Of a DNA stretch of 64,000 nucleotides, positions 1 through 64,000 are shown piece after piece. The stretch is taken from NCBI GenBank assembly GCA_032622095.1, contig CP136067.1:98694707-98758706 (forward strand), in the 5' to 3' direction. Made by a program: the position numbers and the translations under genes. How positions within the stretch are numbered: position 1 is the stretch's first letter; every line of letters begins with the position of its first letter. Source of the stretch: Siphonodentalium dalli. Lineage: Eukaryota > Mollusca > Scaphopoda > Gadilida > Siphonodentaliidae. The notes below the pieces were generated by a model. The model searched no databases. It saw only the letters and a program-made list of their open reading frames with translations, and was not told where the DNA came from.

Positions 1-199
1 CAAAAGTTCTACTTCATATTTTGAAATCTAGCAATCATGGGATGGGGACTATACCATCACAAAAAGTGGAAAAAATACTGTGCACCAAATATAACGTCAT
101 ATGCATCCCCAAAGGGATTATGCAGCTGTAGGTATATAAAACATTAATTTATTCCTCTGAAACAAATTCAAGTCCAATCATTTTAACCATTTCATGTTG

Positions 200-271
200 G
201 GAGCTGTTCTCGTGCAGCATTAAAGACCCTGTACCAGTGCATTCTCTTATATATGCGAGTCTCCCATGCAG
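200..271. repeat. Dispersed repeat, copy related to foldback at 31.6 kb
   Basis: The stretch with 'TTAAAGACCCTGT' and 'CTTATATATGCG' followed by 'GTCTCCCAT' recurs at about 31545-31610 and, inverted, at 31703-31750. It is therefore a copy of a dispersed foldback family. The rest of 1-819 shows no coding or repeat signal I can support. Confidence 0.6.
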
Positions 272-819
272 ACAGCAGAGATGAAACAGCCTCAAACTTT
301 CTACATGAATTACCATCCTACAGTTGTAGGAGTGATCATATAATAAGTGCAACAAACAGCCCCAGGCAGTTTGCTGAATTTATTGCAAATGAAGAAATGG
401 AAATTGATTAACTACTCGTCAATGAGTATTCAGTTATTAAAGGCTCAAGGGATTTTTAGTATCGCTAAAACAGGAATACATCTACCAGTATGAGTGTGAT
501 AGATTAAATAATCTTGGATTTGAATGGCTCAGTGTGGTGCATCTTCCACCGGTAGCTCATATTGGTTACGGATCATTCAGAGGATATAAAATTTCCATTT
601 GAATCAGATAACCCATAGCAGTTACAAAACAGAAGTATAGTACATGTACCGGTACATGCATGCTCAATTCACCATGCGAACAGTCATTGTCTCCTGCCTC
701 TCGCCACATCGTCCCATGTCAGCTTTTGGTCCGCTGTTCTGAATACTCTGGTTAATGTTCATCAGTGCATAAATAGCATCACAGTACTGTGTTTGTTGGT
801 GTGCTGAAAAGGAGACCAT

Positions 820-1189
820 TTAAACACATTATGGACTTGCTCAGGTGCCTGAAACTAATAAGTTAGTTCTCATGCGCTATGCCGACTGTGGGAATATTGC
901 ATTCTACTAACATTGCCGAAATGAACCATACGACTACATACATGTATGTATCACCGTCTGAATTACGCTTCATTGTAAATTTTTAGATCTCGGTTCGGGA
1001 TGCAACAATCGGCAACAAACTAACGCAAATGATTTTGCCATCGAGAGTCAATGCATTCAATTAATATATAAGAATGATGTGTGCAGTAAAATTAGTTTAA
1101 TATTCGTAAAAATACTACTTTGAGCAAGATTATTCTTCATTACTATTTGATCCCCCAATCGGAGTGTTTCAACTTTCACATCACTTTAA
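820..1189 (+). mobile_element. TTAA-flanked MITE family, copy 1
   Basis: A ~370-bp non-coding element bounded by TTAA at both ends. Four copies occur in the window (820-1189, 37312-37666, 55775-56150, and inverted at 63038-63415). All share the left end TTAAAgACATATTATGGAC-like, an internal 'CTATGCCGACTG' block and 'CTCGATTCGGGA' block, and the right end 'TTTCACATCACTTTAA'. The TTAA target and short ends beginning AG suggest a non-autonomous piggyBac- or Kolobok-type element; no transposase is present. Superfamily assignment is inference. Confidence 0.75.
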
Positions 1190-2345
1190 TTGTGTGTTGT
1201 CTCACATTCAGTGTAGAAACCAGGCCAGTTTTGGGACCTGCAACAGGTATGGGCGCCCAAACTCCAGGTGCCCAAAAAACAGTTGGAACGAAAAACAAAT
1301 ACCCGGTACTCAAATAATTTGTTTTTGACCATTAATACTTGAAAACAAACAAAACACTAAATCATCAAATAAAGCAATAAATTGTCATTTTATGGCATTA
1401 CCATAGATAGTTCCAGGGGGAGGTCACCCCTCTCATACCCTCCCTTTAACTTAGGGATGTGGCCTTCGGATATGACTTTGGCATATATAACAGGTGTACC
1501 CAAATAATTATTGAAAACTACACTGCTCACATTCAATTATGCGATTTAATAGCTTGTGAAATTATGTCATGTGAATAAATCATATAAATATCATTTACAT
1601 CTAAATAAACTACGATAATAGTTACAATGTATCTTCCCAATAAACATGTGAGATATGTGATAGTAAACTCAGAAATTTGTGCCGATTGTTTACCATGTGT
1701 GCGGCTTGGTATCTTTTACTGCATGCATGCAAATCAGTTTACAACAACTTTAAAACTCAAAATGAAGCCTACAAATGGGACAACATTGAATGAAATAGAT
1801 GCAGCCCTCTTAATTCAGATTGTTTGGCTTCGGCATTTCCTACTACAATTCTTTTGCATGGCCCAGTTTGCTTCAGTAAATGGATTTGATATTGCTGTAG
1901 CCAATTATGAGGGATGTAGATGTTGGGGGCATGGTATTATATACATGTATTACAAATATACACGTAGAATATGTTAATGCTATCCATAGTATGTTAACAT
2001 AGAAGCTAAAATCGCATTTGTGTTTATTAAATGTTTGTTTACATTGAGAAGGGAGTGCACATATTGTGCAGCCTTATTCGTGTTCTTAGCCCCATTTTTT
2101 AACAATTGGAAGCTCACAGGATATGCATGATTAACATACATATTTGAAAACTTTTAACTACTAGTAATCAACAAAAAAAACGACTTGCCGCTTCAAATAT
2201 TTTGGCAAAAAGATGTCGAACTCGACACAAAATGAAAGTGTCAATGACACTGTAGCTCAACTTGGAAAGGGAATAATTTCATGTGTTACAGTAAACGGAT
2301 TGATTAGGAATGTGGAAAGTTGAAAGCTAGGCCTACATGTAGTTA
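1190..2345. other. No supported feature
   Basis: AT-rich sequence with short chance reading frames only. The frame at 1627-1977 has no recognisable domain or splice context. Confidence 0.5.
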
Positions 2346-3590
2346 TGCAAAGAGTAAATTCCAAGATGGCCACTGGCAGCCATGTTTTTTTGCCGAATGA
2401 CCCCCAAAAAAACTTGTTCCCATTTATATGTCATTGTTAACATCCATTACAAATTTCATGGTGATCCTACAAAAGATACGACCTGTACCCTATGTGAAAG
2501 GTTTTAGTCATGTAAAGAGCAAAATACAAGATGGCACCTGGCGGTTATGTTTTTTGGGCGAATGACCTCAAAATGACCCATTTCCCATCTACATGTCATT
2601 GTTAACATCCATGACAAATCTCATTATGATCGGACCAAAGATACGACTTGTAGCCTGTGCCAAAGGATTTGGTCATGCAAAGAGTAAAACCCAAGATGGC
2701 TGCTGGCGGAGATGTTTTTTTGCCGAACGATCCCAAAATTACTCGTTCCCATCTACATGTCAATATTAACATCCATGACAAATTTCATGAAGATCAGACG
2801 AACAGTACGACCTGTAGCCCATGATAATAGATTGAATTTTGAAATCCAATATGGCTGCTGGTGGCCATTTTTTTTGCCGAATGACTCCAAAATGCCTCGA
2901 TCCCATCTACATGTCAATAGCCATTACAAATTTCATAATGATCCGACCAAATGCAGGACATGTAGCCCGTGCCAAAGGATTTAGTCATGCAAAGAGTAAA
3001 ATCCAAGATGGCTGCTGGCGGAGATGTTTTTTGGCCGAACGACCCCAAAATTACTCGTTCCCATCTACATGTCAATATTAACATCCATGACAAATCAGAC
3101 GAACAGTACAACCTGTAGCCCATGCTAATAGATTGAATTTTGAAATCCAAGATGGCTGCTGGCGGCCATGTTTTTTGGCCGAACGACCCCAAAATGACTC
3201 GTTCCCATCTACATGTCAATGTCAACAGCCATGACAAAACTCATAATGACCTGACCAAAGCTATGACCTGTAGCCCGCGCCAAAGGATTTAGTCATGCAA
3301 AGAGGAAAATCCAAGATGGCTGCTGGCGGCCATGTTTTTTGGCCGAACGACCCAAAAATGACTCGTTCCCATCTACGGTACATGTCAATATTAACATCCA
3401 TGACAAATTTCATGATGATCAGATGACCTGTAGCCCGTGCTAATGGATTGAATTTTGAAATCCAAGATGGCCACTCGCGGCCATGTTTTGTTGCCAAATG
3501 ACCCCAAAATGACTCGTTTCCCATCTCCATGTCAATGTCAATATCCATGACCAATTTCATAATAATCAGAACAAAAGTACCTCTGTGCAT
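2346..3590 (+). repeat. Tandem array, ~144-168-bp units with AAGATGGC cores
   Basis: Eight diverged units whose 'CCAAGATGGC' cores start near 2361, 2526, 2691, 2846 (mutated to ATATGGC), 3003, 3148, 3311 and 3463. Each unit then has 'GGCGGCCATGTTTTTTGGC', 'CTCGTTCCCATCTACATGTC' and an 'ACAAATTTCATGATGATC' block. From 2691 on, two unit types alternate: one enters through 'CATGCAAAGAGTAAAATCC', the other through 'GATTGAATTTTGAAATCC', giving a dimeric higher-order period of about 310 bp. Reading frames here on both strands are by-products. Two further units of the family lie at about 40840-41160. Confidence 0.85.
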
Positions 3591-4065
3591 ATCAACAAAC
3601 CACTGATATTTCTCTCATTTGAAGCATAAAACAGGTTATATGTTTCTACCTGTATAATACAAGTGTGTATATTGCCACATGCTAAATCTTACATGACATT
3701 TGTCAGTAAATACCTGTACATGTAAATGGGTTGAAATTTTGAAAAAATTGTGGTCACAAGCTGTCAAAATCTTGCGATTATGTTCATGCATTTCTGTAAA
3801 TCATCTCTGAGACTACCATCTGCTCTTTTTGATGGCCTCCAAAAAACTTGAGGTAGTAAATTATTATCATTGAAAATTGAAATCATATAATGCTGAGTGT
3901 TATTGGGATACTTCGACTCAAAATTGATGTTTGAGGCCCGAATTTGGCCAAATCAAATAGGTGAACTTCAAATACATTGTCATTGATATTGTATTTATCA
4001 ACTGAAAAATGGTATTTTGAAAAAAAATACTCACTATATAACTGCACATGTCTTTATACATGTAC
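3591..4065. other. No supported feature
   Basis: AT-rich, no domain-bearing frame and no clear repeat structure. Confidence 0.4.
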
Positions 4066-4234
4066 CGGATGAATAGCTCCCACAATCTGAAGTCTGTCTT
4101 GGAGTCCGGAGCTCTTTAATTTCAACTTTACTTGTGCTGTGAGAAGGATTTTCTCAACTGGAACTCGGTTCTCTGACCTCTGACCGTCAACATACAATGT
4201 ATATCTGCTACATTTACCATTTATATATGGCTCC
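4066..4234 (-). CDS. Candidate internal exon, unknown protein
   Basis: On the minus strand a good acceptor (TTGTTCACAG) precedes 169 nt of open sequence ending at a GGTACATGT donor. It starts in phase 2 and ends in phase 0, giving 56 residues that begin EPYINGKCSRYTLYVDGQ and end LQDRLQIVGAIHP. The 'YTLYVDGQ' piece resembles a strand of concanavalin/laminin-G-like beta-sandwiches, but this is only a resemblance and I do not recognise the protein. No partner exon was found nearby on the same strand. It could be a lone exon of a gene with large introns, an exonised remnant, or chance. Amino-acid composition looks more protein-like than the neighbouring frames. Confidence 0.3.
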
Positions 4235-4909
4235 CTGTGAACAAGAATAGCCAAAATGTTTAACACAAAGAACACAAAGAATTGAATGCGATTGATTGGT
4301 GGTCATGAAAGTCATACTGTGTGACTCATACCATACATGTACATTACTATAATCAGAACTGTAATAAACAGATCTTGTGAAAGCGTATCGCAATACATTG
4401 AAATCACGATGAATCGCTGCTCTAAATTACATGCAGAAGTTCCAAAATATAAAATAGATACACGTACATGTAAATGACATATTCACGTAGCTCAGATGTC
4501 AAGTTTTTTCGGAAATGGGCACATGTACCACGATAACTAATGTGGTATGGTACATTTTGTCGACAAAACCATGGTATGCAAACCAACGGTCTCACATTAT
4601 TTTCTTAACAGTAATTTTCAGTATATCGGCAGTTCAATAATATTGTGCAATCAGAACTACCGGTATTAATCATTATCACACAAACATGTTTACCGCTACC
4701 GGTATCTCTGCGTGCTGAGCGGGGTCGTTAACTAGAGGTGTGACAGACCCAATGGGACTAAGCATACCCCCCCCCCCATGTGTTTGGAACAATAAAATGG
4801 TACTACTTGTCAGTAAACATTTACCGGTAGTTAAAATAATAAAATAAGAGATTCCTATTGCAGGTGAACAACCCTAACTCCTAGCACTAATCCTAACCTA
4901 ATAAGGGCA
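4235..4909. other. No supported feature
   Basis: AT-rich spacer with a short C run near 4770 and ACCGGTA words; no gene seen. Confidence 0.4.
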
Positions 4910-5287
4910 TACCCCGCTCGACAAAACAAGTGTCCATTGGCACCGCGGTGTATTTGCCGTTCGGCCGCGGTGTCAGCGTTTGTAACTGCAGTTGAGCACT
5001 GCGGTCGAAAGCAAGTACACTGAAGCCGAATGGCAAGTACACCATGGCCGAAAGGCAACTACAACGCGGCCGAATGGCATGTGCACCATGGTTAGATTTC
5101 TGGTTTGTATCATCTTTTTTCAGTTTAATGAACGTACACCGCAGCAACTACACCATGGCCGAATGGCAAGTACACTGCGGCCCAACTGTAGTTATCCGGT
5201 GGAGCCGCAGTGTTGTTGCATTTCGGCCGCGGTGGCAACATTAACCGCACGGTGGTTACGTGGACACTTGTTTTGTCCAGCAGGGTA
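4910..5287. mobile_element. TA-flanked MITE with internal ~25-bp minisatellite
   Basis: Terminal inverted repeats of 26 bp begin ACCC(C/T)GCT(C/G)GACAAAAC at 4911-4936 and, inverted, at 5261-5286, with two mismatches. A TA dinucleotide lies outside each end. The interior (about 4938-5245) is made of diverged ~25-bp units built on 'GGCCGAATGGCAAGTACACC', in places inverted, and has a raised GC content. No transposase. TA target and TIRs suggest a Tc1/mariner-type non-autonomous element. The overlapping reading frames on both strands are by-products of the tandem repeat. Confidence 0.75.
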
Positions 5288-5348
5288 TATTTTGATATAC
5301 GCTTGGAATTGAGCTCGACTCTAATGAAAGTCGTTGGAATGCCCTTGC

Positions 5349-5707
5349 ATCGTTGTTGACAAAGTGACGTAAGTTGCTATGCCGAGAGAGAAAGTTGAAA
5401 GCCAGCGACGTTGGCGGTTGGTCGGTATTTATACCCAGCCAACCGGAAACAAGGCCGTTAAAAATAGCATAGCAACGCACGTCACGCGGCACGTAGGATT
5501 TCCCTTAATATTTACAATTATGAAAGTTACAGATCAGCAAAGCGATCTGTGAAATAAAACGGATCAAACTGATGAAATAGTACGAACACGACGATAGATT
5601 TACGATATAATTCGCGATGAACATTAGGAAAGTAAAATTACGTAAAATAGGGCGAACATAGAACTTAATTAGAAAGATTTTACAATTAGTTAACCCTCTC
5701 ACGCTAC
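5349..5707 (-). repeat. LTR-like ~357-bp repeat, copy 1
   Basis: Nearly identical to 8889-9245 in the same orientation. On the minus strand the unit begins TGTAGCGTGAGAGGG, carries a canonical TATA element (GGGTATAAATACC, near 5430) within a GGTTGG...CCAACC hairpin, and ends ...TTGTCAACA, so it has TG...CA termini. A purine-rich run (GCAGGGGGG) sits just upstream of its minus-strand start at about 5710-5720, as a polypurine tract would. These are features of a long terminal repeat. I see no convincing primer-binding site at the other copy, so solo LTRs remain possible. The 120-codon frame on the minus strand is probably chance. Confidence 0.6.
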
Positions 5708-7495
5708 AAAACCCCCCTGCAGAAAATGTGTTCGCCCCGAACACGAAATAAATATTAAAATATTAAATTTTAAATGTTTCTAACCCGTATGCATAAAAAA
5801 AATGACAAAGACACCTACTTCCATTCACACACAACTCAAACTCACGCCTTTCATTCCCAAAAATAAAGTTGCAACATATATTTCGATATCTTCTGTCTTC
5901 AATAGGGTCCCTTTCCTGGGGTTCTGGAGGACATTACATATCTCATCCATATTTCTCGTTATGGTATGTATATCGATCCTAATTTTCGCGGAAGCTCATG
6001 CCTGGGGATCTGGTGAGCATCCATTCTTCATCTGTGGGATCTGTGTTCACTTGAGACTCATGCCTATGGATCTGTTGAGTCTCGATTCTTCAACTTTGAG
6101 CACAAGTATGAGTGATCACATTTTATGAGTGAGTGATCAAATCTCCGTGTGTATTAACATATACACTATCACCAGTAAACAGTCCATATCATTATCGAGC
6201 GTTATCTTTATGCCGATATGTATAGCTTGCGTGTGTGTATTGGTGACATCTGAACACACAGCAATGAGACAGTCATTCAAACTAAAGTTACCAGGGTCTT
6301 TCTGTTTGCCAAGAGCAGCATACATCACAACAGAACGTCAACAGTGGCCAGCGCGTCAGACTGACCTGCTTGAAGTACACTGTCGGTGGTATCACATCGT
6401 TGCTGCACAGTAGGCCTCCTGTCGCAGTAACTTCATGGTAACGTCTAGCATCATCTACCATACCGTGGAGTTTGGCGGATCAACTGCACCAAGCCATCTC
6501 ATCGTCTGGTGTCCATCTGTACATCTCATCTTACCATCGCCTGTGAAGATAGAATGTAGGGAACATTCAAATGGACTGTCGCTTCGGACATCGAATATTC
6601 CATGCATATCATCAAGTATATCATATTTTAGCTTGCATGGTCCAGGCATGGCAATAACCTCATGGAACTTTATAAGTCGTTTCCCTCCCAATTATGGGGC
6701 TATACTGATAAGTGATCTGGGATGGGACAGTACTATTTGACGAACATCAATTCCCCAAGTCAACAAACTATGGAATGGATTGACATCTGACCATATACAC
6801 GACATGTAACCTCTGGACTTAGACTGTGACCAATCAAATGTGGAAATCTGCATCACCCTTTGATCAACGTATCTGAACTACGACTGGAAGCTCGTCATCT
6901 TCTAAATAGTTTAAAACATCTTGTCTTTACATGGAAATAGCACACATCACGAAATACTATGAGACATCATGCACCATATATGGAAAATCATCACACGTAG
7001 TAAAAGTAAATTTCATCGACATCTAGATTGCTCGCACCCAAGTCAAAATAACGCCGAATAAAATCTCACACCGTTCAAGTGGACCACTGACGCATCAAAT
7101 GTGGTTCGGCAAAGGATTTCTATCATCCGGAAACTTGGGGAGCTTTTTGTCTCTCCGATGTATTCCTATTTTCAACTGCTATCGCACCAGACTGCTCCAC
7201 GGTAACCACTGCGTGGAATAATGTGCTCCTGGAAACTACTGTCTGTAGAGGTCTGTTTGTAGAGAGGGCCAGCTAGAGGGTATCTGACCTTGCAATGAGC
7301 ACCTGGTAATTTGCGGGATGTCCTTTCGACATCAAAGGGTGTTCTCCAAACCCAAACTAGACAGGTATACGCGCTTACTCCCTGCTAGAATAATGACTTC
7401 TCAAAAAGTCTGAAGGGCAAAGACCATATTCATATACCGTCGGCATATATGAACTATGGACCCAGGAATTTTGTGCTCATTATATAAATTCGTCC
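5708..7495. other. Non-coding interior between LTR-like repeats, part 1
   Basis: If the two LTR-like copies are a pair, this is the 3' half of the interior on the minus strand. No gag, protease, reverse transcriptase or integrase motif is visible on either strand. The minus-strand frame at 6455-6691 and the plus-strand frame at 5802-6128 look faintly protein-like, but I recognise no domain. Confidence 0.4.
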
Positions 7496-7832
7496 AGCAA
7501 TGGCATTCGTAACAGCGGATAGGACATTTCAGCGACTGATTCGTCAACACTGTTTAATAGGCGTCTGACATCACAATAGATAGGGCGGTACAGCGACCGA
7601 ATCGTCAACATTGTATGGCAACAGCGACACCAACATGTAGCAATGGATAGGGCGGCACAGCGACCGGATCGTCGATATTGCTATAACTCTCATGGCACCA
7701 TGACATTCGTAACAGTGAATAGGGCAGTTCAGCGACTGATTCGTCAACACTGTTTAATACGCGTCTGACATCACAATGGATAGGGCGGTACAGCGACCGA
7801 ATAGTCGACATTGCTATAACTGTCATGGCACA
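7496..7832 (+). repeat. Short tandem repeat cluster, ~60-70-bp units
   Basis: Four to five diverged units share 'GATAGGGCGGTACAGCGACC' and 'ATCGTCAACA' blocks (near 7517, 7580, 7650, 7720, 7780). A larger unit pair of ~190 bp is nested in it: the 'CATTCGTAACAG' start recurs at 7504 and 7694. Non-coding. Confidence 0.7.
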
Positions 7833-8888
7833 GGCACCCGCATCACCCTGCTAGCTAGGCAAACCTCTCTGTATTTTCATCATCGTCGATGACCAAATTC
7901 ATCATCATCTCTACATCTGTCTTCAATAAAATCTTCAGTAGCTGACATCTAGCGAAGTTTATGACATCTACATATCGCGGCTTTAAATTGACGTCATGAT
8001 ATTATCAATCTGTATACATGTAGGGTGGTATGTATCAATTCAAGTCAGCCGACAATTAACAAAACTGGTTGGCTTCATTTTCATCGGCAGTATTTTTTTA
8101 CATTGGAACCATGGATCGTAACGCCGCACTGTATATGTACATCGTGGTCAGCTCTGTTGGTGATAACCTGGTATACATGGCTCCAATGGGGTCAACTTCA
8201 TCTCTCGGCATCGGGTAGGGCTTCGAATCTCGTCAGTATTACTAATACGTCTTCTTCAATACGACTTCATCGTAGCACGAAGCATCTCCAGTATGGTAAA
8301 TACTCCTACGTGTATACATCTTCACCGTAATTATCTGAGTAACTCAACAACTAATCAACAACAAGAAACATCAAATATTGACTAAGGAAATTTCTTGAAA
8401 TTTTCAAACACTATCTACACAAACCTCATAACTGCAGAGAATATGACAAAACTCTAATATAAAATACAGCATCGAAAAATCTCTTCGGGAATAAAATACC
8501 AACTAACAAATATTCTATATTGGAACAAAAATACAGTTTAAAAATTTCTCTTCGGAAGCGAAAATACGTGATCCCACCGCCGGACACCATTATGTGGCGT
8601 GCTGGGGGAGGGGTACCCATATAAATGTCCTAAATAGGCCGAGCGGAAACCTGACATAATATATACCCCAATGCCACACGTGAAACTAACTGTTTCCCAA
8701 TTACAAGTGGTAGCGTTATAGTTATACTGAGGGAGTGCCACACAATGGACCACTGGTCAACTCATTACATAATTACCATATCATTAATATGCATAAGCCA
8801 GTTGGTAAGTATACCTGCATCTGTATCGGATTGGTAGCGGTAGCTGATACTGTGACCTTTGACCTCATTCATGACGTGACCTATATTC
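7833..8888. other. Non-coding interior between LTR-like repeats, part 2
   Basis: No recognised domain. The end next to the second LTR-like copy (about 8850-8888) does not match an obvious tRNA 3' end on the minus strand, so a primer-binding site is not supported. Confidence 0.4.
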
Positions 8889-9245
8889 GTTGTTGACAAC
8901 GTGACGTAAGTTGCTATGCCGAGAGAGAAAGTTGAAAGCCAGCGACGTTGGCGGTTGGTCGGTATTTATACCCAGCCAACCGGAAACAAGGCCGTTAAAA
9001 ATAGCATAGCAACGCACGTCACGCGGCACGTAGAATTTCCCGTAATATTTACAATTATGAAAGTTACAGATCAACAAAGCGATCTGTGAAATAAAACGGA
9101 TCAAACTGATGAAATAGTACGAACACGACGACAGATTTACGATATAATTCGCGATGAACATTAGGAAAGTAAAATTACGTAAAATAGGGCGAACATAGAA
9201 CTTAATTAGAAAGATTTTACAATTAGTTAACCCTCTCACGCTACA
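8889..9245 (-). repeat. LTR-like ~357-bp repeat, copy 2
   Basis: Direct copy of 5349-5707 with only scattered substitutions and the same minus-strand TATA hairpin (near 8968). It abuts the left end of the segmental duplication exactly. ATAT flanks it on both sides if the unit starts TCGTTG, which would suit a solo insertion; the pair as a unit has no shared target duplication. Confidence 0.55.
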
Positions 9246-9615
9246 ATATGATACACTAGATTGATTGATTGATTGATTGATTGATAGATACATCTCTATG
9301 TGAAACACAATTGTCGTCTTTTGTTTTTTCGAACTAATGTGTATATGATGTGCATGTTTTATGCTATGGAGTCTCAAGTATACGCAGTTGTAAATAAATA
9401 AATAATTCTTTGTTGGTGGGACGGATTAAACGCAATAAACAAAATGATAATCGCTCCGACCTGACAAGGTCTACAACTACTTATATTCGATGTGTAAGAA
9501 TCATGTTTTGTGATGCCATTTGGATATACAATTTATGAGAATACGTGTAACACTTTGAGAGCAAGAGTATTCTCTATTTCCACCAAATATCCATAGAGGG
9601 TTTTACATCACTTTA

Positions 9616-9644
9616 ACCTGGGCAACGCCGGGTAACCCTGCTAG
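9616..9644 (+). mobile_element. Helitron-like 3' terminus
   Basis: A six-base-pair hairpin (ACCTGG...CCGGGT) is followed 7 nt later by CTAG and then T. This is the layout of a Helitron 3' end (short hairpin, then CTRR, next host base T). The same signature is at 22053-22081 in the second copy, where the one change falls in the loop. I could not locate the 5' TC end or any Rep/helicase. Confidence 0.4.
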
Positions 9645-9835
9645 TTGTCATATATAACAGTAAGATATTTGTTCTACTGCTAGTCTGAAACAGTAATGTT
9701 ATCAGTTGGAAATGTTGAGGTACTAGTTGAAACGTTCCAGCACATGGCGGGAGGTGCGAACTAGTATTTCGCGAGGGGTGAAGTAGAACGTTCGTGACTG
9801 ACACTCTCCATCGGAGACCATCTAGTCACGCCCCT

Positions 9836-9965
9836 GTGAACATTTTCTGTTGCACGTTGGTAATCTGAGCAACAAGTCACGTGATAATCTTCCACTGGAG
9901 AGTTTGCATCTCGGTGAGTTATCGCCTTCCTTAAAAGATGGCCAGACATGCCTTCATCTATACCG
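9836..9965 (+). repeat. Dispersed repeat with GTTGGTAATCTGAG core
   Basis: Related stretches occur at 18911-19045, 22277-22405 and 26462-26572. They share 'CACGTTGGTA(A/G)TCTGAG', 'AGTCA(A/C)G' and 'GTGAGTGATCGCC'-like blocks in the same order. Non-coding family of unknown type. Confidence 0.55.
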
Positions 9966-10839
9966 GTGCATCGCATCCCTCCCACAGGGACGTAGCTAGA
10001 GGGCTGCCGTTTGGGGAAATGAGAGAAATTTCGTTTGCATCCTCCCATTTCAGTGGGATATGTCCATCTGCTCAATTTGCCATTTCTTGTATTACGCTAA
10101 TCCAAGCGAGTCGATGGAAAGCCGGCATCTGCATCGCATATGGCATAGTATATCTGATATTGCCACCTTTCAGTCAAATTTATTTTCTTTTTGGGGTCGG
10201 ATTTATACACGCGCGAACACTTTCCCTGCACGACTTCAGCTTGTGTCAAAACCTGGCATATGTAGCTCAAGCAGAACCTTATTTTTGTCCCTAATAAGTC
10301 ATGTTTTTTTATTTCTTCAAGTTTCTTGTTGTGCTATTCGAACGAAAAATAGCGACATGTGTCATTTTGACACTAGGACGTCTTATCTCGACAACAAATA
10401 CATGTACGAGTTTTGTTGCCAGAACATTTTCGTTGAACAGCAAGTTTGTGTGATCACTCGTAGCATATTAGGTCGGCTACGGACCAGGTTATAATTCAAA
10501 CTCAATTTAATTGGTATACATTCCAGTTATCGGAACATGATCAATACATTTACATAACAACACAAAAACTGACAGATGATTAAGACAAATATAGACATGT
10601 ATGTTGAACAATTATTGCTGAATAGGACACATATAATGACAAAGTAATATGGATCAGGAGCTGGCTAATTCCTTACGTTTTCCGAACATGCTGAATACAT
10701 CAATTATACAAATGTTCGTAATATCCATATCATTGGAACTTAAAATGAAATGAGCTTTTTCTTCATTACCAAGTGTATGAAATTTTGGGAATATGCTACT
10801 GATATTATCCATTAATATATTACATTCATTGCTAAGGCG

Positions 10840-11330
10840 GTATCAGTTTGCAATCAAGTGTAATTCATCCTCCGTTCCATTGTCACATATAGGGCAGATC
10901 CTATCTGATAAATGTAATTTCTTTGATCTCCCTTTTTCAACAAACATTATGCTACCACTAATCAGTATTTTTGTAAAAGTGGCTACAATTTCACTACCTA
11001 TATCAGCAAGTAAATAGTTTTCGATTTTAAAGGACGATTCTATTTTCCTGTAGAATCTAAGTTTGTTTCCATTTGGTTTGTTTTTATCATTATACAACTC
11101 ATTGCTCCAATACTTTGAAAATCATATTTGTAAATTCTGACCAATGGCATATGCTTAATATTCGAAGAGGATTAGCGCATCCACACATGTTGAGCCCAGA
11201 TTTCTAAATATGGTCTTCATCTGTGCACATAATTGTCATCCATTTTCATGATTTTTTGAGAAGCTTTGTATACTAAAGAATGATCAGGTGACTGTAATAT
11301 GTGGTCCCCAAAAATTACACTACTTTTAAT
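10840..11330 (-). pseudogene. LINE reverse-transcriptase C-terminal remnant
   Basis: On the minus strand the frame reads ...LRFYRKIESSFKIENYL..., ...GRSKKLHLSDRICPICDNG and ends TEDELHLIAN. That is the C-terminal region of CR1/L2-like non-LTR retrotransposon ORF2: the 'KI..F..E.YL' helix, then 'GR....l..R.C..C..g..DE.H'. Upstream, a second frame with stops still shows 'KNHENGWQLCAQMKTIFRN'. The copy is 5'-truncated with frame breaks and does not encode a working enzyme. Its 3' end is probably near 10495. A second copy lies at 23281-23770 inside the duplicated segment. Confidence 0.75.
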
Positions 11331-12000
11331 TCCTGTGATATATCCTGGGAAAAGTCCCAGTTCATCCAAACATGCCATCATACGATCTCAGAGGTTGTGT
11401 TTTCGCCTCTCTCCAAACATTAATGTTACACTTTATATACAACACATAATCGACATAATCGACGGTCCCATACCGTTTCATCCGTTTGACGGTCTCATAC
11501 CGTTATTGTGCCCATGAAAATTGTCTAAATTAAATATTAAGTCATGCCGTCAAAATTCAATAGTATATTTATCGGCGACCATATTATATACGGCAATGAT
11601 TCCATATAGTATGACTGAATCTTACTCTGCTGATATTTAATATGTATTATTAATGCGGCATTCATTATGTGTTATGTGGGTGGTTCGAATTATCATGAGT
11701 ACAGTACGTAATTCTCATTCCTGGGTTAACTTCCCGCTTTAGCAATCATTTCATTTCTTCGTCATGTTATGATTTATCGTTGATAGCAAACTATTGTATT
11801 TTGGGAAAATGTTACCTTTTCGATTGTGGGCAGTTGTTAAGACGGTTTGATTTCGGTTCGTTTGATAACCGGACAAGTTTCAATTATGCGAATACCTGCT
11901 TAGTCATTGACAATTTCCACTAAATGCGAGAGTAGAGATTCATGTCAATCATGGCATGATCCGCCGCCCGGGGTCTGACGTCATTCGACGCAGTGTTGAA

Positions 12001-12009
12001 ATTGCAGTG
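12001..12009 (+). repeat. Left 9-bp target-site duplication (ATTGCAGTG)
   Basis: ATTGCAGTG here and at 16741-16749 flanks the 4731-bp element. The unoccupied site, with one ATTGCAGTG, is at 24442-24450. Confidence 0.85.
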
Positions 12010-12301
12010 CAAGCTGTACACAGCGCCATCTACGCTCATGCTATGATTTACCGCTGGCACCACGTAAATTATGGGAGGAATCATCACATTTTTTGGTTTG
12101 AGACTTGTGTTTGTCACAATTCATTATACACTATTCTGACAAAAAATAATGTTCATCTGCAATTGGATATTTGCCGGGTGAGATCAAATTAGTCGGAATT
12201 TGTTCGATATTGTATCGCAAAATAGTCCGCTGAAAAATCCTGCGCTGACCTTTCCCCGGAAGTAAACAAAGGCACATGTTTGAAAACACGATTTATTAAT
12301 T

Positions 12302-12611
12302 ATGGATTTTAAAACATGTTGCATTCTTGCCAAGGAGCACATTAATTTTAAATACGATTTGAAGAAGGGGCAACTTGATGCACTAGAGTATATTTTTAAA
12401 GGAAATGAGGTAATCGTCAATCTTCCAGTTGAGTATGGGAAGTGTGTCATATTTTATTGCTAAAATTTTATTAAAATTTAAAAAAAATGCACGGAAATCA
12501 ACAGTATTGATTGTCAGTCCACTGAATATGGACCACCAAGATCAAATAACGAAGATATCAACTTTGAACTTAGATATTAAAGAATGCCTATTAGACACCA
12601 ACCACAACTGA
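12302..12611 (+). pseudogene. RecQ-like helicase pseudogene, motifs 0-Ia
   Basis: The frame from ATG 12302 reads MDFKTCCILAKEHINFKYDL, then a Q-motif-like KKGQLDALEYIFKGNEVIVN, then a degenerate Walker A, LPVEYGKCVIFY. RecQ relatives have LPTG(S/Y)GKS here; the lysine is kept but the T and S are lost. A stop follows at 12461. The adjacent frame, from about 12450 to 12611, continues with NARKSTVLIVSPLNMDHQDQ, which is motif Ia (VSPL..L..DQ). A frameshift therefore lies between 12445 and 12465. Downstream blocks at 13830, 15181 and 15820 continue the helicase in order. RecQ proteins are 3'-5' DNA helicases; this copy is broken. Confidence 0.7.
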
Positions 12612-12619
12612 CAGTTACA

Positions 12620-13037
12620 ATGGACTTTCTGCTCTGTTATCCTCTTCCATAAAATCAGATATAATCATGTAAACATCACTGACTGCTCCACTAACACCCA
12701 CACGAGACCACAAAATTCCCCGCCCCTTCTATCGACCGAAATACCTCAGCACTTCCTTCGATCCTCGAACAATTTCTCTCCTGAACAAAATCCCAACTGA
12801 CACTGCCTATATTCAGGACGCATCATTGTTTAAGGATGCCCTCGAGCTCCACAGTCACTTCTATGAACCCGATCACCATAGTGCCAAAATAATGGTACAT
12901 AGAATTCAAATGCTCTTGATTTTAATAATAAAAAAAACAAACAAAATCTTTTACCCATGTAAATATCTTTTATTCATGCTCCCCTAATAATCATCAGTTC
13001 ATTGGGGGCATGGGGTATACTGTAGATGTAGATGTAG
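12620..13037 (+). mobile_element. 5'-truncated LINE, C-terminal and 3' UTR
   Basis: The frame 12694-12870 reads TRDHKIPRPFYRPKYLSTSF, then DPRTISLLNKIPTDT and ASLFKDALELH. This matches the classic end of LINE ORF2 ('SF.PR.I.lwN.LP....a.sl..FK..L'). An untranslated tail follows and ends in a (GTAGAT)n run at about 13020-13037, a usual non-LTR terminus. It sits between RecQ motif Ia and motif II blocks, so it inserted into an intron or into the dying gene. Confidence 0.7.
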
Positions 13038-13160
13038 ACTAGTGATGCGGACTGGACCAGACCACCTTGGGTGGTCCAGTCCACTGCCAATGCGGTCCAG
13101 TCCAGTCGAGCCCATTCCGGTCCGGTACATATACCTGGACCGGTCCAAAACTGTCCGGTC
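13025..13160. repeat. GGTCC-rich palindromic cluster
   Basis: GGACTGGACCA near 13049 pairs with TGGTCCAGTCC near 13072, forming an 11-bp stem. Further GGTCC(A/G)G words continue to 13160, and two more lie near 13845. It may be a decayed short tandem repeat or a clustered binding site; I cannot assign it. Confidence 0.5.
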
Positions 13161-13829
13161 CACCTATAATAGGCTATATGTTAATGAATTCTCTGTTTTC
13201 TCAAATTTTTACTCTGTATATTACAAACTATAAGGTTATTGAGTTCAGTGCATTGCAATGAGTCCATGTATGTTAAAACTTACATTGTTTGCCAATTGTA
13301 TGCATCATTGTCTGTCTCTGGTGGGATATACATGTACTGGGAACGATGCACGATAATAGTATTTCTAGTAATGCGAACATGCACTAATTAAATGTACTAG
13401 TATTGGACAGATATGCAGCTACATGTAGGGCAAGAATGTGTTATAACCAATCTAACATGGCACTCAACTTATCGTATGCATGATTTGTATCATACTTATT
13501 TTCATTAAATTGAAATTTAAACGAAATAACTACCCGGTATACTGTTTACAATTATACAAATGTGTACTAATATGACTACTACATTAATTTTAGAGATTGT
13601 GATGGCTGATTTTATAGTCCTGACAATTACAGTTTTATACCTAAGTACAACTACTATTGGACTAATGTGACTGTCTTGTGTATGTACTATGTAATGTGGT
13701 TTGCATGTTTCTTCGATAATTATAAAGTTATGTGAAAAACAATAGATTAATCGATTCGATATCCATCCAAATTGATTAGTTGATGCCATGTTACACGGTT
13801 TATGACAAATTGTTCCATACTCATTCAGT

Positions 13830-14026
13830 CCACCCCAGGACCACACCGGTCCAAAGCGTGTATATGTTTCTCTGGCTGATGTAGCAAAGGGGGATTTTGA
13901 CATTGTGATAACCCATCCTGAGGCATTATTAAATTCAGCCGTTGGTTCCAATTTGATAGGAAAGGATATCTTTAAAGATGCAGTTACTGCTGTTGTGGTG
14001 GATGAGTGCCACATTGTTAAACGTGG
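13830..14026 (+). pseudogene. RecQ-like pseudogene, motif II (DECH) exon
   Basis: The open frame contains DVAKGDFDIVITHPEALLN, then a linker, then DAVTAVVVDECHIVKRG. 'DFDIVITHPEALL' corresponds to the RecQ segment before motif II (…YVTPE…), and VVVDECH is the DEAH/DECH box. It ends at a plausible donor (CGTG|GTAAAT), so the source gene probably had introns. The minus-strand frame over the same bases (13517-14014) is a shadow. Confidence 0.7.
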
Positions 14027-15180
14027 TAAATTATTGATATAATTGTATTATAGGTGGTAATTGATATAGTAATTCACAGTGAACTAAGTACTGCATACAT
14101 GCTTCCATATTTAATAGCATGTAGTATCATACTGAGTTCACTGTGAATTAGTGAGACCGTATAGCTACTAAAATGTGTACTGTAGTTAGGCTACAAAAGT
14201 TCTAATACATTGCCAGTCTAAGTTTGTGCATATACGATAAATTGAAATTTAGTTAAAATATCTGAGAACAGCAGATGTATTAAAATGAAGAAAAAAACAT
14301 TTGTTGAATTCAAGACTTTTAAGTGTTAACATATTAAGCAGAGCCTGGCTGAACCACATGATGGATCGCTTCCATCCTCAAGCGTTGATACCATTTAAAG
14401 GTGCTTTATCTCTTCCCTGAACATTCTGTACAGATATGGGTGAAACGTGAAATAATATTAATATATTTGAATCAGGAGCTATTTTTTTGTTGCTAATAAT
14501 TAATTTGATTCTCTAATTATTAAAGAGGACGGACAGAAAAGTGGTTATTGTTTTTTTAGAACATTATAAGATGTCTGGTTAGTAATCTATATTCATTACA
14601 CCTATGAAATTGTGGTAACAAATTCTTATCTTGTGGCTTTGGCAGCCTTTGATAATAATAATTCAAATAGTAATTGAAAATGAGTTTCATTGAGTTAGTT
14701 TGAACTTTGAAGTGATCCTTGGAAGAGATAGAGCATCTTTAATTGTGTTCTAAATATTCATGTGAAGGGGCAGATCGCTTGAGGCCCCATGGTTCATAAA
14801 GCCAGTTGTCTGTGTGTAAATGTAGTAATCAGCTTTTACTAGTTTCAAATAACATTGACTATAACAAAAATGATTATACCCCAATGTCCCATAGGAATGG
14901 TGGGTATAAACACTAACTGTATTACATGAATCTAGTCCTTCATACATCTGTCCATCCATCAAAGCAGATGTCTATCTCACCCACTGTTCAAATTGTTTGT
15001 GGGGGGGGAATACTTTTGGAGAGAAAGAAGATTCAACTTATTTATTGCTATATTAATCAAAATGGAAAATACACAACAGAGCGCAGTTACACTAGGGTTA
15101 CCGTACTAACATAATTACCACAAGTTGTCCAAGTCATACATAAAAAATGTTCTAAAAAATATTATCAAAATCATCACATT

Positions 15181-15359
15181 TCTTCATTTCAATGGACAAA
15201 ATTTCCATACTGCTTACAAAAAGTTGAAGTTGTTGCCATCATCTTCCCTGGGATTCCCTTTGTTGCCATGAGTGGGAGTCTGACAACTCAAATGTTAAGT
15301 AATCTACCCAAGACACTCGGTTTAGATAAGCCAGTGAAAGTCCAAGAAAATGTTGATAG
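15181..15359 (+). pseudogene. RecQ-like pseudogene, motif III block
   Basis: Two frames are needed: one gives FHTAYKKLK, the next gives VEVVAIIFPGIPFVAMSGSL, then TTQMLSNLPKTLGLDKPVKV and QENVDR. RecQ helicases have '…Y..L..lr..FP..P..ALTATAT…lgl.…', and MSGSLTTQ is the motif III counterpart. The frame change near 15230 is a further disabling break. The reading is cut in the codon after NVD by the MITE that starts at 15360; across it the gene would have read NVDRPNIF, the standard RecQ 'RPNI' box. Confidence 0.7.
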
Positions 15360-15816
15360 GGCCAAAACAATATAATCCTGTGTTTCTGGTGACATGCAAG
15401 AAAAAAATAGGGGCGGGCGGGTGGCTTTTCATTTTATTTTATTTTTTCATTTTATTTTCACCTTTGTTCAAAATGAATATGGATACTATCCTAGGCTGCT
15501 TCTCCTTGTTTTTAATGTACTATGAAATAAATAAAACTTAAGTACATAATATTAGAATAGAGTGTAAATTTATTGTTTTATTGAATAACACATGAAAAAT
15601 AAGTTTAAATTGGCTGTGACCTAATTGAACTGAGGTATAATTTACGGTTTAACAGTACACATGTTGTGTCCATTTTACATGGAAATCAATCGGTTTACAC
15701 GGAAAATAAAATCAAATGCGTACTGATTTTGCAAAATCAATAAAATGAAAACGTTCGGGGGCCCTGGAATAGGGGCTGGTGGGTCACCAGAAACACAGGT
15801 CAATTTAATTTTGGCC
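15360..15816. mobile_element. 457-bp MITE inserted in the RecQ exon
   Basis: Inverted ends of about 34 bp begin GGCCAAAA and share a perfect 17-bp block, CCTGTGTTTCTGGTGAC (15378-15394 and inverted at 15784-15800). TAG lies on both sides (15357-15359 and 15817-15819) as a 3-bp target duplication. The termini and 3-bp duplication fit a PIF/Harbinger-type non-autonomous element, though TAG is not the usual TWA target. Removing one TAG and the element restores the RecQ reading NVDRPNIF. Confidence 0.8.
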
Positions 15817-15819
15817 TAG

Positions 15820-16109
15820 GCCAAATATTTTTGAACAAGTGCTTCGAGGTAAATTTAGAGGACAATGTTGCCAAATATGATGCAATATTCATACTAGAAT
15901 GTGACAAACTGTTCAATGATCCTGAAAACTATCCAGTGACTATGATGTTTATGCCAATTGCATGCATGTGCCACCTGCATGGCCACCAATTTAGATTATT
16001 TGTTTGGAAAACAGACAATAAAGGAGAGTTGCTATTCATCTATAGTTCAGTCATGAACGTAGTGCGTATCCTTACTGGAAGCAGCAATCTGCGAAAGCGG
16101 TCATGTTGA
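15820..16109 (+). pseudogene. RecQ-like pseudogene, start of second helicase domain
   Basis: The RPNIF codons at 15818-15831 are followed by a frameshift into the frame LNKCFEVNLEDNVAKYDAIF, then ILECDKLFNDPENYPVTMMF and MPIACM. The 'YPVTMMFMP' strand corresponds to the first strand of the C-terminal helicase domain in RecQ-like proteins. Similarity fades after about 16070. Together with the other blocks it shows the gene was at least two helicase lobes long and is now fragmented. Confidence 0.65.
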
Positions 16110-16437
16110 CCTACTATTCATCAACCTCTTCTTCACTCTGGCTTTCTTAACTGTTAGTCACTTAGTCAAGTTAGTGTTAGCTGGTTAGGCCTACTTTCTT
16201 TTTCAACTTCTTGCCTGCCAGTGGTGTTCTGCAAGTCACACTTTCAGAATTAGATGTCTTGCACTGTGTACTCCGTGGACTTTTCTGAGAGTAAGAATGT
16301 GGCGTACCAGGTATTCGAATCAATCTCTTTGTCTTTTTGTACGGTATATTTGTAAATAAACTCTCTTTATATTAATTATCAGTGATTATAAGCAAAACAA
16401 GAAGAAATTTTGTTGTTTAACTTGATCCGCTTATAAT
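16110..16437. other. No supported feature
   Basis: Within the TIR element, between the last RecQ block and the minus-strand frame. Repeated GTTAG words near 16147-16180; nothing else seen. Confidence 0.4.
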
Positions 16438-16740
16438 TTACAATTCACAAGATGATTTTGGAATCTCGTCCGCTAAATCTCCAATTAACAACTTTAACTT
16501 GCGGCTGATATCTTCTTTAGCGCACTTATTTTGGTTTAGCTTATAGCGTCTCCATGTATCGGATGTTAAACAAGAGAAACAAGCCGAAATGTAAGTCTTA
16601 GTTGGAGTTTCGCCACCCAAGTGGCAGCCATTTTCTGGGTTTTTCACATTTCTAAAAATAGACAGTCGTAAATAGTGCAGAGGTGCGGGCAGCGCTAAGT
16701 CCCGCGTAGCATATGGGACTGAACTCTGTCTTGCAGCTTG
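16438..16740 (-). CDS. Unidentified minus-strand frame at element end
   Basis: An open frame reads inward from the right terminus and passes through NVKNPENGCHLGGETPTKTY, ISACFSCLTSDTWRRYKLNQ and NKCAKEDISRKLKLLIGDLA before ending EIPKSSCEL. Its only ATG (16779) lies outside the element, so any real start would be an exon junction or a non-ATG. It carries four cysteines and a helix-like C-terminus, and looks more protein-like than background, but I do not recognise it. It could be the first coding exon of a transposase, a relic of it, or chance. Confidence 0.25.
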   Translation of the reverse strand, partial: QAARQSSVPYATRDLALPAPLHYLRLSIFRNVKNPENGCHLGGETPTKTYISACFSCLTSDTWRRYKLNQNKCAKEDISRKLKLLIGDLADEIPKSSCEL

Positions 16741-18117
16741 ATTGCAGTGTTGTGACTTAATATCAAAACCCTGGAACATTCACTGACACAAGAGGATACA
16801 TATACAATTAACACAAACTTCTATGTCAACCAATAGTGACAATAATAACAACGACTCAACGAGCAGCTGTTACTGTTATAATATTGACAATTCAATTGAC
16901 AGTGTTCTGAATCTGATTGTTTCAAAGCACATGCATGTACATTTACACATGTACATGTACTGTGCGCACCAGTGTAATTCACAAGAGCTTCAATGTGAAC
17001 AACAACACCGTAAACAATGAACTGACGCGCACAGTGACGGATGATCACATATCTACAAATCTAACTTTACAATTACACGGACAAATTCATCCCGTGTTCA
17101 TCAATTTTCATTGAAACGTGTGGATATGAGACATTGTCATCATTCGCCATGTTATCGTCAAGTTATTACGACAATTTACCGGGAGTACACTATTGGTTGG
17201 ATGTTCTTATCAAACTAGCTTTGGCTGACTCACTGATATTGATACTAAGTCAGTGTCGTGATACCAGTATACAGTTTGATGCATCATGCTTTAAAATTTC
17301 ATGGAAAATGTGAGACTACAGGAGAACATTGTCGCCAAGTCATCACGCACAGTTATTAAGGAATCGGCTGTTGTCTTGAAGATTCCAATCCCATCTAGCT
17401 GTTATTGATATACATTACCAGTCAAAAGAAGTGGTATATTAAGCGCGCTATTTTCGCGCCCAATATCGCAATAATATTGCAAGTGGAAACGCTTATAAGC
17501 ATGTCGCTTGTGATATTATTGCAATATTTTGTGCTTAATATCTCAATATTTTGCGCTTAATATTGCGACATCTTGCGCTCAAAATTGTGACATATAAATC
17601 AAATTATTGCTTCTTCTATATTGTTTATTGTATAAATAGAGACATTGTTTTAGGTATGTATATATTTATAGTTATAAATGCTATATATACACTATATGTA
17701 CATTATATGCACAGTATTTATCTAATATAAATCTAACACTATCGGGTCTGTATGAAATTTAGCGCGCTTAGTATCGCAATATTTTGCGTTCAATATTGCA
17801 ATAATAAGCGCGACAGATTTTTTGTATTGTGCTATAATCACGCCTTTTTCTAAATTAAGCACGCTCAATATCGCAATAAAGGTGCGCCTATATAAGAATA
17901 CCACTTCCTCTGACTTGTACTGTATTGTCATGATGTATACGGATTCACCTGTTAAAACAATAACTGTGTTTACATGTGACTGGACAATTTCACGCCTTAC
18001 ATGTTACCAAAAAGTATGCCATTACTTTTACATGTACATTAATTTGAGTTTTAACTGTGAAGCTTTGTTCTTTTTATGGCTTAAAAGGGCATGCCGATTC
18101 ATGTTTTAGAATTGCCA
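16741..18117 (+). repeat. Segmental duplication copy 1, right part (B)
   Basis: Continues the duplication after the inserted element: starts with the right ATTGCAGTG (16741-16749) and aligns with 24442-25818. It ends with 'GCCGATTCATGTTTTAGAATTG', after which the two loci diverge. It contains an ACATGTAC-rich stretch near 16920-16960 and a MITE at 17429-17906. Confidence 0.9.
17429..17906. mobile_element. MITE-like element rich in AATATTGCGA words
   Basis: Ends are AAGTGGTAT (17429) and its inverse ATACCACTT (17898-17906), with AAGCGCGC-like subterminal blocks. The interior repeats 'CAATATTGC', 'GCGCTTA' and variants many times in both orientations. The copy at 25130-25610 has the same limits. 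No coding capacity. Confidence 0.6.
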
Positions 18118-19116
18118 TTTTTCAGCAGTTTTCAACTTTTCGCCAGAAATCAGAGAAACGCTCTTTATTGCTACCATATCTGGAATAGACTACCGCGGGA
18201 CGCTCTTTTGTGTTCCATGTTGTGCAAATGGCTATTTTATGTTTGGGACCCAAACACCCAAACACCGTATTCACAGTTGTATGTCTCATTACCCCAATTC
18301 GTCTTTTTGGGTTACATAATGCACGTCGAAAGGTAGTTCAGATATGTATCGACCTATTTTTCGATACTGAGAAACATTCGAAAGCGAATAATATTATGTG
18401 TATTTTGGAGCGCAAACCGCCATGTGGGTTTAACACACAGCGTCCAGTATCTGACAATAACCGCTGTTAGATCAATGTCTCAAACAATTGTTTCAACATG
18501 AAGAATCTCGTCAGAAACTATTCGTATATGTGTTCATGTTATTCTTGGTAATCATTAAAGAAAAGACTGTGTGTGGTCATTTCAGCTGCACACCCCGCAA
18601 ATACTTTGTGATACTTGAGCATAACACAGACAGAAGATATTGCTGCGTCATTGTAGCTCATCAGTGCAGTATAATTCCACCTTGTTTAAATAATATATAA
18701 CGTCATAACATTTCGACAAGCACCGATGCAAAAGGGCCCATTATGTTACTCTTCGACAAGTCGATAAAGTGCAATATGTCCATTAGAATCGCGGTACACA
18801 CCGAAACACAATGACAACTCGCTGGTGGATTGAAATAACTCCCCTGTTCCACTGAGGGACAACGATAGGATCGCCATACTGTTGACAACAGCAGAGACTT
18901 TGTCAACGATCCATTTCCTGTTCCACGTTGGTAGTCTGAGGAACCAGTCAAGCGCTGCTGTGCTATTGGGAAGTTTTCATTCTGGTGAGTGATCGCCTAC
19001 CTTTTTAGATCCCCAGACACACGTACCTTCCTCTATACAGTTACGTTTCCTTCATTTATTGATGCCCATAACTTCATGCCTTCCTCTATACCGGTACATC
19101 ATGTATCTATATCTAT
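18118..19116. other. Spacer with one dispersed repeat
   Basis: Holds the dispersed 'CACGTTGGTAGTCTGAG' repeat at 18911-19045 and an 'AACGCTCTTTATTGCTACCAT' word at 18157 that recurs near 46343. Otherwise nothing supported. Confidence 0.5.
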
Positions 19117-20960
19117 ATTTGCGAATGTCTGTATGTCTGTCTGTCTGTGTTCTATAGAAATTCACAGGGGACCACCTAGATGGCACAAAAGGGGTCTAAT
19201 ATGGGTAACTTTTTATGAGAAAGATAATGGCGAGGATTAGAATTTTCTAAAGTGGCGCCGTTGTTGTCAGGGGCAGAAAAGGGGGAGGGGCAGAACAAAA
19301 ATTTGTCGCCGATTGCCACCAAACTTATATATAATCATCCCCACAATATGAGGAATCTAATGGTGTGGTTTAAATGTGTCAAAAGTCGCGCCGTGCGCGT
19401 CAGGGATGCCCGGAAGGGAAGAGGGGCACCAAAATTGATCAAAAATAATTTTAGCGCCGAATTCCACCAAATTGATGCACATTCTTCTGAGATGTTCTCC
19501 ATAATACAAGGAATCTTATTGTGTGATTTAAAGACGCCAAATAGGTGTCGTTGGGATGAGAGATTGGGGGGGTGGGGGGTACTAAATCTGATCAGAATTG
19601 GTTTAGTCGCCGATTGCCACGAAACTTATACAAATTCATCCCCATGGTATGAGATGTCTAATGCCGTGGCTTAAAGCTGTCACAAGTGGCGTCATTCGAG
19701 TCAGGTGTGCACTGACAGGGAAAGGGGCACCAAAATTGATACACAATATTTTTAGCGCCAATTTCCACCAAATTGATACACATTCTTATCCATGATATGA
19801 GGAATCTAATCGTGTGATTTTAAAGACGTCATTATGGTGCTGCTTTGGTGAGAGATGGGGGTGGGGTGGGGTGGGCACTAAATTTGATCAAAATTTGTTT
19901 AGTCGCGGATTAGCACCAAACTCACAAATAATAATCTCCATGATATCAGGAGTCAAATTGTGTGGTTTAAAGATGTCAAAAGTGGGGCCATTCGAGTCAG
20001 GGGTGCCTAGAGGGTGTGAGGGACAATATATTTAGCGCCGATATCCACCTGATTGATACATATTCTTCTCCGTGATACGAATAATCTAATCGTGTGGTTT
20101 AAATGCGCCAAGTTGGTGCCTTTTGTGTGAGAGATATGTAATGGTGGCCCTAAATTTGATACGAATTTGTATTCTCCCCAATTTTCATAAATTTAATATA
20201 TATTCATCTCTATAATGAGTCTAAGTGTGTGGTTTAATTATGTCAAAAGTGGCGCCGCTTGAGTCCGAAATAGGGACGGTAGGGTCACCAAAATATTATA
20301 ACATATGTTTAGTGCCAAATTATTACCATCAAACTCATACACGTTCTTCTCAAATGATGCAATGAATCAAATATTTGCGAATATCTGTCTGTGTTCTATA
20401 TATAACTTTAAGGGTACAATCGAGATGGCACCAAGGCGGTCTAACAGGGATAACTTTTTACGAGTAAGATAATGGTGCGGATTAAAATTTTCTAAAGTGA
20501 AGTTGTTGGTGTCAGGGGGGGGGGGGGGCTATTTTTAGCACAGATATCGACCTAATTGATATATTATTCTTTTCCGTCATGCGAGGAATATAAACGTGTG
20601 ATTTAAAGACGCGAAACTGGTGCCGTTTGGTGAGAGATGGGAGGGGGGTAATAACTATGATAAGAATTTGTTTAGTTGCCGATTATCACCAAACTTATAT
20701 ATAATCATCTCCATTATATAATGCACGCATGAGTCTAATAGACATGGTTTAAATATGACAAAAGTGGCGCGGTTCAAGTCATGCATGAGGGGAGTTGCAA
20801 CAAAGTTGATACAAATATATTTAGCACTGATTCCACCAAATTCATGCACGTTCTTCTCTAATGATATGATGAATTAAATCACATTTGGGGTCATTTGGGT
20901 CATGGATGGCGAGAGGAGATTCACTAGCATTTATAAGATTGTTCAATTCGCCGATATACA
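19117..20960 (+). repeat. Tandem array, ~160-bp units with 1.25-kb higher order
   Basis: About eleven diverged units share 'AGTGGCGCC', 'GTCAGGG', 'GCCGATT.CCACCAAA', 'TTGATACA.ATTC' and 'AGGAATCTAAT' blocks in fixed order, with alternating unit types. The leader 'ATTTGCGAAT.TCTGT' followed by 'GGTAACTTTTTA' occurs at 19117 and again at 20371, so a ~1.25-kb block is itself repeated. A 13-base G run is at about 20516-20528. Reading frames such as 19252-19674 are by-products. Confidence 0.8.
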
Positions 20961-21689
20961 ACAAAGTTATATATAGTCATCTCACAGGCCATCTCCATGT
21001 CGTTCTAATGAGTTTTTGGCGTTCCAATTTCACAATCTCGACAAATGGTGACCGAATTAAGTAACTGGAACAATTATATCTTCTCAACTGTCATATTTAT
21101 ATGGGGATGGAAATCAGAGCATTCCTATTATGATATAGCAAAACAGATCCATAGAAGAAAGCATTAAAAGTATATTTATATCAATCTATTTAAGAGATAC
21201 ATATATTCATTCAAACTGAGGGACCTTGAATCGTCAGAGGATTGCATATTAGAATGGCTCATGAAAATATTATAACACGATTGAGTCTGTCCCATTCAAT
21301 ATAGTTTCCACCTAAAAACAAAATACAATTGCCAAGAGATATGGAAATGTAGAGCAGGCCTGTTCAAAAATAGTGGTCACAGTGTGCAGTCAAATATGGT
21401 TACTTCTGAGATAAAGGAAAACACAGTCCGTAGCACATGACTTTTCACGATCCTCCAATATTGACATCTGACAAGGGTTTATCTGCCAGATACAGAGGGT
21501 TTCTTTCATTTTGTTTTAGAACAGACTCATCGCCTCACATAAACAACTCAAAATATCGCTATGTTGGGCACATGTAGCTGCTAAACATGCATAACATCAA
21601 TTTTTTTAAACTGAAAATGATTAGCCAGTATTTAGCACCAGAACAGAGGAGCACCTGGACATATATTAAAACATCTGTATCTTCATGAA
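20961..21689. other. No supported feature
   Basis: Unique-looking AT-rich sequence between the tandem array and the second copy of the duplication; no domain-bearing frame. Confidence 0.4.
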
Positions 21690-23280
21690 GATATGATAAA
21701 CTAGATTGATTGATTGATTGATTGATTGATACATCTCTATGTGAATCACAATTGTCGTCTTTTATTTTTTCGAACTAATGTGTTTATGATGTTCATGTTC
21801 CATGCTATAACGTCTGAAGTATACGCAGTTGTAAATAAATACTTCTTTGTAGGTGGGACGGATTAAACGCAATAAACAAAATGATAATCGCTTCGACCTG
21901 ACAAGGTCTACCACTACTTATATTCGATGTGTAAGAATCATGTTTTGTGATGCCATTTGGATATACAATTTATGAGAATACGTGTAACACTTTGAGAGCA
22001 AGAGTATTCTCTATTTCCACCAAATATCCACAGAGGGTTTTACATCACTTTAACCTGGGCAACACCGGGTAACCCTGCTAGTTGTCATATACGTAAGTAA
22101 GATATTTGTTCTACTGCTAGTCTGAAACAGTAATGTTATCAGTTGGAAATGTTGAGGTACTAGTTGAAACGTTCCATCACATTGCGGGGAGGTGCGAACT
22201 AGTATTTCGCGAGAGGTGAAGTAGAACGTTCATGACTGACACTCCTCCCCATCGGAGACCATCTAGTCACGCCCCTGTGAACATTTTATGTTACACGTTG
22301 GTAATCTGAGCAACAAGTCACGTGATAATCTTCCACTGGAGAGTTTGCATCTCGGTGAGTTATCGCCTTCCTTAAAAGATGGCCAGACATGCCTTCATCT
22401 ATACCGGTGCATCGCATCCCTCCCACAGGGACGTAGCTAGAGGGCTGCCGTTTGGGGAAATGAGAGAAATTTCGTTTGCATCCTCCCATTTCAGTGGGAT
22501 ATGTCCATCTGCTCAAGTTGCCATTTCTTGTATTACGCTAATCCAAGCGAGTCGATGGAAAGCCGGCATCTGCATCGCATATGGCATAGTATATCTGACA
22601 TTGCCACCTTTCAGTCAAATTTATTTTCTTTTTGGGGTCGGATTTATACACGCGCGAACACTTTCCCTGCACGACTTCAGCTTGTGTCAAAACCTGGCAT
22701 ATGTAGCTCAAGCAGAACCTTATTTTTGTCCCTAATAAGTCATGTTTTTTTATTTCTTCAAGTTTCTTGTTGTGCTATTGGAACGAAAAATAGCGACATG
22801 TGTCATTTTGACACTAGGACGTCTTATCTCGACAACAAATACATGTACGAGTTTTGATGCCAGAACATTTTCGTTGAACAGCAAGTTTGTGTGATCACTC
22901 GTAGCATATTAGGTCGGCTACGGACCAGGTTATAATTCAAACTCAATTTAATTGGTATAAATTCCAGTTATCGGAACATGATCAATACATTTGCATAACA
23001 ACAAAACAACTGACAGATGATTAAGACAAATATAGACATGTATGTTGAACAATTATTGCTGAATAGGACACATATAATGACAAAGTAATATGGATCAGGA
23101 GCTGGCTAATTCCTTACGTTTTCCGAACATGCTGAATACATCAATTATACAAATGTTCGTAATATCCATATCATTGGAACTTAAAATGAAATGAGCTTTT
23201 TCTTCATTACCAAGTGTATGATATTTTGGGAATATGCTACTGGTATTATCCATTAATATATTACATTCATTGCTAAGGGG

Positions 23281-23770
23281 GTATCAGTTTGCAATCAAGT
23301 GTAATTCATCCTCCGTTCCATTGTCACATATAGGGCAGATCCTATCTGATAAATGTCATTTCTTTTATCATCCTTTTTCAACAAACATTATGCTACCACT
23401 AATCGGTATTTTTGTAAAAGTGGCTACAATTTCACTACCTATATCAGCAAGTAAATAGTTTTCGATTATAAAGGACGATTCTATTTTCCTGTAGAATCTA
23501 AGTTTGTTTCCATTTGGTTTGTTTTTATCATTATACAACTCATTGCTCCAATACTTTGAAAATCATATTTGTAAGTTCTGACCAATGACATATGCTTAAT
23601 ATTCGAAGAGGATTAGCGCATCCACACATGTTGAGCCCAGATTTCTAAATATGGTGTTCATCTGTGCACATAATTGTCATCCATTTTCATGATTTTTTGA
23701 TAAGCTTTGTATACTAAAGAATGATCAGGTGATTGTAATATGTGGTCCCCAAAAATTACACTACTTTTAA
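23281..23770 (-). pseudogene. LINE C-terminal remnant, second copy
   Basis: Duplicate of 10840-11330 carried within the segmental duplication; it shares the IRICPICDNG-like block with extra substitutions (for example near 23355-23372). It is non-functional and tells the age of the duplication, not a separate insertion. Confidence 0.7.
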
Positions 23771-25129
23771 TTCCTGTGATATATCCTGGGAAAAGTCCCA
23801 GTTCATCCAAACATGCCATCATACGATCTCAGAGGTTGTGTTTTCGCCTCTCTCCAAACATTAATGTTACACTTTATATACAACACATAATCGACATAAT
23901 CGACGGTCCCATACCGTTTCATCAGATTGACGGTCTCATACCGTTATTGTGCCCATGAAAATTGTCTAAATTAAATATTAATTCATGCCGTCAAAATTCA
24001 ATAGTATATTTATCGGCGACCATATTATATACGGCAATGATTCCATATAGTATGACTGAATCTTACTCTGCTGATATTTAATATGTATTATTAATGCGGC
24101 ATTCATTCTGTGTTATGTGGGTCGTTCGAATTATCATGAGTACAGTACGTAATTCTCATTCCTGGGTTAACTTCCCGCTTTAGCAATCATTTCATTTCTT
24201 CGTCATTTTATGATTTATCGTTGATAGCAAACTATTGTTTTTTGGGAAAATGTTACCTTTTCGATTGTGGGCAGTTGTTAAGACGGTTTGATTTCGGTTC
24301 GTTTGATAACCGGACAAGTTTCAATTATGCGAATACCTGCTTAGTCATTGACAATTTCCACTAAATTCGAGAGTAGAGATTCGTGTCAATCATGGCATGA
24401 TCCGCCGCCCGGGGTCTGACGTCATTCGACTCAGTGTTGAAATTGCAGTGCTGTGACTTAGTATCAAAACCCTGGAACATTTACTGACACAAGAGGATAC
24501 AGATACAATTAACACAAACTTCGATGTCAACCAATAGTGACAATAATAACAACGACTCAACGAGCAGCTGTTACTGTTATAATATTGACAATTCAGTTGA
24601 CCGTGTTCTGAATCTGATTGTTTCAAAGCACATGCATGTACATTTACACATGTACATGTACTGTGCGCACCAGTGTAATTCACAAGAGCTTCAATGTGAA
24701 CAACAACACCGTAAACAATGAACTGACGCGCACAGTGACGGATGATCACATATTTACAAATCCAACTTTACAATTACACGGACAAATTCATCCCGTGTTC
24801 ATCAATTTTCATTGAAACGTGTGGATATGAGACATTGTCATCATTCGCCATGTTATCGTCAAGTTATTACGACAATTTACCGGGAGTACACTATTGGTTG
24901 GATGTTCTTATCAAACTATCTTTGGCTGACTCACTGATATTGATACTAAGTCAGTGTCGTGATACCAGTATACAGTTTGATGCATCATGCTTTAAAATTT
25001 CATGGAAAATGTGCGACTACATGAGAACATTGTCGCCAAGTCATCACGCACAGTTATTAAGGAATCGGCTCTTGTCTTGAAGATTCCAATCCCATCTAGC
25101 TGTTATTGATATACATTACCAGTCAAAAG

Positions 25130-25610
25130 AAGTGGTATATTAAGCGCGCTATTTTCGCGCCCAATATCGCAATAATATTGCAAGTGGAAACGCTTATAAG
25201 CATGTCGCTTGTGATATTATTGCAATATTTTGTGCTTAATGTCGCAATATTTTGCGCTTAATATTGCGACATCTTGCGCTCAAAATTGTGACATATAAAT
25301 CAAATTATTGCTTCTTCTATATTGTTTATTGTATAAATAGAGACATTGTTTTAGGTATGTATATAATTATAGTTATAAATGCTATATATACACTATATGT
25401 ATATTATATGCACAGTATTTATCTAATATAAATATAACACTATCGGGTCTGTATGAAATTTAGCGCGCTTAGTATCGCAATATTTTGCGTTCAATATTGC
25501 AATAATAAGCGCGACAGATTTTTGGTATTGTGCTATAAAAATCACGCCTTTTTCTAAATTAAGCACGCTCAATATCGCAATAAAGGTGCGCCTATATAAG
25601 AATACCACTT
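25130..25610. mobile_element. MITE-like element, second copy
   Basis: Same limits and internal AATATTGCGA-type words as 17429-17906; it travelled with the duplication. Confidence 0.6.
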
Positions 25611-25818
25611 CCTCTGACTTGTATTGTATTGTCATGATGTATACGGATTCACCTGTTAAAACAATAACTGTGTTTACATGTGACTGGACAATTTCACGCC
25701 TTACATGTTACCAAAAAGTATGCCATTACTTTTACATGTACATTAATTTGAGTTTTAACTGTGAAGCTTTGTTCTTGTTATGGTTTAAAAGGGCGTGCCG
25801 ATTCATGTTTTAGAATTG

Positions 25819-27200
25819 TTGGAATTAGTATTACTCATAACTGAATAGTGATGGGTTTTACTGGGTTGGCTTATCAGCTATTACTAGTATCGTTTTGTAT
25901 TTACAGCCATATGTATACATTACGCGTGCGCAGCCTTTCCCGGATTAAATTCTACGAGGCAGATAACAAGCTTGATCCTCTGTAAACTGCAAAGTTTCAT
26001 AAATATAGTCTATCACTTTATGTATTGAGGATTTACATTTCATAAAAACTATGATCGTAACAGAAGAATTAAGATGTATTTTTCAGTTTAACGGTCAAAT
26101 GTTGGCAGCGATGTTGCGCGGTCTCAGATCGTTAAACGACGGTATTTTTTCTAACAGTGCAGCCAAATTAAAATAAATAAGTTGTTTGCCTCTACCTACA
26201 TCGACGTCCTTTTGATTGTAAGGCGACGATATGTCCATCTGTATCACTTCATCAGTGATCTATTCAGGACGTGGCGGCAGGTGGAATTTGGGGGTGTCTC
26301 ACCCCCAACTTTGGGCATATTTTTCTCAAAAGTTGGATACTTCTTGCCTGACATAACATCAATTGCAACTTTAACACCAATATGTTAAATTAGTATCATT
26401 GTTGGATTTTCTAAACAGTACTTATTAGGAAATATTTTGTCTTTAGACCAGCAGCAAGATATCTGTTCCACGTTTGGTCTGAAATTGCTATCAGTTGGAA
26501 ATTGTGAGGTAGTCTGAGGAACGAGTCAAGCGCTGTTGTGCTGCGAGAGAGTTTTTGTTTTGATGAGTGATCCAAAATACACCTAATAATAATCGATTTT
26601 GATTTATTCCCAGTATCGAAATAGGCCGGTAAATACCTGAACTACCTCTACACGAGTAGAGTGTCCGATCTAAAACTGGCCACGAACAAAAACTGTGACA
26701 TTTGTATTCATCGGAATTCTGGCATCGGAAATGAAATGTTTGGAAACGATAAATTGCGTTATATTAGCATGCAACTATTAAATCACTTCAGACAAAGCTT
26801 TCGCTTTGATATATAGTCATTACAATTATGTTGTGCCATAAACTTGTCAGAGCGCCGATAGCTCTCGATTTTCTTCCTATGGTCTATACTTGCAATTTTT
26901 ACGCGACGGCTGACTAAAAACAATTGAATGGGCACAAACGAAACGATCTCAAATTTATCAAAAAATATAAAAGAAAGAACAAATATTTTCAGCGCTATGT
27001 CCACGAATTTGTTCGGAAAAAAGGGTTGGAATATTTATCTTTACATTCGGATACTATTTTCCATCACAGCAGATCAACGAGTGGCATAATTGTTTTCACT
27101 TTCGTTGAATGAGGATCATGCATGCATATTCGTCGTGGTTCTTAGTTGACATCCTATCACCGAAATCAGCGTTGCAAACGTTACATAACATCGGTCAAAT
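25819..27200. other. Mostly unassigned; one dispersed repeat
   Basis: 26462-26572 holds another 'GTTCCACGTT...GTAGTCTGAGGAACGAGTCAAG' dispersed repeat. The reading frames at 26182-26388 and 26783-27112 show no recognisable domain. Confidence 0.4.
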
Positions 27201-27229
27201 GACCACGCCTTGATATATCCATTAGTAAA

Positions 27230-27812
27230 ATTTACCGTGATTCAACTATGGTAAGCTGCCGATTCACTATTGTACTAAACATTATGGTTCTGGTTTATAC
27301 ATTATTCATTATTTCCCTTTAAAACTAGGTTCATCTCCACACGGTTTTACAACATTCATGGTCAAACTATACTGCAGGCTAAATTAAAACCATTAGAATA
27401 TTATTATGGCCATCATGCATACTGTAGTTACTACACCATGTATGTTATAGCTATGAAATTGATTACTCTCACCTTTTTTACAAAATTACAAATAGTGATG
27501 AAGGAAATTTAATGTATGATCATACACATATAGAACACTGTTACAAAACATACAACCGGTGAATAATAAAACATGGCAACCGTATTACCATAATGAGCTA
27601 TATGGTAAAACTATAGTCGAGTATAGAAGATCTCCAGCGTGAGCAATGTTAACTACGAAAACATGGTAAAGGCATGAATCGATATTGAAATTAAATCATA
27701 ATTTAACTATGGTTAGTAGGGGATTCACTATTTATAAACATGGTTTTACCACATAAATCATGGCAATAATAATCGACGGTTTTGTTTGGCCAACCAACTG
27801 GTAACCATACTG
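27230..27812. repeat. Cluster of ACCATGGTTAA-type words
   Basis: 'TTCAACTATGGTAAGC..CCGATTCACTATTGTA' at about 27240 is echoed by 'TTTAACTATGGTTAGTAGG..ATTCACTATTTATA' at about 27703. Between them many words of the ATGGTAA / TTACCAT type occur in both orientations. It looks like a decayed MITE with sub-repeats just upstream of the PAN-lectin gene; no clear ends. Confidence 0.4.
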
Positions 27813-28024
27813 TTCAGAGATAGAAAGGTTTTGGGAAATACGGTACTTTTAATATATCAACTGTTGTCACACGTGGGTGCCAGCAATCTATAACGATATC
27901 GAATACAGTGGAAATCCTTAAGATTATGCCATTCTATCAAAATTGTGTTTTTTTAATTAGCTATGTGATCATGATTTCTTTTTCATACATTGCATATCAG
28001 TCTACGATCATGCAAATCTTCACC

Positions 28025-28319
28025 ATGGCCTTCACCCTGTTGCATCTTCTCGGAGCGGTGGAATCAGTTGCGCAAGGATTCAAACGGATATTTGAACTGG
28101 ACGGAGTACACGGACCAGGTGCGTTTGAGACTCACTCCATGATACAGAGTCGTATTATATGCGCTGGAACTTGCGTCAGAAATGGATGCGTGAGCTTCGT
28201 CTATCATGTTGGAGAGAGGAAATGTTATCTCTACGACTGGCCGCTGACTATATCCACTATCGGCATCAGCCGCAGCACATGCCCGGGAGGCAGCGTGGCA
28301 TTTTGGACAACTCGTGATG
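28025..28319 (+). CDS. PAN/C-type-lectin gene, exon 1 (signal peptide + PAN)
   Basis: The first exon of a probable secreted protein. ATG 28025 has a strong context (CACCATGGCC) and opens a signal peptide, MAFTLLHLLGAVESVAQG; in-frame ATGs at 28010 and 27926 are possible alternatives. The rest is a PAN/Apple-type domain: FKRIFELDGVHGPGAF, then SRIICAGTCVRNGCVSFVYH and GERKCYLYDW, with the C..C...C..F.y....C.L spacing, and a last cysteine in STCPGG. PAN domains bind proteins or carbohydrates. The exon ends at a canonical donor (GATG|GTGAGT) in phase 1, which matches the phase-1 acceptor of the lectin exon at 34952. Joining them is inference; small exons in the 6.6-kb intron may be missed. Confidence 0.7.
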
Positions 28320-29904
28320 GTGAGTAGCAGACCGGGTTCACGCAGTCGGTGCGGCCAAATTGACCAATTTGTTTAAAATGGCCAAAGAAAATTTCATTTG
28401 GCCAAACTTTTTTGACAATAAAGGCTATAGTCAGTAATCACATATTTGATAATCATCAGATCTGAATAGAACCATTCGTCCATGCATGTATGGATAATAA
28501 TTTTATCGAAACAATGAATCAAGTCAAACTACTTTTTTCTGATTTGTGGTTTTCAATATAAGGCATTGTGAGCAAACCAGTGCTCATTTGTTATATTTAT
28601 ATATATTTGTTACCGCCTGCATTGTCATTGTTTTGTCCAAATTACAATTATCAGTTATTTCTGTACGTGTATTTTATATATAACGTTAGTCTCTGTCTTC
28701 TGAATAATCCAATATTTAGTTTCCCAATTTGGCCAAACAAACGTGATGATGATTGTAGATATAGGTGAACGCTTTTAGTCCCCACTAAATTGACTATTTT
28801 TCAAGTTCCAGCTTAGATTCTCCTCCGCCAGTATTTGGCATGAACACTTCTTGTTCGCGATTGAACATTCTAATTAACACGTTTAATGAATTTGTTGTTA
28901 CAGTTTTGTTGGTACTTGGTAGTCTATATTCAGATCATATATGGATAGGTTTTCCAACCAAGTAAAATAATTCTTATAATCGCTAATCTGCATCCTAACC
29001 TTAGAATTCTAGCAACTCTTGCGAGATACCAAGTATACATGGGGAGTCAGTAAGCGCAGTTGTACTAAAATGCCTGGGCGTTGCCAGGAACACAACCAAC
29101 ATGCCATGGCTTCGTCAGGATAATATAGATGTATTATACAAATATTAATGTAGTTTTTCACCTCTAGAAGTACTATACAGTATCCAATACATTATTTATT
29201 TATCCTTATATCTCTTGATCAAAAATGAGAAGCTGAAGCAACGAACACTTACACTGAGTCCATGCGTGTCTTCGTAAATCTGATGTAACTATTGTTGTCA
29301 CAGTTTATAATGTTCAAAATAGTCTCCACGAGTGCATCCGACTTGGTATCGGATGAAATCACTATGACATTAAATGTTTTAATCAATGGACTGGTAGGAA
29401 CCCTCGTGCACAACGCTCCCACTACTTAACTTATTTGGTATCTTCTTTTCGTATACCCTAATGTGTATTGTTCCGGGAAAATGGTGCCAAAAGCAAATAT
29501 TTGGGTCCTAGAGTACCTGCTGGTACAAAGTTTAGCCTTACTTAGTTACAATTTTTTTCCGATTATGATTGGGTGGGGGAAATAGTATCCCATATAAGTG
29601 ATGTCATTGTAACTGGATTTTAACAAGTGGTATGTTATTTTGTAGGAATTTAAATACTCTATCCACTGGTAGCAAATAAAATATGACGTTTAAAAATTTG
29701 ATGTTGACTTTGATGACGTCACCAGAGGTCAAAATGTCACGCAACGGTAATGAAACCACAAATATAAAAGTCTTGGAGCTGATAGGGTACCCCTGCATCC
29801 CCAACACAGGACTTATCTTCAACCCACTCACTTTCGTCCTTATTACGTTACTCAACTTTTAAGCAATGTTAACACGAAAAAAGTGCCCGTGTAGATCCGA
29901 GACC

Positions 29905-30640
29905 CTGTGGCCAATGGTGAGGTGAATATGCATACAAGGAGTGACTGTATGATCATGAATGTGGTGAATATGCCTACAAGGAGTAACTATATGATCATGA
30001 ATGTGGTGAATATGTATACAAGGAGTGACTGTATGATCATGAATGTGGTGAATATGCATACAAGGAGTGACTGTATGATCATGAATGTGGTGAATAATAC
30101 AAGGAGTGACTGTATGGTCATGGGTCAGGTGTATGAGTATACCTGGTGATCCTACGTGGCGACTCGTTGCTGTATGGTATTGTGTGTGGCGTACTGATAT
30201 ACGCAAATGTGGTTGTATGGTCATGTGTGAGTTGTGTGTGTGTATAAAGCATGTGGCTATATGACCATTGGTGAGGTGTATATGTATACCTCGATGATCA
30301 TGGGAGGGGTGTATATTTATAGCTTGAGTGGTTATATGACATGGCCACTGATGAGGTGAATGAGGTATACACGAAGTGACTGTATGACCATGAATGTGTT
30401 GAATTGATATACAGGTAGAGATTATATGGTCATGGTTCAGGTGTAGGAGTATACCTGGTGACTGGTGACACTATGGTCATGTGTGGGGTGTACGGGTATA
30501 CCTAAATGTGGTTGTATGGTCATGGGTGAGGTATTTGTGCATAAAGCGAGTGGCTATATGGTCATTTGTATTGTGTTTTTTGTATATATGGGGTGATTGT
30601 ATGGTCATATGTGGCTTGCATGGGTATACCTTGGGTTGAT
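29905..30640 (+). repeat. Minisatellite, 42-bp units degrading to ~48 bp
   Basis: Units are built on 'GTGAATATGCATACAAGGAG' plus 'TGACTGTATGATCATGAATG'. The first four are a regular 42 bp, so both strands stay open (14-residue repeats), which explains the long frames at 29859-30224 and 29907-30149. Further right the units lengthen and diverge. Confidence 0.85.
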
Positions 30641-31566
30641 ATCGCTTTCCACAATAACTAAATTATATGTTTCCGATAGAGAGGTCATGTCAGAGAATTC
30701 TCCATGTTGATGACGTTTATGCATAATGGAGGAAAAGTTAAACGGTTTTCCCGGCAATATTTGATCAATATTAATGCTAATGGGCAAAGAGTAGCCACAT
30801 ATTATGGTCGTTCTCAGTTCCGTTTTGATAGTTATGCCCATTTTCTTTCAAAAACATGGCCAGAATCCAAAATTCCATACTGCATCTTTAACATGAATTT
30901 GTCATGCCTCATAGGGCACTAGGATAACCAAAATAGAACATTTAGTTGCCATTTGATGAAGTGATGATGCTAAAATAGTAATTGCTATACTTACAGAACG
31001 AACCAGGCTGATATAACTTTTTTTCATATTATTCTGATTTATTTACTAAATATGTTTTGTTTGGTGTATTTACCAGCCTATTGATTTTGGTGAAATATAT
31101 TGGAAAAAATAAACACAAAAAGATGCCTACCGACCATATGCATACCGACCATATTTTTGTTTCTTTCTTGTTTAGGCCAAAGTAAGAATGAGTAAGTTGT
31201 CACTCTCATGTGTTTGCAAGCCCATTCTAGCCGCAAAACTGAATTGTATTGACTTTGTATATTAATTTTGATGATTAATATGAATTATTGCCTTTCCTTT
31301 GTACAGGACCCCCGCGGTGCTCCGATCGGATGTGTTCAATGTTCGTTATTTAGTAGATTATTGTTGGTGGAGGCAAGTTGTTAATTAATTGTACACTATT
31401 GGACTCTGTCAGCGTTTGATAAATTGTGTTAGTCGTGATGATCAGATTGAAGAAACTTCTAACTTCGCCCGCCAAGCATAACATTGATACTATAGTTCTG
31501 GCAACCATGTGCTCGTTGAAAATATTAACCCTTTAATGTCGGGAGCTGTGCTGGTGAAACATTAAA

Positions 31567-31750
31567 GACCCTGTGCCATTGCATTTTCTTATATATGCGG
31601 GTCTCCCATATGGAGCCTCACATATATAAGATAATGAATACACTGGCTTAAATGGTCAAGGTAAATATGCTCGGCCAACGCAATCTCTGATATATTCAAA
31701 ACTCCCATAGGGTGACTCGCATATATAAGATAATGCATTGGCACAGGGTT
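31567..31750. repeat. Foldback repeat, ~47-bp arms
   Basis: The left arm 31567-31613 (ACCCTGTGCCATTGCAT...) pairs with 31703-31750 read in reverse, with a few mismatches. A partial third arm lies at 31612-31646. Related to 200-271. Confidence 0.75.
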
Positions 31751-33190
31751 TTCGCAAAATTTCAGGAAGCTCTAGTCATGGAAGGGTTTATTCAAGTGAA
31801 GGTGTTCGAACATCAACATCAAATAAGTCAAAACTTATAAATCCACTTTCTGCCAACCAGACAAAAATGTCAGTTCCTGCAACGTGAATAGCAGTTAGCT
31901 ACAACTGCTGTGCACATTTGGAGGTTGATTGGCTGAGGTGTGGTTAATATTTTGGTTGGACCTGAAGCATTATTATTCTGCATTCACTCGGTTGGGATAT
32001 AACGTAGTATTTTATTGTCAAAATCGACTTTTGTGTCGGGGGGAGAAACGAAGCAGCCGATATAGTTGGTATAAGGCTCTTATGGGTAATTAAATATTAA
32101 ACACAGTTTTACTTTACACCTGAGCGACACGAAGTTACAGGCTGATACATCTGTTAGATAAACACATCCTAGTTAAGTGGTCCTGTTATGTTTGGTATCA
32201 TATACGTGGACAAAGTGATGCATTGTCCCGGTCTTTGGCTAAGCAGAGCGATTCGAGGAAACATAGGTGCATGCACGAAACATTCAGGAATTGATTATGG
32301 TCGCTTTGTCACAACCAACGCCAATATTATAACATAACACAACATTTAACATACCTACAGATTAGCCGGCCACTGGCGGGATTGGTCCCATGGCTTTGGT
32401 CGATCCATTAATGTTTGTTTTTCAAGGTAACCCCATACGTCGCTGCCACCGCTGATGCCCGAAATATCGCTGACCATACATAACAAATTTCACATCGATG
32501 TCACCGCTGACTACCGAGATATCGCCCAAGGTCATTTGTGGGTAGCCGTTTCAAGATCAAGGTCACATCGGGCGGACAAACTGACCCGACGAAAATCTCG
32601 CCCGTCCCTTGGAACCCCTAAGTACGAAATATCGTCTCGATATCCCCAGTTTTGACCTGCCGTATATTTTCACTAAAGTAGAGAAACGCTCTTTAATAGC
32701 GACACCTCATATACAAACGCTCATTAATTATCACGCGATTAACCCATCAATCCCCATTACGGTGGAAGTTGAAGGGTGAAGGAGTGGTCGCACGGGATCG
32801 CGAATGGTCCGATGACACTTCCTGTAGTTTTTACCCTTACACAGCAAGTTTGGGCTCAATCGGTGGAGCCGTTTTCGAGTCTATAAAGGACATACACACA
32901 TATATATGGAAGTCTTAACATATATAGTAGATATATGTTATTTGGTGGCTGAAATATGGATTTCTTTCGACTCGAAACATCACACTGTCTCTGTATCGCG
33001 ACGCTGGGGAAGCTTGACTGTCTGTTAACTAACAAGATTCAATCTAAACAGGTCGGCCATTTCCGCTCTCGCGTGGAAATAACCTCTTTCATAAATATAC
33101 ACCACATATATGCCGGACTATTTCAATCATGTGATTAATCCTGTGCACACTAGCGGGGGAAACTCCTACGTTAAACTAGAACATATTATT

Positions 33191-33345
33191 TAAGAAATAA
33201 CTCTTGTTTCGATTAAGGTTATGCATTTATAACCGAACAGTTTGAAGACAAATTACATAACGTGCGTAGCGCGTTATATAACATTTTTCTTCAAACTTCC
33301 CGGTTATAACTCAGAACCTTAATGGAACCAAAATGTTATTTCTTA
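33191..33345. repeat. Foldback element, ~75-bp arms, almost no loop
   Basis: TAAGAAATAAC at 33191 pairs with GTTATTTCTTA ending at 33345. The arms match through 'ATTAAGGTT', 'TTATAACCG' and 'AGTTTGAAG' blocks to a centre near 33268 (ACGTGCGTAGCGCGT). The transcript would fold into one long hairpin. Looks like a hairpin MITE; no clear target duplication. Confidence 0.8.
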
Positions 33346-34951
33346 TAATTTAATCCGTCATTCACAGAAGAACCAAAAACAGTAGAAGTTGGAAGTATAA
33401 CGAGAGTACAACATTGAGACTATTACCGACGAAAAAGGCACGTTAAGTTGAAAGAGACAACAGCACTGCTACTCAAAACTTGCGCTTATCGATTGATCAA
33501 GTCGAGTCGGTATTTTAGGCGTTTTGATTGGCTAGTCGCAACTGATCACGCATCGCGTGAAACTGGACAGAGCTCTGCAGTTGTTCCTGTGATTGATATT
33601 CAACCGCGGTGGCACAGACACTTGTTAGTTTTAATTTCCGTGTTTCATTTCTTTGAAAATGTTCAATCTTGTTAATTTGTCTAGTTGCTTGTGCACTGAG
33701 TATTAGCATCTAGTTCGGATATTGTCAATACAGTAATATCAATATGAATTATGATGCAGCACCGAAATGTCATGTTAAATGGTAGAAGTATCAACAGTGT
33801 CAATGTACATTATTTAGGCACGCGGTATAGGCGTGGTCACTCGGCGCTGCTGTCATTTCTGTAGCGGGAAAGTAATCAAGAGATTTAGGTTATCGAGAAA
33901 CATCCTACATGGCAAAGTGTGTGGCAGCTAATTGTTTACAGTATTCCGTTGATTGACAGCTTATGATTAAATTATATGATGTTACACTGTAACTTGCATC
34001 GGTTGTTATCTATTTATTGACTGCGGCATGATAAATACTGATACGCCTTTCATGTGTCAAGATATACTCACTTGTCTGCAGCTACACCGAAATCACCAAC
34101 TCAAAACAACAAATTTGCGGCGTGCAACTACGATAAACGCCGTATAGCAACGAAAATATAAACGCTAGTGTGTCCAATGATTGTACAATGTGAATACGCT
34201 GTATAATATACAGTCGTAGCAGACCCATCCCGATGAGCATAGTAGTGATATTCTCGAGACTAAAAGTTGGAACTGAGTAAGCATGGTGTTTCGGGGAATT
34301 GTAGTCTCTTAAATAGTGTTTGTCTGAATATTTAATGAAGAGTTTGGTAATACACATCGTGATTGGTCCCGTTATGGTCATACTACGTGACCATATTTGG
34401 GGAGCTGACATCATTCTGTGATAGTCGCTGTTGGAGTCAACACGCTAGGTAACTTGATATTCGGGTCTATGTCTTGCTGATATGAATAGCGAAATTCCGT
34501 TTGTAACATATGACGTGTAGCTTGTAAGGTAAATGACAGCATTTGACAGAGACAGCTAATAGGATACAACTCAAACACATGCCTGCATTAGGGAACATCT
34601 CGTTACGTAACATTTTAACAAGACTTTGTATTGGCAGTATATTAACAATTGTCGTTTCAAAAGGCATAACTATATAGCAGTTGAAGTTACAAGAGTTTGT
34701 GGCAATCGGCTGAGTTATAATGGGTTATAAATTCGAAGGAAGAATCACCATAGTACATTATATTCTAACTAACCCTGTGCTATCTTCCAAACAAAATAAA
34801 CCATATTCATGATTGGACATTTTCCTAAAATGGTGGTCTAATGCCTAAACGTTACACGCCAAATCCTACACGCGGAATCTCTCTAGTATATATGTATGGT
34901 CCCTGACTCGAGTGGTATATGTATCTTTATTATTGCACAAATTACCTTCAG
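33346..34951. other. Intronic, no supported feature
   Basis: Frames at 33448-33675 and 34082-34414 show no domain. Confidence 0.35.
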
Positions 34952-35140
34952 TGCTGGCAATCGGGAAACAGCTTTATCACTACATCCCAGAAGAGAATAA
35001 AGCATGGACGATATCTCTTGAAGAATCATATACCAGACAACAGGCGAAAAACGACTGCGCAGATAGAGGTGGACAGCTCCTCCCACTGAAAGGGAATAGC
35101 CCGTACGACAGAATCAACGAACTGGACCAGGCATACCCAG
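34952..35140 (+). CDS. PAN/C-type-lectin gene, exon 2 (first half of CTLD)
   Basis: Acceptor ATTACCTTCAG precedes 189 nt that start in phase 1 and end in phase 1. The product runs LAIGKQLYHYIPEENKAWTI, SLEESYTRQQAKNDCADRGG, QLLPLKGNSPYDRINELDQA, YPG. 'AW..S...T...AK..C...GGQLLP' is the N-terminal half of a C-type lectin-like domain, including its first conserved cysteine. The donor is CCCAG|GCGAGT, a GC donor. The paralogous exon at 56279-56464 ends at the same codon position with an ordinary GT, which supports this boundary over the GTGAGT 71 bp downstream, in a frame that would read out of the fold. Confidence 0.7.
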
Positions 35141-36114
35141 GCGAGTCATTTATAACACAACTTTCGCCTGTTTGGAATGTAATACATATATTAATATTGT
35201 ACAAGTCGCAGGTGAGTGCATATTTGTTACACTGTAAATACATCAGACCACATACACAGAAATGATGCTCACTGTTCTACTAGTTGGCAACTCATTCATC
35301 CGCCATCATTGGCGTTGATATATCTCCATTCAGGGGCAACAGAAAGACGACCAACCATGGTCATGCTGCTATTGTACAATACTTCTCCACATTATTATTA
35401 TAGTTATGTCACTAGTTATACTACAATATAAAATCAATCAATAAAAACCGCACCAATGTATGACTTAGCAATTCAATTATTAATTTATAATGATTGGCAT
35501 ATCCTCCTTACCCACAGGGATGCCCTCGCAATAGGATCGATGCAATGAAGCTGTTAACTAATAAAATAATAAACTATTAAATAAAATATGTAGCTATTAA
35601 TACTGTCGCGGCAACTGTTTATATCCTCTGGTGGATTTGTCATTTACTGAATTCGCTAGAGCCTCGCCGAATATATAGATGTTCAAATCCCCCTCACGGG
35701 CATAAACAGTTCAGTCAGTGGGCCAATCCGGCTATTGACCCTCGAAAATGAGTTTGCTAAATATTCTGGCTGGAGCTAATTGTAATGCATCATCAGAAAG
35801 ACGATGACCTACAAATACTTTCTAACCAGGCAGGGTGCCAATTCTGAAATAGCATTGAAAGATAACATAACGGTCAAATGAAAGCCAACTTGTCAAGTCC
35901 ATAAAATGTAGTTTTCGACAGACAATGGCAATATGATGTGTATATTATGTAATGAATTAACGTTGTTGGCATCGCGGCCCTGATATTTAAATTTCTTTGT
36001 ATTTCAGAATGTTAACAATTTTAAGTTAGCACGACGGTACTATAGCTAAATACTTATTTTATACATGTATGTAAGAGCCACGTTTAATCAGGTATCAATG
36101 TTACGTTCATTTAG
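35141..36114 (+). other. Lectin intron with GC donor (inferred)
   Basis: Starts GCGAGT and ends TTCATTTAG. AT-rich, no feature inside. Confidence 0.6.
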
Positions 36115-36356
36115 GTTTACTGAAGCCGAATAATTATGGGGTATTCTATGTCGATGTGATGAAGGAATCGGGAGTGTGGAAACACAGTGACGGCACAACA
36201 GCAACCGACTTGATTTGGCTGAAAACACAACCAGACGGCGATGGTGTGTGCGGGGTACTGTGGCACTTAAATTATGTTCCTCACAAGTCCTTCAAATTTG
36301 CCGACAGCTCGTGTTCACAACAACGCAAGCACATCTGCCTTTTCGGGAATGTGTAA
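36115..36356 (+). CDS. PAN/C-type-lectin gene, exon 3 (second half of CTLD)
   Basis: After TTCATTTAG the phase-1 exon reads LLKPNNYGVFYVDVMKESGV, WKHSDGTTATDLIWLKTQPD, GDGVCGVLWHLNY, ... FADSSCSQQRKHICLFGNV and stops at 36354-36356. It has the CTLD landmarks 'W...DG', 'W...QPD', and the last three cysteines (VCG, SSC, HIC). QPD is the tripeptide of galactose-type lectins, but the usual WND before the third cysteine is replaced by FAD and the acidic residue before the second by V, so calcium-dependent sugar binding is uncertain. A GTAAGG donor-like site overlaps the stop. The +1 frame then continues with a Asp-rich tail to 36459. Confidence 0.75.
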
Positions 36357-36632
36357 GGTTGACAACTGCATGGACGATGAAGACAACGCCGATGGAGATA
36401 CGAACGACGACGATGATGACGTTGGGTGTATTTTCCACGATTTTCTAAACGAGTTGTGATATACTATAACGTTGGGTTAACAATATGATTTGGGATTTTG
36501 GTTTTCAATTTTGGTTTTCATTGCTCTTTAACGCGATATCACAAACAATCATTGCGTTGTCACTATCCAAACACCGACATCACTGTCATTTTGCGTCGTT
36601 GCATGATGACGACGTTGTTTATTTATTCCGTA

Positions 36633-37077
36633 TTAAAGGTACTCATTCCGATCAGACGCTCCTAAATTACTATTTCTTTGGCATCGGTGGTAAAACATAT
36701 TTTATTCGAATCGAGGATCCCACCCATCAAATCTCAGAGTGATCAAGTATCGATTTTTGAAGTTTATTATATCATTTGTTTGTGGCCCAGAAACACGCCG
36801 TCAAAAGGATGGTCTCGATCAAGATTGCGGAGGAAGATGGTTAACTCTAAAAACAAGTGTAATACGGCCGCTTGAGTATTCCCTAAATTTTGCCGTATTT
36901 CAATCCATTTGACGGCGTGTTTCTGACCCACAAACAAATGAAATAAACTTCAAAAAATCGATATCTGATCACTCTGAGTTTTGGTGGGTGGGTTCCTCGA
37001 CTCGAATCAAATATTGTTACCCGCAAAGCCAAAGAAAAAGTAATTTAGGAGCGTCTGATCGGATTGAGTACCTTTAA
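36633..37077. mobile_element. TTAA-flanked foldback MITE, ~180-bp arms
   Basis: TTAAAGGTACTCA at 36633 is mirrored by TGAGTACCTTTAA ending at 37077. The arms (about 36637-36815 and 36898-37073) pair through 'GATCAGACGC', 'CTTTGGC', 'GATCA' and 'CACGCCGTCAAA' blocks around an ~85-bp spacer. TTAA flanks suggest a piggyBac/Kolobok-type non-autonomous element. It lies 0.3 kb downstream of the lectin stop codon, so it may be within the 3' UTR or terminator region. Confidence 0.85.
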
Positions 37078-37311
37078 CAATTTTACAGCAATTTTATTTC
37101 GCCAAGACACCATAGATTATATTAATTAATGTTTTAGTTTAAACGGTATTTATTCTATGAACTAATACAATATGTGATATATAGCAAAAATACAAAACAA
37201 TCATGTTGTCATGGAATGGATTTGACATCAAGCATTGTGCTTATATTGGTCGTTCCGAGAACATTACAAAATACCCCATCCCGCGAGAAAGTATAACGTG
37301 AAATCTACATA

Positions 37312-37666
37312 TTAAAGACATATCATGGACTTTTTCGGGTGCATGGAACTGATAAAGTAGTACGCAGGCCCTATGCCGACTGGGGGAATGTAGCATTATA
37401 CTAACATCGCCCAAAATCTCAAAGAAATCGACCATACAACTCCAAAGAAAACACGGTCTGAACTACGCTCAATTGTAAATATTTACATCTCGATTCGGGA
37501 CCCAACAATCGGCAATAAACTAATGCAAATGATATTTCGCCATCGATACCCATTGCATTTAATAAATATACAAGTGTGTATTATAAATTTGGGTTAAATA
37601 TTCATAAAAATAACTACTTTGAGCACTATTATTCTCCATTTATAATTGTGTTTCACATCACTTTAA
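37312..37666 (+). mobile_element. TTAA-flanked MITE family, copy 2
   Basis: Starts TTAAAGACATATCATGGACT and ends TTTCACATCACTTTAA. Same family and orientation as 820-1189, with the internal CTATGCCGACTG and CTCGATTCGGGA blocks. Confidence 0.8.
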
Positions 37667-38065
37667 CTAGTCTTCCAAAGGCAATCCGCCCCACTAGGAG
37701 GCGTTCAAGCAAAGAACGACGCGTCTAATAAACTTGCAAACAGTTAATATGGTTGTGTCTACATGTATATCTCATAACAGTTAACAAGGTTTTTAACTAT
37801 ATTTCATACCAGTGGTGCGAATGTTAGTGTTGTCGTTCCAAATCGTCGATTTTTATGATTTGGTGATAAAAAATCTGCATCAAGGAATGCATGATTACTT
37901 AATTATTGTATATTTGCAGTTCTGGTTTCACACAATATGGGATGAGAGAATTACGTCGGGCTATACATAATAATAATTGTGTATGGATTTGAGTGAATAT
38001 AATAACTGAATTAATGTTTAATTAAAGATACGAATGACCTTCGCGATGGGTATTGCTGATAAAAT
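37667..38065. other. No supported feature
   Basis: AT-rich spacer. Confidence 0.4.
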
Positions 38066-38067
38066 AG

Positions 38068-38150
38068 TCAATCAATCAATCAATCATTTATTGCATAAAA
38101 ACTGGCTGAAAATAATGCACGCAACGTGCAAACAGAACATATGTACATGG
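38068..38150 (-). mobile_element. LINE-like 3' tail with (ATTG)n
   Basis: On the minus strand 'GCAATAAATGATTGATTGATT' closes in a short ATTG microsatellite, a usual 3' end of non-LTR retrotransposons. No coding part is recognisable upstream on that strand. Confidence 0.4.
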
Positions 38151-38686
38151 GTATATACAAAATAAATATTTATACGATACATTATTCCACCACGCGTATC
38201 TATATCGGGACAGAGTATATATAGTAATATTTTATCTCACGTGACTATCTAAACCTTATCCACGCTTGTGATTGGTTGATTTACATTAACTATTATCGAT
38301 AGTGTCATCCACGAAGCCATAGTGGCCCGACTAATATTAGCACACCCACTATCGCTTGTAAAATCCAGAAATATATTTTTAGCATACCCACTATTCCGGG
38401 GAGGTAATTTGAAAGTCATCTCCGACTCGCTGCAAAAGTTCAACGTGTTTTTGTCCGAAATGTCTTTGTAATCGACAACTAGAGCGTAATATAATGATTG
38501 TAAGCAAATTCTTTATATTATTTGTGATGTTTTACCCATGTTTGGTGTGGCGATTTATCATGTTCCTTTCTCCGCTGATCACAATATCGCTTCGATATTT
38601 TTGTCTATTCCCTTAGTTCGCGCTACTAAATTTTCTTAACGAATCTTCAGTTTGTTTTCGGTAAAAAACAGTATTGTTTTGAACTG

Positions 38687-38929
38687 ATGTCATTGTTTAA
38701 TAACAACATCAACAACAACGACGTCTGCTTTCTATTGTTAATAATTCATGAGGAAGAAAAATTAAGATTTGCCCAAATAGATGCCGGGAAATTTATTGAA
38801 GAAAATTTGACCAAAAAAACAACAAAACTTGCACTGAAAATATTGAAATCCTTCTGCAATGAAAAGGGAATACATGGGAATATAGATGATTGTGAATTGT
38901 TTGACATTATGGGTCCTGGGACAGAATGA
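38687..38929 (+). pseudogene. Possible Crypton/ZMYM-like core-binding fragment
   Basis: From about 38756 the frame reads KLRFAQIDAGKFIEENLTKK, TTKLALKILKSFCNEKGIHG, NIDDCE. This resembles the N-terminal helical domain of Crypton-derived tyrosine recombinases (the part before DUF3504 in QRICH1/ZMYM-type proteins: 'rFa.....i......KnT......v..F..y..ek......d'). The frame stops at 38929 and no catalytic domain follows before the foldback at 38950. It is thus a fragment or a single exon. The N-terminal Asn-rich run (NNNINNND) is probably upstream of a splice site. Moderate resemblance only. Confidence 0.35.
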
Positions 38930-38949
38930 AAAACGTTCGATAAAATATA

Positions 38950-39093
38950 ATAAATATTGCACGGCTTGTCGATGACTATGCCAAAATAGTGGTCCTCGGT
39001 GGAGGAATAGTCCCCTCGCCTCCGGCTCTGGGACTATTCATCCCCTCGGACCACTATTTTGGCATAGTCACCTCCAAGCCGTGCAATATTTAT
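38950..39093. repeat. Foldback element, nested hairpins
   Basis: ATAAATATTGCACGGCTTG at 38950 is mirrored ending at 39093; a second matched stretch is GACTATGCCAAAATAGTGG. Inside the loop GAATAGTCCC pairs with GGGACTATTC. The three stems are stacked with 5-nt unmatched gaps, so the whole unit can fold as one long hairpin. Confidence 0.85.
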
Positions 39094-39855
39094 ATAATAC
39101 CCTGTGGCGCGTCAGCCCCTCAATGCGAGAGGAGAAAGTTCTATTTAAACTCTTTAAATGCAGTTTTACGAATACAGACAATCTTTTAATGATGCTTATA
39201 TTATTAATTATTAATTAATTATTATCAACTTACAGAACGTGTTTCTATTGGGGACACGGCAATACTATTCAGGTATGAATTTCTTAATTAAAAAATGTCA
39301 CACATGTTAACACTACGTGTTAATCGTCACCAACGTAATTGGGCATTTTTCAAAAAATGTGGCCGATTTGGGTATTCAAGAATCAAAAAATTATTTCTAA
39401 GAAAGAACATATTTTAGCCGCTTTTCGTGGTTGAGGGTATCCAGTAGATCAGAGGATAGTAAAATGCAACCTTATTCACCCCTAGATCCTGTCCGAATCA
39501 GGTCCAATGACGATGCACACACACCTAGTGTCCCTACTGTTGCCATTATTTTGTTCAATGTAAATATGATTTTGAGTGATATAGAGGTGGAAAATAACAT
39601 ATGCATTGTGTGGTAATCAGAATTTGCAAAAATAAACACCAAAATATGATGATTATAACGAGTTATGATAATGTATATGTGATATGCATAAATTTCCGAT
39701 ATCCAGGTATCGAATTTTCTCGACCTGGAATGATGTGCATTTCTGTTTGATTATTGCCATATATTTTTTCCGAAGGTTAAGGTAAATACTCCACAATTCT
39801 ATCGGGATGAGGGAATCAAATTCAAATTAATCTCGATACGACAGAAAAACTCGAC
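39094..39855. other. Mostly unassigned
   Basis: A stretch near 39340-39420 (AATTGGGCATTTTTCAAAAA then GTGGCC) matches 43745-43820 in inverted orientation. No gene seen. Confidence 0.35.
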
Positions 39856-40839
39856 GGTAACAGATGGGACAAGCCAGTAACAGGAGATACACTTAACGTA
39901 ACAGAAGGGACAGTTTTATTATGAACATACTTGTGGAAACATTATTTCCAACAATAAAACAAAATGTCACTTTCCATAAGTGAACGAGATCCAACTGGAC
40001 CAAATGCGTACCAGACCTGGAAACAAAATGTATTAAACGATATTCTGATGCATATTAGCCTATCATTTGGTAACATGAAGGACTGGTAGTAACAGGAAGG
40101 ACACATTCATACCAAATGTGACCAACAACACGATATAGTATGCGACCCGGCATAGGATAACTAAAAACTAACGTTCTGATAGTAAAATATAGGTGCAATT
40201 GATGAAATTTATGACACACACGCCACAATTGTTCTCCGGTAACAGGAAGGACATTAGCGTAACTATATAGCATATTGGCAATTCATATTTGTTGTCAGAC
40301 TATAAGGGTTGATTCATTTTTCGTATGATGTATTATTGCAGAACTGTGTGACAATTTTAACTATAAACAGAGATCACATACTGGTAATGGCGTATTGATA
40401 CGATGCAGAGTGACAATAAGCAAGACACACATGACCATTGTGTTTAAATATAGTATTGAAATGATAATACAATAATACATTTCACACGATGTTCATTGAC
40501 ACCCTGCGCAAAATTTGGTAAAATTATCTTCGTCCGACGCATACATGCGTGCATCTGTCGTATCGTGAACAAAATACGTTTTGTTTGAAATTCCACTGTA
40601 AATCAGGGGGAAGGGTCAGGAAAAAAATTCCGGACACTAGGCGCTTTTTTATTTTTCTGCCCTCTTGGTACTCTTGGTACTCACCACCGCCTAAATTTCT
40701 GTGTCAAGTATCCACCCCTCCAAACTGCTTCAAATGACTAGTTACTCAGTTCTCATGAACTTATCTGATTAATGTTCCATATAATGATTATAGAAGCAGT
40801 CCTTCTTTTTATTTACCAACAAGTCTCCAATAAATGTGG

Positions 40840-41160
40840 ACTGTATCGTATGCTGATGGATTGACATTTAAAGTCCAAGGTGGCCATGTTTGTTTGAAAC
40901 AAATTTTGGGGAAAACATGGAGGCTCCCATCTAGAGGTCACTTCGAAGATCCATGTGAAGTTTGGTGACGATTGGATGAGAAATGTAACCTGCAATGTGC
41001 GCTAAAGGATTTTGTCATACAAAGAGTAAAATCCAAGATGGCTGCCAGCGGCCATATTTTTCATAAAAAAATCATTCAAATTTGGCAACTCCCATCTAGA
41101 GGTGACCCTAGATCTATATACCGAATTTCGTTGAATTCGGTCAAAGTTTGTTCTAACACC
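40840..41160 (+). repeat. Two outlying units of the AAGATGGC tandem family
   Basis: Two units with 'GTCCAAGGTGGCCATG' and 'AAAATCCAAGATGGCTGCC', then 'CTCCCATCTAGAGGT', matching the array at 2346-3590 in block order. Confidence 0.65.
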
Positions 41161-41607
41161 TTTGTTTTATTTTATTATGGTTTTAGAATATTCTATTTTT
41201 ATTTGAAGAGTTCAGTGAAGAGTTTACATTTTTTGAAGAATCTATTTTTGTTTTCTTTTCATTTATATCAGGATGAATAAATCATTTTTATTAGAACTAT
41301 TTAAATCTGAGCCTTTCCGTGTCAATGTGCATTGATAGATCCTTGATGAAAACATTTAGCAAGCTGACCTTTTTATTGCCACTTGGTGTCATCCCTCATT
41401 ATTAACTCATGGTGAACTCAAACCCCCTACCAAGAGTTAAGTACATACCTATTACATACATGTAATAGAAGCATTCTTAACACATTTTGTCCCATAATTT
41501 TGAAGACAATTGACTCTAGGACAAAAATTACAGGGCCAGGAAAAAATGTGTCAGTCGGGCTGCTGAAAGAATCACCCACCAACCCGCCTAGTGTTCGGGA
41601 AAAATTG

Positions 41608-41632
41608 CAGACCCCCCCCCCCCCCCCCCCCC
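41608..41632 (+). repeat. Long C homopolymer
   Basis: A run of about twenty C residues, a likely point of sequencing or assembly error. Confidence 0.85.
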
Positions 41633-42009
41633 ACCTGCTGTAACTGGCTTTAAAATAGATTTTGATTTGGTTACTAGACAGGTTTAGATTGAACAACTTC
41701 TGACTTCTGCAACATGGCAGGTGATCATGTACAATGGTAGTGCACCTTTTACTACTAGTATGTTGGTAGCTAATATCCAGTTAACACCGTTTGCTCATTG
41801 TTATTTGTATACACACGAGTGGCGGTCTCGTTAAATACTGATTATAGTAAACTCTGTATATTTCATGTATGTCGTAGATGACTAATGGAATCGCTGTGGA
41901 ATGATGGAGATACGTTGTTTGGATTTAGAATATAGTACCTCACAATTAAATGACTTTTCATATACATGTAACGGGAGAAGGGTGGAATGTGGGAGCCACC
42001 CCGAAAGTC

Positions 42010-42105
42010 AGCACCTCCGATCGCCGCCCGGTCACCCATCCAAGTACTAACCGGGCTCGTCGTTGCTTAACTTCGGTGATCAGACAAGGCGTCTTAACCA
42101 CTGGA
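42010..42105 (-). ncRNA. 5S rRNA-derived segment in the 3' LTR
   Basis: On the minus strand this runs GACGCCTTGTCTGATC, CCGAAGTTAAGCAACG, GGTTAGTACTTGGATGGG, TGACCGGGCGGC, GGTGCTG. In animal 5S rRNA the equivalents are CTCGTCTGATCTCGGAAG, CTAAGCAGGGTC, GGTTAGTACTTGGATGGG, AGACCGCCTGGG, GGTGCTG, in the same order. The 18-nt 'GGTTAGTACTTGGATGGG' is identical. This covers box A and box C of the 5S internal promoter, so TFIIIA/Pol III recognition is conceivable. The 5' third of 5S is diverged, so it is not an rRNA gene. Confidence 0.85.
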
Positions 42106-42173
42106 CCAAAGAAGCATGCTCCGTTGGAGCTGTAGATTAATCGGCCTTCTATATTTACAACGCGCCCGCTACA

Positions 42174-42187
42174 TTCCTCCCTTCCTC
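42174..42187 (-). promoter_or_regulatory. Polypurine tract
   Basis: GAGGAAGGGAGGAA on the minus strand lies directly against the TG of the 3' LTR, where plus-strand DNA synthesis would be primed. Confidence 0.88.
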
Positions 42188-42266
42188 GTTTTGATGTTCA
42201 CCACCAAGTGAACCTCATCCAAGTTTCTCTCTCAGAGCGGTCGCAACATAGACACAGGCCTCTGAG

Positions 42267-42284
42267 ATCCCGGACGAGCCCCCA
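42267..42284 (-). promoter_or_regulatory. tRNA-Pro primer-binding site
   Basis: The minus strand reads TGGGGGCTCGTCCGGGAT, one base after the 5' LTR. This 18-mer is the primer-binding site known from gammaretroviruses such as MLV, complementary to the 3' end of tRNA-Pro. A match of this length at exactly this position is strong evidence for reverse transcription as the means of spread. Confidence 0.92.
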
Positions 42285-42299
42285 GTGTAACGGGAGAAG

Positions 42300-42419
42300 G
42301 GTGGAATGTGGGAGCCACCCCGAAAGTCAGCACCTCCTATCGCCGCCCGGTCACCCATCCAAGTACCAACCGACGTTGCTTAAGTTCGGTGATCAGACAA
42401 GGCGTCTTAACCACTGGAC
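42300..42419 (-). ncRNA. 5S rRNA-derived segment in the 5' LTR
   Basis: Second copy of the 5S-like segment, with box C word TACTTGGATGGGTGACC changed only to GGTACTTGG... at its edge, a 6-bp loss in the intermediate element and one change in box A (GAACTTAAGC for GAAGTTAAGC). The C box is intact. Confidence 0.8.
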
Positions 42420-43744
42420 AAAAGAAGCATGCTCCGTTGGAGCTGTAGATTAATCGGCCTTCTATATTTACAACGCGACCGCTACATTCATGTACCTTGG
42501 GCATGACCGCAGTAATTCAATTTCGTGAGTTTTTGAAATCATAGCATATCAGAAGGTCTACCAGCATCATAGCATATTAGCAGGACCACTTGACCAGGTG
42601 TGTGTCTATATATATCTGACAGTTTACACCGGTTTGTGTTGGGCATGGGAATTGGCCCTAAGTGAATTTATGTGAAAACTGTTTGATCATTGCAAATGAG
42701 CACGTATACTTTCATTTACTGGATCTCAATCAAATATAATAGAAAACATTCTATATCAAAATGAGTGTGTGAAAGACAGAAATGGAAGGAGTTCTGCAAG
42801 GAAATACAAATATATGTCAATTCACTGCCAAAAATTACAAATGTGTAATCGATTGTCACTGCTGTTACCGCATTGTCCCTCCTGTTACCGCGCCCAGCAT
42901 TATATGAATGAGACAGGAGTGACGGGTAAAATCTGTGAAAATATTGATGTTATAAGCCAGGAACCAGAGCATGGTGATGTCAAAATCATTACGACATGAA
43001 AACTAATACTTACTCATGCCATTTTTATAATGTTGTCCATGCTGTTACCAAAGTGTTCCCTACTGTTAAAATTTAAAAGGTAACAGTAGGGACGGTAACA
43101 ATAGGGACGTTTCGGTTTATAAAGGGGATTCCCACCGGTCGTCCATTGTTATGTAACAAAATGTATGTGTTGCTTCACGGGGATCACATTGGACAAAACT
43201 AAGAAGAGAAACATTTTTGTAATAATAAACTCACAGACCTGTATCTATTGGTAACAGTAATGACACACTCCCAATGTACTCACCTGTTTTATGAATGATA
43301 CTGTCAATTACGAACAAATTAATTGCACCGACCAGCGGATAACAGTTGTTTAGCCATGTGTATTGATGAGTAGTACTGGAAACCAATTTGCACTTCCTCA
43401 TTCGCCAATGCCAAGACTGTTGTATTATGTGTTTCTCTCTTGGTAACAGTAGGGACCACCAATCGTGGGACAGTTTTGTGACCTATATTATGTTACTTGA
43501 CTTGGTAAAAAATCAGACGTGTTACATATGATGCAAATTGTCTAATAAAGTGGTATTTAATGGTCTTATTTTATACAAAAATGTCTGTTTTTGGGGAGAT
43601 TTCGGAAAATGGGACAGGCATAATTGGCCATTTTTGCCATATTCCGAGCCTCTGGATTGTAGAGATATCAAGAAGCGGATGATATACGGTCTGCAGCAAG
43701 TCGACCCCATCCCATTTTATATCTCAAAATAAAAAATGTGATCA

Positions 43745-45600
43745 TTAATACACTTTTCTAAAAATAAATGATGATGGACAGAAATAGGCCACTTTTTTTT
43801 TTGAAAAATGCCCAATTATGATAAAGAGTACAAATCCTGGTTTCCTTTGATTGCTTCCTCCATCTGCCGTTTTCGATGGTACATGTAATCTATGGTTTGA
43901 TGTTCTTATATATACCATATATTCGGCTAGATGGAAAGGAATTTCAATAAGGCAATGGCTGAATTCGAAAAACGGTTTAATTGATGCGTAAAAGGAGCCC
44001 CTGGTTGATGCCAATCTTAGAAAAAAATGATCTATTAGCGTCTGCTTCATTGATGTGATATCATATTATGACAATGGTTGCTGGTATAACCACCTAAAAT
44101 TAAATCAAACTTCTTCCAGTGCGGCTCGAATGAATCTCAACCATCGCGTTTCATCCGAATACGATCCATCATCTGATACCAAACGTGACCAATATGACAT
44201 GGCTCTACATTTGATTTTAATGTCGATTGGGTGTCTCCCTGACGTGCGATACACCATATAATTTGGTGTGTTAGAATTCTTATTGAGGTTTATTTTACAA
44301 AAATTCAGATGTATAGTTTCACTGTGTTTACACTTTTCAATGCACACCATACTTCACTCCCATATAAAAGAACTGGTAATACAAGTGAGTCATAAACATA
44401 GCTTTCATACAAATCCGACTGTTTTGCTTCAGTGTTTTACAAAATCGGCCTTTTATAGAAATATTATACGCCAAAATAGATAAAGTCTTTCACAATTTCC
44501 AACTGAGTTTTGTCATAAATGAATACAGGGGGTCTCTTATTCTGTCTTTGGCAAAATATCAGCACGTGTTTGATGTATTTGCTGTCATATTCAATGCTGC
44601 AGTATACTCACGAAAAGCCTGAAGTGCACGATGCATGTGCCCCTCGGTTTCTAAAATGGTCGCATAATTCTTTGTATTTGGTTTTGAGGAAATATGGTCT
44701 ACCTATAAGGCATCACTTGTCAAAGAATTCAATTCACCTCAATTATTTGGTCGTACTGGAGAGATAATTTCTTAATTTCGAAATATTCAGGGTCCTATGT
44801 TCCTTTAATTTGCAATCTATGGTATATCTATATTCACGTCCTGCCTCTTTAATATACTGTTTATTGTCGACATTCTTATTGCGAGAGAACTGTTGTTTAG
44901 CTCTATTTGAAGTATCGCGTTTCATGTTACAATCTTTATCGAACTATTGTTTTATTATTATCCATTTTAATTTTGTCGTTCGCGCCATGAGATGTGCCAA
45001 ACGTATTATTATCTGCCGTAATAAACATGGATACTATAAGCTTAAATACTTGTTCAACATCATTGCGTGAAATAGTTGGATAATTTGTTTTAAGAATTCA
45101 AGAGTTGTGATTTCTCGCACATCATCTGCGTTAATGATGTTACTGAATTTTGAGGCCATCTCGTGTACCCATTTGTTTGGCCTTTCTTGATAAATAATGT
45201 TTCGGTTCAAGTTTACTCTAGTTATTTCGGTCCCGTGTATATCTAAATGGATTTCGATATGTAAAGGCTGGTGAACGTCTGATAGTATCAGAGAAAAATC
45301 ATCTACTCTGAAATTCAACATATTGCCGAGAAGTCGTTTACAACATATCACGTAATCTACAAAACTACAACAACGTCATGGTACTCTTCCCACACCCTTG
45401 TCTTCTCCGTAACGGCCATTAATTATATACAAGCCGTTACGCTGACAAAGATATAATAATTTCGTACCATAACTTTACATTGTTCCTGTGACACATTTTA
45501 GCGAAATCAGAATCAGTGAGGTCATCGTAGTCGCAAATAAATTCGTCAAGAGGCTCTAAATGAGATATAGACAGCATATGGGTGATTCTACGGTAACTGA
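43745..45600 (-). pseudogene. Internally deleted CR1/L2-like LINE (EN and RT parts)
   Basis: On the minus strand, from 45600 down, the order is: end of an APE-type endonuclease (RNGLYIINGRYGEDKGVG, FVDYVICCKRLLGNM, then DDFSLILSDVHQPL with the SDVH motif), a stretch of decayed thumb/RT sequence (YTAALNMTANTSNTC resembling 'W.L.vN..KT'), then HLNFCKINLNKNSNTPNYMV, YRTSGRHPIDIKIK and MSYWSRL, and finally RTSNHRLHVPS. The C-terminal blocks are those of CR1/L2-like ORF2. The distance between SDVH and the C-terminal blocks is too short for a whole reverse transcriptase and no YxDD box is visible, so most of RT is deleted. Many frame changes; not functional. Confidence 0.75.
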
Positions 45601-45773
45601 GCAATTGGAGTATCCCGGTACATCATAAATTCAAACTTCGTTCTGTGGTGTATGATATGGCACATTATGTGTAGTTAGTCAGAAATATTCGAGAAATGTG
45701 GTTGGTAAAAATTATTTGCTGATTATGTTCTCATTTTGTTTGTTTTAGACCGTTTAGTTAGTGTAAACCAGAA

Positions 45774-46678
45774 ACGTCATTACACTAACGCACTTTATCG
45801 TCATTTCAAGCAGGCACCACATGTATAGTTATACGAAGATATGGCCATTTATTATGGTTATTCGCGTTCCTTGGCAACTTCGCAATTTTCGGAGTGCCGG
45901 GAGGTTCTAGTTCTGAAAATAAAAGTTTCATCTGAATTTTCGAGGCACAAACATGTGTATTTTTTCGCCCATTCTTCGAAACACTTCTTGAAAATTCTCG
46001 GACGTAACCACTTTCATGGGGAATACTTATTCATATTATATTAAACACCCAAGAAGAATAAATCGATGGAATGTGACATTCATTGTGTTATATATTTCGG
46101 ATAACTCAGCTGATAATCCTTAAAGGCACGCGAGGCCTTAGTTGTCGAAAATATTCATATTTGTTCCAATCACCGTAAACAGAAAAACATTAAAACGCAT
46201 ACAGTTTCGTTCACATATACCATGACCATCGCGTAAACAGCATGTTATCATAAAGACCTACTATGGATTTTACCTAAGCAAGAGTCTGATTGTGTTGCAG
46301 AAGACAGCACAATGCTACTGGCTAATCACACACAAATGACATAACGCTCTTTATTAGTTCCATATCAGGAATTCACCAGCAAAGAACGCTCTTTATGTTT
46401 ACCATCATAATATAAACAAACACCAGAAAAGTAACTTGTTATGCTTTTGTTTACATAACAATGGTCAAACATATGACAATAACATACTGTTTATGGGATA
46501 TTTCTTATTTGTATACGGACAAAGTCTGTCTACATTTTGATGTGCTTTCTGTTTGTGGCGGTTTTTGACGGGTGGAAATATATTCACAGCATACCCACCG
46601 ACAAGGCCAACCGTACCTTTAACGTTAGTGTAATGACGATTTTGTTAGTGTGATGACGCACCGTTAGTGTAATGACGT
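45774..46678. mobile_element. Possible MITE with ACGTCATTACACTAACG ends
   Basis: ACGTCATTACACTAACG at 45774-45790 is inverted at 46662-46678, and two more inverted copies lie at about 46622 and 46643. Outside the left end, GTTAGTGTAA forms a small hairpin with it. The interior shows no domain. Boundaries are inferred from the words alone. Confidence 0.45.
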
Positions 46679-47480
46679 TATATCCTCCTGTTGGACAGTA
46701 GATGGCTGATGAAATGACCATGCGACACCAGTGGTGCGTGTACATATTATACGCGATACCTATTATAACCATAGATATATGTTTTTGGGGTAAGTGTGGA
46801 CATTATGATGAACAGAGAGGTATATTGCTGTCAGATGTGTAACAAGCCCGTAGCTAATCCGACCCTTCTGTGATGGTTAGTGGTCGATATTGACCATCAA
46901 TAGAAGGCTTTGATTTGGATTATCCTGTAGCCAGCTTTTGTGGTGGGCGGTTACGAATCTGATGCCGAATGCGTGGTTGTGCATGTGTAAACAAACAAAC
47001 AAACAAACTGAGGCTGTTGTATTTAATGCGCAAATCAAAATGTAAGTTAGATTATAATACATTATTATGACAGCAAGATGTCACTCTTTCCGAGATATAT
47101 AACATCATGTATTGATTTGCAGGGTAAAATCGATTAAAACTTACGAAAACTCCCGACATTGGATCGGGGCGTAAAGTCTGTCGTTTCATACTCCTGGGTT
47201 ATCAGGAATAACTACATCCAGTTTGGGACACGAATATAAATACAGTTTCTCCGCGAATTCGAAGGACAAACACACTCAATAAGTAATATGGTCATCAGGG
47301 GGTTAAACTCGGAAGAAATCTCATTGCCTGGTGTACAGAGTTTCTCGGTTGGCTGATCTGAATATGCGCCGATACATTGACTTCAGAATGAATGAGCTTG
47401 CGCTGGCGTACTGAGTGTCGTGGGGTGATGCGTTCTCCGAAAGAATCGGTGGCTTGCATGATGTCAGTTCACGTTCCATA
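46679..47480. other. No supported feature
   Basis: AT-rich, an (AAAC)n-like run near 46990, otherwise nothing. Confidence 0.35.
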
Positions 47481-47489
47481 CTAGTCGGA

Positions 47490-48430
47490 TTCCTTATGTC
47501 GAAAACAATGGTCGCGCGTTTTCGGAATGTTAAAAGCGATATGAGAACAGTTTCTATACCACCAGTGTGTCTGTTTTCTGAATCTACCTGTTTCCAGCTT
47601 GATATTTTAGTGGAAACAGGTTTGTGTGAGGCTTTTGTTTGTGTACCCCTCTATTTTTTCCCCGTCCACCTGGTAATACAAACATGCTATTACTCACAGC
47701 AAGTTCGGTAAGTGGTTTTCTTTGTTCTTGGAAATCGAAAAACATGGGGACAACTTGCCACAAATTACTTAATTACATATCTTAATGTGGAATTTTATCA
47801 AAAATCATCAGACGAATTGCATTTATGACTGCATTTTCAATTTTCTTTCCCAAATATTAAGGTATTGTATGTTCTTAAAATAAGCTATATCACATATAGA
47901 TGAACATGAACAATCTACAAGGATATCTTGATCATATTCCACAAACAAAACTTCTATACATCGATTTTGGTAAAGATATCGCAGAAAAGCTAACCCTCGA
48001 TGATTTCACAAGTCAGATTCCTTTGGTCGAAAACAACGGTCGCGCCATTTCGGATTGCCTAAGACGACATGCCAACGGTTTTTTATCAACATCGTGTCTA
48101 CTTTCAGAGTTTACAGGTGTCCAGTTGAAAGTTTATTGAAAAAAAGAAGAGTTTTTGGACTGTTTTAAGAATTTAAAGAGCGTTTGCTTATTGTACAAAT
48201 ATTAATCCTCATACCTAACCTTCTGGTGGACTGTGCGAGTTGAAATTAACAAACGTATCGCATATGGTGGTCTAATTTCAGAGTCTACTTGTTTCCAGTC
48301 TGATATTTTAGTGAAAACAAATTGTTTGGACGGTTTTAAAATTTTAAAGAGCGTTTACTGATTATACAAATATTAACTAACACGATTAGCCTTTTATGAA
48401 TTGTGCAAGTTGAAATTGTGCTCATATGTC
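47490..48430 (+). repeat. Diverged direct repeats, three copies
   Basis: 'CTTATGTCGAAAACAATGGTC', followed 70 bp later by 'GAATCTACCTGTTTCCAG', returns at about 48015 ('GGTCGAAAACAACGGTCGCG' ... 'GAGTTTACAGGTGTCCAG') and in part at 48281 ('GAGTCTACTTGTTTCCAG'). A following block, 'TTTAAAGAGCGTTT.CT.ATT', occurs at about 48172 and 48342. The frames 47415-47711 and 47900-48139 lie in this repeat and are not supported as genes. Confidence 0.5.
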
Positions 48431-48913
48431 AAGTATGACTCTGAAATGTATTTTTGAGAATGGTGTCAGATAAGTCTCCGCTGGTACAGTACTACAGATG
48501 CGAACAAAACTAACGTTTGACCCTATAAAGAGTTTGACAATTTACTCAAATGTTCACTTGGTGGAACTTAATGGCTATCATATATGCATGGCTATTACAT
48601 GTAATCTATCGTAACTACATGTGATTTTACAAAATTAACATGCAATATAGTCAAGCCACCAGATACAGTAGTTGATAAAAGTGTGGTTCACACCAATCAT
48701 ATACATCACAATCACGTGCTTCAGTGATAATGTCCACTATTATACACATGCAATCAAGACTAATGTTTCAGGATGTCGTTGTAAAATTGATTGATGGTGT
48801 TTTTTCATCAATTGACAAAATTAATGTTTATTGCCAGGACGAATTACCGCATAATACGGAGTTGTGTGCTAACAAATATGGGAGTCATATTTATGTAAGT
48901 GTCAGTCAAAACT
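48431..48913. other. No supported feature
   Basis: The frame 48724-48918 has no recognisable domain. Confidence 0.35.
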
Positions 48914-49995
48914 TTTAGGACATGGGAATATTTTTTTTATTTCGTGACCACGAAATAACTAATTCGTGACCACGAAACAACTAATTGTGATGTACGATCG
49001 TCAGTCCCATTGTTGTAATGGAAGCGAATAGAGATGATCTGGTTGTAATTGTCCACCATCTTGGCATGAGCCACGGCGATTTGAGATAAAGAGTGTTTTA
49101 GGGTGGCCCGTAAAACAAATTAAGTAATAACCCCTTTCACCAACCTGATCCAAAGTTGCCGCCGTCCTGGGGTGGGTTACATAGGCACCCACGACATTCA
49201 GTATATCTTGTGGCCACGCTACAGCACCAATTATACCACATCAAATAAGGGGTCGGGATATTGTATAGGTGTCAGATTTGAACCCATCTGGGGTGGCCAT
49301 TTAGGATCGGGGATGATAAAAGCGGGTGAACATTTAGTTTATCTCAGGGGTCACCCTACAACACACTGTATTCGACCTAAAATGGGGGGTGTGTGCATGG
49401 TACCATGTATGGTCCCCTTTGATCAGTTATCATTTTCGCTCGAGTGGGCTGAAGGTGTGAAAATTTAGCTTGCTTTGTGAGCCACGGCACCCTTTATTTG
49501 ATCTATATCGGTCAAGTGACCGAGAAATAATGTGTACACCATTTGACCCCTTCTGGGTGGCGACCTTATTGGATCGGGGATGGTTGAAAGGGGTGAATAT
49601 TTATAAGCTTGTATTGGGCCCACTCTACAAAACCCCTTATTCGACTTAAATCGGCCAATATGCCGAGAAAAATGGCATTCCCATTCGATCCCTTGGCCTT
49701 GTGGTAAAAACTAATGAATATTCAGTTTGTCGTGGAGCCACCTGACCCGTGTTTCCCCTTCTTTCTGGACTAGTTTATATAGGACGCCCAAATACCCATA
49801 GAGCTCGGGCCCCACACCATAAGGGGTTTATAGTAGCTTCTCTGCGATCGTACACATTGTTTCTAAAACAGCATCAAGTTAGTGTAACCATACCATAAAG
49901 GTATCTGGATATATGCAAAGGACAATCAGTTATTTCGTGGCCACGAATTAGTATTTCGTGGTCACGAAATACAAAACAAATGCTCATGTCCTAAA
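48914..49995. mobile_element. 1.1-kb TIR element with tandem palindromic ends
   Basis: Inverted repeats of about 65 bp: TTTAGGACATG(G/A)G at 48914 and its inverse ending at 49995. Each arm contains the 16-bp palindrome TTTCGTG(A/G)(C/T)CACGAAA twice, separated by TA.CTAA. The interior has no transposase but carries two diverged ~100-bp units near 49285-49385 and 49545-49655 ('GGATCGGGGATG', 'GGGTGAA.ATTTA', 'CACTCTACAA', 'TATTCGAC'). No clear target duplication at the ends. Confidence 0.8.
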
Positions 49996-51590
49996 CCAGC
50001 CACCGTAACTTATAGATCATTCTGTGTTAGTATTATATTTGGAGAAAGCCGACCAGCATCAATGTAACAACTACAACAACTCATCTATGCCAATGATATG
50101 TTTAGCCATATAGATGTGGATAGGGCGGTATTGTTTAAAAATGTTAAATAATGTTATCATGTCCATGAGCATTGCTAAATATTGCTGGGCTTATATAGAT
50201 GGTTGTTCTATAATTCCTGGTCGGGTTTATTTAAATTGGGAGTTTAAATTATGTTTATCTGATGATAAAGAAAACACTTTCTCCGTCCACTCGATACCTC
50301 CCCCGGGATACATTTTCACATACTAAATTAATATCTTAGTCAACACAACAAATCTCTCCCTCAAATACTTTGCCACAAGAATAACAATAAATTGTCAGCA
50401 TAAATAGGCAAAATTAGATAGTGTCTATAGTCAGATGGTATTGGTTATGTTCAAATTGTGACACAGATATGAAACTGTACATATTTGTGCCCCATGGGCC
50501 ATTGATCGAGAAACTTAGTCTAGGAAATTACCAGGAATTCACTTGAAATTGCAATTATAGCTTATAGGGTCGTAATTCGACGTTTGCGTTTCCGATACAG
50601 TTAATACCCAAATGTGAAATTTGAGATGTATACCTGGTCGTGGAAGTGAACCAGGTGTCTTATTTAAGGTTAGCAACGGTTGTTAATCAAATACCACAAT
50701 TGTGTACTAATCATTCATTGGTATTGCCTTAATTTAGTCAGTGTCTAATCACATGGTGCTAGTTTTGTTCAAAGTTGGGCACATGCATGTCTAAAACTAT
50801 ATATGCAGCCATGTTCTGCATATAGGCCACTGATCATTATAAGATCGGGAGACTTTGCTACCGGTCCCGATAGTAACGATTACTTATAAGCACCTACTCG
50901 GAATGCAGGAACATGCAACTATGGAAGATAACTATTTTACTCATTAAGCTCTACTTTAGTGGAAATTCGAATTTATTTGATTTTCACAGCTATGCACGAA
51001 TCGTCGAGATTAGCTGTGGTCAGAATATTGATGTTGAATGTTAAAAAAAATCGATCCGGAGGAGTCCTGGGGTCCATATGGGTGTACCTAGCTGCCCGAC
51101 TACAAAGCCTATACCGCTATCGTAAAGATCTCAGCTGCACCGAAATGTCCGTTTTTCAGTAGCACAAATCCTGCAAAAACACAGATTCTCTCAGTGCATG
51201 TGAGTTAATGACAACGAACAACTACCATCTATACCTGTGTATTTGCGACACTACATCCCGTTATGATCAACGATGTGGTTTTAAAACTGTCTAGTCAGTA
51301 GACAACAAGACAGACAAGACAGTATCAAATAAAACAATGAAATAATATGTAATCACATCGTGAACAGTCTTGTTTTGAATATTTTCATTTTATTCAACAG
51401 GCTGCAAATTATCGAAACTACGAAACCATTCGACACTTACTTTTGCCAATTACTGTATCTTGAGGCATAACTATATCATATATTGCAACTAATCAAATCA
51501 CGGATAGTTTCAGTGGGTCAAACACGAATGTTAAACTTCATATATAGTTGCGCACGATTGCCAATAAGTGGTTATTACAATCAACGTTTG
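49996..51590. other. No supported feature
   Basis: Reading frames at 50114-50326 and 50959-51162 show no domain. Confidence 0.35.
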
Positions 51591-51594
51591 AGCA

Positions 51595-51900
51595 TAACAC
51601 GAAATTCTCCATTGGGTTAAGTGTTAAATTTTGATCGCAAATGTAGCCACCAAGAATCATCTGATCACATCCATTCTTTTTTAAACTACGTCTGTGTTTC
51701 ATACTTAGTGCTTTTCATGAATAGCAGTACGCGTATAGCATCATACGCAAAATGGCGCCATTTATCCAAAGTACTAGAATCTCCATAGGCCTCAGTGTTA
51801 AATTTTTATCACAACTGTAGCCAACAAGAATGAACCGATCACATCAAATTTTTAAAAAATACATGTAATTGTCATATCTAGTAGATTGGAGAAGTTTATA
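51595..51900 (+). repeat. Tandem duplication, ~190-bp units
   Basis: 'AGTGTTAAATTTT.ATC.CAA' with 'TGTAGCCA.CAAGAAT' and 'CTGATCACATC' occurs at about 51620 and again at 51791. Confidence 0.55.
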
Positions 51901-52189
51901 ATCGCACGGATCACCATAGGCCAGATGGCACCATCTATCGTTTTCTGTAAATACGAAACGCTCTCTAAATGATGTTGACCCCGATTTAGGCCGACCCGCC
52001 AAAATTCAAGAATGGAAAATCCTGAAAACACACCTAATAGGCATACATAATCCGTTTTCAGATTGCTTTTAACAAACCAAAAATGCTAAATGACATAAGG
52101 AATCCGACTATACCCTCCATAAACAACCTGGACTCAACCCAACTTTCGGCTTCATATTCTGCGCCATTGTACCAGCTCTGTTGTCAAAA

Positions 52190-52350
52190 TTTGTGCAGGA
52201 CTATATTACATGTTTTAAGGAACTTTCTTTGTTTTATGTTGATATGTATATTCTTTTTTACATGTATTACCCCATATATGGGGGTGCGCCGTAAAATCAT
52301 CGGCGTAATCTCAATAAACCATACCATACCAATGGCGGTGTTGGTTGGTG
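52190..52350 (+). mobile_element. LINE-like 3' UTR with (ATACC)n tail
   Basis: T-rich tail, then 'GCGCCGTAAAATCATCGGCG' (a small hairpin), 'ATCTCAATAAACC' and ATACCATACC at 52319-52330. This is the form of CR1/L2-like 3' ends. The open frame before it (52083-) has no recognised domain. A second pyrimidine-rich stretch, 52870-53205, may be another non-LTR 3' UTR. Confidence 0.45.
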
Positions 52351-53205
52351 CAAACCGGCCATAACTGAGATAGCTATCGCTGTCATTTTTTCTTCCTGGT
52401 CAGGGATAAAGTATAGTTTAAAAAGTTGACAGTTATAAGTGTTATCATTACTGCTTATATTTGAAGTTTTAATGGGAACGGAAAGTCAACAGATCAGTTC
52501 GCTACCCCCTGGCTATGCTAAGTAAAGGTTTTCACCCACACAGAGCCAGCCCTATCATAATGAGGTCGAGGGCAAAATATTTAAGTGAAGCGCCTTCTCA
52601 CAGAGCGAAGACATAAATTATTTGGTGATTGGATTTGGGTGTGAAATAAAATTCTAGCAATTCTAGGTACATAAATTGAATGGACACATAAGAAAAACAA
52701 ACATTTCAACCTCTCAAATGTATTAAACTCCATTGTCTTGGTCTTCTCTTGATAAGTGTTCAGATCAAGTAGCATAGTTGTCCGATGTCAATCATTCTAT
52801 TATTTTGAAACACAAATTGATAGAGATATAGATATGTCTGAGATGGCTTGTAAACACACAGCAGTGCTAACTCGCTCTTTGTCTCCCTCTTTCTTTCTTT
52901 TCTGCCTCAACTGATTCTTAATAATTATACTCTTCTTAATGTTTTGTTTTCTTGTCCCTTTCATTTCCCCTCAACCTGTGCTCTTTAACTCGGCCCCTTG
53001 CCATACGCTCCTTCTACATACTATTCTGCATGTTTTTCTTCTATGTGGAGATAACTTTAGATAAGCGGGGACACGCTTGTTGTTAGATCCTCTTCACCCT
53101 CTTTGATATATTCTAAACTGTCATATAAATCATAATGCTCAATGTTTTGTTTCATGTATATATGTATTAACTGAGGGTAGAAATAAATATTGTTTAAACC
53201 AAGTG

Positions 53206-54072
53206 TTCAGATGCATACAATGAACATGATGAATTGTGAAATTCAAGATTTTTCGCCGGTATATCCACATAATTTCTTTGTTGACAGTTTCTTGCAACGT
53301 TTGCTTGAATTCATGCAAAATCGCGTCTGGTTCTTATATATCAATGGTATGATTTGACACAAAACTAGTCAAACTTTCCCGGTGTAACTTCAGCTAACTT
53401 GCAGCTTACCAGGCAAAAGAAAATATAAAAATAGTTGTAATCACCAACAAAGCCACAAAGCACCCATTAGCTCTCGGTTGAAACGAGAACAATCAATAAT
53501 TGTTGAGTGTTCGTGTTCGTTCTTGTTCACAAACGATCTTTCGAATTTTTACTAGCCGGCCAAAAATTCAAAACGTTTTAAAACTTTCCCTTTTAATTAT
53601 ATGACAATCAGAACGTCAATATAATGGGCTCACTGCCACGACACTAGTTCTGTCTCGTATAGAACGCATATAGAGCATTGGTTTGTTTTGTCGAATTGGA
53701 CAGGGTATATTTAAAGAGGTCCTAATAAGCAGTGATAATTCCCAAAAAGGAAGAGTTAGCACGTTTCGAATTGTAAAAAGTTCAATGATTGTATCTGATT
53801 AAGAGCGATTACGATTTCGTGTCACACCATGATAAGATAATAAATAGTGTTCTCAACTAATGGTTGACGTTTCGTGGATTTTCGCATGCCTTGCTGTGAC
53901 TTACATGTACAACAATTTATGACGGTGGTTGTATTTTTGCCTTCTGCCTTCTGAGCTGAAATAACCTTAGGAATGTTTGACTTCGTTGGTCTTAAATCAT
54001 ATCGTGATTCTTTAACTATTCAAGAAATGCAATAGCATCCTAACGGCGTCATGTGACATGGACCTGTTGTCT
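53206..54072. other. No supported feature
   Basis: AT-rich sequence downstream of the second lectin gene; could include its 3' UTR. Confidence 0.35.
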
Positions 54073-54326
54073 TTAGTAAACAATGTATGAACATATGTGA
54101 CGTTCCTTTTCCACTGTTGTACATTGCCAATCCCCGAGTTTGAAGTCCGTGCCCACCCGAAGAAAGAACACAGCACAGTCGTCCACAGCTCTGTTGCCTT
54201 TGGGCTGATCGGCGTGCCAAACAAGACCAGTAGGCACAGAGCCGTCAACATTTTTCCAGACGCCCTCTACCTCAGCATCTGTCAATCCAACCCAATAGCG
54301 ACCCGGAATGGCATAGCTCAGCACAC
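54073..54326 (-). CDS. C-type-lectin gene 2, last exon (second half of CTLD)
   Basis: On the minus strand, after TCATCCATTTTAG, the phase-1 exon reads GVLSYAIPGRYWVGLTDAEV, EGVWKNVDGSVPTGLVWHAD, QPKGNRAVDDCAVFFLRVGT, DFKLGDWQCTTVEKERHICS, YIVY and stops at 54075-54073. It has the C-type lectin landmarks WVGL, W...DGS, W...QP, DDC, WQC and HIC. The calcium/sugar tripeptide is QPK rather than QPD/EPN, and the WND position reads LGDWQC, so classical sugar binding is doubtful. Alternative frames over the same bases are shadows. Confidence 0.82.
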
Positions 54327-54863
54327 CTAAAATGGATGACATGGCAATTTGTTCGTACTTTAAACAAGATCTGAAATATATATTGTATATTATATATATA
54401 TACTCATTTGACTATAATGTTGCTGCCAATATTCCAAAACTGTCCTATCGGCGGGGATAATCGAACCATTGTTTCATTCATAGTCATTGGCCTAGTTAAA
54501 AGACACCACCATCATGTAGTCACTATCGTTCCATAGGAGTTTAACTTGCCAATTCTTTAATTTGTTTGCACTCCGACCCATGTTGCAGCCTCAAAACACT
54601 TCATATCTTATTGAGAACTGCTATGTACAGTTTGCATTAGTGTTCAACGCTGTCTCAAATATTATACATGTATTATCTAGTCATCACATGCAATCTAATC
54701 TAATATAATTATTTTACAATTAGCATACATACAAACTACCGAAGACAAGTACGTGATTCGCACATACCGTCGAGACAATCCATTAACATATAGTTAAACG
54801 TTCACGTACATGTATGTTCCAAAAGTATTCAATCGATAGGATTCAAATCGAAAACTACAACAT

Positions 54864-55113
54864 GTTATGTCATAAATATAAATAAAAACAGTCCTGCATG
54901 TTGACGGAAGTAAAATGCGGTTCATGGTTTCACGCGCAAACATTGGTCACGTGGTGTCATGTAAATTTGTCATGGCAGTCAGACACACGATCTTTATTGG
55001 CACCATAGCCAGGAAAATTCTAACAAGTGTAACGCCCTTATTGCCTAGGCACACGAACTGTCATGTAGTCCTCATGGAAGTACTGGACGCATTTACTGAC
55101 TTAATATGTTGGT
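54864..55113 (+). repeat. Direct duplication, unit 1
   Basis: Matches 55447-55744 through 'TATGTCATAAATATAAATAA', 'CGGTTCATGGTTTCACGCGC', 'CATTGGTCACGTGGTG', 'CAGTCAGACACACGATCT' and 'TTAATATGTTGG'. Unit 2 carries about 50 extra bases near 55628-55680. Confidence 0.85.
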
Positions 55114-55446
55114 ATAATAAGTTATATATGCCCAAGTCACAAGTATAGATCCCAAGTCAACCAGTTGTCAACATTATGTAATATACGACACAAAACCCCT
55201 GCCAACTGTGACTATATAGATGGCCTAAATGAAGATATATTCGCCGTTTGTATTGTATATATCAGCTAGTTGTTTGTATTGTTTTGCTTGGAACTGTACT
55301 CTTGATTGGCGTCATAGTATTTATTGCGCATGTACTGGCGGATGTTTACATTGTGTGTTTATATTATTTGTTATGGTTGGGTGATTGGTCTCTTGTCTGG
55401 AGCATTTTCCATTAGATCGATGTGGTTCAGATAAAAAACAACGACA

Positions 55447-55744
55447 TATTATGTCATAAATATAAATAAAACAGTCCGGCATGTTAACGGAAGTAAATTG
55501 CGGTTCATGGTTTCACGCGCAAACATTGGTCACGTGGTGCCAGGCAAATTTTTCATGGCAGTCAGACACACGATCTATATTGGCACCACAGCCAGGACAA
55601 TTCTAACAATTATAACGCCATTATTGATCTATATCGAGCACATTTAAAACAAATTATATTATTTCAATAAGATTTTGCCCAGGAACGTGAACTGCCATGT
55701 AGTCCCCTTGAAAGTACTGAACGCATTTTACTTAATATGTTGGT
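55447..55744 (+). repeat. Direct duplication, unit 2
   Basis: See 54864-55113. MITE copy 3 begins 31 bp after this unit ends. Confidence 0.85.
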
Positions 55745-55774
55745 CGCAGAATGCGAGACAAATCAGAATAACTA

Positions 55775-56150
55775 TTAGAGACATATTATGTACTTGTTCG
55801 GGTGCGTGAAACTGATAAGTTAGTATTCAGGCGCTATGACAACTGGAGGAATGTAACATTATACTAACATCGTCGAAAATTTGAAGCAAATCGACGGTGC
55901 CATTCCATAGAAAACATAGTCAGAACTACGCTCAATTGTAAATATTTACTACTCGATTCGGGACGCATCTATCGGCAACGAACTAACGAAAAAGATTTCG
56001 CCAACGAGAGTCACTGCATTTAATTCATATACAAGAATGGCGATGTGTTGTCAATTTGAATAAACTATTTGTAAAACTTACTATACATTGAACAAGATAA
56101 TTCTCCATTTATATTTGATCACCATACCAGAGTGTTTCACGTCACTTTAA
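55775..56150 (+). mobile_element. TTAA-flanked MITE family, copy 3
   Basis: Left boundary degenerate (TTAG), right end GTTTCACGTCACTTTAA. Same internal blocks as 820-1189. It lies in the intron of lectin gene 2. Confidence 0.75.
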
Positions 56151-56278
56151 GTTAAAATATTGGCCTCGAACCGCACTGTTTCGTTATCTGGGCGGCTGGA
56201 GGTAATGAGTTCCTTCAGTTTTGTGGAGAATTAAATTATTTTTCTTTCTTCTAACTACTACAAAATATATTAATGTAC

Positions 56279-56464
56279 CTGGGTGATCAACATTCAGTTT
56301 GTTGAATCGGTTGTATGTCTTGCTGCCCTGTATGGGGAGTAGCTGTCCACCTGTCTGTGAGCACCCGTCCTTGGCTTCTGTCCATGTCATATCGTTCGTC
56401 AGTGAGACGACCCAGACTTCTTTGCTCTCGTTGAAATGACGAACCAGTTCAGTCGGCGTTACCA
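56279..56464 (-). CDS. C-type-lectin gene 2, first half of CTLD
   Basis: On the minus strand, acceptor TTTTATTACAG precedes 186 nt that start and end in phase 1 and finish at CCCAG|GTACAT. The product reads VTPTELVRHFNESKEVWVVS, LTNDMTWTEAKDGCSQTGGQ, LLPIQGSKTYNRFNKLNVDH, PG. 'W..S...TW.EAK..C...GGQLLP' is the start of a CTLD. It aligns with exon 34952-35140, including the split glycine codon at its end. No PAN or signal-peptide exon is visible on this strand up to the window end, so upstream exons lie beyond it or the gene is partial. Confidence 0.8.
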
Positions 56465-56738
56465 CTGTAATAAAACAACGAAAATCCTAGGTTTGTCATT
56501 CATTTACAAACGTAGGCTACACGAAACACGTGCAATATAATGTATATGGCGAACAATGTAAATATAAATAAATATACACTCAATACATAAAGTGTACTTG
56601 CAGCATGATACACACTTACCCACCCCGTCTTGTCTCATGTAATACAATCAATGAATCATTTGGATTTGGGCTCGTCAAGATATCTAATCGATTGTGTCAC
56701 GATTGCTTCAGTATGTTCCACATATCTGCATGTACATG

Positions 56739-57583
56739 TACACCCTAAATCTGGTTGGATGTGCGTTGTATACAACTCGTTGGATGCGAATTTGTTGTGT
56801 ACTTATTATCCAACAGTTTAGTACGATGTACACAACTGGTTGCGAGAACTGTCTTATGTGGTATCAATTTCATACGATAGCAGCGCGTTTCCTGTGCGGG
56901 CGAGCATGCGAGTTTTTGGCTCCAAATATTTCAAAACAAGATGGACGACAGTGTGAAAAAACACCTGAGCGACTGGAAAATGGGGCAAGACGTCGTGGAT
57001 AGCTTTGTCGGTATAGTATACCTTTGTTATAAGTATTCTTTGTACGATACACTGATTATGTAGGCTTTATGTATTGAGTGTATATTTATTTATATTTGCC
57101 AAATTTTGAAGTTTACAAATTTACACAACTGCTGACGGCACTAATTTGACTAAAGTAGAACACTCATACACTCAACACATAAAGCCTACATAAGCAGTGT
57201 ATCGTACAAAAAATAATTATAACAAAGGTATACTATAACGGCAAAGCTATCCACGACGTCTTGTCCCATTTACGTTCCAATCAACGTTGGTTAAACTTTC
57301 CAATCAACAAATGTCATCCAACTCTACCCAACGCCCAACAGTTCAATAAACGTAGATAGGTGCTGTGTGTAATTAACGTTGATTGAGTGTTGTGTGAAAT
57401 TTCATCCAACACGTTGTATAATTAACATACAACCGTTGGTAGTAAATATATATGCAACGTTGTGTAAAACTGTATCCCACAAAATTGTCATGCGACTGTT
57501 AACACAACGTAGATATGTGCTGTGGGCATACAACGGTTGATTGACTGTTGGATAACTTCTTATCCAACTAGATTTAGGGTGTA
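56739..57583. mobile_element. TA-flanked composite TIR element with internal hairpin
   Basis: CACCCTAAATCTGGTTGGAT at 56741 is inverted at about 57562-57581, with TA outside each end. Inside is a second inverted repeat with ~105-bp arms: 56977-57082 pairs with 57163-57271 (shared 'CAAGACGTCGTGGATAGC', 'AGTATACCTTTGTTATAA', 'TGTAGGCTTTATGT'). Sub-terminal zones repeat GTTGGAT/ATCCAAC and CAACGTTG half-sites. The frame 56870-57052 is part of the hairpin arm. Probably one foldback MITE inside another Tc1/mariner-type MITE. Confidence 0.75.
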
Positions 57584-60500
57584 TACCAGTAGGGAAAAAC
57601 CTCCGCCAGTTAAAACGAATAGCTAACGAGCTCACAACCAATGCAATATTTGAATATACAAATAAAAACCCGAGCTAAGAGTGACAAGGATGTAACTACA
57701 AACAGAGACGCACTGAATTGGAGTGGGGTTGTTTCACGCACATTTGTTTCACACCCAACTTTGCTTGACCAAATTTTCAAAAATTGAAGACTTCGTGTTT
57801 AACACATCAGTGATCAGTTGGGATGTTCCGACAAAAATAAGATGAATTTGTTATTATAGTCTGTTGCTCCAATCTGTCCTTAGTGTGAATTATTTTTGTT
57901 TAGTCAAAAGTAGAATAATTTTAGAGCGGGTTTACATTTTACGATGAACAAGGTTCTAAATGGAAACTGTATCTATACAACGGATGGGTGTGCTGCGATC
58001 AACTTACTGTTGTCAATCCCAATTTATTTTTCCGGCCAATATAGGTATCGTATTGTTTACCATTTTGGATAACACCTAGATGCCCCCATCTGTCGGCACA
58101 TATAGACCACGAAGACGTTATGTGTCACCCCTCCAATTATGGTGATCCATTTCAACATTCGAATGTTCAATAACGTAAACTGTTTTTAAAATACTAGGCA
58201 AAAACTGTTTGAGATCATTTCGATAGCTTAAGTTTCCAAATTTGCAATTATTGTCATCGCAGCTAAGAAATTCCCAAACGTTGAGCATGTTGGTCAAAGT
58301 TATGGGGTGGGAGAACCCAGACGCCCGATTGTCGGCACGTTCCTGGCAGTATATTTACGATGTTCACGGCTGCCAAGTTTGAGACAACGTTAGTTTGGAC
58401 AAATAAGGTAAACTATATTTATAAATGTGCAACCAATTTGAGATGTGGCTACAGGGGGTTGGGGTGTCCCATGCCGCAGATGTTCTAAAACTTAAGTTGA
58501 ACATTAGGCAAAAAAACCTGTTTGAGCTCTTTTCGATAAGCAATATATTTAGAGTACAACATGTTGTTGTTTTTTTCTACAAAGATTAATGTAAATATAA
58601 ATGGTTGGAATTTCAGTAAGGAGGGGAGTGCGAATCAAAACGAGTCACATTTAAAAATCCCTTACAAACTTAAAAACTTACAAATGGTTCCTGCAGAGTT
58701 CCATGCAATTGTATTAGATGATGTTTGTTCGGCATGAGCTGATTGGCAATTTTGCTATGAACTCAATTGCCACTGACGTGAACGTGAGCAGTATTTAATT
58801 AGGGGTTTTTTTTTTGCGACAGTGACCAATTGGTTGATTGAGACGATGGGCAAGGTAATTAATTACCTACTGGTATTCCCAATTCTCTCATATATCAAAC
58901 AAACACTCATTTGCAACTGAGCCGCGCTAGCTGTGGTCACATAGACGGCGTTTATTGCGGAACATATTTTACAAGTTATAGGTGGGCACATGCTATACTA
59001 ATTTACAGACACAATGTAAAACACACCCTAGAAAGTCCGCACAGTCGGTCGGGAAAAACCATGCACCCCTTTTATAGGGACTGGAAACCTGAAATCCGAA
59101 GTCCACTCGTATGTGCAGCTCGGGTGTTCGGACCGCAACCTTATTGAAATCTACTCATAATTATAGATGTATCAATATTCTGAACATTGTGAATAATTGT
59201 TCATCTTTCAGCTGCGTTATATTACAGAATGAAGAACGCTATATAGCTGTACACAGCATTGATAATTTATTTCATTTGAATGAAAATTTTCATTAAAAAT
59301 TTTGAAAATTAATGTGACCCGCTTAAGTTACACGGCTAGAATGACGCATTTTCCGCTCTAGCGATCTGAACAATTACTACACAAATCTCATTCTCATTGG
59401 CTAGAATTCGAAATAGGCTCCGCCTATAATAAACAACTCTATGTGGCCGAACTGTGAATACATAATTTTCCCGCTAATGCCAGGAAACGCGGGAAAATTT
59501 GAATTCTCAGTGGTATTCATGAGTTGAAAGGAACTTTCTCGCGTGCATAACACCCCCTCCTGACGGATCGACTCACGAAAACACTAGTAGTTAATTATTA
59601 CAGAGCCCCTCCATTATTACTAGAAGCCGTGTATATCCGACACCGGAAATTACGCAGGTATTTTTTCATTTGTTTACTTTAAATTGCGATATTTTGCACA
59701 TAATGTTGATTATATATAAAACGAGGACAAGTTAAGAACATCAACTCACTCGGAATAATTGACGAGTATACTATATATACTTCTTAAATATAATGTCTAT
59801 AAATCCTGAAAATAAAGTACGTCTTGAGAAATACCGATTATTATGAGAAATTCCACGGATCGTCTGCAACTTGGTCTGATCAATACCGAATATCTGGTAT
59901 TTAAGACGTATGAATGTTTGAATATTGATATCCACACGACGCAAGAAAGGTCGATAATGGTTGATATAGCGCCAAACATATAATTTTCGGCTTCTTGTTA
60001 AAATTATTGCCAAAAGAAATTATTATCGGGTATACGGCAAATTGCAGATCGATGTCGTCAAATTACAATTCGCCTGATTTGGTAGCGTACGGCAAATTGC
60101 AAGTCGAAATAAATAACTGCCAATTACAGGCAAATAATTGGTTCAAAACAAGATTAATACCATCACACATCAGTATTATAACTGTTGAACCATTGTGTTG
60201 ATTTCCAGCTCATTAGCACACCACGTCTACACCAGTTGAATTGTGACTATGTGTGGGCTTTAAAATCACATTAGATCGTATTATCTACCCGGAAGCTAGT
60301 CAGCATGATAAGTTTAAATGTCAACTTTCAACACATATAATTATATCTGCCGATGGTTGTGATACTTTTCCCCGTACCGCCAAACATTGTAATGGGCATT
60401 CGTGATTGGAGTCCTTACATTAGTGAATATTTGAAAGAGATAATAGTTTAGATCGCGCCTTGCTTCATAGCATATAGCAACTGATTAGAAACCACACACT

Positions 60501-60780
60501 AACCGCCGTATTGCAGACGCAAACATGAATCTAACTATTTGAAAGATATAGTGGTGCCCTTATAAATAGTATAGGACATTTCTCATAAAATAAAGAGTAA
60601 ACGTTCCATTTAAAATTGGAACTCGCATGGCTAAGGAGAGGATGTGAACATGTAAAACATATATAGTAGTGAATATTGAATACAATAATTACATTCGGAT
60701 TTTGTATCTCCATCACTGAAATCCGACCGCTCCTACAAAACCTTATCAAACCCGTTGTATAGGAGTTACTTGCATATACT
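57584..60780. other. No supported feature
   Basis: AT-rich; a T run at 58808-58817; short frames with no domain. Confidence 0.35.
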
Positions 60781-60849
60781 TAATTATTATCCATCCCTTA
60801 ACTAACACCATTTCCGATTGGGCAAAAGCCGCCACGTGATAGTCCGGGA

Positions 60850-60905
60850 AAAAAGTCATATTGTACTCCCGAATGGTCATATTGGACTCCCAGGTGTGCA
60901 ATACC
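60850..60905. repeat. TCATATTGGACTCC repeats related to the 61.2-kb hairpin
   Basis: 'AGTCATATTGTACTCCCG' at 60857 and 'GGTCATATTGGACTCCC' at 60885; the same word is in both arms of 61182-61335. Confidence 0.6.
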
Positions 60906-61181
60906 ACTTTTTTATTGGGACTCAGTGACGTCACGAATTAAATCTATTGCGAAATTAATCGGTGAAATTGTTATACGCGCGCAACACTGGTGGATTTAGC
61001 AGACGTATCACTTCCGCATTGAGTATGTTTTTACTTCCGTGTTTACTGTTCCAAATCATGCTTTCGGATGATCAAAATACAGGCTTTTATAGATAATTAA
61101 GTGCCGACAAATACCAAAAATAACCACAAAAATTACATTCCCAAAATTTGGATAAACATACAGATGGATAATAAAAATGTC

Positions 61182-61335
61182 ATTATACAATGTTGTGTAC
61201 AGTATGATTTTTCTTGTGCTCGTCCAGGTTGTGGTGAAAAGTCATATTGGACGAGACACGTAGTATCGAGTCCAATATGACTTTTCACCACAACCTGGAC
61301 AAGAAAAACACATACTGTACACAACATTGTATAAT
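61182..61335. repeat. Near-perfect ~70-bp-arm hairpin
   Basis: ATTATACAATGTTGTGTACA at 61182 is mirrored by the inverse ending at 61335. The arms match through 'GTCCAGGTTGTGGTGAAAAG' and 'TCATATTGGAC', with one ~6-bp insertion in the left arm, and a ~17-nt loop near 61251-61268. The minus-strand frame 61133-61327 is a by-product. Confidence 0.9.
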
Positions 61336-62540
61336 AACTTTATAGTATATCATGGAATATAATACTAGTGGTGGCATCATTAGTGTTCTTTGATACAACT
61401 GTTCCATTTGCTATAAAACAAAATTGCCTTCGCAAAGTGACTGGAAGGTGAGTAACAATATGACTCAGATGGCAGGCGCATTAGATTTTTAAGGGAAACC
61501 ACACCCTGTAATCGACTTCCGACAGTCTGGAGGATAAACTCAGTTCGGAGAACAAGTATCAACATTGAATTATGCCATCTGATTATAATCGCTATTTTTT
61601 GTCATCAAAAGTTCCTGTCCCGCGAATGACGCTTACAGTGTCGATCAGGCATGGATTCGAAGACACAACAGCCATTCTACTTCTAATTATTATCTATGTT
61701 TTCTTTTAGGTTAACCATTATTATGATCGTGACGTCGGCGTGTTTTAACAAATTTCCAGTTTAGTGAATATCATAGGAAATATTTCGAGCAAATTAGCTC
61801 AACTGATTGATATTTCTGTAATATAACATTTATATTAAATACGTTGGAAAGAATGCACAGATCTGCAACCGCGCGTGTATAGTTAACTTACATGTACGTT
61901 CGGATTTTATCGACCAGCTGCGAACATTTATGACAAAATAGTACGGAGCAATATTTTTCCAAGCTGACAGTCCGTACGGCGTAGAGATAACGTTCTTTCG
62001 GATATGAATTTCCAATAAATCCTGGCAAAATACAAGATCGCGTGTTTATAAAGAGTTGCAAGTTGCCAAATATCACCAGAAAGTTCTGATATTAATATGA
62101 AAATATCATGTTGTCCATAAAAAAGGTCGATATATCGCGTGTCATATGTGTCAAATATAACCAAAAATGTCACGTTCATTTGGCAATGCATCCGTAAAAC
62201 CTCTATTTATCTGTGTCACTGTTGTATAACTGCATGATGTGGACCACAAAGTACAAGCGGTTCGTGGCAGTGTACCTTCGTCTATTATTCGATGTAGACT
62301 ACTCACATGGATTGACGTGTCGCAGGGGATGGGGTTGGGCATACAGCACTCAAATGTTGGCCAATAGTTTCAATAGATGGAAATAATTATTGTTTCATGC
62401 CTACCACAATATTACCTGGGAATATGAAAACAAAGTTGTGTTGAATTTGGCATGATAGTTTGATATCACAGCCAGTATATTTATAGTGCAATTCCTACTT
62501 TTGCCGACTTTCTTTTATCAGTTGGGAAATTTCCAAACAT
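61336..62540. other. No supported feature
   Basis: Short frames with no domain. Confidence 0.35.
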
Positions 62541-62615
62541 ATATAGGGATGATATCAGTTTGGAAATTTGCAACAGTTGGAAACCTTGAGGTGCCAGTTA
62601 GAAATTTCCAACCCA
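62515..62615. repeat. GTTGGAAATTTCC-word cluster
   Basis: 'GTTGGGAAATTTCC', 'GTTTGGAAATTTGC', 'GTTGGAAACC' and 'GTTAGAAATTTCCAAC' lie within 100 bp. The related string TATCAGTTGGAAATG.TGAGGTA occurs near 9698, 22138 and 26489. Confidence 0.5.
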
Positions 62616-63037
62616 AGTGCGATAGTGTGCAAATGGAATTTCAAAGACTTGGATATTGGGCATGGTTCAACGGCTGACATAAGCTTCGTGCTTTCTGTCA
62701 AATCCCATTTTCTAATGTGTTTCTCTTTATGTTACAGGCCTATATACTATACAATTTATGTTCATTGATGATACGATACGATTTACTTGCATGACCGCCA
62801 AAAAAGGCAGTATGCTAACAAAACAATACAATTCATATATAATAAAACAAAACTTATCAAATAAATACACGTGAACATGACATGTGTAGCCATGTATACA
62901 TGTATTTTTATTGTGTGATACATGTATGTTTATTGTGTGATGGCACGCATAATATTTATTCAAAACGGTTATCAAAGAAGAGCCGGACCACGTTGGGCAA
63001 TTTACAGAAACTGAAATCTTGTTTTCGCAAAGCATAG

Positions 63038-63415
63038 TTAAAGTGGTGTGAAACACTCCGGTTGGGTGATCAAATAGAAATTGATAATTATCTTGCTCAA
63101 AGTAGTTATTTGTTACCCAATATCAATACAAATTGACGATACACATTATCATTCTTATATATTAATTAAATGCAATGGCTCTCGATGGCGAAATCATTTG
63201 TGTTAGATTATCGCATATAGTTGCGTCCCGGATCGAGATGTAAAGATTTACAATTGGGCGCAGTTCCGACGATGTTTTCTATGGAGTGGTATGGTTGATT
63301 TCTTTGAAATTTTGGCGATGTTAGTAGAATGCTATACATTCCCCATATTGGCATAGCGCCTGAGTACTAACTTATAAATTTCACGCAACCGAACAAGTCC
63401 ATAATATGTCTTTAA
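63038..63415 (-). mobile_element. TTAA-flanked MITE family, copy 4 (inverted)
   Basis: TTAAAGTGGTGTGAAACAC at the left and ATAATATGTCTTTAA at the right, that is, the family in reverse orientation with intact TTAA at both sides. Confidence 0.85.
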
Positions 63416-63469
63416 TACGTACCGCAACACTTATCATATACTTTTGCGTTTTGAACATAAAACCCCTGT

Positions 63470-63850
63470 CACACTCCGCTGCGATCAGGCTGGCGCGTGC
63501 ATTGCGCTGAAAAATTATCAAAGCGCCAAGCTAAACGCATTGGTGACGCAGTTGACACTGGTTAGGGCGGGAGACGGCCCCATATTCGCCCATGAGTGCC
63601 AGAGCGTCGCGCTTGTGCATCCACAAAACAAGCGCAGAGGTTCGGCGTTCTGACCAGGGCGCAGTACTGTTGCCGTGGCAGCGAAAAGCCAGCGACGTGA
63701 GCGTCCCGTTGACGTAGCAAGGATGCATACAAGCTACTCGTTGTCGCAGTAAGAAACCAATCTTTTCCTCTGCGACTGCGGTAAGCTTAAAACCCCTCCG
63801 CTTAAAAACACTCCGCTGCGATCAGGTCGGAGCTTGCATTGCCCTGAACA
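63470..63850 (+). repeat. Direct repeat of a GC-rich ~42-bp block
   Basis: 'ACACTCCGCTGCGATCAGG' followed by 'GCATTGC.CTGAA' occurs at about 63472 and 63809. The region is richer in GC and GCG words than its surroundings, and runs off the window. Confidence 0.55.
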
Positions 63851-64000
63851 AGCTTATCACGTTTTATTGCGCTCTTATTACGACCCATTGCGTTTCTACT
63901 TTGTCAAGTCTCACGCTCTCACGCGCTCTCACTGTGCTTCCTCTGAGCTGTAAATGTCCTTAGTGCGTCCAAGTCGCTGTCGCTGTGTTGCTAGTATGTT

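Follow-up and report, generated by a model that had tools for sequence, protein, structure and literature searches.

A probable TRIM with a 5S rRNA promoter segment in its LTRs

A 520-bp unit at 41967-42486 on the minus strand contains two direct repeats with 5S rRNA-like cores, raising the question of whether it is a mobile element and, if so, of which kind and how it might be transcribed. The whole stretch of DNA that was analysed, here called the window, is 64,000 bases long. The unit consists of a 201-bp 5' LTR (42286..42486), a 112-bp interior (42174..42285) and a 207-bp 3' LTR (41967..42173), with the LTRs starting in TGTAGCGG and finishing in CCGTTACA, ends of the TG...CA type. An 18-nt primer-binding site (PBS; TGGGGGCTCGTCCGGGAT, 42267..42284), complementary to the 3' end of tRNA-Pro, is located 1 base past the 5' LTR, and a polypurine tract (PPT; GAGGAAGGGAGGAA, 42174..42187), a purine run of 14 nt, directly adjoins the 3' LTR. 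All of these features are on the minus strand and follow the order LTR-PBS-interior-PPT-LTR. A preliminary description of the locus, which had reported two TG...CA direct repeats of 207 and 201 bp together with a PBS, a PPT and a 112-bp interior correctly ordered on this strand, was borne out in coordinates, sizes and arrangement. With a total length below 1000 bp and an interior too short for gag or pol, the unit has the anatomy of a TRIM. The inverted ends of the 3' LTR are alike at 8/9 bases, and on the plus strand the element is traversed by a stop-to-stop frame of 105 codons. From this anatomy and the 5S homology presented below, the element is in all likelihood a TRIM whose LTRs carry a 5S promoter segment.

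The PBS has 0 mismatches to the tRNA-Pro complement and was the sole match within 3 mismatches across the 64,000 bases, the expectation for the window being 0.01 matches and 1/100 shuffles containing one. The same 18 letters begin a human tRNA-Pro-TGG reverse primer in the accessible part of PMC12217144 and are included in a PCR primer in that of PMC1802090, which describes its first primer region as a site that binds proline tRNA. Purine runs of at least 14 bases number 10 in the window over both strands, the PPT included, so the evidence for the PPT is its position against the 3' LTR and not its length.

These two sites bear directly on a different explanation for the locus, namely a tandem pair of 5S-derived SINEs, or a tandem repeat of 5S-like sequence, with unrelated spacer in between. 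Such an arrangement would also present two direct repeats with 5S-like cores, 5S genes usually being tandem, and the repeats do share 3 more bases, GAA, before the LTR start. The spacer, however, opens with the exact tRNA-Pro PBS one base past the repeat and has a purine tract at its far end, against the second repeat; TG...CA ends are present on the repeats themselves, and no poly(A) or simple tail was seen by eye after them. SINEs are not known to carry LTRs, a PBS or a PPT. Tandem SINEs are regarded as very improbable, and a TRIM is the interpretation adopted here.

To describe the 5S component, the LTRs were compared with a provisional lophotrochozoan-type 5S reference sequence. Against this provisional reference the 3' LTR had a local score of 100 and the 5' LTR one of 73, and vertebrate and fly 5S sequences, likewise provisional, gave scores of 70 each. 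The higher score with the lophotrochozoan-type sequence, all three references being provisional, is a lead on the host and no more. The score of 100 compares with a maximum of 28 in 2000 dinucleotide shuffles of the 3' LTR and a maximum of 24 among 2524 other 207-bp tiles of the window on both strands. In the 3' LTR the homologous segment (42029..42088, minus strand) is ungapped and identical to positions 34-93 of the provisional 5S reference at 56/60 bases, whilst its better preservation is apparent from comparison with the 5' LTR (42348..42401, minus strand), where 50/54 aligned bases are identical and 6 nt are deleted after box A. A 5S-like segment had been claimed for each LTR, as was found, along with an 18-nt exact match (GGTTAGTACTTGGATGGG) in each; this exact match occurs in the 3' LTR only, the 5' LTR having one mismatch within the 18-nt stretch. 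Boxes A and C of the 3' LTR (42030-42072, minus strand) match the Cassandra box pattern with exact 18-nt spacing and 3 mismatches at 25 specified positions, for which 0.01 matches were expected in the window, and no match to the pattern within 3 mismatches was obtained in the 5' LTR. Promoter sequence of a small-RNA gene is present inside both LTRs, the 5' LTR version being damaged.

Upstream of 5S position 34 the in-register identity falls to 7/33, which is chance level, and therefore only the promoter part of 5S has been kept; downstream of position 93 there is a weak tail match that appears under loose scoring only. An Rfam scan of 41700-42750 at E up to 10 produced one match, to 5S, at 42006-42105 in the 3' LTR only. 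Its 16.9 bits (E 1.8 for 1051 bases) are below the Rfam 5S gathering score of 38, and at gathering scores no match was obtained in the whole window. Identity as a 5S gene was ruled out on this basis, and judged by sequence the 5S part is a promoter fragment and not a 5S gene. A search for the 5S gene pattern returned 0 loci in viral contigs.

Upstream of the 3' LTR 5S segment is a second promoter-like motif, TGGTCCAGTGGTTA (42095..42108, minus strand), which fits TRGYNNARYGGTTA, which we take to be the tRNA A-box consensus. The fit is the only one in the window, against 0.08 expected, and the motif has one change in the 5' LTR. It suggests a refinement: the promoter would be a hybrid in which a tRNA-type A box precedes the 5S control region, and may have come from a composite tRNA/5S SINE caught by an LTR; both promoter types would place the start near LTR position 53. 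A match at 16/19 bases to the human tRNA-Ser D-arm region, as given in the accessible part of PMC12217144, points in the same direction, but 2/1262 other window tiles score equally high with this tRNA-Ser piece. The motif was, moreover, picked after being seen, and is present in 8/100 window shuffles. No SINE with the same head was found in the window, where only the two LTRs carry it, no B box was noticed by eye in the LTR, and tRNA was absent from the results of the Rfam scan of 41700-42750 (E up to 10). ARAGORN found no tRNA in the window. The hybrid promoter is tentatively proposed, and the A-box-like motif ahead of the 5S segment is best treated as a lead.

If the 5S segment of this TRIM acts as a promoter, TFIIIA, TFIIIC and Pol III would start transcription near LTR position 53, approximately 50 bases before 5S box A and approximately 30 bases after a TATA-like stretch. 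This stretch, AATATA, is found at LTR position 19 on the minus strand (42150-42155 in the 3' LTR and 42463-42468 in the 5' LTR), 34 to 29 bases before the start obtained by extrapolating the 5S register; Donax 5S genes have a TATA-like motif around -28, as described in the accessible part of PMC6204057. From there the RNA would continue through the remainder of the 5' LTR and the interior and then across the 3' LTR, and in an undamaged copy Pol III transcription could terminate in flanking DNA. There is no T4 in the 3' LTR or interior, the first T4 past the 3' LTR is 312 bases downstream, and neither AATAAA nor ATTAAA occurs in the element. The lack of these two signals from the element and of T4 from the 3' LTR fits Pol III read-through.

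The TATA-like AATATA could instead belong to an ordinary Pol II LTR promoter, with the 5S segment a functionless passenger brought in by insertion of a SINE3 or a 5S pseudogene, an alternative that contests the Pol III step and not the TRIM anatomy. That the 5' LTR version of the segment has decayed would suit a passenger, and conservation cannot be shown from one copy. Against this, the segment that has been kept is the promoter part, the box spacing in the 3' LTR is exact, and the element is without AATAAA or ATTAAA. A Pol II promoter with a passenger 5S segment is considered unlikely, although the Pol III step is less sure than the identification of the element as a TRIM with a 5S promoter segment.

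Transcription would be driven by the 5' LTR, whose promoter has lost 6 nt and which also contains the sole T4 of the element, approximately 12 bases after the presumed start. Because of the deletion and this T4 we think that this copy is probably no longer active. The deletion need not be fatal, since variable spacing between two domains of the 5S control region is reported in a title cited in the accessible part of PMC6204057. Folding of the whole unit as RNA gave a z of -2.00, with 2/100 shuffles as stable, which is too weak to use.

For retrotransposition of a Pol III-transcribed TRIM, tRNA-Pro bound at the PBS would prime minus-strand DNA. The strong-stop DNA, extending from the PBS back to position 53, could pair with the corresponding part of the 3' LTR, to which it would jump, and read-through RNA would be a usable template because of this pairing. 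The purine tract would prime the plus strand, and reverse transcriptase and integrase would come from an autonomous element, probably Gypsy. Priming by tRNA-Pro is described for some bivalve Helenus families and for the oyster element Gypsy-13_CGi (PMC10886601), which makes a Gypsy helper plausible. No autonomous partner was identified in the window by self-BLAST and in the 14 scanned ORFs.

Alignment of the two LTRs shows 6 substitutions in 201 aligned positions, about 3%, and one 6-nt gap. No exact target-site duplication (TSD) flanks the unit, the candidate pairs TGAA/TGTA, ATGAA/TGTAT and CATGAA/TGTATA agreeing at 3/4, 1/5 and 2/6 bases, respectively, though a single old copy makes this a weak test. 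LTR divergence, the damaged 5' LTR promoter and the absence of an exact TSD make the copy look old. The sequence ATGAA, which occupies the 5 bases before the 5' LTR, recurs 5 bases past the end of the 3' LTR (TGTAT, then ATGAA; 41947-41966); this may be a target duplication displaced by 5 bases, or a chance recurrence of ATGAA.

A single copy is present in the 64-kb window, self-BLAST having revealed no second copy and no solo LTR, and a BLAST comparison of the unit with all remaining window sequence gave only matches of 12 to 22 bases with E of at least 1.2. Viral contigs contained 0 loci for each of three exact patterns, taken from the LTR, from the PBS together with the interior, and from the opening part of the LTR. 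A 20-mer of the LTR was matched in 2 bacterial contigs among genome contigs; these were rejected as further copies and taken as chance.

Placement of the element depends on comparison with known TRIMs that have small-RNA promoters. The preliminary description had recognized Cassandra-like TRIM anatomy with a 5S promoter segment, which stands, and had stated that no animal counterpart was known, which is wrong: Ajax, a TRIM with partial 5S in its LTR, was described in 2024 from two nemerteans, as Ajax-1_NGe from Notospermus geniculatus and Ajax-1_LiLo from Lineus longissimus (Kojima 2024, PMC10886601). The origins of Ajax and Cassandra are judged almost certainly independent, and the class name TRIMp3 was proposed for elements with a small-RNA promoter in the LTR (PMC10886601). 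Convergent capture of 5S, which had been offered as one possibility, is thereby answered in the affirmative for this kind of element through Ajax and Cassandra (PMC10886601), but not for the element described here. Pol III transcription has been shown neither for Ajax nor for Helenus (PMC10886601).

Like Ajax, the present element is a short TRIM with PBS and PPT whose LTR contains no more of 5S than its promoter part (box A, IE and box C; PMC10886601), in this case in what is probably an animal host. It differs in that Ajax is 421 or 434 bp, has a tRNA-Leu PBS and is flanked by 5-bp TSDs (PMC10886601), as compared with 520 bp, a tRNA-Pro PBS and no exact TSD here. Cassandra, from land plants, is likewise a TRIM with 5S in the LTR. 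In the accessible part of PMC7215508 its boxes A and C are 18 nt apart, a likeness seen here in the 3' LTR only and with 3 mismatches in 25, and its PBS is given as TGGTATCAGAGC, whereas the PBS of this element corresponds to tRNA-Pro; Cassandra is also longer, at 565-860 bp (PMC10886601) against 520 bp. Helenus, from fungi, animals and one plant, is likewise a TRIM whose LTR contains a small-RNA promoter, although that promoter comprises tRNA boxes A and B (PMC10886601), whilst the small-RNA component here is chiefly 5S, any tRNA contribution being limited to an A-box-like motif. SINE3 shares a 5S-derived Pol III promoter, with the difference that SINEs depend on non-LTR retrotransposons (PMC10886601). 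Bivalve TRIMs (PMC6934838) were considered as the same element and rejected, the accessible part of that source containing no '5S r' and no clear PBS. Among the matches listed from open-licence papers there was no animal LTR element with 5S beyond PMC10886601, and no other transposon paper using TRIMp3 was found among open-licence papers.

The element is placed outside Ajax because its primer tRNA and length differ from those described; it is not assigned to Cassandra either, and it probably represents a new TRIMp3 family, set apart from Ajax by that described length and primer tRNA and not by sequence. A third independent capture of 5S by an LTR mini-element, in a non-nemertean animal lineage and with a TATA-like stretch, an A box, 5S boxes A-IE-C and a tRNA-Pro primer, is possible but doubtful; if true, it would suggest that LTR elements have repeatedly exchanged Pol II promoters for Pol III ones by taking in whole SINE heads. 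Cassandra was long a plant oddity, to which Ajax added one ribbon worm pair. One more animal family, primed by a different tRNA, would make 5S capture by LTR elements a recurrent event. It would also offer an additional animal system for testing whether Pol III makes the RNA that is copied by reverse transcriptase. For annotators there is also a caution, in that 5S-like matches in animal genomes can be LTRs.

Elsewhere in the window, 14 ORFs, out of 172 stop-to-stop frames of at least 70 aa, were scanned against Pfam, with nothing found in 9/14. A PAN_1 exon match (E 0.00017) was above the Pfam cut-off and two C-type-lectin (Lectin_C) matches (E 0.0078 and 0.00027) were below it; the ORFs with PAN_1 or lectin matches are at 27824-28324 and 36075-36353 on the plus strand and 54076-54411 on the minus strand. 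Perhaps two lectin-like genes flank the element, one on each side, and the PAN_1 and Lectin_C matches make an animal host likely. Other Pfam matches, to Vps3844_C (E 0.082) and THSD1_D3 (E 0.07), were far below cut-off, and a search with a protein in which the PAN and C-type-lectin parts were joined gave 49 candidates, 0 of them at E <= 0.001.

Several further repeats were observed. A 42-base tandem repeat at 29921-30122 (4.9 copies, 92% matches) falls within a minus-strand stop-to-stop frame of 203 codons, rich in histidine and probably not a gene, and a tandem array at 2340-3580 can be described with a unit of approximately 165 bases (74% matches) or of 312 bases (84%, 2522-3575). A dispersed repeat family of about 350-390 bp has 4 copies in the window, at 824-1171, 37306-37669, 55773-56150 (plus strand) and 63035-63421 (minus strand), which are 74.6-80.5% alike in the pairs listed. 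Near-identical duplicates pair 9246-12010 with 21691-24451 (97.4%), 16741-18114 with 24442-25818 (98.1%) and 5350-5709 with 8887-9246 (98.6%), and suggest either a segmental duplication of recent date or a long, young mobile element.
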